A stretch of DNA of 53,235 nucleotides from Bacteroidota bacterium (lineage in GTDB: Bacteria > Bacteroidota > Bacteroidia > B-17B0 > Aurantibacillaceae). The stretch is from contig JABDDQ010000007.1 in NCBI GenBank assembly GCA_013287545.1, positions 1-53,235 of the forward strand, given 5' to 3'. The position numbers were made by a program, and so were the translations under genes. The first letter of the stretch is position 1. Each line of letters opens with the position of its first letter. Under the pieces are notes generated by a model. That model was given only the letters and a program-made list of their open reading frames with translations. It was not told the origin of the DNA and made no database searches. Of this stretch, positions 1 through 53,235 are shown in pieces.

Positions 1-127
1 TTATAAGATGCTAATTGGAGATAAAAATGACGGATTCATTTTTACCCTCTTAAATTCATTAAATAAAAAGGCACTTACAAGCTAAACTATAATATTCCTA
101 AATTTCGAAGTAATTAATTTGTATTGC

Positions 128-1270
128 ATGGAAAAAGTAACCTTAAGCCGTAAAGAGCTTTATGATTTAGTATGGTCTCAGTCGATGACGAGTCTGATGA
201 AAAAATATCAGGTACCATATTCTGATTTTAAAAGAATCTGCGAGCAAATGAATATACCGATACCAAAGACTGGTCACTGGATGAAAATCATGCACGGGAA
301 ACCAGTTGAAGTTGAAGCTCTTCCAGCCGAATATAATGGAGAGAACGAAATTACATTTGTTCATAAAGCAGAAGAGGAAGGAGCCGTTCCATCTCTATCT
401 ATTAAAGCCATTAAACAACGAGAAATTGAAAGTAACTTAAAAGCGTTAGTAATTCAATCGGAGCTTAAAACTCCAGACAGGCTGATTGCAGAAAGTCAGA
501 ATGCAGTTAAAAAATACGAGAAAGATTATGAAAGGGTACGCAAAAATCAGGACTGGGAACATTTAACAAGACCGTCAAACATACTTGACATACATGTTTC
601 AAAAGAACAATATGACAGAGCCATACGGTTCATGGATGCTTTTATAAAATTATTACGTACAAGAGGGCATGATATGATATGCGATAACGGAACGTACATG
701 ATTGTATATGGGGAAAGAATGAAAATAAGTCTAGTTGAAAGGATGAAAAGAGAAATGGTTGTGAACGAAAAAACAAACTGGAAAGAGGCAAAGAATTCCT
801 ATTCTGGTGTCTTACTTATACGGTATAAAGAGTGTGCATATCGGACTATTGATTGGGCAGAGAGGAAACAACCAATTGAAATGTTACTGCCAAAAATAAT
901 GGCTAATATTGAATTGAAAGCTCAAGAGATAAAAAAAGAAAGAATAGAGCTTGAAGAAAGATGGGCAGAACAAGCTAAAAAAAGAAAGGTTGAAGAAGAA
1001 TATCAGTCTAGAGTTGCAAAAGAGTTAGATGATTTCAAAAAGCTAATAGCAGAAGCTGAACGATGGTATCAGGTAAAAAAGATTCGCAGTTACATTGACG
1101 ATGTAGAGGCTAAATCAAAAAATAACCAAAGTGATTATGAAGAAACCAAAAAATGGATTGTCTGGGCACGAAAGAAAGCAGAATGGTATGAACCAAAAAG
1201 TAAGATGGTAGACGATTTATTGAGTAAAGAAGATATAACACTAGTGTATAAAAGAGTTTCATTAGTTTAG
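128..1270 (+). CDS. Conserved hypothetical protein with N-terminal HTH-like segment and C-terminal coiled coil
   Basis: Encodes 380 residues if the ATG at 128 is used; a TTG three codons upstream (119) is in frame but less likely. The first 60 residues have the pattern SRKELYDLVWS..M..L.KKY.VP...F.RIC...NIP.P..GHW, which I recognise from unannotated bacterial proteins; it resembles a helix-turn-helix followed by a basic, tryptophan-containing patch. From about residue 255 the protein is highly charged (runs of K, E and R) and is predicted to be a long coiled coil, ending in a W-rich segment. No catalytic motif is visible. It is the first gene of the window and stands alone before a 330-bp gap. 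A DNA-binding or structural role is inference only. Confidence 0.75.
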   Translation: MEKVTLSRKELYDLVWSQSMTSLMKKYQVPYSDFKRICEQMNIPIPKTGHWMKIMHGKPVEVEALPAEYNGENEITFVHKAEEEGAVPSLSIKAIKQREIESNLKALVIQSELKTPDRLIAESQNAVKKYEKDYERVRKNQDWEHLTRPSNILDIHVSKEQYDRAIRFMDAFIKLLRTRGHDMICDNGTYMIVYGERMKISLVERMKREMVVNEKTNWKEAKNSYSGVLLIRYKECAYRTIDWAERKQPIEMLLPKIMANIELKAQEIKKERIELEERWAEQAKKRKVEEEYQSRVAKELDDFKKLIAEAERWYQVKKIRSYIDDVEAKSKNNQSDYEETKKWIVWARKKAEWYEPKSKMVDDLLSKEDITLVYKRVSLV

Positions 1271-1601
1271 TATTTAAAAATTGAAAAGATAAGTTTAACT
1301 ACCAATAATTGAGAAACAAAGTAAAATTATTCTTGATTGGGTTACACTAAACGTATTGATGACCTACGATTGACTAGGCATGTAAGAAAAATCAAGTTTT
1401 TGTACTTTTTTATAAGATAGAAAGGGGGTATGTTTGTTTTAACAAATTTTATCAATCCCATGCGATTAAGAAGTTTGATTTTGGGAAATACACTAAGATG
1501 GAAAAAGCACAAGATGCCTTGGAAGATAGGTTTACGAATACTAAATTAAACACGGACTAGTTCTAAATATTACAAAATAATATAAATTAAAAATAAAGGT
1601 T
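1271..1601. other. 330-bp intergenic stretch with a possible relic reading frame
   Basis: No convincing gene. A plus-strand frame stays open from 1378 to the stop at 1558-1560 and reads like protein near its end (KFDFGKYTKMEKAQDALEDR), but it has no ATG except one 20 codons before the stop (1498). It may be the tail of a decayed gene. TATAAGATAG at 1411-1420, preceded by T-rich DNA, resembles the promoter-like cassette found further right in the island, but it lacks the AACC box and is not called. Confidence 0.3.
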
Positions 1602-3545
1602 ATGGCAAAGCTTATTGAAGTAGAAGAACGGGACATTAATTATATTTTTGGGAAACCAAAACCATACAGTCTTGATGTCTACCAAAGAGATTACCGCTGG
1701 AGCGATGATAAAGAGTACAAAATTGTTTCACAATTATTATTAGATATTGAATTAAGATTTGAAAATAATTTAAAAACCAATAAAAGAAATCAATCCTCAG
1801 AATTATCCAAAATACTTAAAGACGTAGAAGATAATTTCAACCCCTATTTTTTAAACACTATAATGCTTAACGAGCAAGGTGGGAATATATACATTGTTGA
1901 TGGGCAGCAAAGATTAACAACTATTTTATTAATACTAATTAAACTATATCACATTGGAGTTGGAAAGGGAAATTCCGTACTTAATGTAGAAAAATTCATT
2001 GGGGAAAAGATTTATGAAGAAGATATGGCGAGTGTTAAGCACTTTAAAATTTCTAATTCTGACAGAAACACTATAATCAGAAAAATATTTGAACTTACCA
2101 CCATTACTGATGCAGATATAAACAATATTACTCAACTTAATTTGAGAGATAATTACGTAATTATTTCAAAACATTTTGATGCTTATTTTTTTGATAAGAA
2201 TAATGTTTTTATTGCTGAAAAGTACAACTACTATGTTTATAATCTCTTACAAAAGGTACTTATTATCGAGCAAGTGATAAAGCATAAAGAAGATGTAGCA
2301 ATGATTTTTGAGACAGCTAATGATAGAGGAAAAGAATTAGAGCCACATGAAGTATTGAAAGGTATGCTTCTAGGCGTATTGGACATACATGAAAAAGAAG
2401 AGTGCAATACTATTTGGAACGAAGGATTAAAAACATTTTTTAGTATTGACAATAATTACAAAAATGTTGATGACTTTTTTAGAACTTATTTAAGAGCAAA
2501 GTATGCTGATACCGCCTTCCAGTATCAACAATTTGCTAATAAATATCATAGAAGTTTATTGTCAAATGAAAAAATAATAAAAGACTTGGATAGAGGAAAT
2601 CCTTCAAAAATAGAAAAGTTCATTAAGAACGATTTTGTATATTTCTATAAGCTCTATTTGGAAATCTCAGCTCACGCTAAAGAAGGGACAAACCTTTATA
2701 TAGCTTCAAATCATGCAAATGAACAAGGCCAACAATTTCTCTTAATTATATCTGCATTAATTTTGAATGACCCTGAACGTGATGCTAAAATTAATTTGAT
2801 AGCTAAAAAATTTGACCAATTTTTCACTATATCCTGTCTGATTAATGCTGGTGATAATAATGACCGTCAGAAATTATACCATGATTTGAATAAAGCTATT
2901 CGTAATAAACCACTTTCTGAAATTAGTGAAGCTTTTGATAGCATTACTGTTCCTTATTTTAGCGAACACAGATTTCCAATTACAAATTTTAATGATATTT
3001 TCTTATATAAGTATTTTGAAAAAACAAAAATTGATGGTCGCTTCTCAAAATATGTTCTTTCAAGGGTTGATAGATATTTGGCCGATTTATTAAACGAACA
3101 ATCTTTTGCCAAACAAGAGAGTTTACACTTTATTACTCATAGCGGTAACCGTCCTGCGCATGGCTTTCATATTGAGCATATGTTTTCTAATAACGAAAAA
3201 ATAATGGAGCAGTTTAAGGATTCTCATGGCAAATTTGACGAGAAGCTCTTTATTGATGAAAGAAATAGGTTAGGTGCTGTCATTTTAATGAAAGGTAATG
3301 AGAATATCCGTACAAGTAATTGGGTCTATGAAAAGAAATTTGATTCTTATCAGAACAGTGGTTTTATATGGAATAGAATTTTAACTAACTCCATTAATCC
3401 AGCATCTTTAAACAACTGCTCTGACGAAATTAAATCCCATTTTAAAAGCTATGAACCTGACGCCGAAGGCTTATTAACAAAAGATGCAATTAATGAACGT
3501 CAGGAGCTTCTTTTCAAAATAATATCAAAAATTTATTCTAATTAA
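1602..3545 (+). CDS. DUF262/DUF1524 family protein (GmrSD-like nuclease candidate)
   Basis: Encodes 647 residues. The N-terminal DUF262 (ParB-like) domain starts at about residue 10, with YQRDYRW at 27-33 and the hallmark DGQQRLTT at 100-107. The C-terminal part carries the DUF1524 HNH-like signature, HIEHMF at about 523-528, followed by a RNRLGAVILM segment matching the family's conserved RLGNLxLL block. The same pair of domains is found in type IV restriction enzymes of the GmrSD type and in related anti-phage proteins, where DUF262 binds and hydrolyses nucleotide and DUF1524 cuts DNA, often modified DNA. Both key motifs are present, so the enzyme looks intact. It stands alone, consistent with single-gene GmrSD-type systems. 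Anti-phage function is inferred from family and context. Confidence 0.85.
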   Translation: MAKLIEVEERDINYIFGKPKPYSLDVYQRDYRWSDDKEYKIVSQLLLDIELRFENNLKTNKRNQSSELSKILKDVEDNFNPYFLNTIMLNEQGGNIYIVDGQQRLTTILLILIKLYHIGVGKGNSVLNVEKFIGEKIYEEDMASVKHFKISNSDRNTIIRKIFELTTITDADINNITQLNLRDNYVIISKHFDAYFFDKNNVFIAEKYNYYVYNLLQKVLIIEQVIKHKEDVAMIFETANDRGKELEPHEVLKGMLLGVLDIHEKEECNTIWNEGLKTFFSIDNNYKNVDDFFRTYLRAKYADTAFQYQQFANKYHRSLLSNEKIIKDLDRGNPSKIEKFIKNDFVYFYKLYLEISAHAKEGTNLYIASNHANEQGQQFLLIISALILNDPERDAKINLIAKKFDQFFTISCLINAGDNNDRQKLYHDLNKAIRNKPLSEISEAFDSITVPYFSEHRFPITNFNDIFLYKYFEKTKIDGRFSKYVLSRVDRYLADLLNEQSFAKQESLHFITHSGNRPAHGFHIEHMFSNNEKIMEQFKDSHGKFDEKLFIDERNRLGAVILMKGNENIRTSNWVYEKKFDSYQNSGFIWNRILTNSINPASLNNCSDEIKSHFKSYEPDAEGLLTKDAINERQELLFKIISKIYSN

Positions 3546-3724
3546 GTTTTTTAAAAAATAGCAATATAAAAAAGGCACGGACTTGTTTTGTAAGTTATCA
3601 TCATGATAATGACCAAAAGTAATTAGAAAATAGAATTGACCATTCAGGGTAAGTAAGAGGTTAGATATAAAACAGAAAAGTTGAGTCCTAAACCAAACAA
3701 GATTATTTACCAAATTATAAAATT

Positions 3725-4582
3725 ATGGAAGGGCTGTATCACTTAAACTTAGTCTTAAATTCATTAAGGCCTTTTCTCAATAAAGGAACAATAACAGAAG
3801 TCCGAGCTAAACAAATAAAAAATATTTTGGATTCTATTCCATTTTTTAGTGCTCCAATATTTGAAATTCCCTTTCCAGAAATTCACCGTGTTACAATTAA
3901 TAAAAGAATTTTCGAGGGAAAAAATGAGAGAATTAATAAAATTAATTTTTTAAAATACCCCCCTGCAGAAAACATAAATAGAATTGGTAGGGCAAATTTC
4001 AACCAGCAAAGCGCTTTTTATGGTGCGTTTGACCATATGACAATATTAGACGAATTAAAACCACAAGTTGGCGACCTAATAACAATTTCAACTTGGGTTT
4101 CTGAAAAGGCGACAAAACTGTCTGTAAGTCCCATTTTTAAAATAACAAGTAAAGATAATCTCACTCACAACGCTCTTTCTTTAGAGTTTAAAATTGGTTA
4201 CACAAACAATATTAATAAAATGGAGAAGAATATTGCTGAGCAAATAGATGCTTTAATTCAATTTATGGCAGAAAGTTTCGCAAAGGATGTAGACCCTGAA
4301 AATCACTATGACTATTATTTAAGTGCTTATTTTGCAAATAGGATTCTATATGAATTTGAAAATGGCACAATCGAATCAATAGTCTATCCAAGTGTTCAGA
4401 AAAACTTAGGATTTTCAAACATTATTATTAAACCAAAGATATTTGACTCCAAATACAAACTTAAAATTGTTGAGGAAAGTATTGTAGAAAGCACTCCTAA
4501 AGAAAATGGAGGTTATTCCTTAAAAGGAACAGGGTGGTCAAGAACATTTGATTTAACGACAGGTGCAATCATTTGGAAATAG
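3725..4582 (+). CDS. RES domain-containing protein
   Basis: Encodes 285 residues. It has the three signature positions of the RES fold: an arginine in the strand near residue 55, the block IGRANFNQQSAFYGA (87-101) followed by a glutamate at 110, and YPSV at about 220-223 carrying the serine. RES proteins are ADP-ribosyltransferase-like enzymes; characterised ones are toxins that degrade NAD+ and are paired with an Xre/MbcA-type antitoxin. This protein is longer than the classical toxins (about 150-230 aa), and no such antitoxin is next to it. The next gene starts 24 bp downstream on the same strand, so the two are probably co-transcribed. A second RES protein is encoded at 24376-25323. Confidence 0.7.
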   Translation: MEGLYHLNLVLNSLRPFLNKGTITEVRAKQIKNILDSIPFFSAPIFEIPFPEIHRVTINKRIFEGKNERINKINFLKYPPAENINRIGRANFNQQSAFYGAFDHMTILDELKPQVGDLITISTWVSEKATKLSVSPIFKITSKDNLTHNALSLEFKIGYTNNINKMEKNIAEQIDALIQFMAESFAKDVDPENHYDYYLSAYFANRILYEFENGTIESIVYPSVQKNLGFSNIIIKPKIFDSKYKLKIVEESIVESTPKENGGYSLKGTGWSRTFDLTTGAIIWK

Positions 4583-4606
4583 AATTAACGTTAAACTATT
4601 ATTGAT

Positions 4607-5146
4607 ATGAGCCAATTATTAATCAAACTATTTAATGAATCCGTAAATAGTTTTTTTGCAATAGATATTAAAAACATTGAAGATGATGTAGCAGAACGGA
4701 ATCTGTGTGCTAGACTAGCAATTCACTTGACCCCAAAATTATTTGAATACAACATCAAAGGTTACTTCGCAGACCCAGAGTACAATCGAAAGCAAGGAGG
4801 TGATGTAAAGACTATTTTAGACGAGGAGGAGAGCGTAATACGTATTCAATGTGATTTAATTGTTCATAGTAGAGGTGTATTTAAAGGAAAAGACAATCTG
4901 ATTGCTATAGAAATGAAGAAATCAACAAGGCAAGAAGCAGAAAAAATATCGGACAGAAAAAGGTTAAGAGCGATGACTAAAGACAGCTATGATGGCATTT
5001 GGTCAGCAGATGGTGGAACAAATCCAGAGCATGTTTGCGGTTATGTTGTCGGAGTTTATATGATATTAAATATTAAAGAAAGAATATGTATTTTAGAATA
5101 CTATCAACATGGAAAGCAGGTAAATGAGCGCACACAAGTATTTTAA
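4607..5146 (+). CDS. PD-(D/E)XK nuclease-like protein
   Basis: Encodes 179 residues. It shows the order of a PD-(D/E)XK fold: an early glutamate in AERNLCARLA (about 29-38), then CDLIVH (Asp83) and, after a short turn, IAIEMKKS with Glu102-x-Lys104 as the E-x-K motif. The catalytic D...ExK triad is therefore visible. A conserved YFADPEYNR segment (53-61) precedes it. No partner domain is present. It follows the RES-domain gene by 24 bp and probably shares its transcript. The family is mostly unannotated, so nuclease activity is inferred from the fold motif, and a role with the RES protein from position only. Confidence 0.6.
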   Translation: MSQLLIKLFNESVNSFFAIDIKNIEDDVAERNLCARLAIHLTPKLFEYNIKGYFADPEYNRKQGGDVKTILDEEESVIRIQCDLIVHSRGVFKGKDNLIAIEMKKSTRQEAEKISDRKRLRAMTKDSYDGIWSADGGTNPEHVCGYVVGVYMILNIKERICILEYYQHGKQVNERTQVF

Positions 5147-5231
5147 TAACCATAGCATTGGAACGTTTCACCCACCGAAAACTGCGCAAATGAGTCTTTT
5201 TGATTGATTTTATAATTACATTTATGTAGTT

Positions 5232-6041
5232 ATGAAGTGTCTATTTTGCAAACAAAACAGTGAATATTCTATAAGTGTTGAGCATATAATTCCAGAAAGT
5301 TTAGGAAACAAAGACCATATTTTATCTAAAGGTATAGTGTGCGATGGCTGTAACCAATACTTTGCAGTTAAAGTTGAAAAACCATTGCTAGAGCAACAAT
5401 ATTTTAAAAATGTAAGACATAGGGCTGGAATTGAAAGTAAAAAAGGAAGAATTCCATTTGAAAAAGTGATAATACTTGGTAAAGAAATCGCAAGTGCAGA
5501 GCTTACTTTTGGCAAAAATAATAGCCTATTATTTAATAGTGATGATGAAGAGAAGTTAATGAAAGCATTCTCTGGAAAAAAGGGCTCTATGATTATTCCA
5601 ATAGTAAGTGAACCAGAAAAAGATAATAAGGCATTATCAAGATTTCTTGCAAAAGCTGCGGTTGAAGTTCTTTTATATAAGTTTATTTACATGGAAGGAT
5701 GGTTAGAGGAAGTTATGAATCACCCTCAATTAGAAGATTTGAAAAAATATGCTCGTTATGGAGCTGGAGTAAATTTTTGGCCTTATCATCAAAGACGGAT
5801 ATATACTGAAGAAACCAGGTTTAATGACCCTAAAATTAGAATAGAAAATTATGAAGTGTTACATGAATTTACTATCTTGATAACAAGAGAAAGCGAATAC
5901 TATTTTGTTTTGGCAATAATGGGAATTGAATATACTTTAAATATTGCTGGGCCAGAGTTGGAAGGTTACCATAAATGGTTAGAAGAAAATCCAGGCAAAT
6001 CACCACTAGATGACCCGAATGAACAAAAAATCATACAATGA
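5232..6041 (+). CDS. HNH endonuclease domain protein
   Basis: Encodes 269 residues. The N-terminus is a zinc-type HNH domain: CLFC (Cys3, Cys6), EHIIPESLGN (His18 in the catalytic strand) and CDGCN (Cys37, Cys40, Asn41). The remaining 200 residues match no domain that I recognise. HNH proteins with this spacing are common in defence islands and as solitary nucleases. It lies 85 bp after the PD-(D/E)XK-like gene on the same strand and converges with the methyltransferase/helicase operon on the other side. It could be the third gene of a RES/PD-(D/E)XK/HNH unit or an independent gene. Confidence 0.75.
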   Translation: MKCLFCKQNSEYSISVEHIIPESLGNKDHILSKGIVCDGCNQYFAVKVEKPLLEQQYFKNVRHRAGIESKKGRIPFEKVIILGKEIASAELTFGKNNSLLFNSDDEEKLMKAFSGKKGSMIIPIVSEPEKDNKALSRFLAKAAVEVLLYKFIYMEGWLEEVMNHPQLEDLKKYARYGAGVNFWPYHQRRIYTEETRFNDPKIRIENYEVLHEFTILITRESEYYFVLAIMGIEYTLNIAGPELEGYHKWLEENPGKSPLDDPNEQKIIQ

Positions 6042-6074
6042 TGCAATATGATTGTAGAAACCTATTTCAATAAG

Positions 6075-7289
6075 TTATTTAAGTGCAATTTTCTCAGTTT
6101 TCTTATCATATTTGTAATGCACTATCTGTTCGTTTAATATCAGTTCAATTGCGCTTTCAATTTCTTCAAATGGAACTACAAACCATTCCCTTGGTGTAAT
6201 TCTATGCCCTCTTAAAATTTCAATATCTATATCTAGACATGCCTCCGCAAAGAACCTATGAAGTAATTGCTCTAATTTGTCCGCATTTCGGTTATAGCAA
6301 GCGTAGCTTGAAACTTTAATTACATCTGCATACAAATACGTAGCTTCATTTTTTGAATTTTTAATTCGCTCATCAATTGGCGTAGTTGTGAAGCCAATTT
6401 TGAATAAATTTTCAATTGCAGAAATTTGAGGGTGGCTAGATTTAGACTTTAATACATAAATCCACCCCGCCTGAATATCTTCTTCCTTTACCATTCCTGC
6501 ATTCACGTAAAGTTCATTGTTAATTCCTTCCTGCGTATTTGTAATCAACTTGCCGCTTTTTTGAATCTGTTTTCCAAGCGAACGATAAAGCATATTGCTG
6601 TAAGTTCTGTTTTCAAAAATGGTAAATGTTCGTCCTTCAACACGTTCACGATTTCCTGATTTTTGCTCCCAAACTGATTTTTCTAGCTTTGCCTCTTTAA
6701 GATATAGCATCACCCCGTCAAGCAAATAGAAGTTGCCAACGTGCAAGTTTTTTTCAATATTATGAAATGGTTTGATTTGCCTTTTTCCTTCTTTAATTTC
6801 TTGATGCACTTTTTGAAACATTATTTCATAAGATTTAAACTCATCTTCTTTCAACGGTTTCCTTTGTGCAATAAAATCTGCTTTTTCTCTTTCATCATCA
6901 CTTGGAATATGTTTGTATTTGAAAATTGATAAATCGCTGTCTTTTTCTAACAAGCCAAACTCATCATCATTCAAAATATCATCAATAGAAGTTTTAGGAA
7001 TTTTTACTTCGCCTAAAAGGTTGTATTTATCGTATTGTTTTAATTGAATTTTTTGTTGCTCGTTTTCTCTAATGTTTTTCAAACGAGCAAAAAGTCCATA
7101 TTCTGACATACTTGATGTATTCGGCTCTCTATTGTTTTTGTCAACGAATGTATTTATTTCTTCAAACGAATCTACTAACCTTTGGTCTGCGGTTTTTATG
7201 TTTGAAGCTTTTATAGTTGAATCCAACAAGCCAAACTCATCATCGTTGAAAATATCGTCTAATGATATTTTTTTCTTATTGCTGCCCAT
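6075..7289 (-). CDS. GIY-YIG (T5orf172-type) nuclease-like protein, third gene of the restriction-like operon
   Basis: Encodes 404 residues. The C-terminal third (about 270-365) matches the T5orf172/GIY-YIG pattern: GWIYVLKS, then LFKIGFTT, an arginine in ERIKNSK, and a glutamate in LEQLLHRFF. The N-terminal half is acidic and repeats one motif: SLDDIFNDDEFGLL at residues 9-22 and SIDDILNDDEFGLL at 101-114. The start codon lies inside the end of the helicase gene (14-bp overlap), so translation is probably coupled. Together with the helicase and methyltransferase upstream it would form a multi-subunit restriction-modification system, with this protein as the nuclease candidate. That role is inferred from fold and operon. 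Confidence 0.75.
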   Translation of the reverse strand: MGSNKKKISLDDIFNDDEFGLLDSTIKASNIKTADQRLVDSFEEINTFVDKNNREPNTSSMSEYGLFARLKNIRENEQQKIQLKQYDKYNLLGEVKIPKTSIDDILNDDEFGLLEKDSDLSIFKYKHIPSDDEREKADFIAQRKPLKEDEFKSYEIMFQKVHQEIKEGKRQIKPFHNIEKNLHVGNFYLLDGVMLYLKEAKLEKSVWEQKSGNRERVEGRTFTIFENRTYSNMLYRSLGKQIQKSGKLITNTQEGINNELYVNAGMVKEEDIQAGWIYVLKSKSSHPQISAIENLFKIGFTTTPIDERIKNSKNEATYLYADVIKVSSYACYNRNADKLEQLLHRFFAEACLDIDIEILRGHRITPREWFVVPFEEIESAIELILNEQIVHYKYDKKTEKIALK

Positions 7290-9243
7290 TTAATGTTCTT
7301 TGTCTTTTTAATTCACGTAAAAATATTACAGCCTCTGCCATTCGTTTTTCTTTCGGGTCATGGGATTGAATACTTGGGGCCTCCCCAGTTCGACCAATCC
7401 ATTCTTTTATTTTGGGCCATAATATTACGGCTTCTTCTTCCTGCATTTCAATTTTTATTGACTGAATATGCTCATCAATCAGTTTCAACACTTGCGTTGT
7501 TACTGATTTCGATAAAATCTCAAATGCCTTTTGAAAGGGATTTACTTGGTCAATCAAATCAATGTGAATGTCGTCTATATTCACAAAGCTGTTTGCCATT
7601 CGTACAAATTTTTTACCCCCTTGTTCTTCAATTACACTGTTTTTAATGACTGAGTCTACAACCACATGCTGACGCACTGCTTCAACATCATCTTCGCTTA
7701 AATCAGGATAGACTTCACGAATGATTTTAGGAATTAAAATTGTGTTGATTACTTCAGGCTCAACATTCCCAGGCATAGCTTTAAGCATTTTGTCGTCTTG
7801 CAAAATTCTTGCTTTCAAATCGTTCAAGTCGCTTTCAATAATGTCTTTGGCACGTTGAGATGTGGGCAATTTAAACCCTCTAATTCTTATCGTGTTTTCG
7901 TCATCATTTTTCTCGTCCTCTTCATTGTCCTCTTCTTTCAATTTGAATTTAAAATTTGGAGCAAGGACTTGTTCCATCAATAATGATGCAGTAATGGCTT
8001 TCAGCATATTGTTTACTGCAATTTTCACATCGTCTGTTTCGGCTTCAGGTTGTGCTATCAAGTTGGTGAACTGTGCATGTGTTTTGTTGTTGCTATCTCT
8101 TGTTGCCCGCCCAATGATTTGAATAATTTCAGTTAATGAACCCCTGTAACCTATAGTCAACGCATGTTCGCAGTAAGGCCAATCAAACCCCTCTTTTGCC
8201 ATGCCCAAGGCAATAATTATATCAATGGTATCTGGAGAGTTTGAATCTCTTAAATAAGCAGAAATTTTATCTCGTTCTTTTTGATTGTCATTTACCAAAT
8301 CAGCAACTTTCAAAATTTTGTTGGAGCGTTTACTTTTTATATACAACACACCAGTCTTTTCGTCTTGCGATTCTAAATCACCTAAAGCGTCTATAATATG
8401 CCCTACTTCTTCATATTTTTCTCTTGACGATTCCGCTGAATTTACATTGGGTATGTGAATAATGGTCTTTTTGTTCTCATCTAAAATTTCTTCCAAAGCA
8501 GATATTTCTTTGTCCAGTTGTTTTTTGAAATAACGACCTGTATAAAAATGATAACCAATCCCCAATGATTTCAAAAATTCGTAACCATTCAACTGTTCGT
8601 AATAGTTGTAGGTAACTTTTGTAAACTTCGCTTCATCTTCAGGCAGCAGAACTGGAACATTGTCGCCTCTGAAATATGAACCTGTCATGGCAACAACATG
8701 AGTATTTGATTTAGCCATCATATTTTTCATCACCTCTCCTAAACGATTATCTCCATCGGCGGAAACGTGATGAAATTCATCAATGGCAATTAAGGTGTCG
8801 GTTAATTTCTTTTCGTCTAAACCATCAAAAGCAAAACGCAAAGTAGCATGTGTACAAATTAAAATTTGTTCTTTACTTTCTAAAAATTCAAGAAAGGTTT
8901 TTACTTTGCTAGTGTCTGTTCCTGCTGTACACAAATTGTATTTAGGATTTACATACCAGTCGGCAAAAAAACCTTGTTCTGTTAATTTGGTAGAACTAAA
9001 CGAAGCTCCAATTGATTTTTCAGGAACGGCAACAATGGCTTTTTTAATGCCCTGATTTTTGAGTTTGTCCAAAGCAATAAACATCAACGCTCTTGATTTT
9101 CCAGAAGCAGGAGGTGCTTTAATCAAAAGGTATTGTGCAGTCCGTGCATTAAATGCTCTTTCTTGCATTTCACGCATTCCCAAGGTATTCGTCTTTTTAC
9201 TTTTACCAGTTTGGCCGTATTCTACTTTTACTAAATCGGGCAT
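7276..9243 (-). CDS. Superfamily 2 DEAD/DEAH-type helicase of the restriction-like operon
   Basis: Encodes 655 residues. Motif I is APPASGKS (43-50), motif II is IDEFHH (154-159), motif III is MTGSY (about 195), and motif VI is QIIGRATRD (about 376-384). Two RecA-like domains therefore occupy roughly residues 25-420. The C-terminal 230 residues are charged and of unknown fold. Helicases of this type act as ATP-driven translocases in type I, type III and related restriction systems. The gene starts 3 bp after the methyltransferase stop codon and overlaps the GIY-YIG gene at its end, which indicates a tightly coupled operon. No nuclease motif is evident in the helicase, which fits a separate nuclease subunit. 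Confidence 0.85.
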   Translation of the reverse strand: MPDLVKVEYGQTGKSKKTNTLGMREMQERAFNARTAQYLLIKAPPASGKSRALMFIALDKLKNQGIKKAIVAVPEKSIGASFSSTKLTEQGFFADWYVNPKYNLCTAGTDTSKVKTFLEFLESKEQILICTHATLRFAFDGLDEKKLTDTLIAIDEFHHVSADGDNRLGEVMKNMMAKSNTHVVAMTGSYFRGDNVPVLLPEDEAKFTKVTYNYYEQLNGYEFLKSLGIGYHFYTGRYFKKQLDKEISALEEILDENKKTIIHIPNVNSAESSREKYEEVGHIIDALGDLESQDEKTGVLYIKSKRSNKILKVADLVNDNQKERDKISAYLRDSNSPDTIDIIIALGMAKEGFDWPYCEHALTIGYRGSLTEIIQIIGRATRDSNNKTHAQFTNLIAQPEAETDDVKIAVNNMLKAITASLLMEQVLAPNFKFKLKEEDNEEDEKNDDENTIRIRGFKLPTSQRAKDIIESDLNDLKARILQDDKMLKAMPGNVEPEVINTILIPKIIREVYPDLSEDDVEAVRQHVVVDSVIKNSVIEEQGGKKFVRMANSFVNIDDIHIDLIDQVNPFQKAFEILSKSVTTQVLKLIDEHIQSIKIEMQEEEAVILWPKIKEWIGRTGEAPSIQSHDPKEKRMAEAVIFLRELKRQRTLNGQQ

Positions 9244-9246
9244 ATT

Positions 9247-11949
9247 TTATTTCTTAGTTTTTGCTGGTGTCTTTTTAGATTTTTTTTGTTTTTCAAACAA
9301 GGTTCCACTTTTAGTCATTTCTTCATACATTTTAAAAAGATACTCTAAACGCTCGGTGTCTGAAGTAAATGGTTGCAATCGGTAACATTGCTCTACGGCA
9401 CGGTCAAGTTCTTCGTGGACTTGTTTTAAACCTTTTGGCATTTTATCGGGGTCGTAAAGTTGTGCCATTGTTTTTTCAGGGTGTTTGGCTCGTTCATCTA
9501 AAATGGCAAACACATACAAGTTTAAATTTTCTTTTTGTTTGAGTGTGATGTCAGGGAATGGAAAAGTATTGTAACACAACTTTGCTGAATATCTATAATC
9601 TGTTTTTAATTTGCCGCCAACAGCATTTAACCAAACCATGTGCATTTTGGAATGGATAATTCCGAAAAGCCAAGGCTGAGACGAACCTACAACCATTGTA
9701 GAATCACTTGCCTTGTAATCTGAACTGAAATACCCCATAGGAATGTATTCCCTTTCTTCTGATGAATGCCTGGGAATGACAATAAAATCAGTATTAGGAG
9801 GCTGAGTAATTTGAGCAAACAAATGCGGATTTTTTGCTAATTGCGGTCTTGAGGATTTTATTCGCTCCTTGTAAACTAAATCTACTCGTTGTTTTGTATT
9901 AGGTAATTTTTCTAATTCTTGATTAGATATGTTTTCCAACCAAAGACAAAATCGTTTTTTTCCGTTCAAAAATTCGTGTGCAGAAATTAACTCTTTTATC
10001 CATTTTGCTGCATTAGGCTCATTCAGTAAAAATTGATTTTTTTCTTCTTCTGTAAAAAGCAAATGCCCTCCGTCTGCAGGCATGTTTCCAAAATTCATTT
10101 CTGGCAATTTAGATAATGGTTTATTTAAACTATCAATGTAAATGTTGTTGTTATCTAAAAGGTAACCATTTATGTTTTTTGCATCTTTCCGAAAGTTTCC
10201 AATGAACAAATATTTTGCTTTTGAGCTTTTATTTCTCAAACCCAAAATAATAACTGTAACACCAGCATTGCCTTTGGCATTGTTTGTCCATTTAAATGAT
10301 TGATATGCAAAACCAATTTCAATATTTTCATTTAAAATTCGTGGCCATGTTAATGAAACTAAGAGACCTTGACAAACAGAGTTTGTAGAAACAAAAGCTA
10401 ATTGTGCATTTCGTCCATCAATGTATTTGGCTCCTTTGCAAAACCAAATAGAAACGTAGTCCAAACTTTTGTAGTCATTACGAAAAACAGATTTCATATC
10501 GTCTTTTTGCTCTTCGTCTTGGTTCCTACTTCCTAAATAAGGCGGATTGCCTATAATGTAAACTTCGTCATCAATTCCAATCGGACAAATCCTTTCCCAA
10601 TCTAAGCGGGCAGCATTTCCTTGAACAATTTTACCCGCTTGCTTTAATGGTAGAATCGGCTTTGAACGTCCATAATCAAATAGAATTTCTTCAAACACTT
10701 TGTTCATTTGGTGTTCTGCTAACCAAAGTGATAATATCGCCATTTCATGAGCAAAATCGTCCAACTCTATTCCATAAAATTGTGATAGTTGTATGGAAGT
10801 AAACTCCATAGCAGGGGTTGGACTAAGGTCAATAATGCGTTGCAGGATTTTTATTTCTAACAAACGAATTTCTTTGTAAGTAATAATCAAAAAATTTCCG
10901 CTACCGCAAGCAGGGTCAAAGAATTTTATTTTTGCAATGCGGTTTATCAATTTTCGTAATTGCGGAATGGTTTTGCAGTTTTCAAATTCTTCGTATAATA
11001 CATCTAAAAACAAAGGTTTGATGAGTTTCTGAATGTTGGGTACACTGGTGTAGTGCATTCCTAAATCGCTTCGGTATTCAGGTATTACCACTGCCTGAAT
11101 CATAGAACCGAAAATGTCAGGATTAATATCTCTCCAATTCAGTTCGCCCAACTCAATCAATATTTTTCGGGCTTTTGCTCTAAAAACAGGCGAAGCAATT
11201 GCATCACGAAACAGACCACCGTTCACATAAGGAAATTGTGCAAAATGTGCTGGAAAACCTTTTGCACTTTCTGTATTCAAACGTTTAAAAAGTCTGTCAA
11301 GAAATTCGTGTGTATCACTTCCGCTCTCGTTGGTATGCTGATATAAGGTGTTCGTAAAAATGCTGTCACCTTCAAAAATTTCGGTATCTTCTGCAAAAAA
11401 ACAGAATAATATTCGGGACAGGAAAATATTCAGACTATGAATACTATCTTTTGAGTTGTAGATGCCGTGATTTTTGGTTACTAACTCATCATATAATATT
11501 GCCATTTTATAGGCAGCATTTCTGTCGGCTTCATTGTCATTAGTGGAATGGTATACTTCGCTCCCCGCAAGCGGTAAAAAGAAAGCGTAATGATTAGGCA
11601 AATCATGAATAGAAATATCTAAATTTTTGCCTAATTTAAGGTCTTTAGCTACTAAGCCTTTATAGTCAGTAAGAATTACAAAACGAGGAGAATGTTTTAA
11701 AATATGTTCATCTTTTGCAACGCTTTCAATAGCACTCAATAGTTTATCGGATTTTTCTTCTCTAAAAAATACTTTCTTTTTGTATAGTATTTCTCCTTCA
11801 ACTTTTGAAAGATTGAAGTCTCCGCTCTTCAATCGTGTAATAGAGGCTTTAGAAATGCCGTAAGCTAATAACAAATCATACAGAAAATCTTTCTTAGAGA
11901 AATTCTCAAATATTTTTTTTATATTGTTTTCTATTTCGAGGCTGTTCAT
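9247..11949 (-). CDS. MmeI-like class I adenine-specific DNA methyltransferase
   Basis: Encodes 900 residues. The SAM-binding motif I is FFDPACGSGNF (about 342-352) and the catalytic motif IV is GNPPY (about 466-470), typical of N6-adenine methyltransferases. The layout (about 200-residue N-terminal domain, helical region, methyltransferase core, target-recognition region, short C-terminal domain) is that of MmeI/type IIL enzymes. The N-terminal region aligns by eye with the MmeI nuclease domain and retains an E-x-K-like REEK, but I do not see the usual upstream aspartate at the right spacing, so this domain may be inactive. It is the first gene of a three-gene operon with a helicase and a GIY-YIG protein. 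It ends in a lysine-rich tail. Confidence 0.85.
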   Translation of the reverse strand: MNSLEIENNIKKIFENFSKKDFLYDLLLAYGISKASITRLKSGDFNLSKVEGEILYKKKVFFREEKSDKLLSAIESVAKDEHILKHSPRFVILTDYKGLVAKDLKLGKNLDISIHDLPNHYAFFLPLAGSEVYHSTNDNEADRNAAYKMAILYDELVTKNHGIYNSKDSIHSLNIFLSRILFCFFAEDTEIFEGDSIFTNTLYQHTNESGSDTHEFLDRLFKRLNTESAKGFPAHFAQFPYVNGGLFRDAIASPVFRAKARKILIELGELNWRDINPDIFGSMIQAVVIPEYRSDLGMHYTSVPNIQKLIKPLFLDVLYEEFENCKTIPQLRKLINRIAKIKFFDPACGSGNFLIITYKEIRLLEIKILQRIIDLSPTPAMEFTSIQLSQFYGIELDDFAHEMAILSLWLAEHQMNKVFEEILFDYGRSKPILPLKQAGKIVQGNAARLDWERICPIGIDDEVYIIGNPPYLGSRNQDEEQKDDMKSVFRNDYKSLDYVSIWFCKGAKYIDGRNAQLAFVSTNSVCQGLLVSLTWPRILNENIEIGFAYQSFKWTNNAKGNAGVTVIILGLRNKSSKAKYLFIGNFRKDAKNINGYLLDNNNIYIDSLNKPLSKLPEMNFGNMPADGGHLLFTEEEKNQFLLNEPNAAKWIKELISAHEFLNGKKRFCLWLENISNQELEKLPNTKQRVDLVYKERIKSSRPQLAKNPHLFAQITQPPNTDFIVIPRHSSEEREYIPMGYFSSDYKASDSTMVVGSSQPWLFGIIHSKMHMVWLNAVGGKLKTDYRYSAKLCYNTFPFPDITLKQKENLNLYVFAILDERAKHPEKTMAQLYDPDKMPKGLKQVHEELDRAVEQCYRLQPFTSDTERLEYLFKMYEEMTKSGTLFEKQKKSKKTPAKTKK

Positions 11950-11950
11950 T

Positions 11951-12025
11951 TCAGAAATTTACTTTATAATGTTCCATTGCCTTTCTCTCTGCTTGGTCAA
12001 AGTCGAATAGGTTTTTATTGCTCAC
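11951..12025 (-). CDS. Possible 24-residue leader peptide upstream of the methyltransferase
   Basis: A GTG-initiated frame encodes a peptide whose core reads NLFDFDQAERKAMEHYKVNF. It ends in TGA one base before the methyltransferase ATG, so the two would be translated back to back. The amino-acid mix is protein-like. It could be a leader peptide, the tail of a decayed gene, or chance. No ribosome-binding site is apparent. Confidence 0.3.
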   Translation of the reverse strand: MSNKNLFDFDQAERKAMEHYKVNF

Positions 12026-12328
12026 TAATGTAAGAGATATTTTGTTTACTTTTACTAAGAACAGTTTAGGTTATTTTAATTATAAAATGGAAAGCAAATC
12101 TAAAGTGGAGAAAAATTTAACTCTGCTGTATTTCGCCAGTATGTACTTAAAATAACAAATGATTATCTACCTTATCAGAGACTTGTATTGCTGTGTATGT
12201 TACCTATCAAGTGTTTCTGTTCTCATAACTAATCTGACAACAAAACAAAATTTTCAATTTATCAGTAATTCAAACCAAAACTAAGTAGCAACATTTTTTG
12301 CCTATTTGTTTGAAATTGCACAAATGTA
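12026..12328. other. About 300 bp upstream region of the methyltransferase operon
   Basis: This AT-rich region must contain the promoter of the minus-strand operon, but I see no clear TAnnTTTG box. A 22-codon plus-strand frame starts at 12087 and is too short to call. The minus-strand Xre gene ends at 12329, so read-through from it into the methyltransferase operon is possible. Confidence 0.3.
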
Positions 12329-12592
12329 TTACTTCTTTTTCTTCTTCTTTTCAACTTTTGGAACATTAACGTCAGCAAAGAACTCCTCCAGCGTAACACC
12401 GAGCACTTTACAGACTTTGACAAGTGTTTTCATACTAAAGTTTTCTCCCGATTCTAAACGCCAATATGCCGAGCGACTCATAGAAAGCTCAAAGGCCATG
12501 TGTTCATAGGATTTATAGCCTTTCTCTAAGCGTAATACTTTTAATCTCTTTGCTACATCCAGTAATTCAGGGAGTTTATCCGACTTTTTCAT
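12329..12592 (-). CDS. Xre-family helix-turn-helix regulator
   Basis: Encodes 87 residues. Residues about 12-70 form a standard five-helix Xre/Cro domain: RLKVLRLEKG, then YEHMAFELSMSRSAYWRLESG as the helix-turn-helix, then LVKVCKVLGVTLEEFF. The C-terminus is a lysine run encoded by a CTT/TTT-rich tract. It lies upstream of the methyltransferase operon on the same strand and is divergent from the secreted-protein gene at 12697. A 20-bp inverted repeat between them is a likely binding site. It may be a controller protein of the restriction-like operon or a local regulator; the sequence does not decide. Confidence 0.85.
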   Translation of the reverse strand: MKKSDKLPELLDVAKRLKVLRLEKGYKSYEHMAFELSMSRSAYWRLESGENFSMKTLVKVCKVLGVTLEEFFADVNVPKVEKKKKKK

Positions 12593-12633
12593 ACTTACAA
12601 AAGTCCCTAAATGCCCTATAAATGTAAACCCTC

Positions 12634-12653
12634 ATATATAGTGTACTATATAT
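12634..12653. promoter_or_regulatory. Inverted repeat, candidate Xre operator
   Basis: Nine-base arms ATATATAGT and ACTATATAT are separated by GT. The site lies between the divergent Xre gene and the secreted-protein gene, and covers the position where the -33 box of the plus-strand promoter would be (its -7 box is at 12666-12673). Size, symmetry and place fit a dimeric Xre repressor site. Confidence 0.55.
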
Positions 12654-12665
12654 TAGAACTTTTGC

Positions 12666-12673
12666 TATTTTTG
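12666..12673 (+). promoter_or_regulatory. -7 promoter box of the secreted-protein gene
   Basis: TATTTTTG matches the Bacteroidota -7 consensus TAnnTTTG and lies 23 bp before the ATG at 12697. No TTTG is found at the -33 position, which is instead occupied by the inverted repeat. The promoter is therefore probably controlled through that repeat. Confidence 0.5.
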
Positions 12674-12696
12674 TATAAACAATAAAACAAAACAGT

Positions 12697-13551
12697 ATGA
12701 AAAAAACAATCACATTGGTATCTTTGCTTTTTGCTTTGGTACTAAAAGCTCAATTACCAACAAAAACCATTGTGGCAATTTTTGACAGCGCAACAGACTA
12801 TCAGGAAAAGGTCTATTTTACCATTGAGAAAGACAAAAAGAAAATTGCATTTTCAGCGAGAGGAGAAAGCAACGCAAATGGTAATGCCCATTATATTGGT
12901 GAGTTTTGGAACCCAGATGCAATAAAAAAATACTCAATTAACGGGCTTCCAGTTTCAAATCATTCTAATACCAATAATGTAGGAAAGAAATATGAGATAA
13001 AATACACGAGCCAAGAGTTACCTTCTGACGATGGCGTTTCTATTCTAAATACAATTGTGGAACTAAAACACGCTACGAATGTTACTGCATCGGCTCCAGA
13101 AAAATTGACAATTCCTAAGGATAATTTTACGGCTGCCTCAAGCAGAATTTATGAAAAAAAGCGAGTGTTTATTCCTGGGCAAGGAACAACGGATAAGATG
13201 GAAATCAAACTTGTAGCTATTGCAGAAGGGCAAGAGTTATTTAGCATTAATCCGCAAGACAAAAAATGGAATGAAATGAAAATTCAAAATGGCAATGAGT
13301 TATGTAAAGGGGCAACATGCGTAAGAGTAGTGATAAACAAAGAAGGTTTTATTACCTTATACCGATTACCTAATACAACTGACGGGAAAATAACTGGTAA
13401 AATTGTAGGCGATAAATTAATTCCGTGTAAAAAACCAGAAGATTTAGCCAAGTACAAACCAGAGGATTTTGAAAAGTATTGGGAATTCAAATTTACGGGT
13501 GATAAGCAAAAGGCTGCCCTTATGATTGTGGCTTATGATTGGTTCCGCTAA
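12697..13551 (+). CDS. Predicted secreted protein of unknown function
   Basis: Encodes 284 residues. It begins with a clear Sec signal peptide (MKKTITLVSLLFALVLKAQ, cleavage likely after KAQ). The mature part is beta-rich with no catalytic motif that I recognise. A pair of cysteines (CKGATC, about residues 203-208) could form a disulfide, consistent with export. Transcription starts from the promoter at 12666 and ends at a hairpin terminator just downstream (13576-13605), so it is probably a single-gene unit. It is divergent from the Xre gene with a shared regulatory region, which suggests regulation by that protein. Confidence 0.75.
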   Translation: MKKTITLVSLLFALVLKAQLPTKTIVAIFDSATDYQEKVYFTIEKDKKKIAFSARGESNANGNAHYIGEFWNPDAIKKYSINGLPVSNHSNTNNVGKKYEIKYTSQELPSDDGVSILNTIVELKHATNVTASAPEKLTIPKDNFTAASSRIYEKKRVFIPGQGTTDKMEIKLVAIAEGQELFSINPQDKKWNEMKIQNGNELCKGATCVRVVINKEGFITLYRLPNTTDGKITGKIVGDKLIPCKKPEDLAKYKPEDFEKYWEFKFTGDKQKAALMIVAYDWFR

Positions 13552-13575
13552 ATAAATTATCACAGTTCATATTAA

Positions 13576-13605
13576 AGTCCTGCAATTTTGTGGGGCTTTT
13601 TTTTT
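13576..13605 (+). terminator. Rho-independent terminator
   Basis: AGTCCTGCA and TGTGGGGCT pair as RNA (with G-U pairs) around an ATTT loop and are followed by nine T. It terminates the secreted-protein gene. The same T tract sits just upstream of the start of the next gene and may double as part of its promoter. Confidence 0.65.
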
Positions 13606-13621
13606 GCTATTTATTTTTACT

Positions 13622-13981
13622 ATGAATTCAGAAAAGATATACTCCATAACACCTGACCGTAAATTTATTTCCCTGAAAGATGGTAAGGTTAGATTAATTG
13701 GGTCAAATAATGAGCTTGGGAAGCGATATACGAAAGACGGCACATGTCTCTTAATCAAATGTGTTGAATTTGATTTTTATCAGAATGGCAGTAAAGACCG
13801 ATTCTTTTTTGAAGATGACGAACTTGTTTACTATTTTATTTCGATTGACAGAGGCGGATGGTTGAATGATTTACTCATGGATGCTATCAACCTGGAGTTT
13901 TTTACACAGGATAATTTCATTACGACCATTTTAGAAGGATTTGTGCTTCACGAGATGGGCTTTACTGCTGACGGGCAGTAA
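13622..13981 (+). CDS. Hypothetical protein, distant paralogue of the next gene's product
   Basis: Encodes 119 residues from the ATG at 13622; an in-frame TTG at 13604 lies in the terminator T tract and is rejected. No known domain is recognised. By eye it shares layout with the 14078 product: a central DRFFFEDDEL versus DEFFFNQYGL, and a C-terminal FF-rich helix ending in LHEMGFT versus FKELGFT. The two probably arose by duplication. The region before the start has GCTATTTAT, also seen before the next gene. Confidence 0.65.
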   Translation: MNSEKIYSITPDRKFISLKDGKVRLIGSNNELGKRYTKDGTCLLIKCVEFDFYQNGSKDRFFFEDDELVYYFISIDRGGWLNDLLMDAINLEFFTQDNFITTILEGFVLHEMGFTADGQ

Positions 13982-14077
13982 TATAATTACTGGCAAGTAC
14001 ACCATTAAAGAGATGGGTTTTTAATTTGAACCGAAACGTACTTTTTCATTTTTTTCTGCTATTTATAAATAAAGCTT

Positions 14078-14464
14078 ATGAAAAAAATACCCATCGACAT
14101 TTTAAAAACCCATCTTGACCAGCATGGTAACATATTCTTATTGGATAAAGATGAACGCCTTACCTTGGCTTGCACTATTAAACATGGCTCTACAATTGAT
14201 GTAGAAAATCTAAAATCAAAACCAGTAACCAGAGTAACCATTTTTACTGCCAACGGTTTGGAGGATGAGTTTTTCTTTAACCAATATGGCCTGCTGTTAT
14301 TTCATCATTTACAATCCCAGCACATTACACCCAATCTGAGCAAGGTTTATCTACATTACTTCTTAGATGTAGAAAACCTATGCCCAGAATCCTTTTTTCT
14401 TTATGTTTTAAATCAATATTTCAAAGAACTGGGATTCACGTTTCCTGTGCCATCCAAAATTTAA
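14078..14464 (+). CDS. Hypothetical protein, distant paralogue of the preceding gene's product
   Basis: Encodes 128 residues with no recognised domain. It shares a central D-x-FFF segment and a C-terminal ELGFT ending with the 13622 product (see that entry). The upstream sequence has two T-rich tracts and GCTATTTATAAATAAAG directly before the ATG. This is similar in layout to, but not the same as, the TATAAT cassette used by the genes further right. It is followed by a 390-bp structured non-coding region. Confidence 0.6.
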   Translation: MKKIPIDILKTHLDQHGNIFLLDKDERLTLACTIKHGSTIDVENLKSKPVTRVTIFTANGLEDEFFFNQYGLLLFHHLQSQHITPNLSKVYLHYFLDVENLCPESFFLYVLNQYFKELGFTFPVPSKI

Positions 14465-14495
14465 AATAAGGCTGTTTAAATGCGTTATTTCAAAT

Positions 14496-14528
14496 CTTAT
14501 AGGTTCGTGTATCAGAAAAAAAGAATTG
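14496..14528 (-). promoter_or_regulatory. Start-associated cassette, orphan minus-strand copy
   Basis: Read on the minus strand: AATTC, T8, 14 nt ending in GAACC, then TATAAG. It matches the cassette before eight island genes, but no minus-strand gene begins downstream of it. It would drive an RNA antisense to the 14078 gene. Confidence 0.5.
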
Positions 14529-14545
14529 CGTTTAATTGCCACAGA

Positions 14546-14597
14546 AATAAGCCGATAAATTACCACTGTTTAGAGGGCTAATTAATCGGCCTATTTT
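14546..14597. repeat. Large imperfect inverted repeat
   Basis: The arms are 14546-14562 and 14581-14597 (17 bp each, two mismatches, core GCCGAT/ATCGGC) around an 18-nt loop. The first iteron-like repeat overlaps the loop and right arm. No T tract follows, so a simple terminator is unlikely. Confidence 0.55.
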
Positions 14598-14645
14598 AGG
14601 AGCCTTATTAGCGCACTTATTTTACGCTTAGAGGCCTTAATTAGT
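14571..14645 (+). repeat. Three iteron-like direct repeats
   Basis: Imperfect copies of TTAGAGGCCTTAATTAG occur at 14571-14587, 14597-14612 and 14629-14645, spaced 26 and 32 bp apart. Each has a central AGGCCT or GAGCCT core followed by TTA/ATTA. Such repeats are typical of initiator-protein binding sites. Confidence 0.45.
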
Positions 14646-14855
14646 AAGCACCTTGTCCAGATAGGCACGAATTTTATTTCCTAAAAAATAGGGAGAGATT
14701 GATGAACCTTAACGTTAACATCCAATGACCTTATACTGCACGGTGCGCAATACCTGCTTTAGCAAAAAACAAAACACAACATTCAAAAAACACGCAAAAG
14801 GGAGAGAAGGGTAACGTTATAAAACAAAATCTCGCCTATTTACTTTAAAAAAACT

Positions 14856-15095
14856 ATGGATACAAAAGATACAGGACAACGAAGCTTCGTTCAATATTTA
14901 TTGCCAGATAATCGACTTTATGTTGATTTTCAAACCCTTATTTTAATTACTGGCACTAGTAACAAAACCGAATTGTTTAGGCTGCTAGAAAAGCTCGGAA
15001 ATAACTTCCCATTTACTATGTATAGGAACCGCAAATTATTTTTATCGGAAATGGCCATAAAATTTTGGCAAATCTATAAAGAGCATGTGCGTTAA
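14856..15095 (+). CDS. Small hypothetical protein
   Basis: Encodes 79 residues. The composition (mixed alpha/beta, basic C-terminal half with NRKLFLSEMAIKFWQIY) would fit a small DNA-binding or excisionase-like protein, but no motif is decisive. It has no start-associated cassette, unlike the genes to its right. It overlaps the end of the convergent gene at 15092 by 4 bp. Its position beside the structured region at 14.5-14.8 kb makes a role at that site conceivable, but that is inference. Confidence 0.55.
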   Translation: MDTKDTGQRSFVQYLLPDNRLYVDFQTLILITGTSNKTELFRLLEKLGNNFPFTMYRNRKLFLSEMAIKFWQIYKEHVR

Positions 15096-15427
15096 TAAAT
15101 GTCAATCCAGTCATCATCTTCTTTTTCATCATCTGGCTTTTCAAGTCGTTTAATTTCCTGCCTTATTTGATGCTCAATATTCTTTCCGTCCTCCAGGAAT
15201 TCCCTTCTAAATGCAGGTGGGAATAGATATTTATTTACTACTGTTTCAAAGAACATCCAGTAAATAATCACAAACCTTATAAAAGGAAAACTCAAGCCAT
15301 ATTTATTTATGCCTATTGCAATGGCATAAAAGGAATGGATTATCCGTGCGCCATTCTGCGTAAATAGCATCGTGTTTACAAAGACAAAGCAGGGCAACAA
15401 TATTTTAAGCCAGGTCAATTTATTCAT
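15092..15427 (-). CDS. Small predicted membrane protein
   Basis: Encodes 111 residues from the ATG at 15427; a TTG start 15 bp upstream is less likely. The N-terminal half has two hydrophobic stretches (about 6-24 and 42-62), the second ending in a WMFFETVV segment. The C-terminal tail is charged and very acidic at its end (KPDDEKEDDDW). Function is unknown. It is expressed from the minus-strand start-associated cassette at 15461-15494, which is shared back to back with the cassette of the divergent gene at 15536. Confidence 0.6.
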   Translation of the reverse strand: MNKLTWLKILLPCFVFVNTMLFTQNGARIIHSFYAIAIGINKYGLSFPFIRFVIIYWMFFETVVNKYLFPPAFRREFLEDGKNIEHQIRQEIKRLEKPDDEKEDDDWIDIY

Positions 15428-15460
15428 GGATATACCAGCCAATATTGATTAGCCATTTTA

Positions 15461-15494
15461 ATTATAGGTTGGATTCGCAAAAAAAAAGAAATTC
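15461..15494 (-). promoter_or_regulatory. Start-associated cassette for the 15427 gene (minus strand)
   Basis: On the minus strand: GAATTTC, T9, 12 nt ending in CCAACC, then TATAAT (15466 to 15461). Its GAAATTC core (15488-15494) is shared with the divergent plus-strand copy, forming an A9-GAAATTC-T8 symmetrical centre. Confidence 0.65.
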
Positions 15495-15521
15495 TTTTTT
15501 TTAGAAAGTTGAACCTATAAG
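15488..15521 (+). promoter_or_regulatory. Start-associated cassette for the 15536 gene
   Basis: GAAATTC, T8 (15495-15502), 13 nt ending in GAACC, TATAAG (15516-15521), then 14 nt to the ATG. It is the mirror partner of the minus-strand copy at 15461-15494. Confidence 0.65.
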
Positions 15522-15535
15522 ATAAACAGTTCATC

Positions 15536-15877
15536 ATGGCAAAAAAAGCAATAGTAATATTTGATAACGGAGGCAAGACCTGCGATAGGTACACAGGAGT
15601 TATCACAAAAACAGGGGATGTGGTTGGCTTTAATGAAAGGCCGTTCCACCCTGCCTATGGCTTTGGGCAATACTGTTGGAATATCTGCGATAGAATGAAT
15701 ATAACGTACGGGCACGGCTGGCGCAATCACTTTTCTGAAAAGAAAATTCTGAAAACGGAATTGGCAAATTACCTGAATGAAGCAAAGAATAATCCTGAAT
15801 GGCTTGGCAAAGAGGTTGAATTAACAAGCCTTTCAGCAGATGCACAACAGTATGTAAATCAGATATTAAGCGAATAA
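15536..15877 (+). CDS. Hypothetical protein with IFDNGGKTCDRYTGV motif (mobile-element type)
   Basis: Encodes 113 residues. The N-terminal IFDNGGKTCDRYTGV pattern occurs in unannotated small proteins of phages and plasmids; no activity is known to me. The remainder is mixed alpha/beta. The gene has its own start-associated cassette 14 bp upstream and is followed 52 bp later by another small gene without a cassette, which may be co-transcribed. The name reflects the motif only. Confidence 0.65.
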   Translation: MAKKAIVIFDNGGKTCDRYTGVITKTGDVVGFNERPFHPAYGFGQYCWNICDRMNITYGHGWRNHFSEKKILKTELANYLNEAKNNPEWLGKEVELTSLSADAQQYVNQILSE

Positions 15878-15929
15878 AAGAGCTGATATAATATCAAATA
15901 CGGCACTTATAACAACTAATATATTAAAT

Positions 15930-16136
15930 ATGAAAACAGTAACCTGTAAAAGCGGAACCAAAGGCTGGCAAAATAAATTGCAAAATATATATTCTACGTA
16001 TGAAGAGTTTTTGTGCTACTGCGAGACCTATAATATTCATCAACGCCTGGGATTTAAGTCAGCCGAAAATTGTTGGAAACAGAACCCACTAGTGCGAGGC
16101 TCTGTGATACCAAGCGATTTAGAAGTAGTAAGATGA
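15930..16136 (+). CDS. Small hypothetical protein
   Basis: Encodes 68 residues, basic at the N-terminus, with YSTYEEFLCYCETYNIHQRLGF in the middle (tyrosine- and cysteine-rich). No domain is recognised. It has no cassette of its own and may be read from that of the 15536 gene. Its TGA stop overlaps the GAATTC start of the next cassette, which shows how tightly the array is packed. Confidence 0.55.
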   Translation: MKTVTCKSGTKGWQNKLQNIYSTYEEFLCYCETYNIHQRLGFKSAENCWKQNPLVRGSVIPSDLEVVR

Positions 16137-16167
16137 ATTCTTTTTTTTCTTACACCCAACCTATAAT
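16135..16167 (+). promoter_or_regulatory. Start-associated cassette for the 16181 gene
   Basis: GAATTC, T8 (16141-16148), 13 nt ending in CCAACC, TATAAT (16162-16167), then 13 nt to the ATG. Its first bases overlap the stop codon of the preceding gene. Confidence 0.65.
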
Positions 16168-16180
16168 ATAAACAAGCTCC

Positions 16181-16444
16181 ATGATAGAACCCGATTTGTA
16201 TTTAGAGTTGAGTTGCGGAATTAAGATTCCTGTTATTCAGGTTATAGATTCCGAAGGTTGCGAACTCAATATAGCTCCAGTTGCAACACTTAAACTATTA
16301 CAGAATAGTAGGGGTAATATTTATGTTGAAGAAGCGAAAGAAATTGATGAAAACATTTTCTTTTATGCAGACAAATTTGAGCGAAGTGAACTGATGCTAA
16401 TGGAAATAACGACAGCAACAGATATTGAAGTCCACTTTGCCTAA
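16181..16444 (+). CDS. Small hypothetical protein
   Basis: Encodes 87 acidic residues, apparently beta-rich (IKIPVIQVIDSEGCELNI). No known domain. It has its own start-associated cassette, and its TAA stop overlaps the AAATTC of the next cassette. It lies in the array of single small genes that make up the element backbone. Function is unknown. Confidence 0.55.
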   Translation: MIEPDLYLELSCGIKIPVIQVIDSEGCELNIAPVATLKLLQNSRGNIYVEEAKEIDENIFFYADKFERSELMLMEITTATDIEVHFA

Positions 16445-16475
16445 ATTCTTTTTTTTTCACTTCTCAACCTATAAT
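16443..16475 (+). promoter_or_regulatory. Start-associated cassette for the DUF2958 gene
   Basis: AAATTC, T9 (16449-16457), 12 nt ending in CAACC, TATAAT (16470-16475), then 12 nt to the ATG at 16488. Confidence 0.65.
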
Positions 16476-16487
16476 AATAAACAAAGC

Positions 16488-16832
16488 ATGAATCCGAAAA
16501 TCAAAAAGTTAATTCCAGAGCATATTCAAAAAGCATTCACCGAGCAAGGTGATACCAGCGAAAAATGTATGGCTGATGTGAAAATAATTTGCAAGCTCTT
16601 TAATCCAGTTGGAGCGGGTACTTGGTGGCTTTACGAAAACATAGAAGAAGATATATACATGGCGTTTTGTCTGTTAGATTCACCTCAATATGCAGAAATT
16701 GGCACTATTTCACTCGAAGAAATGGTAGCAGTCAGATTTCCAATGGGCTTATCAATAGAAAGAGATTTATATTTTGAACCAGGTGAAAAGACCTTGCAAC
16801 AAGTGTGGGATGAAATAAAAGGTAAAAACTAA
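16488..16832 (+). CDS. DUF2958 domain-containing protein
   Basis: Encodes 114 residues from the ATG at 16488. An in-frame upstream extension to 16425 would run through the promoter-like T tract and is rejected. The sequence follows the DUF2958 pattern: KLFNPVGAGTWWLYE, a FCLLD segment, EIGTISLEEM, then GLSIERDLYF. DUF2958 proteins are common on plasmids, conjugative elements and phages; their biochemical role is not established. The gene has its own start-associated cassette, and a lipoprotein gene follows 10 bp later, probably in the same transcript. Confidence 0.8.
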   Translation: MNPKIKKLIPEHIQKAFTEQGDTSEKCMADVKIICKLFNPVGAGTWWLYENIEEDIYMAFCLLDSPQYAEIGTISLEEMVAVRFPMGLSIERDLYFEPGEKTLQQVWDEIKGKN

Positions 16833-16842
16833 AACAACAATT

Positions 16843-17298
16843 ATGCGTCAAAATAAATTAGTCATTTTTATCATAAGCCTTGCGCTATGTAATTGCCAGC
16901 CCAAAGAAGTAAAGCAAAAGCAAGTTATAATAAAAGCAGCCCCTAACATGGAAATAGAAAAACCGTGTGCCAACCCTACATTAATATATGGTTCCAGCTT
17001 TGGCAACTTCTTCCAAGCTCTTTACAGAACAAACCAGTTTGAAACAATGCAGGCTTTCACATCGAATAAAACAAAAGCAAAATTCGGGAACCAGCTATTA
17101 CCCTATTATCAAAACGAGTTTAAATTTGATTATTCACTTGGTAAACTAACCAATTTAAGCTACAGAGGCGACACCGTTTTGCTCACGTATGCAAAGGCTT
17201 ACATATATGGCACGAGGCGGAAGGTTGTTATTCCTTGCCATGTAGAAAATGATTCGGTTAAAATTATTCTTAACAACCTTAGAAATCCGTTCGAGTAA
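16843..17298 (+). CDS. Predicted small lipoprotein
   Basis: Encodes 151 residues. The N-terminus is a lipoprotein signal peptide: RQNK, a hydrophobic core, and a lipobox ending in LCNC with the lipidated cysteine at about residue 19. The mature part has two cysteines and no recognised domain. No cassette precedes it; the 10-bp gap to the DUF2958 gene suggests co-transcription. A surface or entry-exclusion-like function is conceivable on a mobile element, but nothing in the sequence shows it. Confidence 0.6.
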   Translation: MRQNKLVIFIISLALCNCQPKEVKQKQVIIKAAPNMEIEKPCANPTLIYGSSFGNFFQALYRTNQFETMQAFTSNKTKAKFGNQLLPYYQNEFKFDYSLGKLTNLSYRGDTVLLTYAKAYIYGTRRKVVIPCHVENDSVKIILNNLRNPFE

Positions 17299-17330
17299 AA
17301 TTCTTTTTTTTCTAGAGTTCAACCTATAAT
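17298..17330 (+). promoter_or_regulatory. Start-associated cassette for the 17346 gene
   Basis: AAATTC, T8 (17304-17311), 13 nt ending in TCAACC, TATAAT (17325-17330), then 15 nt to the ATG. Its first base is the last base of the preceding stop codon. Confidence 0.65.
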
Positions 17331-17345
17331 AATAAATAAAGTATT

Positions 17346-17639
17346 ATGAAAAAGAAAGATTATGCCAGAGAGGTTGGAATGACAGCATCAATAATGGCTG
17401 ATTTCATCAGTGAACAACTCTATACCAAAATGAAAAGTAAGGATATGGCTTATATCGCAACCCATGAACAGATTGCAAGCTGGGCAATTGAATTTGTAGA
17501 TAAGCATCTTAAAACAAATTGGGAGGAAGTACTGGATGGAGGCTTAGAACCTCTGTCGATTGAATGCAAGAATAGAAGCATTATTTGCTGGGACGATTGT
17601 GTAATCGACTATGCCTTTTTTAAGCTGGAGCAACTATGA
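17346..17639 (+). CDS. Small hypothetical protein
   Basis: Encodes 97 residues, mostly helical, with tryptophans and cysteines near the end (SIECKNRSIICWDDC). No domain is recognised. It has its own cassette and overlaps the next start codon by 4 bp (ATGA type), indicating translational coupling with the membrane protein at 17636. Confidence 0.55.
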   Translation: MKKKDYAREVGMTASIMADFISEQLYTKMKSKDMAYIATHEQIASWAIEFVDKHLKTNWEEVLDGGLEPLSIECKNRSIICWDDCVIDYAFFKLEQL

Positions 17640-17917
17640 GTAAGCAGCAAAGTAAACTAAGTAAATTACTTAAAGGTATTGTTTTGTATGCCACGTTCAA
17701 TATTGTATTTGATAAAATTGACGGGGCGGATGGATTGCATAAGCTTCAAAAAAATGTAGCTTTATTTTTAGACTTTTTGCCAACCGACCTTGCCAGCATT
17801 ATTGCAACGCTTATTGAACTGGCGTTTGATATTGGGTTACTCTATTGCTTTATCAGTGGAATGTATCGGATATGCACCTTTAATAAAATCATTCTAGAGT
17901 ACGAAGGCCATAAGTAA
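17636..17917 (+). CDS. Small predicted membrane protein
   Basis: Encodes 93 residues. It has a hydrophobic stretch at about residues 52-75 (a single membrane helix or hairpin) and an amphipathic N-terminal third. Its start overlaps the stop of the 17346 gene, so the two are made together. Function is unknown. Confidence 0.55.
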   Translation: MSKQQSKLSKLLKGIVLYATFNIVFDKIDGADGLHKLQKNVALFLDFLPTDLASIIATLIELAFDIGLLYCFISGMYRICTFNKIILEYEGHK

Positions 17918-17950
17918 AAATTCTTTTTTTTCTGAAAGCCAACCTATAAT
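17918..17950 (+). promoter_or_regulatory. Start-associated cassette for the 17963 gene
   Basis: AAATTC, T8 (17924-17931), 13 nt ending in CCAACC, TATAAT (17945-17950), then 12 nt to the ATG. Confidence 0.65.
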
Positions 17951-17962
17951 TAAAAATGAGTT

Positions 17963-18466
17963 ATGGATTTCAAAATAAAAAATGAAGAAGAGATAAAATA
18001 CCCAGGCATTAACAATCAACTTTGGTTAATGCTTGTGAGGGTAAATGGTTCTTACGGCGTAGAGACTAATACTCGCTATGAATCATTAGGTAGAAAAATT
18101 GCGCCAACAGAAAAAGTTGCAAGGCGTATGTTTGAGGATGTTAGTAATAAATTAAATGAGTTAGGAGACTTACATACGGCAACTGATTTATTAGACAGAG
18201 CATTTGCTATGCCAACTATTAATGAGATGATGTTTATTATTATAGCCAGCTATTCAAATATAAAATTTCCTGACTTGTGTAGAATGAAGAAACAATTTTC
18301 ATATAAGACCTTTCCGCCACATGAAGATATGATTTTCGAGAACAATGAGTTTGGTTCTCGCATTCAAGTGATTTTTCCGAACAGAGAAAATTCTATTGGC
18401 GCTTGGATTAGTGCCCCTGAAGCACTTAAATACGAATTTCAATTCAATGATAAATACTTGAAGTAG
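17963..18466 (+). CDS. Hypothetical protein
   Basis: Encodes 167 residues with no recognised domain. It has two stretches that look helical (about 50-80) and a C-terminal beta-rich part (IQVIFPNRENSIGAWIS). It is preceded by its own start-associated cassette and followed by that of the recombinase gene. It belongs to the small-gene backbone of the element. Function is unknown. Confidence 0.55.
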   Translation: MDFKIKNEEEIKYPGINNQLWLMLVRVNGSYGVETNTRYESLGRKIAPTEKVARRMFEDVSNKLNELGDLHTATDLLDRAFAMPTINEMMFIIIASYSNIKFPDLCRMKKQFSYKTFPPHEDMIFENNEFGSRIQVIFPNRENSIGAWISAPEALKYEFQFNDKYLK

Positions 18467-18499
18467 TTTTTCTTTTTTTTTCAAAGGCCAACCTATAAT
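18467..18499 (+). promoter_or_regulatory. Start-associated cassette for the serine recombinase gene
   Basis: TTTTTC replaces the AAATTC box; then T9 (18473-18481), 12 nt ending in CCAACC, TATAAT (18494-18499), and 14 nt to the ATG at 18514. Confidence 0.6.
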
Positions 18500-18513
18500 A
18501 TAAAAGAAAGCCC

Positions 18514-19161
18514 ATGAAAAAAATAGTGTACTACATCCGTTGCTCTACAATGGAGCAGAACCCAAACCTACAAATTAAAGATTTGGATAGTATTTGCGAT
18601 GTGCCACATGATATTTATAAAGAGAATGAATCTGCTTGGGCAGATAATGTAATACGGCCAGAGTTTAATAAGATACTCGCTCTAATTAAGAAAAGAAAAA
18701 TCACAGACTTATATGTGTGGGATTTAGATAGAGCTTATCGCAACAGGAAGCGATTGCAAGAATTTTTTGTTCTGTGCAAAACGTACAACTGCAAAATTCA
18801 CAGCTACCGACAAAAGTGGCTTGAAAGTATAAACAGCATCCCAGCTCCCTTTGATGAAATTGTACAAGATATGCTGATAAACATTTTTGGATGGATTGCA
18901 GAGGAGGAAAGTAGTAAGCGGAGCGAGCGCATAAAATTGGCCATCAAAAAAAGTGATAAGGGTACTTTCAGCTACAAAGGAAACAAGTGGGGCAAAAAAT
19001 CTTTGCCACAACAGACCGTTAACCAAATTCTTGAACTTCATAAGCAAGGGAAGAGCATCCGACAAATTGCAAGCGAGGTTACTTTCTTTGACAAGAACCG
19101 AAATGAGAAGAAAGTTAGTAAATCTGCTGTCCACAAATTAGTATCACAAATGAGCCCTTGA
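18514..19161 (+). CDS. Serine recombinase (resolvase/invertase family)
   Basis: Encodes 215 residues. The catalytic domain starts with YYIRCSTMEQN: Arg9 and the nucleophile Ser11 are in place. LYVWDLDRAYRNRKRLQEFF supplies the conserved D-x-x-R region, followed by the EEESSKRSERIK helix. The C-terminal region (about 165-213) is a helix-turn-helix (ILELHKQGKSIRQIASE) as in resolvases. The length is that of small resolvases and invertases, not of large serine integrases. It probably resolves multimers or inverts a segment of the element. It is controlled by the same start-associated cassette as the neighbouring backbone genes. Confidence 0.9.
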   Translation: MKKIVYYIRCSTMEQNPNLQIKDLDSICDVPHDIYKENESAWADNVIRPEFNKILALIKKRKITDLYVWDLDRAYRNRKRLQEFFVLCKTYNCKIHSYRQKWLESINSIPAPFDEIVQDMLINIFGWIAEEESSKRSERIKLAIKKSDKGTFSYKGNKWGKKSLPQQTVNQILELHKQGKSIRQIASEVTFFDKNRNEKKVSKSAVHKLVSQMSP

Positions 19162-19438
19162 AAGCACCCTTTTTTTTGATACCACCTTCGTTTTTTGCTA
19201 TGTCCATTTCTGCTATGAGATATGGACAAACAAATCCTCTCCTTTGTCAAGAACAAAAACAGTTTTATTGTTCTTTGACATCTCGCACAGGATTTGCATC
19301 AATGAGGCTGATAATTATTTTGTTTAAGCTTAAAAGAAAATACGTGTGAAAAACAGAATAGAAAATATATGCCATGAAACGCTAGTAAAATCAATGGGTT
19401 ATAAAATAAATTTATGGAATAGTTCTCTTTTTTGAAAC

Positions 19439-19462
19439 TTTTTTCACTTTTTTTCGTATAAG
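19439..19462 (+). promoter_or_regulatory. Degenerate start-associated cassette
   Basis: T6 (19439-19444), 12 nt, then TATAAG (19457-19462) followed by ATATTAAAC. Spacing matches the eight clear copies, but the AAATTC and AACC boxes are missing. It is followed by only tiny reading frames (ATG at 19478 with five codons; ATG at 19511 with 23 codons). Confidence 0.35.
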
Positions 19463-19818
19463 ATATTAAACACAACTATGAAACACGTTACTTAGAAATG
19501 ATATAGTATAATGGCAAAGAAAAGGCACAGCCCTTTTTATGGTCTTATCAATAGCAAACAAATCCTTGTTGTTGAACAGTAGTAAGACTCTTTGTTAATC
19601 TCTGGCAATTCTTGTCAGACTAAGGATTTAAAAACAAAAAAACTTTATGGCGAACTGAGCATTAACTGCTTTGAAATAATTATGTCCGTTTCAAATCAGT
19701 GCAGATGCCCTGTGGTTTTTTAGCTTTTAAAAGAAGGCGTGGAGAAATATTGTGTTTAATTAAAAAAGTAAAATGAAAATAAATTGTAACAGCCCTCCTT
19801 AGTAAGAGGTATAAAAAA

Positions 19819-19848
19819 CAAAAGCACTGGTTACCGCCAGTGCCTTTG
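19819..19848. terminator. Strong hairpin, probable terminator
   Basis: CAAAAGCACTGG and CCAGTGCCTTTG pair over 12 bp (one mismatch) around TTACCG. On the minus strand the stem is followed by TTTTGTTTTTT, a good terminator tail; on the plus strand the tail is weak (CTTTG). It lies directly before the ATPase gene, so it could also act as an attenuator. Confidence 0.5.
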
Positions 19849-19889
19849 TAGTGTCAATCATCATTGAAAAACAACTATATGAAAAAACT

Positions 19890-21272
19890 ATGTACAAATA
19901 TAATCAAAACTACAATAAAGAGCTAAACAGGTTCAACATAAAACTGTATCTCTCCGAGAAAAAAATTCTGGAGCATTATTTAAACGGAACAGAAATAAAC
20001 GAGGGTACTCAAATGTTTATAACCCCCTCTGGCACAAGCAACCTTATTAAAGGAACCTTTAAGAAAAGCACTGAACTTCGAGAGCTGGTATTTGTGCCTG
20101 AAAATGAGAAGCATTCACCATTAGAGTTTGTTCAGTATGTTGCGAACCTAAAAGGGTTAAGCTATACCAAAACTTTACAACTCATTCGTAATGACTTCAA
20201 GTTAAATTTAAAGTTAAATGCAAATGTCGAGCTAGAAAGCTTTAGCGATGACCGTAAACATGCGATTGCCAACGGTATCCTGCAAGGCACATATAATCCA
20301 AGCAAACAATTACCAAGTGAAAACCAGGAAGGTGTTTTGTTTTTGAAAGGTGTAGAGTTGCTGGGAGTTGGCGGTATCTGTATGTTGATTGGCCAACCCA
20401 ACTATGGTAAAAGCAACGTATCAGAAATCATCTGCGCCAAATTCTGCAATCCGTCTATTGATGGATTGGGCTTCGAGTTTAAAAAACCAGAGGCGAGTAA
20501 TATAATGTATGTCGATATGGAGCGCAACGAGCGTTACTTGTATAGAGGTTGGCAAAAGCTTGAGGCTAAGTGCAGTGATGTTGACCCACCTTTAGATAAA
20601 AAGGTTACATTTTTGGGTTATAAAAACATTGCTAATAAACAACCCATGTACAATCGGTTGACCAGACTTGAAAGAGATGTATTGCTTAGAAAACCCAGTA
20701 TATTAATTATTGACGGAGTTGCCAAGCTAATTGATGACATAAACAACTTCAACGAATGCGTGGAATTTAACCGTTGGCTTTGTAATCTGACCGAGGAATA
20801 TAATCTGGCTGTCTTTATAACCATACATGCAAACCCAAGTGATATGAAAGCACAAGGGCATCTGGGCAGTGTGCTGATGCGTGAAGCAGAAAGTGTCCTT
20901 GCCCTAAAGTATGATAAAAGCAAAGGCAGTACCCAAAGATGTATAACTACCAACTTCCAACATGGTAAAGTGAGAGGCGACAGCGATAAAGTTGAAGCCT
21001 GGATTGAATGGGGTATAGAACAAAATTGCTTTGTTAGTTCCGAGAAAAAACCAAGTAGCTCAGATGCAAGCCCAGCAGAAACTTTGAAGCAGAATGTGAT
21101 AAAAGCATTTGAAGGCAAGGAGCGTTTAACCTATAAAGAACTGGGAAACCAAATGGCAAAAGTTACTGCCAATACCTACGAAACAGAAAGGAAGAAAATA
21201 AGTAAGCTGGTGGAACTGGAATATATAACGTTTAGCAATTCCTTATATGAACTACATCCATCTTTAAAATAG
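19890..21272 (+). CDS. RecA-fold replicative-type ATPase/helicase (RepA/AAA_25-like)
   Basis: Encodes 460 residues from the ATG at 19890. An in-frame GTG at 19851 touches the base of the upstream hairpin, so I prefer the later start. Walker A is GQPNYGKSN (about 168-176) and Walker B is ILIIDGVAKL (about 268-277), with a VFITIHANPS segment next, as in hexameric RecA-like helicases such as RepA. The N-terminal part resembles the zinc-finger region of primases in length but has no cysteines. The C-terminal 80 residues look like a winged helix. On plasmids and integrative elements such proteins unwind the origin. It lies between the recombinase and the integrase, which supports an element capable of autonomous replication after excision. 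Confidence 0.75.
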   Translation: MYKYNQNYNKELNRFNIKLYLSEKKILEHYLNGTEINEGTQMFITPSGTSNLIKGTFKKSTELRELVFVPENEKHSPLEFVQYVANLKGLSYTKTLQLIRNDFKLNLKLNANVELESFSDDRKHAIANGILQGTYNPSKQLPSENQEGVLFLKGVELLGVGGICMLIGQPNYGKSNVSEIICAKFCNPSIDGLGFEFKKPEASNIMYVDMERNERYLYRGWQKLEAKCSDVDPPLDKKVTFLGYKNIANKQPMYNRLTRLERDVLLRKPSILIIDGVAKLIDDINNFNECVEFNRWLCNLTEEYNLAVFITIHANPSDMKAQGHLGSVLMREAESVLALKYDKSKGSTQRCITTNFQHGKVRGDSDKVEAWIEWGIEQNCFVSSEKKPSSSDASPAETLKQNVIKAFEGKERLTYKELGNQMAKVTANTYETERKKISKLVELEYITFSNSLYELHPSLK

Positions 21273-21337
21273 GTATAATGGGTAAGGGGGTGGGTGGAGG
21301 TATATATATACCTCCATCCCCACCCACCCATATACCC
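21272..21337. repeat. Palindrome with G-quadruplex-forming arms
   Basis: A perfect 20-bp palindrome (21296-21315: GGAGG, TA repeats, CCTCC) sits inside longer imperfect arms (21272-21295 and 21316-21337). The minus strand of 21318-21337 has four G runs of three or four bases separated by 1, 1 and 5 nt, a canonical quadruplex motif; the plus-strand left arm (21280-21300) is also G-rich. No T tract follows. It lies directly after the ATPase stop codon. Confidence 0.7.
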
Positions 21338-21353
21338 TGAAGAAAAATACAGT

Positions 21354-21488
21354 ATGGAACATATAGTAAAAACAGATAATAAAAGTATAAGGTGTATAGG
21401 GGTGGCAAATGCCATTAAAAAAATAATTCAAGTGATACGAGTGAAAAACAGGTTTAAAATTCTTTTTATTTCAACATCCAACCTATAA
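21354..21488 (+). CDS. Possible 44-residue small protein
   Basis: An ATG-initiated frame encodes a basic peptide (SIRCIGVANAIKKIIQVIRV in the middle). Its last ten codons run through the start-associated cassette of the next gene, which makes coding by the whole frame doubtful. No domain is recognised. Confidence 0.25.
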   Translation: MEHIVKTDNKSIRCIGVANAIKKIIQVIRVKNRFKILFISTSNL

Positions 21489-21489
21489 G
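21457..21489 (+). promoter_or_regulatory. Start-associated cassette for the excisionase-like gene
   Basis: AAATTC, TTTTTATTT (T tract broken by one A), 12 nt ending in CCAACC, TATAAG (21484-21489), then 14 nt to the ATG at 21504. The excisionase-like gene and the integrase are therefore under the same control signal as the backbone genes. Confidence 0.65.
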
Positions 21490-21503
21490 ATAGCGATTGA
21501 GAT

Positions 21504-21854
21504 ATGACTGATAAATTAATTGACATTCAAGAATTGATACCGCTTTTGGGCGATAAGGATATAAGAACCATTGAAGGGTGGTGTAGTAAAAACAATTTAC
21601 CAGTGATAAAACTAGGAAAGAAAAAATACACCGTATCTTATTTCTTAGACCACTTTATTGAAAACGAATTAAAAACATTTATTGATAAAAATTTTGCAAA
21701 CCCAGATGCAATAATGGATGCAGTTAAACAGGACAGCAAGGCGGAGCTATCAGAATTACTAAAAGCTCCCATTGAACAAAAGACGAAAAATAATTTCAAG
21801 GTAAAAGTGCATAGCAAAGAAGCGGAAAAATTTATAAACGAATTTAATGCTTAA
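21504..21854 (+). CDS. Excisionase-like helix-turn-helix protein
   Basis: Encodes 116 residues. The first 55 residues read as a MerR/Xis-type winged helix: LIDIQELIPLLGDKDIRTIEGWC, then NNLPVIKLGKKKYTV as the wing and a final helix. The C-terminal half is charged and helical. It precedes the integrase gene by 3 bp, the usual arrangement for a recombination directionality factor. The assignment as excisionase is based on this pairing and on the fold pattern, and it could instead be a regulator of the integrase. Confidence 0.65.
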   Translation: MTDKLIDIQELIPLLGDKDIRTIEGWCSKNNLPVIKLGKKKYTVSYFLDHFIENELKTFIDKNFANPDAIMDAVKQDSKAELSELLKAPIEQKTKNNFKVKVHSKEAEKFINEFNA

Positions 21855-21857
21855 TCT

Positions 21858-23177
21858 GTGAAGAAAGTCCCTGAGAAACATAAAGGTCAAGGCATATTTG
21901 TTCGTTGCTTAAAATGCAAATGGCAAGTAAAAGACGAATGTAAATTGACAGGCAAACATCTTTCAACTTGTAAGTACAAAGACAAACACAAATATGAATT
22001 ATTGGTTCATTTAGCTGAGGATAGACGTAGGCAGAAAATATTACATACAGAGAATTTTGATGAAGTCCTGATAGAAAACGTAAAATTCAGAGCTGAGATG
22101 AAGGCTAATAGAGGTAATAATGGCACACTTCAAACAAGAGAAAAAATAAAAACCAATTTGTTTGACCTCATAGTAGAGTACCTGGATAACTTAGATGGTA
22201 AAAATCCAATTATACATCTTAACATTCCTGTTGCAAAAAGGCACAGAACTAATATTGCGCTGATATTAAAAAGATTTGCCACCAGTTTAAGAGATAAAGG
22301 ATATAACTTGAAATACTTGGATGCTAAAGATGTAACCGATATAGAAGTAGATATATTCAATCGTTATGTTTTATCCCTTGACTTAGCCCATTCAACATAT
22401 AATGCGCATCTCGTTGGTTTAAAAACATTTTATAACTGGATAATTGATAAGAAGGATTATAAAATAAACAACCCCTTCAAACATACAAGCCTTCAATTTA
22501 ATACAGACAAGGAAGTTCAAATAATTACACAGAAAGAATTTAATTCTCTATTAGGCGTAGTAACCCCTGAAAATGGCTATATGTTTTTTAAGAACCCAAA
22601 TGCAAGGCAAAAAGGAAAATACATGTATAGAGATTATTTAGTCATGGCTTTCAAATTAGCCTTAGAAACGGGTTGTCGAAGGGAGGAATTGGTTGAATTA
22701 AAATGGAATTTTTTAAGGGTGTTGCCTGACGGAGCAGAATGCTTATATATAAATAACTTAAAGGTGAATAGAATAAAGACAAGCAAAGCACATGGTAAAT
22801 TTAAGCGACCTATTCCTATCACCAATAGTTTAAGAACCTTACTGAATGAAATGGGGCTTAATGAAAAAGCAGGAAAAGATGAGTATATAATAGAAAGACC
22901 GAAAGGGGTTTCCGCAATGAAGTTTGCTGAAAATATTTCTCGTGCATTCAACCACTATATAAAGTTGGTAGATACAGGGAATAGAAAAATTGAGTTTATG
23001 GATTTAAGAAAGACGTATATCACTTTCTTAACTTTAAAATTGGGTAACAAGGCCAAGATATTTACAGGTCATGCGAGCGATGATATTCTAATTGACAGTT
23101 ACTTGGCTAAGGAATATATTGCTGGAGACTTATCTAATTTCAACATGTTTGAAGGAAAGAAATCTGAAGCCATATGA
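21858..23177 (+). CDS. Tyrosine recombinase (integrase) with N-terminal cysteine cluster
   Basis: Encodes 439 residues from a GTG start, 3 bp after the excisionase-like gene. An N-terminal zinc-ribbon-like cluster (CLKCKW, a cysteine in DECKL, STCKYKDKHKY; about residues 15-45) is typical of a group of Bacteroidota integrases. A SAM-like core-binding domain follows at about 95-200. The catalytic domain has ETGCRREEL (ArgI, about 272), a lysine-containing beta-hairpin (INNLKVNRIK), MDLRKTY (ArgII, about 382; the usual His of HxxR is Met), GHASDD (His) and DSYL (nucleophilic Tyr about 10 residues later). It is the likely enzyme that inserted the island, probably at the nearby tRNA-Met gene. Confidence 0.9.
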   Translation: MKKVPEKHKGQGIFVRCLKCKWQVKDECKLTGKHLSTCKYKDKHKYELLVHLAEDRRRQKILHTENFDEVLIENVKFRAEMKANRGNNGTLQTREKIKTNLFDLIVEYLDNLDGKNPIIHLNIPVAKRHRTNIALILKRFATSLRDKGYNLKYLDAKDVTDIEVDIFNRYVLSLDLAHSTYNAHLVGLKTFYNWIIDKKDYKINNPFKHTSLQFNTDKEVQIITQKEFNSLLGVVTPENGYMFFKNPNARQKGKYMYRDYLVMAFKLALETGCRREELVELKWNFLRVLPDGAECLYINNLKVNRIKTSKAHGKFKRPIPITNSLRTLLNEMGLNEKAGKDEYIIERPKGVSAMKFAENISRAFNHYIKLVDTGNRKIEFMDLRKTYITFLTLKLGNKAKIFTGHASDDILIDSYLAKEYIAGDLSNFNMFEGKKSEAI

Positions 23178-23186
23178 CTCTTACAA

Positions 23187-24224
23187 TTAATTGTAATTAG
23201 CTTCTAATTGCTGCCTATCTGTTGTTTTCTTTCCATCACCTTCGTAATGCACTTGGCTATAATATGTCTTAATATTAATGTTATCTATATAACCAGTCGG
23301 AATATTTTTAATAAGATTGTACTTAGTAATTAGTTTTTTATTTTCATCTAACCCAACCTCTTTCTCCCAAGGTTTTCCAAGGTCAGATAGGGAGTTAAAA
23401 AACAAAAGTGTCTGCTCTTGAGTTGAAAGTTGCGCTCTCAATGTTTTTATATATTGATATTTATCAAAATAAGTCAAAAGCTCTTTTGGTTGGTCATCAA
23501 TATATTTTACTAATTGAAATAATTGACGAAAATAATGCCCCAACCTCGATTGGTGTCCTTCAAATGGGTTATAATCAAATTTTTCATCTGACTTAATTCG
23601 AGGTTGTGCTTGAGTAAATAAAGTAATTAAATTGGAAACAAAATCTGGGTTTTTTGCATCAGAATAATGTTTTAAGTTTTCTTTGATGGTTCTTTCAGAG
23701 TTAACACCAACCGCACCAAAAAAGAAACATAAGTATGAGATGTTGATTACTTCTGATTCTGCTAATTTATCCGTTCTCAAAGAGGCTGCCGCATTAACAA
23801 TTTCCAATGATTGATAAAATTCTCTTTGTAATGAAAGAAATATTTTTTTCCCAACCCTATCTTTAATTGTAATATCGTTGCTATTCTCCCTATGTATTTT
23901 AAGTAATTCAAAAAAGCGACTTTCAATTTGTCCTCTATCAAAATTTCTTTTTTGTTCTTGTTGTTCTATCTTGAAATTACTTTGTAGAGTATTAAAATTA
24001 TCACGCTGGTCATTTAAAGTTTGAATAAGAAGAAAAATATTGAGAATTGTTAAAATAGCCGTTGCAATACCGCCAACTAATACTCCGTAGTCAGCAAATA
24101 AATGGGTATCTATCGGTAGATTAATACTAAGTTTGGTTGTCTTGAATAAAAATAAAAGAAGTATTACAGTAGCAAAAACCACAGTAGCTCCAATTATAAT
24201 ATACGCACGTTTCTTGTAGTCCAT
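23187..24224 (-). CDS. putAbiC-like phage abortive infection membrane protein
   Basis: Encodes 345 residues. Two N-terminal membrane helices (about 7-27 and 46-68) are followed by a coiled-coil stretch and the conserved IESRFFELLKIHRENS (100-115). LGHYFRQLFQLVKYI at about 228-242 is the second signature of the putative AbiC abortive-infection family. Proteins of this family are thought to sense infection and stop growth of the cell; the mechanism is not known. The gene is downstream of, and on the same strand as, the RES-domain gene (151-bp gap), and converges with the integrase gene (9-bp gap between stop codons). It is cargo, as it lacks the start-associated cassette. Confidence 0.75.
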   Translation of the reverse strand: MDYKKRAYIIIGATVVFATVILLLFLFKTTKLSINLPIDTHLFADYGVLVGGIATAILTILNIFLLIQTLNDQRDNFNTLQSNFKIEQQEQKRNFDRGQIESRFFELLKIHRENSNDITIKDRVGKKIFLSLQREFYQSLEIVNAAASLRTDKLAESEVINISYLCFFFGAVGVNSERTIKENLKHYSDAKNPDFVSNLITLFTQAQPRIKSDEKFDYNPFEGHQSRLGHYFRQLFQLVKYIDDQPKELLTYFDKYQYIKTLRAQLSTQEQTLLFFNSLSDLGKPWEKEVGLDENKKLITKYNLIKNIPTGYIDNINIKTYYSQVHYEGDGKKTTDRQQLEANYN

Positions 24225-24375
24225 TTAATTTTAAGGGTTCTTTAAATCTTTAATTGGAAATGGTTAAATTATAAAAGATATGTTAAATTTTACCATGATT
24301 TTATATTTTCCATTGGGTCTATCAAAAATAAGCTCCGAAGTTTTGCCATCTTTTGACCACTTCAAGCCCCAAAAG

Positions 24376-25323
24376 TTATATGGCCTTAGGTTTATAAAAT
24401 TCTTTTTTCCATGTAATAATTCCATTCTCAATTTTCTCCGCTTCATGGAGAACTCCATACGTAAAAGTCCCATTTTTAAAATCTATATTTCCACACAATA
24501 CTTCTATTGTATTTATTAGCTCCAATTTTTCTTCTACAGATTGAATAAATAAAGCTTGATTATCACCTTTATAATTCATTGCAACACTTGGATAATTGAG
24601 CCCATCAAATCTACTTGACTTGTATTGTTCTGCAATCAAGCTATTTGAAGTACGTAGCCTGCTCGCATAAAATGCACTGATTTTGTAATCATGCGAGCTC
24701 TTTATGTTATCTTTTGTAAATTGTTCTGAAAAAAATTGACACAATAAATTGTTAGCGTTTACAACATCCTCTTGTAATGAACCATTTATGATTAGTTTTT
24801 GAGTATCATTATAAGCATCCAAAATATCTTTTCTGAGTTGATGTAAAATTGGGCTATGAATAATACACGCTATATGTAAATCTGCTTTAAGTCTCCACTC
24901 TCCTATTGTTAAGGAAGCAACTTCAAGTTCTGGGTTTAATTTATATTTTAAATTTTGAATGACTTCAAATAACGCTAATCTTGCATTGGAAGCGCAATAA
25001 AATATTCGTTCGCCAATTTTATTTGCACGCCCATGTTCTATAATATGTTCTTTTTGAGGGGCAGCAATATCGCTTACTTTTTCAAAAGGAGTATTATTTA
25101 TATTTAATCTTGCTCTATATAATTTGTGTCCAGCAAGAATTTTAGTATCCACATATGGAATTACATAGAAATACTTATCAATTATTTTTTCTAATTGTTC
25201 GTCTGTAAAATCTGATAAATTAAACGCTTCTAATTCTGCGACATATTTTATTACATCAGCTGTCTTAGTAAATCTCTTTTCAAATTCTTTATGGGTATAA
25301 CTTTTATCCATTAAATTACTCAA
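24376..25323 (-). CDS. RES domain-containing protein
   Basis: Encodes 315 residues. An N-terminal helical region (about 1-55) precedes the RES domain: KLYRARL (Arg70/72), HGRANKIGERIFYCASNARLALFE split over 97-120 with Glu120, and NYPSVAM with the serine at about residue 250. All three signature residues are present. No Xre-type antitoxin gene is adjacent. The putAbiC gene lies 151 bp downstream on the same strand, so the two may form one transcript. It is longer than classical RES toxins and resembles the 3725 product in layout, though the sequences are quite diverged. NAD+-consuming activity is a family-based inference. Confidence 0.75.
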   Translation of the reverse strand: MSNLMDKSYTHKEFEKRFTKTADVIKYVAELEAFNLSDFTDEQLEKIIDKYFYVIPYVDTKILAGHKLYRARLNINNTPFEKVSDIAAPQKEHIIEHGRANKIGERIFYCASNARLALFEVIQNLKYKLNPELEVASLTIGEWRLKADLHIACIIHSPILHQLRKDILDAYNDTQKLIINGSLQEDVVNANNLLCQFFSEQFTKDNIKSSHDYKISAFYASRLRTSNSLIAEQYKSSRFDGLNYPSVAMNYKGDNQALFIQSVEEKLELINTIEVLCGNIDFKNGTFTYGVLHEAEKIENGIITWKKEFYKPKAI

Positions 25324-25347
25324 TCAAAACTACCCTAAAATTCGGAT

Positions 25348-25372
25348 TTACCGCACACCATTACCGCACACC
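25348..25372. repeat. Tandem 12-bp direct repeat at the island edge
   Basis: TTACCGCACACC occurs at 25348-25359 and 25361-25372 and is followed by a C run. It lies between the last cargo gene and the tRNA terminator, so it may be part of the integration end (integrase arm sites). Confidence 0.4.
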
Positions 25373-25411
25373 CCCCCCTGTTCTACCCTTCAAAACCTTC
25401 TGAAAATAAAA

Positions 25412-25435
25412 AAACCTCAGTAAATACTGAGGTTT
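25412..25435 (-). terminator. Terminator of the tRNA-Met gene
   Basis: AAACCTCAG and CTGAGGTTT pair around a 6-nt loop. On the minus strand the stem is followed by a T-rich tail, 7 bp after the tRNA 3' end. Confidence 0.8.
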
Positions 25436-25442
25436 CCTTCTG

Positions 25443-25516
25443 TGCTCCCACTTGGGCTCGAACCAAGGACCCTCAGATTATGAGTCTGATGCTCTAACCG
25501 ACTGAGCTATAGGAGC
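25443..25516 (-). tRNA. tRNA-Met (anticodon CAT)
   Basis: A complete cloverleaf is visible on the minus strand: acceptor pairs GCTCCTA/TGGGAGC, D arm with AGCTCAGTCGGTTAGAGC, anticodon loop CTCATAA (CAT, at 25480-25482), and T arm GGTTCGAGCCC. CCA is not fully encoded. It could be elongator tRNA-Met or an Ile tRNA with modified CAT, which the sequence alone does not decide. Its promoter is at 25531-25561. Confidence 0.9.
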
Positions 25517-25570
25517 AAAAATTAGAGGTGCAAAAATAGATATTCTGTGCCTTTATGCAAATTTATTTTG
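25477..25570 (-). repeat. 94-bp direct repeat, copy 1 (5' half and promoter of the intact tRNA)
   Basis: Identical at all 94 positions to 25744-25837. It runs from the edge of the anticodon loop through the 5' half of the tRNA and its promoter. It ends 9 bp upstream of the -33 box. Confidence 0.9.
25531..25561 (-). promoter_or_regulatory. Promoter of tRNA-Met
   Basis: On the minus strand: TTTG (25561-25558), 19 nt, then TATTTTTG (25538-25531), an exact match to the Bacteroidota TTTG-N19-TAnnTTTG promoter, 14 bp before the tRNA 5' end. Confidence 0.8.
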
Positions 25571-25743
25571 TGTATCTGAAAATTACCCAAAACTATAACC
25601 TCGCTTAAATAATTTTGGTGGGGTTATTTTTAATATAATAAAAATTATATCACATGGCTTTTACCTGCAAAAAACAGGCAAATAATTTGCTAAACTATTA
25701 AAAACTTAAGTAAAATAGGCTTGTTAGATGAAAAGGAGGTCTA

Positions 25744-25837
25744 ATTATGAGTCTGATGCTCTAACCGACTGAGCTATAGGAGCAAAAATTAGAGGTGCAA
25801 AAATAGATATTCTGTGCCTTTATGCAAATTTATTTTG
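25744..25837 (-). repeat. 94-bp direct repeat, copy 2: orphan tRNA 5' half with promoter
   Basis: Identical to 25477-25570. It contains tRNA positions 1 to about 39 (25744-25783) and the complete promoter (25798-25828) but no 3' half, so it cannot make a tRNA. It is most likely an integration scar (att site) or a partial duplication. Confidence 0.85.
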
Positions 25838-25848
25838 AGGTTAGAAAA

Positions 25849-26403
25849 CTACTTAGCTTTTTCGCTTTGCTCTTGCAGCTTTATTAAAGCAAATACCGAG
25901 TAGTTAATCATATCCTGGTAATTAGCATCAACCCCTTCCGATATAAGGGTTTTACCCCCCATATCTTCAATTTGCTTAACGCGTAAAATTTTCATTAAAA
26001 TTAAATCAGTTAATGAGCTTACGCGCATATCGCGCCACGCTTCACCATAATCGTGGTTTTTATTTTCCATCAAAGCCTTGGTTTCGTTTATATGTTTTTC
26101 ATATAAAACCGTAACCTCATTGGCAGGCAATTCCATGCGAGTATCGTTAGTTAAATGGTGCTGTATAAGCGATATAATGCAGTAATTAATAATGCCTATA
26201 TATTCTGATGAAATATTTTCTTCAACTCTTTGTGTGCCTTTTTGCTCAATACTGCGTATGCGTTGGGCTTTAATAAAAATTTGGTCGGTTAAGGATGAGG
26301 TGCGCAACACACGCCATGCCGTGCCATAATCGTGCATCTTCTTTAAAAAAATATCTTTGCATTGTTTTACAACTAAATCGTATTGTTGTGATGTATTTGT
26401 CAT
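25849..26403 (-). CDS. DUF1599 (Nmad1) domain-containing protein
   Basis: Encodes 184 residues from the ATG at 26403; a longer in-frame start (26424) would overlap folP and is rejected. The protein consists of two tandem copies of one unit: HDYGTAWRVLRTSSLTDQI then YIGIINYCII, and HDYGEAWRDMRVSSLTDLI then YQDMINYSVF. This family (nucleotide modification associated domain 1) is conserved in Bacteroidota next to folP; its biochemical role is not established. It is divergent from folP with only 9 bp between the start codons. Confidence 0.85.
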   Translation of the reverse strand: MTNTSQQYDLVVKQCKDIFLKKMHDYGTAWRVLRTSSLTDQIFIKAQRIRSIEQKGTQRVEENISSEYIGIINYCIISLIQHHLTNDTRMELPANEVTVLYEKHINETKALMENKNHDYGEAWRDMRVSSLTDLILMKILRVKQIEDMGGKTLISEGVDANYQDMINYSVFALIKLQEQSEKAK

Positions 26404-26412
26404 AAAAAGTAA

Positions 26413-27273
26413 ATGAAGGCGCAAGGTACAAATTTTGATTCAGAATTTAATTTACAAGCTAACGGAAAAACGCTCAGCCTAAAAAAGCCTGTAGTAATGG
26501 GCATTTTAAACCTTACACCCGATTCTTTTTACGACGACGGCACTTTACTTACCGAAAAAGATTTATTAGCTAAAGCCGAAAAACACATTAAAGATGGTGC
26601 AACTATTTTAGATATGGGTGCAGTATCTACTAAGCCAAGTGCCGTTGAGGTAAGTGAAGAGGAAGAGCTAATCCGATTATTGCCTGCTTTAAAATTATTA
26701 CGCGAAACGTATCCTAACATTTTTATTTCGGTAGACACCTACAGAAGTCAGGTTGCCATAGCCGTTGCCAACGAAGGCGCCGATATTATAAACGATATAT
26801 CGGGCGGCATATTTGATGCCAACATGTTTAAAACTGTTGGCAAACTAAAGCTGCCTTATGTTATGATGCACACACAAGGCACACCACAAACCATGCAGCA
26901 AAACCCACAGTACAAAAATGTGGTTACTGATGTGTTCGGTTTTTTTACTGGCCAAATACAAGCCGCCCAGCAAAGCGGAATTGAACAATTTATTTTAGAT
27001 GTTGGTTTTGGTTTTGGCAAAACACTTGAACACAATTATGAATTATTGGCTCAGCTTAAAAAAATTGAAACTCTTGGATTTCCCATACTGGCTGGGGTAT
27101 CCCGCAAATCAATGATAAACAAGGTTATTGGCACCAAACCCGAAAACGCCTTAAATGGCACTACGGTTGTAAACACCCTGGCACTGCTTAACGGTGCAAA
27201 TATTTTAAGGGTACATGATGTTAAGGAGGCCATGCAAGCTATTAAGTTAGTAAATTGTTATCATTCGGTTTAA
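26413..27273 (+). CDS. folP: Dihydropteroate synthase
   Basis: Encodes 286 residues, the usual length. The signature VMGILNLTPDSFYDDG (about 28-43) binds pterin pyrophosphate, with DMGAVSTKPSA as the second block (canonically D-x-G-x-x-S-x-x-P), then SVDTYR, NDISGG and the C-terminal RVHDV. The enzyme joins 6-hydroxymethyl-dihydropterin pyrophosphate to p-aminobenzoate in folate synthesis and is the sulfonamide target. It is divergent from the DUF1599 gene (9 bp), so both promoters must overlap the coding starts. Confidence 0.95.
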   Translation: MKAQGTNFDSEFNLQANGKTLSLKKPVVMGILNLTPDSFYDDGTLLTEKDLLAKAEKHIKDGATILDMGAVSTKPSAVEVSEEEELIRLLPALKLLRETYPNIFISVDTYRSQVAIAVANEGADIINDISGGIFDANMFKTVGKLKLPYVMMHTQGTPQTMQQNPQYKNVVTDVFGFFTGQIQAAQQSGIEQFILDVGFGFGKTLEHNYELLAQLKKIETLGFPILAGVSRKSMINKVIGTKPENALNGTTVVNTLALLNGANILRVHDVKEAMQAIKLVNCYHSV

Positions 27274-27293
27274 CAAGTAGTTTGCCTTTGTAT

Positions 27294-27301
27294 TATTTTT
27301 G
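27294..27301 (+). promoter_or_regulatory. -7 promoter box of the MerR-type gene
   Basis: TATTTTTG matches TAnnTTTG and lies 5 bp before the ATG at 27307, implying a very short or absent leader. No clear -33 box is seen at the standard spacing. Confidence 0.45.
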
Positions 27302-27306
27302 ATTTC

Positions 27307-27639
27307 ATGGACGAGGAAACTCCCGAAAAACTGTTTTACAGCATAAGCGAAGTTGCCGAAATGTTTAAGGTAAATGCCTCTCTTATTCGCTTTTGGGAAA
27401 AGGAGTTCGACTTTTTAAAACCTCGCAAAACAGCCAAAGGAAACCGCACTTACACCAAAAAAGACATTGAAAACATTAGGCTGGTGTACCATTTGGTAAA
27501 AGAAAAAGGTTTTACCCTACAAGGCGCTAAAGAAAAACTGAAGCAAAAACCGGCTCAGGAAATTAACAAAAACCTGGAGGCCATCGAAAGCCTTAATAAG
27601 TTAAAATCGTTTTTAGTAGAGCTAAAAAACCAGCTTTAA
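27307..27639 (+). CDS. MerR-family transcriptional regulator
   Basis: Encodes 110 residues. A MerR winged helix occupies residues 7-75: YSISEVAEMFKVNASLIRFWEKEF, then the wing PRKTAKGNRTYTKKDI and a dimerisation helix start LVYHLVKEKGFTLQGAKEKL. The C-terminal part is a short coiled coil with no sensor cysteines, so no metal or redox response is evident. The type is conserved in Bacteroidota. It lies between folP and the E2 gene; no target site is visible. Confidence 0.9.
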   Translation: MDEETPEKLFYSISEVAEMFKVNASLIRFWEKEFDFLKPRKTAKGNRTYTKKDIENIRLVYHLVKEKGFTLQGAKEKLKQKPAQEINKNLEAIESLNKLKSFLVELKNQL

Positions 27640-27678
27640 TTCTTTACAAAAACTGCCTTTTACTTACATCAAAATCCC

Positions 27679-27708
27679 TTGCAAGTATAATCAAATACTG
27701 TATATTTG
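27679..27708 (+). promoter_or_regulatory. Promoter of the E2 acyltransferase gene
   Basis: TTG (27679-27681), 19 nt, TATATTTG (27701-27708), a good match to the Bacteroidota -33/-7 consensus, 27 bp before the ATG at 27736. Confidence 0.65.
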
Positions 27709-27735
27709 TCCGTCTTACAAAAAAGCAAAAACAAC

Positions 27736-29067
27736 ATGGCACAGCATGAATTAATAATGCCTAAAATGGGTGAAAGCGTTGCCGAGGCAACAATTATTAA
27801 ATGGGTAAAAAACGAAGGTGATAAAATTAAAATTGATGAAACAGTTTTAGAAATTGCTACCGACAAAGTTGATAGCGAAATTCCCTCTTCGTTTGAAGGC
27901 GTTTTAGTAAAAAAACTTTTTAAAGAAGGTGATGTTGTGCAAGTTGGTACCGCTATAGCCATTATATCATCTGATGTAAATGCTGCGGCAAGTGCGCCAC
28001 AAGCACTTGCTCCTGCGACAGCTCCGGCAGCGGCAAGTTCACACGCAGCAGCTCCTGTAAAAGAAGTTGCACATGCTACCAATCACGATTTTTCTCAATC
28101 AAATCGTTTCTATTCTCCTTTAGTAAAAAACATTGCTAAAGAAGAAGGCATATCTGTACAAGAGCTCGAAAAAATTTCGGGTAGCGGTAAAGATGGTCGT
28201 GTTACAAAAACAGATATTTTATCATATATTCCTAATCGTGGTACGCAACAAGCAACCGTTGTTGAAGAGCGTATCGAAAAACCTGCTGCTAAACCAAGTA
28301 ACGGACAAGCACAAACTACTGCCCCTGTTATTAATAAACCTGCGGTATCGTTAATGGCGGGAGATGAAATTATTGAGATGGACAGAATGCGCAAACTTAT
28401 TGCCGATCACATGGTAATGAGCAAGCATGTATCTCCGCACGTAACCTCGTTTGTTGAGGCCGATGTAACCAACATGGTTTTATGGAGAGATAAAATTAAA
28501 TCGCAATTCGAAAAACGCGAAGGTGAAAAAATGACTTTTACTCCACTGTTTGTTGAAGCGGTTGCAAAAGCCATTAAAGATTTTCCTATGGTAAACGTTT
28601 CGGTTGACGGAACAAACATTATAAAACGCAAAAACATTAACATAGGCATGGCTGCTGCTTTACCAAGTGGCAACCTAATTGTACCAGTTATTAAAAATGC
28701 TGATGAGCGCAACTTGGTTGGTTTAACCAAATCGGTTAACGATTTAGCTAACCGCGCACGTGCCAATAAACTTAGCCCCGATGATATACAAGGTGGTACA
28801 TTTACCCTAACAAACGTAGGTGGTTTTGGTAACGTAATGGGTACACCAATTATAAACCAACCACAAGTGGCTATTTTAGCAACAGGTACTATTAAAAAGA
28901 AACCTGCTGTACTTGAAACCCCGCAGGGTGATGTAATTGCTATCAGACACATGATGTTCCTTTCTTTATCGTACGATCATCGCGTGGTTGATGGTTCTTT
29001 AGGCGGAAGTTTTTTACGCAGGGTAGCTGATTATATGGAGAATTTTGACATTAATCGCCCTTTTTAA
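27736..29067 (+). CDS. Dihydrolipoamide acyltransferase (E2) of a 2-oxo acid dehydrogenase complex
   Basis: Encodes 443 residues from the ATG at 27736; an in-frame start 10 codons upstream is less likely because it lies at the -7 promoter box. One lipoyl domain (residues 1-77, lipoylated Lys44 in EIATDKVDSE), an Ala/Pro-rich linker, a peripheral-subunit binding domain (about 120-155, SPLVKNIAKEEGIS), a second linker, and a catalytic domain ending with SYDHRVVDG (about 413-421). It transfers acyl groups to CoA. A single lipoyl domain and this linker fit a branched-chain or 2-oxoglutarate type E2; the substrate is not decided. It is a single gene, with E1 and E3 not nearby. Confidence 0.92.
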   Translation: MAQHELIMPKMGESVAEATIIKWVKNEGDKIKIDETVLEIATDKVDSEIPSSFEGVLVKKLFKEGDVVQVGTAIAIISSDVNAAASAPQALAPATAPAAASSHAAAPVKEVAHATNHDFSQSNRFYSPLVKNIAKEEGISVQELEKISGSGKDGRVTKTDILSYIPNRGTQQATVVEERIEKPAAKPSNGQAQTTAPVINKPAVSLMAGDEIIEMDRMRKLIADHMVMSKHVSPHVTSFVEADVTNMVLWRDKIKSQFEKREGEKMTFTPLFVEAVAKAIKDFPMVNVSVDGTNIIKRKNINIGMAAALPSGNLIVPVIKNADERNLVGLTKSVNDLANRARANKLSPDDIQGGTFTLTNVGGFGNVMGTPIINQPQVAILATGTIKKKPAVLETPQGDVIAIRHMMFLSLSYDHRVVDGSLGGSFLRRVADYMENFDINRPF

Positions 29068-29129
29068 ACAATTTGTCGCTTAAAAACCCGAATTCATTAC
29101 ATTTGCACATTAATAAAAACATCTAATAA

Positions 29130-31787
29130 ATGAAGAAACCAATTATTGCCCTTTTATTTTTTATTTCTATTACTCATTTTGCATTTGCTCAAAGTACCAT
29201 TGTTTCAGATAAAGGTTCGTACAAAAAAAATTATAACGAAGCTACCCTTAACGTTGGCGACAACGAATATGATATAGCTTTAAAATACTTTTTATATGCT
29301 TACAAGTACGATTCTACCAATGCTAATATTAACTTTAATGTTGGTTTTTGTTATTTAAAAAGTGCTGCTGCTAAAAAACATTTAGCCGAAAAATATTTAG
29401 AGAAAGCCATTTTAGATGTTACTAAAAATTACATGGAAGATGCCGCCAGCTTTAAAAAAGCGCCTATCGAATCTTATTTCTATTTAGGTCAGGCGTATCA
29501 TTTAGATGGTAAATTAGATGATGCCATGAAAATGTACGATACATACGAATCGTATGTAAAACCTAAAGATAAAGAACAGCACGCTATACTTCAGCATTAT
29601 AAAACACAAGTTAAAAATGCTAAGCAAATATTAGCTACCCCACTTAACGTAACGCTTCATAACTTGGGCGATAGTGTTAACAGCGAGTATCCTGATTACT
29701 CGCCTGTAATTACTGCCGATGAACAAGTACTTTATTACACTACTCGTCGTCCAACTAACGTAGGCGGAGAAAGATCGGAAGAAGATGGCATGTACTACGA
29801 AGACATTGTAGTATCTTACAAAGATGCTAAGGGCATTTGGAGTAAACCCAGTTCAATTAGTCCTTTTATTAATACAAGTGGAAACGAAGCAACTATAAGC
29901 CTTACTCCGGATGGACAAACACTTATTATTTACAAAGATGTAGGCGACGGAAAAAGTGGCGACATTTACTATTCATCATTTGATGGGCGCGATTGGACAA
30001 TTCCTCAGCGTTATGGTTCAAATATTAATACCGATTATTGGGAACGTCATGCTTGTTTATCAAGAGACGGGCAAACACTTTATTTTGTAAGCGACAGACC
30101 AGGTGGCTTAGGCGGCTTCGATATTTATCGTTGTGTAAAATTACCAAACGGGCAATGGAGCTTAGCAACTAATTTAGGTGCACCTATTAACACGCCTTAT
30201 GATGAAGATGGTCCGTTTTTAGGAGCTGATGGAGTTACATTTTATTTTTCTTCTAACGGAGATAAATCTATGGGTGGTTTTGATATTATGTTTTCTATTA
30301 TTGATGAAAACGGAAAATTCTCTGACCCTTTTAACATGGGCTCTCCTATAAACACTACAGACGACGATGTGTTTTACGTAGCCACACCCGATAATAAACG
30401 TTTCTACCTTTCATCGGCACACGAGTATATTAATAAAGGTGATGCCCACGATAAAAGTTTTGGAGATAAAGACATTTATGTAGGTAGCGTAGATTTAATT
30501 AAAGAAAATCCGTTGGCTTTATTTCGCGGAAGATTTACACCAGGTGTATGCGATAGTTTACCCGATGATTTATCGGTTATAGTTACTTCGGTTACCACCG
30601 GAGAAATTGTTGGAACATACCGCCCACAACGCCGCACAGGTACTTTTAGTGTTATCATTCCACCGGGAAGTAAGTACCATTTTTCGTATCAACAAAACGG
30701 ACAAGAATTATCTAATGAAGAGATATTTGTTCCGGAAGATATAACGTATGAAGAAATTCAAAAAGCCATTAATTTAAAACCACTGAAAATTTGTCCGGGC
30801 ATGGACATAAAACAGGATACAACACCGGTTAAAATTGCCTTAAATGTGTTAGTGTTAAACAACAAGCGCGATAAAAAACCGGTAAGTGGTGCTGATGTAA
30901 AATTAGTTAGCAAAGGCTCTGATGACTATACTGCAAAATCTGACGAAGACGGACATATTAATGGTATAACAATTAAAGCTGAAAAAAGTTACACTCTTAT
31001 AGCATCAGCCAACGGAAAAAGCGGCAAAGAAATTGTATTTAATACAATTGGTGTAAAGGGTGCAAAAATTTATGACAAAACGGTTTACGTAGAAAAAAAT
31101 CCGGAAGACGAAGTTAATTTCCCTTTAACCATTACGACACTTAACAACAAAAAACAACATTTACCTGTAGCCAATGCGGCTGTTAAAGTTACAGGCACCG
31201 ATGGTAGCTTATTTGAAGGCACTACAGATGCTAAAGGAAAACTTAGCGGTATAAAACTAAGCCCTGAAACTAATTATGAAATAAATGTTACTAAAGATGG
31301 GGTGACTAATAATGCTGTTGTATCTACACAACACATACGCAAATCTAAATCGTTTGAAAAAACAATTTACATACAAGGTGCATCAGAAACTCCTGATAAC
31401 AGTTCGTTTAAAGATGGATGCTTTACTTTTCACTTTAAATATAACATGAACGAGGTTGACGAAACTGCACCACAATACAAACAGTTTATTGACTCGTTAG
31501 TAAGCATTAAAAATTCAGGTCAAAAAATTGTTTTAAATTTAAATGCAAGTGCATCTACTGTACCTACTCGTAAGTTTAAAACCAACGAAGACCTTGCTAA
31601 GGTACGTTCAAAAGCAGCTTTAGATAAGATTAAAAGCAGTTTAAAAATGCGTGGAGTAGATGATGCAAGTATTACTATCGCATCTGATACATTCAAAGTT
31701 GACGGCCCTGCCTATAAAGGCGATTACTTAGAAAATGCTGCTGAGTATGAAAAATATCAGTTTGTACGAGCTTGTATAGCTAAATAA
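29130..31787 (+). CDS. PorE-like outer-membrane-associated protein (TPR, PD40 propeller, CRD, OmpA-like)
   Basis: Encodes 885 residues. Signal peptide at 1-21 (ends AFAQ). Residues about 35-170 are TPR-like helices. About 180-450 is a WD40/PD40-type beta-propeller with repeated DG-x-x-x-YFVSDRPGG-like units. About 470-760 contains two or more carboxypeptidase-regulatory/Cna-B-like beta domains (KSDEDGHINGI, TTDAKGKLSGI). About 765-885 is a diverged OmpA-like peptidoglycan-binding domain. This order is that of PorE, which anchors the type IX secretion machine to peptidoglycan, and of related gliding proteins. The OmpA core is weakly conserved here, so peptidoglycan binding is less sure. A bidirectional terminator follows. 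Confidence 0.8.
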   Translation: MKKPIIALLFFISITHFAFAQSTIVSDKGSYKKNYNEATLNVGDNEYDIALKYFLYAYKYDSTNANINFNVGFCYLKSAAAKKHLAEKYLEKAILDVTKNYMEDAASFKKAPIESYFYLGQAYHLDGKLDDAMKMYDTYESYVKPKDKEQHAILQHYKTQVKNAKQILATPLNVTLHNLGDSVNSEYPDYSPVITADEQVLYYTTRRPTNVGGERSEEDGMYYEDIVVSYKDAKGIWSKPSSISPFINTSGNEATISLTPDGQTLIIYKDVGDGKSGDIYYSSFDGRDWTIPQRYGSNINTDYWERHACLSRDGQTLYFVSDRPGGLGGFDIYRCVKLPNGQWSLATNLGAPINTPYDEDGPFLGADGVTFYFSSNGDKSMGGFDIMFSIIDENGKFSDPFNMGSPINTTDDDVFYVATPDNKRFYLSSAHEYINKGDAHDKSFGDKDIYVGSVDLIKENPLALFRGRFTPGVCDSLPDDLSVIVTSVTTGEIVGTYRPQRRTGTFSVIIPPGSKYHFSYQQNGQELSNEEIFVPEDITYEEIQKAINLKPLKICPGMDIKQDTTPVKIALNVLVLNNKRDKKPVSGADVKLVSKGSDDYTAKSDEDGHINGITIKAEKSYTLIASANGKSGKEIVFNTIGVKGAKIYDKTVYVEKNPEDEVNFPLTITTLNNKKQHLPVANAAVKVTGTDGSLFEGTTDAKGKLSGIKLSPETNYEINVTKDGVTNNAVVSTQHIRKSKSFEKTIYIQGASETPDNSSFKDGCFTFHFKYNMNEVDETAPQYKQFIDSLVSIKNSGQKIVLNLNASASTVPTRKFKTNEDLAKVRSKAALDKIKSSLKMRGVDDASITIASDTFKVDGPAYKGDYLENAAEYEKYQFVRACIAK

Positions 31788-31807
31788 GATAAAAGGAAAG
31801 GTTAAAT

Positions 31808-31842
31808 AAAAAGAGCGATGTTAAACCAACATCGCTCTTTTT
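31808..31842. terminator. Bidirectional terminator
   Basis: AAAAAGAGCGATGTT and AACATCGCTCTTTTT form a 15-bp stem with a 5-nt loop. It ends both the PorE-like gene (+) and the antiporter gene (-), whose stop codon it touches. Confidence 0.9.
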
Positions 31843-33976
31843 ATTTCTTAAACATTCCGGCAAGCCTGCCTTTTAATTTTTCTATATTTTCGCTGGCAGG
31901 CGTACTGGCTATGTCACTAAACTCATTGCTAACAGCAATTTCCAGTACTTCAGGATATAGCACTACAAAACTCTGAAACTCTAAGTTTTTAATTAAATCC
32001 TTTTGTAAATTATCTACTACAAAATTATGCGATACGGTTTGCTTACGCGCACTTACAATAAAAATTAAATCGTCAGCACTTATCTCTTTCGTTACCAGCG
32101 CTTCTATGTTTTCAAAATCTGAAACGATGTTATAGTTATGTAACGAGCCATTTTTATCGTTAGCCGCTTTTTGAAATTGCTCAATGGTTTTATCATCACC
32201 AAACACCACTGCCCTATCGCCTATTTGTTTTAAAATGCGCAACGTTTTTTGCACACTGCGTTTAAAGCTGGGTTCAAGTGTGGCATTAGGTGTAAAAACT
32301 ACACACACGCGTTTAAACGAATGCAAAGGCTGTATAATTTTAGCCAAAAAAACCGCTTGTTGCGTTTTAGCAAGTAAGTTGTTATAAACCGTACCAAATA
32401 AAAAGTTAGATGAAGTGTTTGTTGCACGGTTAGTAATTACAATATGACTTGCACCATAAGCTTTAGCAGTGCGCACAATGCCATCAACAATATTTAAATC
32501 TACTTTTTTAAGGATTTCGATTTTTGTATCAGACGATACAATTTGCTGAGTAATAGCATCAATGGCTTTTTTAATGGAATTTATTTTTTCGTTGGCATCA
32601 TCTGCATCTTCAACCACAGTAAGTGGATAAATGGGTTCGGTTGATTTTTGATCTTTAATAAGTAAAGCAAACTCCATTAAGCGTTGCAGGTTTTCGGGGT
32701 TCGCAATCGGAATTAAAATGCGCTCAACTCTCTTCTTCAATTTTATCTCCGAATCGTTTTCAGTAATCGCAATTTGCCTTGCAGCGCGTTCAGTTACAAA
32801 TGAGCTCACTAAGCAAGTAATTAAAATTAAAATAATAGTACCGTTAACGGCATGTTGGTCTAACAAACCAATATCAAAACCTACTTTAATAACAGCCAGT
32901 GTAGCCGCGGCATGTGAGGCACTTAAACCGTAAATAATTCTCCTTTCATACTTGGTATACTTATAAATAAAGCCTGTAATTTGCGCCGCAAAATATTTTG
33001 TTAGTAGAGCTACACCGCTTAATGTTAAAGCAAAAATAAGTTCTTTGCTTCCTGCAAAAAATAAGCGCAAATCAACCAGCATACCGGCGCTTAATAAAAA
33101 GAAGGGTATAAATAACGTGTTACCTATAAAAATTAAGCGGTTCATTAACACCGAGCTTTGCGGTATAATGCGGTTAAAAGCTAAGCCGGCTAAAAACGCA
33201 CCTACAATGGCTTTAACACCTGCTAAGTCGGCAACGAAGGCTGCTAAAAACATCATAGACAGCACATATAAATATTGCGAACTGCCCTGCCCTTCCAGGT
33301 TTCTAAAAAACCATTTACTCAGTTTGGGCAATAGATAAATAGTGCCTATTACCAAAACAGCAATCATTATAATAAGCTTAAACCAATAATCCATCGTAAA
33401 ATTGCCTTGCGAAAGATTGGTTATAACACCTAATAAAATAAGCACAGCAGAGTCTGTAATGATTGTTCCACCAAAGGTTATTTGCACCGCACGGTTTTTT
33501 ACAATGCCCATATTACTTACAATAGGATATGATAAAAGCGTATGGGTAGAAAACATACTGGCTAACAATAGTGCCGCCCAAAAATTATATTGCAGCACGT
33601 AAATGCATACAAAAAAACCAATGGTTATAGGAATGAAAAATGTAAATGCACCAAACACAATACTTTTACCCTTATTATGCTGAAACTCTTCCATGTCCAT
33701 CTCCAGCCCGGCTAAAAACATAATGTAGAGTAAGCCTGTGTTGCTGAACAAATCGAAACTGGTAGATTTATCTATAAGATGTAAAGTATTAGGACCAATA
33801 ATAACACCGGCCAATATTAAGCCAATAATGCCTGGGATGCGGATGCGACGAAAAATTAAAGGCGCAAATAAAATAATTAAGAGTACAAGTGAAAGAATTA
33901 AAACAGGGTTTGTAAAGGGAATATAATTGCCGCAAATTTTTTTAAACTCGTATATAAACTGGTTAAAAAAATCCAT
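31841..33976 (-). CDS. Cation:proton antiporter (CPA2) with C-terminal universal-stress-like domains
   Basis: Encodes 711 residues. Residues about 20-400 are a Na+/H+ exchanger membrane domain with about 12 hydrophobic helices (IIGLILAGVIIGPNTLHLID at 51-70, HTLLSYPIVSNMG at 144-156). Residues about 415-690 are two soluble universal-stress-protein-like units, the first with RILIPIANPENLQRLM. It exchanges Na+ or K+ for protons across the inner membrane. The soluble part probably regulates transport. It is the last gene of a minus-strand group with the MORN-like gene and trxB (gaps 62 and 15 bp). Confidence 0.88.
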   Translation of the reverse strand: MDFFNQFIYEFKKICGNYIPFTNPVLILSLVLLIILFAPLIFRRIRIPGIIGLILAGVIIGPNTLHLIDKSTSFDLFSNTGLLYIMFLAGLEMDMEEFQHNKGKSIVFGAFTFFIPITIGFFVCIYVLQYNFWAALLLASMFSTHTLLSYPIVSNMGIVKNRAVQITFGGTIITDSAVLILLGVITNLSQGNFTMDYWFKLIIMIAVLVIGTIYLLPKLSKWFFRNLEGQGSSQYLYVLSMMFLAAFVADLAGVKAIVGAFLAGLAFNRIIPQSSVLMNRLIFIGNTLFIPFFLLSAGMLVDLRLFFAGSKELIFALTLSGVALLTKYFAAQITGFIYKYTKYERRIIYGLSASHAAATLAVIKVGFDIGLLDQHAVNGTIILILITCLVSSFVTERAARQIAITENDSEIKLKKRVERILIPIANPENLQRLMEFALLIKDQKSTEPIYPLTVVEDADDANEKINSIKKAIDAITQQIVSSDTKIEILKKVDLNIVDGIVRTAKAYGASHIVITNRATNTSSNFLFGTVYNNLLAKTQQAVFLAKIIQPLHSFKRVCVVFTPNATLEPSFKRSVQKTLRILKQIGDRAVVFGDDKTIEQFQKAANDKNGSLHNYNIVSDFENIEALVTKEISADDLIFIVSARKQTVSHNFVVDNLQKDLIKNLEFQSFVVLYPEVLEIAVSNEFSDIASTPASENIEKLKGRLAGMFKK

Positions 33977-34038
33977 AATTACTAATTGAATGTAAAGGTA
34001 AATTAAAGCACCGTAATTTTATGATTGAAAAAGGTTAA

Positions 34039-34773
34039 TCACCCTTTTAATTCTCCTGCCTGATACTGCTCCGTTTTTTTAAGATTACCCTGATCGTCAT
34101 ACGTTTTCCACTCCCCTTCTTTCAGGTAATCGTTTCGGTCTTTATAAAACTTAAGCATGCCCTCTTCTTTTATTTTACCGTTTTCAAAATAGTCTTTGTG
34201 CGTATATGTTTTTTTCTTTTTATCAATTAACTCAAAAACAGTTTCAACATAACCGTTTTCAAAAAAGGAGTTTCGTTTTATTAAATATTCGTTATCTCCA
34301 TAGTTTTCTTCAACCATGTCAATGTTTCCATTCCGATAATAGTCGATTTCTTTTTGTGGGGCTTTGGCGTAATAATGTATTTGTGATTTCAGTTTTCCAT
34401 CCGGATAATAAACAATAACCTCGCTATGCTTATAATCAATCATACGGAACGTACGCTCTTGCTGGTCATTTTCATAATAGTTTTTATATGCCCGAAGTTC
34501 CCCATCTACATAAAAGCCTTTATGCAATAATTTTCCGCTTTCGTAATAGTCTTCTATCCAACCTTGTGCACTATATCCTTTTTTATCGTATCGTAGAGAA
34601 TCGCCTCCTAACGATGGAGCCATTTTATCAAAAAAGGTTATTCCATAAGCAGAATCAACTACTTCCGATGATTTGAATTTTCGTAAATGCGGTACCTGAT
34701 CGGCATAATTATTTTGCGCAAATGCCGAAGTTCCGATAAAAAATAAAACAATCAGTAATCGTAAAATCATCAT
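34039..34773 (-). CDS. Secreted MORN-like (YwqK-type) repeat protein
   Basis: Encodes 244 residues. Signal peptide at 1-20 (ends AFAQ). The mature part has repeats of the form YYE.GKL..KG.Y..GE (for example YYESGKLLHKGFYVDGEL, VYYPDGKLKSQIHYY, DYYRNGNI, DYFENGKIKEEG), the YwqK/MORN-variant pattern. Such proteins are often named antitoxins in annotation, but a signal peptide and absence of a toxin partner argue against that here. Function is unknown. It lies between trxB and the antiporter, same strand. Confidence 0.75.
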   Translation of the reverse strand: MMILRLLIVLFFIGTSAFAQNNYADQVPHLRKFKSSEVVDSAYGITFFDKMAPSLGGDSLRYDKKGYSAQGWIEDYYESGKLLHKGFYVDGELRAYKNYYENDQQERTFRMIDYKHSEVIVYYPDGKLKSQIHYYAKAPQKEIDYYRNGNIDMVEENYGDNEYLIKRNSFFENGYVETVFELIDKKKKTYTHKDYFENGKIKEEGMLKFYKDRNDYLKEGEWKTYDDQGNLKKTEQYQAGELKG

Positions 34774-34788
34774 ATAAATGTAAGCATT

Positions 34789-35733
34789 TTAATGAATTCC
34801 TGCTTCCGATAAATAACGTTCAGCATCTAATGCTCCCATACAGCCACTTCCGGCTGCTGTAACAGCCTGACGGTAAACTTTATCTTGCGCATCGCCTACG
34901 GCAAACACACCTTTAATTTTTGTTTTACTGGTACCCGGTATGGTTTTAATATAACCGCTTTCATCCATGTCTAACCAATCTTTAAAAATGCCTGTATTAG
35001 GTTGGTGACCTATGGCAACAAAAAAGCCTGTTACATCAAGTTTACGTTCTTGTTTGGTTTTGTTGTTATAAACCAATGCACCGGTAACCCCTTTATCACC
35101 TAAAATTTCTTTGGTTTCAGTATCCCATAACACTTCAATATTGGGTGTGTCAAGCACGCGTTGTTGCATGGCTTTGCTGGCACGCATTTCACCTTTACGT
35201 ACAATCATATACACTTTTTTACAAAGTTTGGCTAAATAAGTAGCTTCTTCTGCCGCCGTATCACCTGCGCCAACAATGGCCACATCTTGTCCTTTAAAAA
35301 AGAACCCGTCACAAACCGCACAAGCCGATACGCCAAAGCCATTCAGTTTTTCTTCGCTTGGTAAACCCAGCCATTTAGCTGATGCACCTGTGGCAATAAT
35401 TACGCTATTGGCGTGGACTTCGGTTGTTTCATCAATCCACACTTTGTGTATAGGGCCACTAAAATCAACCTTGCTGGCATAACCAAAACGTACATCGGTA
35501 CCAAAACGCTCAGCTTGGGCTTTAAAATCTTCCATCATTTGTGGACCATCAATGCCCTTTGGATAACCCGGGTAGTTTTCTACCTCGGTAGTAATGGTAA
35601 GCTGTCCCCCCGGCTGCATGCCAGTATACATAAGGGGCTTAAGGGCAGCACGTGCTGCATATATAGCTGCAGTGTAGCCCGCAGGACCAGAACCTATAAT
35701 TAAACAATCAACTTTTTCTATGGGGGTACTCAT
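34789..35733 (-). CDS. trxB: Thioredoxin-disulfide reductase
   Basis: Encodes 314 residues from the ATG at 35733, chosen because an AGGAG lies 7 bp upstream, a rare clear Shine-Dalgarno in this window; an in-frame start 10 codons upstream is less likely. IIGSGPAGYTAA binds FAD, ACAVCDG (about residues 138-144) is the redox-active CxxC, IVGAGDTAAEEA binds NADPH, and VFAVGDAQD is the second FAD motif. It reduces thioredoxin with NADPH. It heads the minus-strand group, 15 bp upstream of the MORN-like gene, and is divergent from uvrC. Confidence 0.95.
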   Translation of the reverse strand: MSTPIEKVDCLIIGSGPAGYTAAIYAARAALKPLMYTGMQPGGQLTITTEVENYPGYPKGIDGPQMMEDFKAQAERFGTDVRFGYASKVDFSGPIHKVWIDETTEVHANSVIIATGASAKWLGLPSEEKLNGFGVSACAVCDGFFFKGQDVAIVGAGDTAAEEATYLAKLCKKVYMIVRKGEMRASKAMQQRVLDTPNIEVLWDTETKEILGDKGVTGALVYNNKTKQERKLDVTGFFVAIGHQPNTGIFKDWLDMDESGYIKTIPGTSKTKIKGVFAVGDAQDKVYRQAVTAAGSGCMGALDAERYLSEAGIH

Positions 35734-35779
35734 AATAATCTCCTTTAAATTTTCGGAGTACAAATTTACTTAAAAAGGC

Positions 35780-35808
35780 TTGTATTTGGGTAATGTAGAT
35801 TAATTTTG
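35780..35808 (+). promoter_or_regulatory. Promoter of uvrC
   Basis: TTG (35780-35782), 18 nt, TAATTTTG (35801-35808). The start codon at 35822 is 13 bp away, implying a very short leader. Confidence 0.6.
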
Positions 35809-35821
35809 AGGGATAATTATT

Positions 35822-37633
35822 TTGGAAATTTCTGCACAAATAGATGCTATTTTAAAAACCCTGCCCGAAAAACCTGGGGTTTACCAATATTTTGATGTTG
35901 AAGAAAGCATTTTATATGTAGGTAAGGCAAAAAACCTAAAAAAACGGGTTTCGTCCTATTTTCATAAAGAGCATGATAATGCCCGTTTAAGAATACTTGT
36001 ACGTAAAATTTTTAACATTAAAACCATTGTGGTTAACACCGAGTACGATGCTTTGTTACTGGAAAATAATTTAATTAAACAGTATCAGCCTCGTTATAAC
36101 ATCAACCTTAAAGATGATAAAACCTATCCTTGGCTTTGCATAAAAAAAGAGCCCTTTCCCCGCTTTTTTTCTACCCGCACAAAAATTAACGATGGGTCGG
36201 AATATTTTGGTCCTTATGGGTCGGTATATGCTATGAAAACCATGCTGGCTTTTTTACGTGAAACATTTCCTTTACGCACCTGCAGTTTAGATTTGACAGA
36301 GAAGAATATCGAGCAAAAAAAATTCCGTGCTTGTTTAGATTATCATATTGGCACTTGTAAAGGCCCTTGCATTGGCGAGCAAACTTTAATTGATTACGAT
36401 AACAACATCAAGCAAATAAAAAATATTCTTAAGGGCAATATATCTTCGGTTATCCGCGATTTTAAACAGCAAATGCATGCACACGCCGAAAAATTTGAAT
36501 TTGAAAAAGCGCAAGTTTTAAAAGAGAAGATTGATGCTTTTGAAAAATTTCAAGCAAAATCAATGGTTGTTAGTAACACTATCGAAAATCTGGACGTAGC
36601 AGCCTTTGTAAAAGAAAACGATGTGTATTATGTAAACTACTTTCATGTAGTTAATGGTGCCATTATTGCCAGTAAAATGCTGGAAATAAAAAAGAAACTG
36701 GATGAAACCGACAGCGAAATTTTACTTTATGCCATCTATGAAATACGCAACTCTTTACAAAGTACTGCCAAAGAAATTGTAGTTCCCTTTTATCCTGAAA
36801 GTGAGTTGCCTGATGCTAAGTTTTTTGTGCCCAAGGCAGCCGATAAAAAAATATTGTTGGATTTATGTCAGCGTAACGCAGAGCAGCACCGTGTAGACAA
36901 GAATAAACAACTTGCTTTAATAAACCCCGAAGAACATACCGAGCGCATTATGCAGCAAATGAAAAAAGATTTGCGCATGAAAGAAGAACCGCGCCGTATT
37001 GAGTGTTTCGATAACTCAAACATACAAGGGCATTTTGCGGTAAGTGCCATGACCGTTTTTATTGATGCCAAACCCGCCAAAAAAGAGTACCGACACTTTA
37101 ATGTAAAAACCGTTGAAGGGCCTGATGATTTTGCCACGATGGAGGAAGTAATTTACCGCCGTTACAAACGCGTGTTGGAAGAAAATTTAGACATGCCACA
37201 GCTTATTGTAATTGACGGTGGCAAAGGACAACTGGGTGCTGCCATTAACAGTTTAAATAAATTAGATTTAATGGGTAAGGTGGCTATAATAGGCATTGCC
37301 AAACGCTTGGAAGAAATTTATTACCCGGGAGATTCTATCCCCATGTATCTCGATAAAAAATCAGAGACCCTACGCATTATACAGCATATACGTGATGAAG
37401 CACATAGGTTTGGTATAACCCATCACCGTAATAAACGCAGCAAGGGTTCTATTACTACCGAGTTAAATAATATTAAGGGCATTAGTGATAAAACAGCACA
37501 AAAGCTTTTAGGTGAGTTAAAATCGGTAAAACAAATAAAAGAAGCCTCGCTTGAAACTCTTGTAAGTAGTATAGGTAAGGCTAAAGCTCAATTGGTTTTT
37601 GATTATTTTAAACAACAAGAAAAAACTGTTTAA
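35822..37633 (+). CDS. uvrC: Excinuclease ABC subunit C
   Basis: Encodes 603 residues and appears to start at TTG (35822), as no ATG or GTG lies at a suitable position and the protein start EISAQIDAILKTLPEKPGVY fits the family. The GIY-YIG nuclease domain (about 15-95: PGVYQYFD, ILYVGKAKNLKKRV) makes the 3' incision. A cysteine cluster (CSLDL, CLDYHIGTCKGPCIG) lies at about 154-182, the UVR domain at about 200-235, the RNaseH-like 5'-incision domain at about 385-535 (ECFDNSNIQG, VIDGGKGQL), and a helix-hairpin-helix pair at the end. It acts in nucleotide excision repair with UvrAB. Confidence 0.95.
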   Translation: MEISAQIDAILKTLPEKPGVYQYFDVEESILYVGKAKNLKKRVSSYFHKEHDNARLRILVRKIFNIKTIVVNTEYDALLLENNLIKQYQPRYNINLKDDKTYPWLCIKKEPFPRFFSTRTKINDGSEYFGPYGSVYAMKTMLAFLRETFPLRTCSLDLTEKNIEQKKFRACLDYHIGTCKGPCIGEQTLIDYDNNIKQIKNILKGNISSVIRDFKQQMHAHAEKFEFEKAQVLKEKIDAFEKFQAKSMVVSNTIENLDVAAFVKENDVYYVNYFHVVNGAIIASKMLEIKKKLDETDSEILLYAIYEIRNSLQSTAKEIVVPFYPESELPDAKFFVPKAADKKILLDLCQRNAEQHRVDKNKQLALINPEEHTERIMQQMKKDLRMKEEPRRIECFDNSNIQGHFAVSAMTVFIDAKPAKKEYRHFNVKTVEGPDDFATMEEVIYRRYKRVLEENLDMPQLIVIDGGKGQLGAAINSLNKLDLMGKVAIIGIAKRLEEIYYPGDSIPMYLDKKSETLRIIQHIRDEAHRFGITHHRNKRSKGSITTELNNIKGISDKTAQKLLGELKSVKQIKEASLETLVSSIGKAKAQLVFDYFKQQEKTV

Positions 37634-37650
37634 CATACTTTGGCTTAGTA

Positions 37651-37681
37651 TTTGCGTACGTGGCAACATAGTTTAAATTTG
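37651..37681 (+). promoter_or_regulatory. Promoter of the DoxX-like operon
   Basis: TTTG (37651-37654), 19 nt, TAAATTTG (37674-37681), an exact consensus match 25 bp before the ATG at 37707. Confidence 0.8.
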
Positions 37682-37706
37682 TAACACTTTTTAATAAAGC
37701 ATTAGT

Positions 37707-39029
37707 ATGAAAAAAATTATGCAAGGCAATTTTTTTAAATTTATTTTATCGGCGGGCATTGCCGTGGGTTTCTATTTTATAACCCCACATTGCCTTAGTA
37801 AAACTACGGTTGCCGGTATTTTAATTACACTGGTGGTGTTAATTAATGCCTCAGGTTTTATAAGCAAATGGCCTTTAATTACGCATATAGCAAGGGTTTT
37901 AGTAGGGGGCTTATTTATTTTTTCAGGCTTTATTAAATCAAATGATGCGGTTGGTTTTTCGTATAAATTAGAAGAGTACTTCGAAGTTTTTAAAGGCGAT
38001 ACTGGTTTGGCTCTGTTCGATTGGATGGCTCATATCTCTCTGGCACTTGCCATTATTATCTGTGTAAGTGAGGTGGCACTTGGTTTTATGCTACTTATTG
38101 GCTTTAAAAAAGAACTTACGTTATGGTTGCTTTTAGCGCAAATTGTATTTTTTACCTTCTTAACTTTTTATTCGGCTTGCTATAACAAGGTTACCCATTG
38201 CGGCTGCTTTGGCGATGCCATTAAACTTACTCCTTGGGAAAGTTTTTGGAAAGACATAACCTTACTCATACTCATTACGCTTTTATTCTCTGGTAAAGAC
38301 AACATCAATCCTCTGTTTGGCGGCATGATTAGCAATGTGCTTACCGTTATTGCCATTGCGGCTTCTATATGGTTTCCTATACATTGTTACCGCAATTTAC
38401 CTATGATTGATTTTCGTGCTTATGCGCCGGGCTTAAGCATTTGCGAAGGCAAAAAACCGGGACCAAATTATAAACCTGCGGTTTACGAATCGCACTTTAT
38501 GTATAAAAATATTCAGAGTGGAGATACAACCGAGTTTACCGATAAAAACTACCCTTGGCAAGATACCTTGCATTGGAAATTCCATCGCGCTATGCCTTCC
38601 GTAGTAATTAGTCCGGAAGTAGATGCGGCAAAAATTCCTGATTTTACTATCACCGATTTAGACGGAAACAATGTTACGGATACTATTTTAGGGAACAAAA
38701 ACTACAACTTCTATTTAGTTTGTTACGATTTAAATAAAACATCGCAGGATGCAGAGTTAATGGCGAAGATTAATGATTTTTATACCATCTGCGAAAAAAA
38801 CAAAATCAACTTTATTGCTCTAACGGCATCAAGCAATGAGCAGATAAATGATTTTAAACATAAGTTTAATGCCCTGTATGATTTTTACAACATGGATGGC
38901 ATTGTTTTAAAAACCATGATACGCTCTAACCCCGGCTTAATGCTAATGCACGATTGCCGTGTAATAAACAACTGGCACTATAATAACTTTCCTGTGTTTA
39001 GTGATGTGCAAAATAAATTTATGAAGTAG
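37707..39029 (+). CDS. DoxX-like (BT_3928-type) membrane protein with C-terminal soluble domain
   Basis: Encodes 440 residues. Residues about 10-220 hold several membrane helices with the DoxX/MauE-like segment ARVLVGGLFIFSGFIKSNDA and a cysteine pair in VTHCGCFGD (about 166-174), as in the Bacteroidota BT_3928 family. The C-terminal half (about 300-440) reads as a thioredoxin-like fold without a CxxC (PDFTITDLDGNNV, NINFIALTASS-type core). Function is unknown; a link to redox or lipoprotein chemistry is inference. It starts a plus-strand operon with a phosphoribosyltransferase 1 bp downstream. Confidence 0.75.
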   Translation: MKKIMQGNFFKFILSAGIAVGFYFITPHCLSKTTVAGILITLVVLINASGFISKWPLITHIARVLVGGLFIFSGFIKSNDAVGFSYKLEEYFEVFKGDTGLALFDWMAHISLALAIIICVSEVALGFMLLIGFKKELTLWLLLAQIVFFTFLTFYSACYNKVTHCGCFGDAIKLTPWESFWKDITLLILITLLFSGKDNINPLFGGMISNVLTVIAIAASIWFPIHCYRNLPMIDFRAYAPGLSICEGKKPGPNYKPAVYESHFMYKNIQSGDTTEFTDKNYPWQDTLHWKFHRAMPSVVISPEVDAAKIPDFTITDLDGNNVTDTILGNKNYNFYLVCYDLNKTSQDAELMAKINDFYTICEKNKINFIALTASSNEQINDFKHKFNALYDFYNMDGIVLKTMIRSNPGLMLMHDCRVINNWHYNNFPVFSDVQNKFMK

Positions 39030-39030
39030 T

Positions 39031-39534
39031 ATGAAAAAGGTAGAAATTTTAAATACACAACAAATACAACAAAAGCTTAATCGTTTAGCCTACGAAATTT
39101 ACGAGCACACCTTAGAAGAAAAAGAAATTATACTAACGGGCATTGAAGGCAACGGTTATTTAGTTGCAAAAAAACTAACTGCTATTTTAAAAAAAATAGC
39201 TCCTTATAAAGTTACCCTTGGTAAAATTACATTAGATAAAAAAAATCCGTTGGCTAAAAAACCAATTGTAGATTTTACGGAGAAGGATTATAAAAACAAA
39301 ACCATTTTTGTAGTTGATGATGTTTTAAATAGTGGCAAAACACTTATTTATGCGGTACAACTTTTTTTAACACAACCTATAAAAAAACTGCATACTGTTA
39401 TTTTGGTTGACCGCAGCCACACGCAGTACCCGGTAAAGGCTGATTTTGTTGGACTTTCGCTTTCTACCACTTTACAGGAGCACATTGTTGCCGATTTTTC
39501 GAAGAGCGGAAAAGAGACTGTTTATTTAGAGTAA
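39031..39534 (+). CDS. Phosphoribosyltransferase (PyrR-like)
   Basis: Encodes 167 residues. The PRPP-binding motif FVVDDVLNSGKTL (about 91-103) is intact. The N-terminal ILTGIEGNGYLVAKKL supplies the phosphate loop and the C-terminal TVILVDRSHTQYPVKADFVG fits the PyrR/hypoxanthine type. The base substrate is not clear; PyrR-like proteins can act as uracil phosphoribosyltransferases and regulators. It starts 1 bp after the DoxX-like gene and is clearly in the same operon. Confidence 0.85.
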   Translation: MKKVEILNTQQIQQKLNRLAYEIYEHTLEEKEIILTGIEGNGYLVAKKLTAILKKIAPYKVTLGKITLDKKNPLAKKPIVDFTEKDYKNKTIFVVDDVLNSGKTLIYAVQLFLTQPIKKLHTVILVDRSHTQYPVKADFVGLSLSTTLQEHIVADFSKSGKETVYLE

Positions 39535-39540
39535 AAAAAC

Positions 39541-39548
39541 TATTTTTG
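39541..39548 (+). promoter_or_regulatory. -7 promoter box before the glycosyltransferase-like gene
   Basis: TATTTTTG matches TAnnTTTG, 7 bp before the ATG at 39556. It would give an extra internal start in the operon. No clear -33 box. Confidence 0.4.
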
Positions 39549-39555
39549 CTCTGTT

Positions 39556-41205
39556 ATGACAGCAAATACAACTTCAATTAAATTTTCAGATGATGATAAA
39601 AAAGCACTATGGTTAACCTTGGCTGTTTTTTTAGCGTATGTTGTTTACTCTTATTTTGCAACCGGTTTTTATCAGCACGATGAAATTGGGCACTACTTTA
39701 ACATGCGTGAGTTTTGGAGCAATCCAAATATAATTTTAGGCAACTCTGCAAAAACCGGCTACAAAATTATTTATGTTATTCCTGCTTTATTGGGCAATAA
39801 GTTTTTAATTTATTTTAATGCAGCCCTTGCCGCCTTTGCTTGCTTTTTAACCTATAAAATAGCACAACGCATAGGTAGTAAATTTGCCTGGCTGGCTTTT
39901 TTTATGTTGGCACTACAACCTTATTGGATACAACTTTCGTTTCGTAATTATGCCGATACTTTTAGTGGATTTGTATTGCTATTAGCACTTTATTTCCATT
40001 CAGAAAAAAAATATATTGCTTCTTCTTTAATACTGTCCTATGCAGGCATTATCAGACAGGAGTTTTTATTATTGATTCCAATTTATGGTATTTGGCAAGC
40101 ATTAAACAAACGATGGGTTTGCTTTTTGTTACTGGGCGTTTTTCCATTGCTAAATAACATTTGGGGCTTTATAGCAACCGGCGAACCCCTATACCTAATT
40201 ACATCGAGCAGTAAAACAGCCGCAAGATATGCTGATGAGTATCCTCGCCAGGGTTTTGACCACTATTTTAAAATGGGCATTACTATTTGGGGTGTTGTGC
40301 AATGTTTTTTAATTGTATTGTATATTCTTTTATTTATTGCCAAACGCGCTAAATTGTTTAATCAGGCAGATTATTTAAAAGAGTACCCTCAACAAAAAGA
40401 AACAGCTAACTCCTTTTTGTTTATTTCTATTCCTGTCTTAATTTATTTTTTGCTGCACTGTCTTTTTAACTGGTCGAGTTTAAAAGTGGGTACGTCAACT
40501 GGCGGTAACTTACGTTACATGACTTCGGTTGCTCCTTTAATAGCCCTGCTTTGTGTTGCCGCTTGCGACAGATATAAATTTCTAAACAAAAAAGCATTTG
40601 TATATGTTGGCGCAACTATATATATAATTATAGTGGCTGTGTTTCTATCTTATCCCAATAATAATATACGATTATTAAGTGAGATAAATCCGCAAACAGG
40701 CGAAGAACCTAAACACGATTATGTTCCGCTTTTATTTACACTTGGCTCACTTGCTTGCTTATTACTAATTAGTAAACAAAAACAACTTACAACGGCGTTT
40801 GCTGTTATATCACTATTGTTTGTTGTATTTGCAGTACGCCCGTTTAAAGCTTCGCCCGAAGATATAACCATGGAAACCATTACAAATTCTATTATTGCAA
40901 AAGGTTATACCGATAGAGAAACTCCTATTTACAGCACGCATATTTTATTTAAATATTACTACGATAAAAAGAAACACGGCATATACGACAAACAAATTTA
41001 TGCCGATAGCTTATCCTTACAAACCGCACCGGCGGGGTCTATTATTATTTGGGAAAGTCATTATGGTTATCGTCCTAAATTAAATAAGAACACAGTTAAT
41101 GCCGATTATTTTCAGCGCAGACCTCAGCAGTATACTTTGTTACAAAACCGCATTTCTACCGACAAAAGGTTTCAGGCACTTGTGTTTGAAAAAATTGCAC
41201 CTTAA
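39556..41205 (+). CDS. Polytopic membrane protein, glycosyltransferase family 39/PMT-like
   Basis: Encodes 549 residues. About 10-12 hydrophobic helices are visible. The first periplasmic loop has YQHDEIGHYFNMREFW (the acidic D-E positions typical of GT-C glycosyltransferases), and a RNYADTFSGF loop follows at about residue 130. The C-terminal 100 residues are soluble. GT-C enzymes move sugars from polyprenyl phosphate to lipids or proteins. The exact substrate is unknown. It overlaps the next gene by one base (TAATG). Confidence 0.65.
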   Translation: MTANTTSIKFSDDDKKALWLTLAVFLAYVVYSYFATGFYQHDEIGHYFNMREFWSNPNIILGNSAKTGYKIIYVIPALLGNKFLIYFNAALAAFACFLTYKIAQRIGSKFAWLAFFMLALQPYWIQLSFRNYADTFSGFVLLLALYFHSEKKYIASSLILSYAGIIRQEFLLLIPIYGIWQALNKRWVCFLLLGVFPLLNNIWGFIATGEPLYLITSSSKTAARYADEYPRQGFDHYFKMGITIWGVVQCFLIVLYILLFIAKRAKLFNQADYLKEYPQQKETANSFLFISIPVLIYFLLHCLFNWSSLKVGTSTGGNLRYMTSVAPLIALLCVAACDRYKFLNKKAFVYVGATIYIIIVAVFLSYPNNNIRLLSEINPQTGEEPKHDYVPLLFTLGSLACLLLISKQKQLTTAFAVISLLFVVFAVRPFKASPEDITMETITNSIIAKGYTDRETPIYSTHILFKYYYDKKKHGIYDKQIYADSLSLQTAPAGSIIIWESHYGYRPKLNKNTVNADYFQRRPQQYTLLQNRISTDKRFQALVFEKIAP

Positions 41206-42698
41206 TGAGTAACCCCGCTCATAAAAAGAAATTTTTATACTCATTATCATTTATTGAAGGTGGTGTTGTAATGAGCACTGAATTAGTGGGTGCAAAAATT
41301 TTAGCCCCTTATTTTGGCACATCGTTATACGTTTGGGCCTGTGTAATGGCACTTACATTAGGCGGTCTAGCCTGCGGTTATTTTTTTGGGGGCAGATTAT
41401 CCGTACAAAAAAATCACGAAAAAATTTTAATGACAAGCGTGCTATGCGCCGCCATTTATATTTGTTGTTTACCCATGCTTGCATTTTTACTGGTTTATTT
41501 AGCAAATAATTTTTCATTAATTCCAGCAGTGCTTGTAAGTAGTTCGGTTGTTTTATTCCCGCCTGTTTTTATCATGGGCATGGTGTCTCCGCTTATCATT
41601 AAATCAATTACAACAACACACGAAGAAGCCGGAAAAAAATCAGGGGAAATTTATGCCATCTCAACCCTGGGTGGTATTTGCTTTACATTTATAACCGCTT
41701 TTTATGCTATACCACAATGGGGTTTAACAATAACATTAGTGGTTAATGCAGGTTTATTAGCTGTTTTTTCTGTTATATATTTTACTAAAAGAAAAACGTT
41801 GTTCCCAACGCTATTGTTTTTAGCAAGTATGTTTTTTTCTTTTAAAACAATAAGCAAAAACCCTTCAACATTATATTTAGAAGAAGGGTTGCTTGGTAAA
41901 TTAGAAGTTGAAGACAAAATGTATAAAACAGATACAAGCAATGAAACAGTTAGGTATCTTTTAATAAATAATATTATACAATCGTGTGTTGATGTAAAAA
42001 CAAACCAATCAAAACTTCCCTACTCAAATGTATTAGCAAAAAATTTAGCGCTCCTTAACCCAAATGCGAAAACTGCTTTAGTATTGGGCTTAGGTGGTGG
42101 TGTAATTAGCAATATGCTTACTGAAAAAAACATTCAGGTTACCGCAGTAGAGTTAGACGTCCGCGTTATCGATGTCGCAAAAAAATATTTTAACGTATCT
42201 AACCAAATAAATATTATTAAAGATGATGCGCGGCATGCTTTGTATCAACTAAATACAAAATACGATATAGTTGTTATTGATTTATTTGCCGGAGAGGTTA
42301 CCCCGTCGCATGTTTTAAGTAAGGAAAGTTTTTCAAAAATAAAGTCTTTACTAAACCCCAACGGCTTTGTTTTTATTAATACATATGGTTACCTTACAGG
42401 TAAAACAGGACAAGGCAATCAGGTTTTATTAAACACATTAAAGCAAGCAGGCTTTTCTTCTACCATTTGTTATTCAGGAGATGTTGAGCATGAAGATTAT
42501 AGAAACCTTTTATTGTTTGCCTCCGTAAAACAACAAGCAAATTTATATGCTGCTTTACCAAAAAATAATACTCCGGAGTTTGAAACAACTTTAATAACAA
42601 CCGATGATAAACCAACTATTGAATTTGCTAATGCGAATGCTGTTAAGCGCTGGCGTTTTTCTTATTTAAAGAATTTTATTTTGTATAAAACTGAATAA
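41205..42698 (+). CDS. Spermidine-synthase-like protein with N-terminal membrane domain
   Basis: Encodes 497 residues. The N-terminal 200 residues have six or more membrane helices (SFIEGGVVMSTELVGAKILA as the first block). The C-terminal part is a SAM-binding Rossmann fold: ALVLGLGGGVISNML (about 292-306), AVELDVRVIDVAKKYF, and VVIDLFAGEVTPSH at the aminopropyl-acceptor position. Fused proteins of this kind are common, and many do not make polyamines; the substrate here is not decided. Its end overlaps the convergent amidase gene by 23 bp. Confidence 0.8.
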   Translation: MSNPAHKKKFLYSLSFIEGGVVMSTELVGAKILAPYFGTSLYVWACVMALTLGGLACGYFFGGRLSVQKNHEKILMTSVLCAAIYICCLPMLAFLLVYLANNFSLIPAVLVSSSVVLFPPVFIMGMVSPLIIKSITTTHEEAGKKSGEIYAISTLGGICFTFITAFYAIPQWGLTITLVVNAGLLAVFSVIYFTKRKTLFPTLLFLASMFFSFKTISKNPSTLYLEEGLLGKLEVEDKMYKTDTSNETVRYLLINNIIQSCVDVKTNQSKLPYSNVLAKNLALLNPNAKTALVLGLGGGVISNMLTEKNIQVTAVELDVRVIDVAKKYFNVSNQINIIKDDARHALYQLNTKYDIVVIDLFAGEVTPSHVLSKESFSKIKSLLNPNGFVFINTYGYLTGKTGQGNQVLLNTLKQAGFSSTICYSGDVEHEDYRNLLLFASVKQQANLYAALPKNNTPEFETTLITTDDKPTIEFANANAVKRWRFSYLKNFILYKTE

Positions 42699-43917
42699 TG
42701 GCATTGTAAAAACTTTGCGCTGCAAGAACCACACGCTTGTTAGTTTTTATTCCGTAAACAGTTTCTGTGTTTTGCATAAGGTTGTAACACTCATTTTCAC
42801 TATCCTGATACAAGCATTCACCATACACAAGCGGTGATTGTACCATGCGGCATAAAGCTAAATTACGGCTATATACCCCAATTGTAGAAGAAGCCAAACA
42901 GTGTTCGCTTAAATAAGTAGCATCTGTTTTACTTGCCACAGGAATTTTTAATTGTTGCGAAAGTTGGTTAACCACTAAACCCGAAATTTTTTCGCTCTCA
43001 TCCAAATCATCGGTAAGAAGCAGACGTAATAAATTTAATTGTCCTTGCGTGGTTTTTATATTATCTGCAATTAAACATCCGGGTATAAAAGTCATGCAAA
43101 AATTTTTATCGCTTGGCTTTTTCCAGTCTGTATTTTTCTCATCTACGTTATAATGAATAATAACCGTCATGTCCGGTTTAAAAACATTAATAACACGGAC
43201 TCGTTGCTGTAGCTCGTAATCTTTAAAAAAATCTATAAAAAATTTAGAGGCGTTTTCACTAATAAGTTGTTTGTGCCTTTGCGCGGTAATTTTTTTTATA
43301 GCAAGCAAACTATCTAAGGTTTTCTTTTTGAAGTTTTTAAACCACTCATCGTACGTACACCCAAAAGTGGTACCGTTTTCTTTTCTTGTAAGCGCTACCG
43401 TTACACCTTTTTCTTGCAACATGTTTTTTAAAACACCGGCTGTTTCAAAAGTTAGCATTCCCTCTGCAACATCAACGCTATCTTGTTTTAACATAGGAGT
43501 ATTTTGCTTGGTAAAATGCAAAAACTTTTGCTCGATATGCGCCATATTTAAATTACCTGCCATGTGACCGGGATCGATAATTATTTTCAATTCAGATAGA
43601 TTTTTTTTAACTGAATTTCTTGTAGGTGCTTTATATTTATCAAAGGCAGATTTGTTTAAATAAATTTTCTCCAGCGAATCTTCAGGCAATGTTTTTAATA
43701 AAAGAGCCATTTTTTGCCAATCATCTTTTACAAGCACAAATATGATTTGCTTTTGGGTGTTGTAAAAAATAATTTTATCCGATTCAATTTGCACCAGTGT
43801 ATTTAAACTTCCGTGGTAATTAATATAATTATCGAACCTTTTTTTTACTTGCTGATACGTTTGGGCACAACTAATAAACTGCAAAAACAAAAAAAGAAGT
43901 ACAACCTTAAAACGCAT
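42676..43917 (-). CDS. N-acetylmuramoyl-L-alanine amidase (Amidase_3), predicted lipoprotein
   Basis: Encodes 413 residues from the ATG at 43917; upstream in-frame starts (to 44007) encode no sensible protein, whereas this start gives a lipoprotein signal peptide (RFKVVLLFLFLQFISC, lipobox FISC). The zinc-amidase motif KIIIDPGHMAGN (about 129-140) contains the first ligand His, followed by LTFETAGVLKNMLQ with the second (Glu), and the usual later VIIHYNVDE region holds a histidine. It cleaves the amide bond between MurNAc and L-Ala in peptidoglycan. It is single-gene and convergent with the spermidine-synthase-like gene. Confidence 0.85.
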   Translation of the reverse strand: MRFKVVLLFLFLQFISCAQTYQQVKKRFDNYINYHGSLNTLVQIESDKIIFYNTQKQIIFVLVKDDWQKMALLLKTLPEDSLEKIYLNKSAFDKYKAPTRNSVKKNLSELKIIIDPGHMAGNLNMAHIEQKFLHFTKQNTPMLKQDSVDVAEGMLTFETAGVLKNMLQEKGVTVALTRKENGTTFGCTYDEWFKNFKKKTLDSLLAIKKITAQRHKQLISENASKFFIDFFKDYELQQRVRVINVFKPDMTVIIHYNVDEKNTDWKKPSDKNFCMTFIPGCLIADNIKTTQGQLNLLRLLLTDDLDESEKISGLVVNQLSQQLKIPVASKTDATYLSEHCLASSTIGVYSRNLALCRMVQSPLVYGECLYQDSENECYNLMQNTETVYGIKTNKRVVLAAQSFYNAIIQFYTK

Positions 43918-44008
43918 AGCTAAAAATACATTAACCCATAAATTAAATAGTATGGTATAAAAATTAGTTTCTAACACAAAAGCGTTAAACATTTTGTAAA
44001 CTTGCAAC

Positions 44009-45481
44009 GTGGTACAAGCATTTCTATATATTATAAAGCGAAATAAATTTTTCGCACTTATTAATGCGTTATTTCTGCTGATATATTCGCTTATATGTTT
44101 TGTAAATCATTATAATTTTAGAACCTATTCGCTCGATTTAGGCATTTATACACGTGCCGTTTACGATTATGCACATTTTCATTTTAATTATGCCGAAATT
44201 TTTAAAGTGCAAAAAGAAAACATTTTAGGCGATCATTTCGACCCCATACTTATTCTCATTTCACCTCTTTATTATATTTTTGGCACCTATGTATTGCTGG
44301 TTGTTCAGGTAGCTTTTATTCATGTAGGTGCTATTGGTGTTTACAAGGTTGCCATGCAACAACTGCAAAACAAAAAGCTTGCCCTTATAACAATAGCATC
44401 TTTTTTATCATTTTATGGCGTATTTAGTGCCTTATCTTTTGATGTACACACCAATGTTTTTGCAGCCATGTTAATTCCGTGGTTATTTTATTTTTTTATG
44501 CATGCCAAATGGCGAAATGTATTTATTGTATCTGCCCTTATTTTATTGTGTAAAGAAAATATGGCGCTTTGGCTTATTTTTATTGGTTTTGGTTTGGTAT
44601 GGCTTTATTATAAAGAAAAACAAAAAAGAAATATTGCACTTATCATTAGCTTAATTTCAATTATTTATTTTGTTTGTATTACTATGGTAGTTATGCCTTC
44701 TTTAGCGTTAAGTGGCAGCTACGCACACATGCATTACAGTATTTTAGGTAATGGTTTTGGCGAAATTTTAAGTAACCTATTTAAACATCCTTTAGCGGCA
44801 ATTGCTGTACTATTTAAAAATCATTCTTTAAATAGTACATACAATTACTATAAAATTGAAACGCACATTTTTGTGTTGCTTTCAGGAGGTTTTTTATTGT
44901 TTTTAAAACCACAGTATTTGTTAATGCTTATACCTATTTATTTTCAAAAAATGTTTCATAACACCCCTACTATTTGGTCGGTGGCAATGCATTATAATAT
45001 TGAGTTCGCACCTATACTTATACTTTGTTTTATCACCGTTCTTCCTATCATAAAATCAGAAAAAAAGAAATTACTTTTTTCATGTATCTATTTAATTTTA
45101 AGTGTGGCCGTAACTATTCGTTTATGCGATCACACCATAGGCTTTGTAGATAAAGCCCGTATACGTTTTTATCAAGTAGATCATTATCAAAGCGATTTTG
45201 ATACTCAGGTAGTTTATTCCGACCTAAAAAAAATTCCTACAAATGCAGTTGTAAGTGCCGAAAACATGTTTGTACCGCATCTTACCGATAGAAAAATGGT
45301 ATACCAGTATCCTATTGTAAAAAACGCACAGTATATTTTACTGTCAGACGACGACCATTCATATCCATTAGCTACCGATAAAATGTTAAAACAAATAGAC
45401 AGTTTGCGCTCATCGGCAAATTGGCATCTTTTGCCGACAAATAACCATGTTTATTTGTTTGAAATAGTTGAAAAACATTAA
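44009..45481 (+). CDS. DUF2079 polytopic membrane protein
   Basis: Encodes 490 residues, starting at GTG (44009). About ten membrane helices. The early SLDLGIYTRAVYDY and DHFDPILILISPLYYIFG are signatures of the DUF2079 family, which resembles GT-C glycosyltransferases in topology and has the conserved aspartates in the first loop. The C-terminus is a soluble domain of about 90 residues. The activity is not known. It is divergent from the amidase gene, and the adhesin gene follows 23 bp later on the same strand. Confidence 0.82.
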   Translation: MVQAFLYIIKRNKFFALINALFLLIYSLICFVNHYNFRTYSLDLGIYTRAVYDYAHFHFNYAEIFKVQKENILGDHFDPILILISPLYYIFGTYVLLVVQVAFIHVGAIGVYKVAMQQLQNKKLALITIASFLSFYGVFSALSFDVHTNVFAAMLIPWLFYFFMHAKWRNVFIVSALILLCKENMALWLIFIGFGLVWLYYKEKQKRNIALIISLISIIYFVCITMVVMPSLALSGSYAHMHYSILGNGFGEILSNLFKHPLAAIAVLFKNHSLNSTYNYYKIETHIFVLLSGGFLLFLKPQYLLMLIPIYFQKMFHNTPTIWSVAMHYNIEFAPILILCFITVLPIIKSEKKKLLFSCIYLILSVAVTIRLCDHTIGFVDKARIRFYQVDHYQSDFDTQVVYSDLKKIPTNAVVSAENMFVPHLTDRKMVYQYPIVKNAQYILLSDDDHSYPLATDKMLKQIDSLRSSANWHLLPTNNHVYLFEIVEKH

Positions 45482-45504
45482 ATTAGCACCAAATCAAACA
45501 ACTT

Positions 45505-48500
45505 ATGAAAAAGTTACTTTTTCTTTCATTAAACATTCTCATAGGCACATCTTTATTTGCTCAACAAGGCAAAGATGGCGCAGGTAATATAACCACAGCA
45601 AATACTATTGTAAATAATGTAAGTACAACGCTTACTTCTAATGCCGCCATAGGCACTACAACTATTGCTGTTGCTTCGGTTGCAGGTTTATCAGCCGGAG
45701 ATTTACTATTTATTATGCAGGCGCAAGGAGCTACCGTACACGATTCTACCAATTATTGGGGAAACCCGAACGATGCTCTGCCAAACGATACCAGCTCTGG
45801 TAAGGTAACAAAATATAACGGAGCAGGAAATAATGAATTCGCTGAAATAAATTCTATTGTAGGAAACGTTATAACCCTAAATTGTACATTAAGCGACAGC
45901 TTTAGGGGTGGTAGTGTAACCTTAGGCAGTATTACAACGCAGGTTATACGTGTGCAGCGTTACACTTCATTAACATTATCAGGAGCCGGTTCCATAACTT
46001 GTAATACTTGGAATGGTGCAACAGGTGGGGTTGTTGTTATCGAAGTTCAGGGCAACACAACCCTTGCTGCCGGTACATCTATTACTGCAAGCGCAAAAGG
46101 TTTTAGAGGGGGCTCTCCTATATGGGCAACGGGTTTTGGTTCTACAAGTACAGGACATAATTACGGAAGTCCCTCTGCTAATAATGGAGCACACAAAGGT
46201 GAAAGCATTGTAGGGGACACAAATCAATATAAAAAACAAGTGTTACTTGTCCCATCTGTTGCACCTGCTACACCTACTCTTTCTCCAACCGGTAATATGG
46301 ACCCTCCTTCTGAGTGGTGGAATTCAACACCACTTGCTATTTGTAAAGCAAATGTGGCTAATGGCGGAGGAGGAGGAGATGCTATGAATTGCGGCGGCGG
46401 CGGCGGATCTAACGGCGGCTCAATAGCACTATGGAATGGAATGGGAAACCCAGATATAACCACATCTGCCAGTTATACTACTTGCTGGGCTCTTGAACCA
46501 ACTACACCCGCAAATGGCACAGTACGCCCAACCTCATCTTCCGGTGGTGGAAGAGGGGGCTATGCTTTTTCTGCTCATTCAACCCCTATATACGCAAGTG
46601 CAGACCCCACTATAAGCGGGCCAAACGCTTTTACAGGAACTGTAAGTATTTGGGCTGGTGACGACAGGCATAATGATGGAGGTTGGGGAGGAATTCCATT
46701 AGATTATTCTACCGGAAAAATATTTTTAGGTGGCGGTGCCGGTGCCGGAGATGGTAACGATGGTCATGCCAGCCCCGGAGGTAACGGAGGGGGAATTATT
46801 TACTTAGTAAGCTATGGTACTGTTACAGGTGCCGGACAAATTATTAGCGATGGGGGCTCTCCGCTACCAACCAGTTCTTTTCATGGTACCAGTGGAGATG
46901 ATGGCGCGGGCGGCGGCGGCGGCGGCGGAACAATCCTAATTAAATCGGTTGGTACAATTTCTTTAACGGCAGCCACTCCTATTTCGGCACAAGGTGGTAA
47001 AGGTGGGAACCAAGATAATAATACTGCTAATAATGATGCTTATGGTCCGGGCGGCGGCGGCGGCGGCGGTTATGTTTCTATATCTAATGCAGTTACCGGT
47101 GTAAATATAAACGGTGGGGCAAATGGTTTAGTTACCGGCAGCAACACGTCAAGCATAAAAACTAAATTTCCACCAAATGGTGCTACAGGTGGCGGTGTAG
47201 GAAGTTCAATACCATCAATTGCTCCTTTTTATTTAACAGCAAAAAATGATACGGTTTGCCCATCAAGCACGGCTTCTTTATCTGTTACAGTAAATGGTAC
47301 TACCCCAAGCGGCCTCTCGGTTGAGTGGTACACAGTAGCTACCGGTGGCACTCCGGTTTCAAGCAGTGCTTCTTATACTTTTACATCGCCTGCTACAGCA
47401 AATACATATACGTACTATGCAGGTACTTGCCCCGGCACGTATCGCATTCCGGTTATTTTAGTGGTAAATTCTTCCAGCCCTCCAACAGTAACTGTTACCG
47501 CAACAAATACAACAGTGTGTTCTGGCACAAATGTTATACTTACTGCAAGTACTACTGCAACATCATACACATGGAGTGCCAATGCAGGAAGTGTTAACAC
47601 AAGTACTGCCTCGGTTAACCCAACTACTAACCCAACAACCTATACAGTTATAGTTGCTAACACAGGTGCATGTGCCGGTACAAATACAGCCAGCATAAAC
47701 ATAAATGTAATTCCAGCTCCTACAATAACTATTACACTAACAAGTTATAGTATTTGTTCAGGTATAAATGATACACTCAAAGCAAGTGGCGCCACTACAT
47801 ATACCTGGAGTAGTAATGCAGCAAGTGCAACTACAAGTAGCGTTTCTGTATTACCAACAAGTACCGGTGTTATAACCTATTCGGTAATTGGAAGTAACGG
47901 TGGTACCTGCTCATCTACACAAACCGCTACTATAAATGTTACAGCAACACCTACCATAACTATATCTCCTGCAAATGCAACTATATGTACAGGCTCAAGT
48001 ACAACTTTTACCGCAAGCGGTGCAACCACTTCCTATTCTTGGAGTACAAGTGCAACAACAAATACCGTTTCTGTTTCTCCAACAAATAACGCAACTTATA
48101 CCGTTACAGGTTATAATAACACTTGTTCAAATACACAAACAGTTTCGGTAACAGTTAGTTCTTCGGTTACTCCAACATTAATGATTAATGCAACAAATAC
48201 TACTATATGTTCAGGTACAAGCGTTACACTTACGGTAAGCGGTGCAACATCTTACACATGGGGTGCCAATGCGGGCAGTGCTACTACAAATACTGTTTTA
48301 GTTACTCCAACAAGTAACACAACTTATACTGTAACAGGTGCTAATACAGGTTCATGTGCCGGTACAAATACGGCCAGTATAAGCATAAATGTAAATTCGT
48401 CGCCAACCGTAACTATTACACCGAGTGGCAACACCACATTTTGCAATGGGGGTAGTGTAACCTTAACATCAAGTAGTGCAGTAAATAATGTTTGGAATAA

Positions 48501-49638
48501 TACCGGCAGTACCGCACAAACAATTACTGTTACCACATCCGGAGTTTATACGCTCACAACTACTGCATCAGGTTGTCAAGGATTTGATACTATAACGGTT
48601 AACGTTAAAAATAATCCGCCAACACCCGTAGTAAGCGATACTACTATTACCGAATGTCAAAACAGCATCCAAACCATTCATTTTAACCATTCAGCTGGTA
48701 GTACAGTTATTATCTATAATGCAGCGGGGCAACTTCAACCGCTGCCTTTTAAACCAACAACCGTAGGTACAACTACATACATAGCTCACGATAGTTTAAA
48801 TAGCTGTGTAAGTGCTACAAAAAATATTACCATAAAAATAAATGCAGCACCAACTACTGCACCTACTGTTACAACACCTGTAACTTATTGTTATGGGCAA
48901 ACTACTGATACGCTCCAAGCCCTCCCAACAACAGCAGGTGGTTATTTAATTTGGGAAGATGTTAACCATAACGTGCTAACTACACCACCAACTCCATCAC
49001 CTTCAAGTACTATTCCGGGTACAACAACTTATTACGTATATCAAAGCACCTATTATTGCCCCAGTAATATATACGACTCTATTCAAGTTATAGTTTTAAA
49101 TAAACCCAACGCCAATTTTACTACAACACCTTCTACCAGCATTTCCTTAGGGCAATCGGTTTCTTTTGCTCCTGTTCAAACAACAACAGCAAACACCTAT
49201 TATTGGAATTTTGAGGATCCAGCGGCTCCTCAAGCCAATACATCTTCAATTACACTCCCTTCTCACGCCTATAGTGTTGCTGGTTCATACTGCCCTAAAT
49301 TAATTGTCACCAACTCATTAGGCTGTAAAGATTCTACCACACTTTGCTTAGATATTTCAACCAATGTAAGCTTATCTATACCAAATGTATTTTCGCCTAA
49401 TGGTGATGGAATAAACGATTTCTTTTCGGTGAAATCAACCGGAATTACTACTTTGAGTTGTGATATTTTTGATCGTTGGGGATTAAAATTATACACCTGG
49501 AATGGAGTAAGCGGATACTGGGATGGCACCGAAAAAAGTGGCAAAGCTGTTGATGGCACCTACTTCTATGTAATTCAAACAACCGACGTGCAAGGTGTTA
49601 GCCAAACCAATAAAGGCTTTATAGAATTAATACGATAA
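45505..49638 (+). CDS. Giant secreted adhesin-like protein with T9SS type B C-terminal domain
   Basis: Encodes 1377 residues. Signal peptide at 1-19 (ends LFAQ). About 20-280 is beta-rich; about 280-560 is glycine-rich with runs of four to six Gly encoded by GGC repeats. About 580-1060 has five or so Ig-like repeats, each with a C-S/T-G-T-N or similar start and a T-Y-T-V end. About 1204-1285 is a PKD-like domain (YYWNFEDPAAP, HAYSVAGSYCPKLIV). The last 85 residues (from IPNVFSPNGDGINDFF to GFIELIR) are the gliding-motility-associated CHU_C domain that targets type IX secretion. It is probably an attached surface or matrix protein. A strong terminator follows. Confidence 0.88.
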   Translation: MKKLLFLSLNILIGTSLFAQQGKDGAGNITTANTIVNNVSTTLTSNAAIGTTTIAVASVAGLSAGDLLFIMQAQGATVHDSTNYWGNPNDALPNDTSSGKVTKYNGAGNNEFAEINSIVGNVITLNCTLSDSFRGGSVTLGSITTQVIRVQRYTSLTLSGAGSITCNTWNGATGGVVVIEVQGNTTLAAGTSITASAKGFRGGSPIWATGFGSTSTGHNYGSPSANNGAHKGESIVGDTNQYKKQVLLVPSVAPATPTLSPTGNMDPPSEWWNSTPLAICKANVANGGGGGDAMNCGGGGGSNGGSIALWNGMGNPDITTSASYTTCWALEPTTPANGTVRPTSSSGGGRGGYAFSAHSTPIYASADPTISGPNAFTGTVSIWAGDDRHNDGGWGGIPLDYSTGKIFLGGGAGAGDGNDGHASPGGNGGGIIYLVSYGTVTGAGQIISDGGSPLPTSSFHGTSGDDGAGGGGGGGTILIKSVGTISLTAATPISAQGGKGGNQDNNTANNDAYGPGGGGGGGYVSISNAVTGVNINGGANGLVTGSNTSSIKTKFPPNGATGGGVGSSIPSIAPFYLTAKNDTVCPSSTASLSVTVNGTTPSGLSVEWYTVATGGTPVSSSASYTFTSPATANTYTYYAGTCPGTYRIPVILVVNSSSPPTVTVTATNTTVCSGTNVILTASTTATSYTWSANAGSVNTSTASVNPTTNPTTYTVIVANTGACAGTNTASININVIPAPTITITLTSYSICSGINDTLKASGATTYTWSSNAASATTSSVSVLPTSTGVITYSVIGSNGGTCSSTQTATINVTATPTITISPANATICTGSSTTFTASGATTSYSWSTSATTNTVSVSPTNNATYTVTGYNNTCSNTQTVSVTVSSSVTPTLMINATNTTICSGTSVTLTVSGATSYTWGANAGSATTNTVLVTPTSNTTYTVTGANTGSCAGTNTASISINVNSSPTVTITPSGNTTFCNGGSVTLTSSSAVNNVWNNTGSTAQTITVTTSGVYTLTTTASGCQGFDTITVNVKNNPPTPVVSDTTITECQNSIQTIHFNHSAGSTVIIYNAAGQLQPLPFKPTTVGTTTYIAHDSLNSCVSATKNITIKINAAPTTAPTVTTPVTYCYGQTTDTLQALPTTAGGYLIWEDVNHNVLTTPPTPSPSSTIPGTTTYYVYQSTYYCPSNIYDSIQVIVLNKPNANFTTTPSTSISLGQSVSFAPVQTTTANTYYWNFEDPAAPQANTSSITLPSHAYSVAGSYCPKLIVTNSLGCKDSTTLCLDISTNVSLSIPNVFSPNGDGINDFFSVKSTGITTLSCDIFDRWGLKLYTWNGVSGYWDGTEKSGKAVDGTYFYVIQTTDVQGVSQTNKGFIELIR
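46387..47068 (+). repeat. GGC trinucleotide repeat tracts in the glycine-rich region
   Basis: In-frame GGC runs at about 46391-46404, 46909-46927 and 47050-47067 encode poly-glycine. They can change length by slippage without shifting the frame. They are unusually GC-rich for the window. Confidence 0.7.
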
Positions 49639-49641
49639 ATA

Positions 49642-49675
49642 AAAAAGCCCCTAATCAATTGATTAGGGGCTTTTT
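49642..49675. terminator. Bidirectional terminator (perfect palindrome)
   Basis: The two halves AAAAAGCCCCTAATCAA and TTGATTAGGGGCTTTTT form a perfect 17-bp inverted repeat ending in T runs on both strands. It serves the adhesin gene (+) and the lipid A/yqeY operon (-). Confidence 0.92.
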
Positions 49676-49696
49676 ATTACTACTTAAAAAGGTTTT

Positions 49697-50137
49697 TTAT
49701 TTTACTAATAGTTGTTTTACTAAATCTGATACAGCTTTACCATCTGCCTTGCCGGCTAATGCTTTAGTAGCAGCGCCCATTACTTTACCCATATCGGCAG
49801 GAGATGTTGCACCAACCTGTGCAATAATTTTTTCTACTTCTGTTTTTAGTTCTTCGGCCGACATTTGTTTCGGTAAATAAGCTTCAATTACATCAGCTTG
49901 TGCAATTTCTACTTCAGCTAAATCTGCACGATTTTGTTTGGTATAAATGTCTGCCGTTTCTCTACGTTTTTTTACTTCTTTCTGTAAAGCTTTGGTAGCA
50001 CTTTCTTCGGTCAATCCTTCTGCCGAAGTTTTTAATAATAACACAACCGATTTCATAGCACGTAAAGCGTCTAATTTTTTAGCATCTTTTGCCAACATAG
50101 CTGTTTTTATATCAGCGTTTAATTTTTCTTCTATCAT
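49697..50137 (-). CDS. GatB/YqeY domain-containing protein
   Basis: Encodes 146 residues of the YqeY type: KLDALRAMKSVVLLLKT at the start, TKALQKEVKKRRETADIYTKQNRADLAEVEIAQADVIEAYLPKQM in parts across the middle, and GKVMGAATKALAGKADG near the C-terminus. The domain is shared with the C-terminus of GatB and is thought to bind tRNA, but its role alone is not known. It is the last gene of the lipid A operon (19 bp after lpxA). Confidence 0.9.
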   Translation of the reverse strand: MIEEKLNADIKTAMLAKDAKKLDALRAMKSVVLLLKTSAEGLTEESATKALQKEVKKRRETADIYTKQNRADLAEVEIAQADVIEAYLPKQMSAEELKTEVEKIIAQVGATSPADMGKVMGAATKALAGKADGKAVSDLVKQLLVK

Positions 50138-50156
50138 AATTAAATTTTTATTGAAA

Positions 50157-50930
50157 TTAAATTCCTCTTACAATCCCGTCTTTTTCATTATTAATAAAGT
50201 CAAGTATTTGTTTGCGCTCCGGTGTATCAGGACAATCAATCTCAACCATCTCAACAGCTTTGGTCATGTTATAACCGCGCACAAAAATTATACGGTAAAT
50301 GTCTTCGATGTTTTTTATGCTTTCTTTAGAAAAACCACGACGGGTTAAACCAACAATGTTTACACCAATATATTGCAGCGGTTCGCGTGCCACACGAATA
50401 AAAGGCGGAACACTTTTGCGTATTTGAGAACAGCCTGCAACGAAGCTATGCGCACCAATAGTTATAAATTGCTGGGCGCCGCTAAGACCTTCAATAATAG
50501 CATAGTCTTCAATTACTACGTGTCCTGTAATGCCAACATAACCTGCAACAATAACATTATTACCAATTAAACAATCGTGCGCTATATGTGCGTAAGCCAT
50601 AATTAAACAACTATCACCAACTCTGGTTGCCATCTTATCGGCTGTGCCTTTGTTTATGGTAACATACTCTCTTATAGTTGTGTTATTGCCAATTATGGTT
50701 AAGCTGGGCTCCCCTTTATATTTTAAATCTTGAGGAACACCACTAATAACAGCTCCCGGAAATATTTTGCAATTAGTACCAATGCGCGTGCCATCCATTA
50801 AAACAACATTAGGTCCAACCCAAGTGTTGTCTCCAATAACTACATCAGCAGAAATACTGGTAAAAGGCTCAATGGTAACATTGTTACCAATTTGCGCTTT
50901 TGGATGTATGTGTGCAAGCGGTGAAATCAT
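50157..50930 (-). CDS. lpxA: Acyl-ACP--UDP-N-acetylglucosamine O-acyltransferase
   Basis: Encodes 257 residues from the ATG at 50930 (protein start ISPLAHIHPKAQIG fits the family). Left-handed beta-helix hexapeptide repeats run through about residues 4-190, with the catalytic histidine in AYAHIAHDCLIGN (about 115-127) and the family's C-terminal helical domain (GFSKESIKNIEDIYRIIF). It makes the first step of lipid A synthesis. It lies 19 bp after lpxC/fabZ on the same strand. Confidence 0.95.
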   Translation of the reverse strand: MISPLAHIHPKAQIGNNVTIEPFTSISADVVIGDNTWVGPNVVLMDGTRIGTNCKIFPGAVISGVPQDLKYKGEPSLTIIGNNTTIREYVTINKGTADKMATRVGDSCLIMAYAHIAHDCLIGNNVIVAGYVGITGHVVIEDYAIIEGLSGAQQFITIGAHSFVAGCSQIRKSVPPFIRVAREPLQYIGVNIVGLTRRGFSKESIKNIEDIYRIIFVRGYNMTKAVEMVEIDCPDTPERKQILDFINNEKDGIVRGI

Positions 50931-50949
50931 ATTTTTATCTATAGTGAGA

Positions 50950-52380
50950 TTATGCACTTTGTACTTCAGTTACTTTTTTTTCTACTCCACGCACTTTAAC
51001 TATTTGCGCCATCATTTCAGCTTCGGCAACAACTTTATTACCTACATACGCTGTACCTTTCATGTGACACATGCCTCTTCTAATGGGTGCTGCTAATTCC
51101 ATTCTAAACACAACCGTGTCGCCCGGAACCACTTTTTGTTTAAACTTAGCATTATCAATTTTCACAAAATAGGTTTGGTAATTCTCCGGGTCTGGCACCG
51201 TTTTTAAACACAACATGCCACCTGTTTGTGCCAAGGCTTCAATAATAAGAACACCCGGCATTACAGGCTCATCAGGGAAATGCCCTTGACACCAAAACTC
51301 ATTAAACGTAACATTTTTTACACCTATAACATACTCCGGTGTAAGCTCCATAATTTTATCTACCATTAAAAAAGGATAACGGTGTGGCAACACTTTCATT
51401 ATATCGGTTGTGGTATATAAAGGTGCCGCCGATAAATCTAATCGAGGCAAATTACCTTCACGTTTTTCTTTTTTAATAAGGTCTTTTATTTTTTTTGCAA
51501 ACTCTACGTTACCTGCATGCCCAGGGCGTGCAGCCAACACATGTATTTTTAACGGACGGCCAACAAGGGCTAAATCTCCCACAATATCTAATAATTTATG
51601 GCGAGCAGGTTCGTTATAAAAATGAAGTTTGGTATTATTTAAAACACCACGTCCTTTTACTTCCATGGTTTCTTTATGAAACACTTTACGCAGGTAATCC
51701 AATTTTTCTTTAGGAACTTCTTTATCTACTAATACAATAGCATTATCTAAATCACCACCCTTAATTAAATTGTGTTGAAGTAACATTTCAAGCTCGTGCA
51801 AAAAAACAAAGGTGCGGCAACGAGCAATTTCTGTTTTAAATTCTTTTAGGCTATACATGCCCGCATGTTGCGTACCAAGCACTTCACTATTATAATCAAC
51901 CATCACCGTAGCACGAAAAGTATCTTGTGGAACAGCAAGCATTTCTACCTGCTTAACAGGGTCCTCAAAACTTAAATTTTCTTTTAAGGTAAAATATTCA
52001 CGCTCCGCGTTTTGTTCAACAATTTCAGCAGCTTCTAATGCCTCTATAAATTTAATAGAACTGCCATCCATAATAGGCATTTCGGGTGCATCTACCTGTA
52101 TCAGGCAATTATCAATTTCTAAACCACGTAGAGCTGCTAACACATGCTCTGTAGTATAAACACGTGCGCCGTTCTGCTCTAAAGTTGTTCCACGAGATGT
52201 ATCAACTACTAAATCAGCATCAGCCTCAATAATGGGTTGCCCTTCTAAATCGGTACGCTGAAATTTATACCAATGATTTTCAGGGGCAGGGTTAAATGTA
52301 ATGGTAACTTTTTTTCCGGTATGTAAGCCAACTCCTGTAAGAGATACAGCTTTTTTAATGGTACATTGTTTTTCGGTCAT
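50950..52380 (-). CDS. lpxC/fabZ: Bifunctional LpxC deacetylase / FabZ dehydratase fusion
   Basis: Encodes 476 residues. The LpxC part (about 1-310) has TTEHVLAALRG (zinc-binding His), PARHKLLDIVGDLALVG (zinc-binding His and Asp) and the usual SLTGVGLHTGK start. The FabZ part (about 325-460) has HRYPFLMVD and GHFPDEPVMPGVLIIEALAQ with the catalytic His and Glu. LpxC commits to lipid A synthesis; FabZ dehydrates 3-hydroxyacyl-ACP. The fusion is normal for Bacteroidota. It lies 7 bp after lpxD. Confidence 0.96.
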   Translation of the reverse strand: MTEKQCTIKKAVSLTGVGLHTGKKVTITFNPAPENHWYKFQRTDLEGQPIIEADADLVVDTSRGTTLEQNGARVYTTEHVLAALRGLEIDNCLIQVDAPEMPIMDGSSIKFIEALEAAEIVEQNAEREYFTLKENLSFEDPVKQVEMLAVPQDTFRATVMVDYNSEVLGTQHAGMYSLKEFKTEIARCRTFVFLHELEMLLQHNLIKGGDLDNAIVLVDKEVPKEKLDYLRKVFHKETMEVKGRGVLNNTKLHFYNEPARHKLLDIVGDLALVGRPLKIHVLAARPGHAGNVEFAKKIKDLIKKEKREGNLPRLDLSAAPLYTTTDIMKVLPHRYPFLMVDKIMELTPEYVIGVKNVTFNEFWCQGHFPDEPVMPGVLIIEALAQTGGMLCLKTVPDPENYQTYFVKIDNAKFKQKVVPGDTVVFRMELAAPIRRGMCHMKGTAYVGNKVVAEAEMMAQIVKVRGVEKKVTEVQSA

Positions 52381-52387
52381 GGTAAAT

Positions 52388-53235
52388 TTATTTACTTACA
52401 CTTAGTTGTTTTTCTAATTCACTTATTTTTTGAGAAAGTTTTGGCAGCTTGCGGAAGATAACATAACAACGTTGAAAATCGCCAAGTGCCATGGCAGGAG
52501 AACCTTGTAATACTTCGCCTTCGTTTTTCACATTATGCCCAACACCTGTTTGTCCGGCAATTTTTACACCATCGGCAATTTTTAAATGCCCAATAAGACC
52601 TGCTTGTCCGCCAATCATACAATTTTTACCAACTTTGGTAGAACCTGCAATAGATGCGCTGGCAGCTATAACGGTGTTTTCCCCTATTTCAACATTATGT
52701 CCTATTTGAATAAGGTTATCTAATTTAGCTCCTTTACGAATGATGGTTGAACCCAACGTTGCACGGTCGATAGTGGTATTAGAGCCAACTTCAACATGGT
52801 CTTCAATAATAACGTTACCTATTTGCGGTATTTTTTTGTAATTATTTTCACTGTTTGGCGCAAAACCAAAACCATCGGCACCAATAACCACACCTGCATG
52901 TATGGTGCAATCAGCTCCAATTACACAATCGCTATAAATTTTTGCTCCGGCATAAATGGTAGTGTTATCGGCTATTTTGGTGTTATCGCCCACAAAAGCA
53001 TGTGGGTAAATTTTTACGTTATTGCCTAAGGTTACATTTTCACCTATGTAGGCAAAAGCTGCCACGTAACAGTCTTTACCAAGTTTTGCACTTTGTGCTA
53101 TGTATGAGGGTTGCTCAACCCCTTTTTTATCGTTTTTTACTTGATTATACATTTCGAGTAACTGGGCAAAACTTCCGTAAGCATCCTCAACACGAATAAG
53201 CGTGCAAGTTGATTTTACAGGCCTGTCGAGTACCA
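52388..53235 (-). CDS. lpxD: UDP-3-O-(3-hydroxymyristoyl)glucosamine N-acyltransferase, 5' end outside the window
   Basis: A partial gene of 282 visible codons; the coding frame runs off the right window edge, so the N-terminus is missing. The visible start, [20 protein letters not shown], is the end of the LpxD uridine-binding domain. Hexapeptide beta-helix repeats run to about the last 40 residues, with the catalytic histidine in [14 protein letters not shown] short helix ends the protein ([15 protein letters not shown]). LpxD adds the second acyl chain to the lipid A precursor. It is followed by lpxC/fabZ (7 bp) and lpxA. Confidence 0.93.

Follow-up and report, generated by a model that had tools for sequence, protein, structure and literature searches.

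Genes and cassettes of the locus

The window, a stretch of 53,235 nt from contig JABDDQ010000007.1 (assembly GCA_013287545.1), is the reference for all positions. It contains nine copies of a directional 29-bp cassette composed of TTC, a T tract, a spacer, RACC and TATAA. The exact pattern matched five times in the window versus 0.00 matches expected from dinucleotide shuffles. This cassette is called class I. In related elements, the left-arm genes are preceded by a second motif, class II (CTATTTAT, following a T-rich stretch). The features are as follows.

13607-13614, plus strand: class II motif CTATTTAT, before gene 13622-13981
14059-14066, plus strand: class II motif, before gene 14078-14464
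14465-14855, no strand: non-coding stretch, at the same place in related elements, with weakly conserved TTAATTAA-rich blocks
14525-14497, minus strand: orphan class I copy inside the non-coding stretch, oriented antisense to gene 14078-14464 and not followed by an ORF start
14836-14843, plus strand: class II motif (CTATTTAC), upstream of gene 14856 (candidate regulator)
14856-15095, plus strand: candidate regulator, a winged-helix-like protein of 79 aa that each of the six class I elements encodes; its gene and the convergent gene 15092-15427 overlap at their stop codons
15456-15424, minus strand: 10-codon ORF (MANQYWLVYP), start at +5 after TATAA, TGA overlapping the ATG of 15427
15490-15462, minus strand: class I cassette, divergent partner of 15492, leading the 10-codon ORF and then the membrane-protein gene 15427-15092
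15492-15520, plus strand: class I cassette, leading gene 15536-15877
16138-16166, plus strand: class I cassette, leading gene 16181-16444
16446-16474, plus strand: class I cassette, leading the DUF2958 gene 16488-16832 and the lipoprotein-like gene 16843-17298
17301-17329, plus strand: class I cassette, leading genes 17346-17639 and 17636-17917
17921-17949, plus strand: class I cassette, leading gene 17963-18466
18470-18498, plus strand: class I cassette, leading the small serine recombinase gene 18514-19161
21460-21488, plus strand: class I cassette, T5AT3 variant, leading gene 21504-21854 and the tyrosine integrase gene 21858-23177

An earlier note on this DNA had described a repeated start-associated layout at seven plus-strand genes, one minus-strand gene and one orphan site. 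All nine copies were recovered, and the near-constant spacing proved exact, TTC through TATAA spanning 29 nt in 9/9. Several details required amendment. The distance of 12-15 nt from TATAA to the start codon does not hold for the minus-strand gene 15427 (34 nt, with the 10-codon ORF in between), and the tract of eight or nine T is T5AT3 at 21460 and T7 at 14525. The leading (A)AATTC is not a general feature, only TTC being conserved family-wide. AACC applies to the window (A in 9/9), whereas related elements have either A or G ahead of ACC. The reported lack of the cassette before cargo genes was borne out by a scan of the whole window, which found none at putAbiC, RES or the MmeI-type restriction-modification genes.

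The non-coding stretch 14465-14855 is possibly an origin or an RNA. Among known RNA families, only the tRNA exceeded its gathering score. No repeat of the tRNA 3' end occurs within the window. In relatives, the tRNA is missing, as is all sequence to the left of about 25850, so that neither the left end nor an empty site could be defined. The left-arm protein 13622 has a confidently predicted fold and gave no significant PDB match.

Copies in related elements

An exact scan of a genome collection of 84,980 species yielded mostly single chance matches. Clusters were found in the Bacteroidetes MAGs RH-23may17-974 and RH-15aug16-189, and contig C16 of the window's own MAG harbors a second one. A further element, with the cassette variant TGACCTATAA, was reached in genome G114 through a conserved small protein (alignment A2), which also pointed to one cassette copy in genome G718. 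In total, 51 copies from six elements in five MAGs share one 29-nt register, and 44/51 lie 4-49 nt upstream of an ORF start. The family consensus is TTCTTTTTT...RACCTATAA. Its RACCTAT and T-rich start were search conditions for the 51-copy set, so their conservation within it is not independent evidence. Position 3 is C in 47/51 copies and position 34 is A in 43/51. The base before ACC is element-dependent (A in 9/9 in the window, G in 7/8 in G114). Outside the 29 bp, the 51 copies hold little information except A-richness. The 29-nt frame is constant, in contrast to the spacer letters and the distance to the ATG, which is what a site for polymerase or a protein would be expected to show.

The six elements have a number of small genes in common, and the order of these is partly conserved. 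Left-arm genes 13622 and 14078 are followed by the 14856 family, the convergent membrane-protein gene with overlapping stop codon, the divergent cassette pair and a series of cassette-led genes, including DUF2958, the lipoprotein, the 17346 and 17963 families and the serine recombinase. The syntenic core comprises the winged-helix-like protein, DUF2958, lipoprotein and resolvase, with ArdC or DUF932 in some elements. Orthologous genes (DUF2958, 17346 family) are cassette-led in several elements; for DUF2958 these are the window, C16, G002 and G114, the G114 member being assigned by similarity to the window gene. An ArdC gene (ArdcN plus MPTase-PolyVal) lies directly behind a cassette in G002 (locus L066), and a DUF932 gene does so in G600 (locus L065). 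The window, C16 and G114 each have a tyrosine integrase close to a tRNA-Met gene, and G002 has a putative one close to tRNA-Ser; those of C16 and G002 are deduced from position and weak similarity.

DUF2958 itself is widespread. The 17346 family had no relative among the plasmids or phages searched, and the lipoprotein none among the plasmids searched. MobA-type relaxases (PF03432) and TraG-type ATPases (PF19044) were not found in the five carriers, some of which are incomplete. A conjugative ICE was rejected on these grounds, and a reading as establishment after conjugation thus lacks direct support. A phage origin was also rejected: IMG/VR contained no cassette clusters, only isolated matches, most of them inside ORFs, and three element protein families had no viral relatives.

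Restriction to the elements

The family pattern occurs in 3 of 394 other Bacteroidota genomes with one match each, all within ORFs, and a stricter pattern had zero matches among 149 relatives searched. In the carrier genomes, all matches fall in the elements except one at C8:39700, which lies inside a longer ORF on the opposite strand. A cassette is present at most 60 nt upstream of 34/102 element ORFs versus 1/182 host ORFs (p=3e-16), both ORF sets being mechanical and including spurious ORFs. Equal frequency before ordinary host genes, which the earlier note had named as speaking against a regulon, was looked for and not observed. Its description of an element-specific cassette on backbone rather than cargo genes is supported across six elements and hundreds of genomes.

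The cassette as a probable promoter

Cassettes stand back to back between divergent transcripts in the window, G002 and G114, with gaps of 1, 12 and 10 nt, respectively. These gaps are too short for any other promoter; the promoter would have to lie in the cassette, and both transcripts would have to begin inside the cassettes or right behind them. Such an arrangement strongly suggests that the cassette is a promoter. Of the earlier proposal of a private promoter or operator, the first part gains from the divergent pairs, while a separate conserved operator is absent outside the 29 bp.

With TCTT at cassette positions 2-5 and TA at 25, 19 nt separate the boxes, as in the Bacteroidota sigma-A promoter. 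The sequences TCTT and TATAAT/G fit neither the -33 TTTG nor the -7 TAnnTTTG box. The earlier statement that the cassette is unlike TTTG-N19-TAnnTTTG is hence right for the boxes and wrong for the geometry. A sigma-A consensus was found within 150 nt of 0/37 class I genes versus 7/57 host ORFs. In Flavobacterium psychrophilum, the TAnnTTTG box occupies -12 to -5 (PMC9723704). If TA is placed at -12, the ATGs of the five copies in which it follows TATAA by 4 nt are upstream of the expected sigma-A start site. This means that transcription begins at an unusually short distance, or else that a simple promoter model is not the full account. Leaderless transcripts from position 34 would solve the problem.

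The cassette probably represents an element-private promoter class that drives an early or establishment-type regulon in Bacteroidota integrative elements, its specificity arising from an element-encoded factor. Many backbone genes and short operons would each carry their own promoter copy, with the T-rich box TTCTTTTTT at the -35/-30 position, RACCTATAA at -10, 29 nt end to end, and a very short leader. The genes presumably driven encode ArdC or DUF932-type proteins, DUF2958, a lipoprotein, small uncharacterized proteins, a resolvase and an xis-like/integrase operon. They look early or establishment-type and may be switched on together upon cell entry or mobilisation. An element-encoded DNA-binding factor probably sets the specificity by acting directly on the promoter core.

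Candidate regulator and class II motif

The winged-helix-like 14856 protein is the best candidate for the regulator of class I cassettes, and a candidate only, because of its occurrence in every class I element, its predicted fold, its position near the divergent cassettes and the class II motif before its own gene. An AlphaFold2 model (pLDDT 77) has the order beta-beta-helix-helix-beta-beta-helix. Foldseek retrieved many winged-helix DNA-binding proteins, all weakly (no E-value below 0.2), and aligned the model with the RacA-DNA complex at TM 0.55/0.64 and 2.2 A. A member of the family is also encoded in G137, which yielded no class I copy. The HTH_3 protein 12329 was dismissed as regulator, being confined to the two elements of the window's MAG.

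Class II motifs mostly have an ATG 12-23 nt downstream. Their association is weaker than that of class I, with 12/102 element versus 2/182 host ORFs (p=1.3e-4, an optimistic value because the motif was chosen after inspecting the same genes). A two-class programme is conceivable, though rather doubtful. Class I promoters would need an element appropriator, possibly 14856, that redirects the host polymerase to genes of the entry phase. The regulator and the left-arm genes would be served by class II promoters (CTATTTAT).

Alternative explanations

The cassette could be an ordinary constitutive promoter, for which host polymerase with the primary sigma factor suffices and whose uniformity reflects common descent and module copying. 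The -33/-7 geometry is that of host promoters, near-identical modules are shared by different elements, and one synteny breakpoint falls exactly on a cassette, the homology block of two elements beginning at L065 11212. Host genes, however, do not use the cassette, and its boxes do not match TTTG and TAnnTTTG. Unrelated genes retain the exact 29-nt frame with differing spacer letters, which indicates that selection maintains the cassette and not copying alone. This explanation is unlikely, and it still carries more weight than the following ones. The same breakpoint, the cassettes bounding many genes, and the paralogous gene modules in G002 would suit a recombination boundary, at which repeats allow module shuffling between elements, perhaps with the resolvase. 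Such a function needs neither strong direction nor start association nor divergent pairs, and other synteny breakpoints fall off cassettes; it is the least probable of the explanations considered here.

A hijacked promoter of a host alternative sigma factor, induced by a host stress signal, would explain the asymmetric site, which resembles a sigma target, and Bacteroidota possess several ECF sigma factors (PMC9723704). With a host regulon, the motif would be expected upstream of host genes, but none was seen there in the 394 genomes or in the carriers, and the chance of this explanation is small. Slightly smaller is that of an RNA-level element, a U-tract/RACCUAUAA leader bound by a protein or the ribosome and controlling translation. 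The proximity to start codons, 4 nt in five cases, would fit, as would the lack of Shine-Dalgarno use in Bacteroidota (PMC6847099). Against it, the ATG distance ranges from 4 to 49 nt, divergent back-to-back copies leave no space for an upstream promoter, and the single strand has no consistent fold (DNA parameters). The preferred reading is that of an element-private promoter class with a probable element-encoded binder.

Significance

Private promoters allow the regulon of an uncharacterised element to be recognised from sequence alone. The cassette singles out a few dozen short genes, mostly without Pfam or PHROG names where tested, whose functions are likely to lie in the entry phase or in anti-defence. 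It may serve as a test case of the means by which a mobile element gets the unusual Bacteroidota polymerase to use a non-host promoter, and as a possible orthogonal promoter for Bacteroidota genetics.

Comparison with known systems

No description of the cassette was found in the published literature, in agreement with the earlier note. The Bacteroidota sigma-A promoter TTTG-N19-TAnnTTTG (PMC9723704) has an equal box-to-box distance, but its box sequences are different, and in the cassette the -10-like box follows a conserved RACC. Frpo/ssi promoters, the single-stranded promoters of leading regions, need a hairpin and serve to express anti-restriction genes on entry (PMC11541004). The cassettes, in contrast, lack a consistent single-strand fold; DNA folding z-scores were near 0 for 5/7 copies, and an Frpo-like promoter was rejected.

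In plasmids of the pLS20 family, a repeated sequence upstream of ardC revealed an establishment regulon. The establishment gene regulatory sequences EGeRS1 and EGeRS2 have been described in this family, including Reg(p576) (PMC8708921). EGeRS1 is 420-750 bp long, contains inverted repeats and lacks a constitutive promoter, while EGeRS2 has a separate operator (dual TTATCCC heptamers) and an RHH repressor (PMC8708921). As in these systems, one sequence recurs upstream of several unlinked operons of a mobile element, ardC among them; in the present elements, DUF932 and DUF2958 genes are further anti-restriction-type members. Here, however, only a 29-bp core is conserved, it sits in Bacteroidota integrative elements, and the carriers gave no MobA relaxase or TraG matches. 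Unlike EGeRS2, no separate operator with an RHH repressor is present, the candidate regulator being winged-helix-like.

The start-associated sequence (SAS) of cluster K mycobacteriophages is GGGATAGGAGCCC, and about half of the copies are accompanied by inverted repeats (ESAS) (PMC3203893). Like the cassette, it is a short, asymmetric repeat that lies immediately ahead of numerous unrelated genes, mostly in one orientation and common to relatives. The likeness to phage start-associated sequences proposed earlier applies to this layout (44/51 copies before a start) and does not extend to the sequence, as the cassette lacks GGGATAGGAGCCC. The pLS20/p576 establishment promoters, for their function, and the cluster K SAS, for their appearance, are the closest analogues, and the cassette, judged by its sequence, belongs to neither.

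Genes at the candidate regulator

The gene of the candidate regulator, a winged-helix-like protein (14856-15095, plus strand), and a membrane-protein gene (15092-15427) converge with overlapping stop codons, so that the cassette-driven membrane gene would read antisense into the regulator gene. The same convergent overlap is found in the carrier genomes G600 and G114. Directly 3' of the minus-strand cassette lies a 10-codon ORF, MANQYWLVYP (15456-15424, minus strand), whose stop overlaps the ATG of gene 15427 (ATGA), possibly allowing translational coupling.

Second motif and non-coding stretches

Left-arm genes in seven related elements are preceded by a second start-associated motif, CTATTTAT.

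Positions of the motif CTATTTAT in the window and in loci of related elements
Window: 13607, 14059, 14836
L021: 10049, 10743
L065 (G600 element): 4544, 5205
L067: 277, 700
L083: 11561, 10447
L084: 8739, 9126
L082: 9155

Between genes 14078 and 14856, a non-coding stretch of conserved location (14465-14855) contains weakly conserved, TTAATTAA-rich blocks and may represent a replication origin, a transfer origin or an RNA. The 690-bp gap 3' of the resolvase harbors a short conserved stretch (19417-19482) ending in CGTATAAGATA; its counterpart in L022 (9194-9260), from the element on a second contig (C16) of the same MAG, likewise ends in CGTATAAGATA.

Flanks and shared module

Defence-type cargo of GmrSD-like, MmeI-type R-M, putAbiC and RES-domain types surrounds the element (1602-3545, 9247-11949, 23187-24224, 24376-25323); none of these four carries a cassette. 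At 25442-25860, the 5' half of a tRNA-Met and about 40 bp upstream are present twice, 267 bp apart (copies at 25477 and 25744, at least 80 bp identical). This tRNA-Met and all sequence to its left are absent from relatives of the genus.

A resolvase and DUF2779-nuclease module is shared by L065 (11212-13798) and L066, elements of two different MAGs, with approximately 85% identity, and as much as 100% close to the module start. The onset of homology coincides exactly with a cassette.
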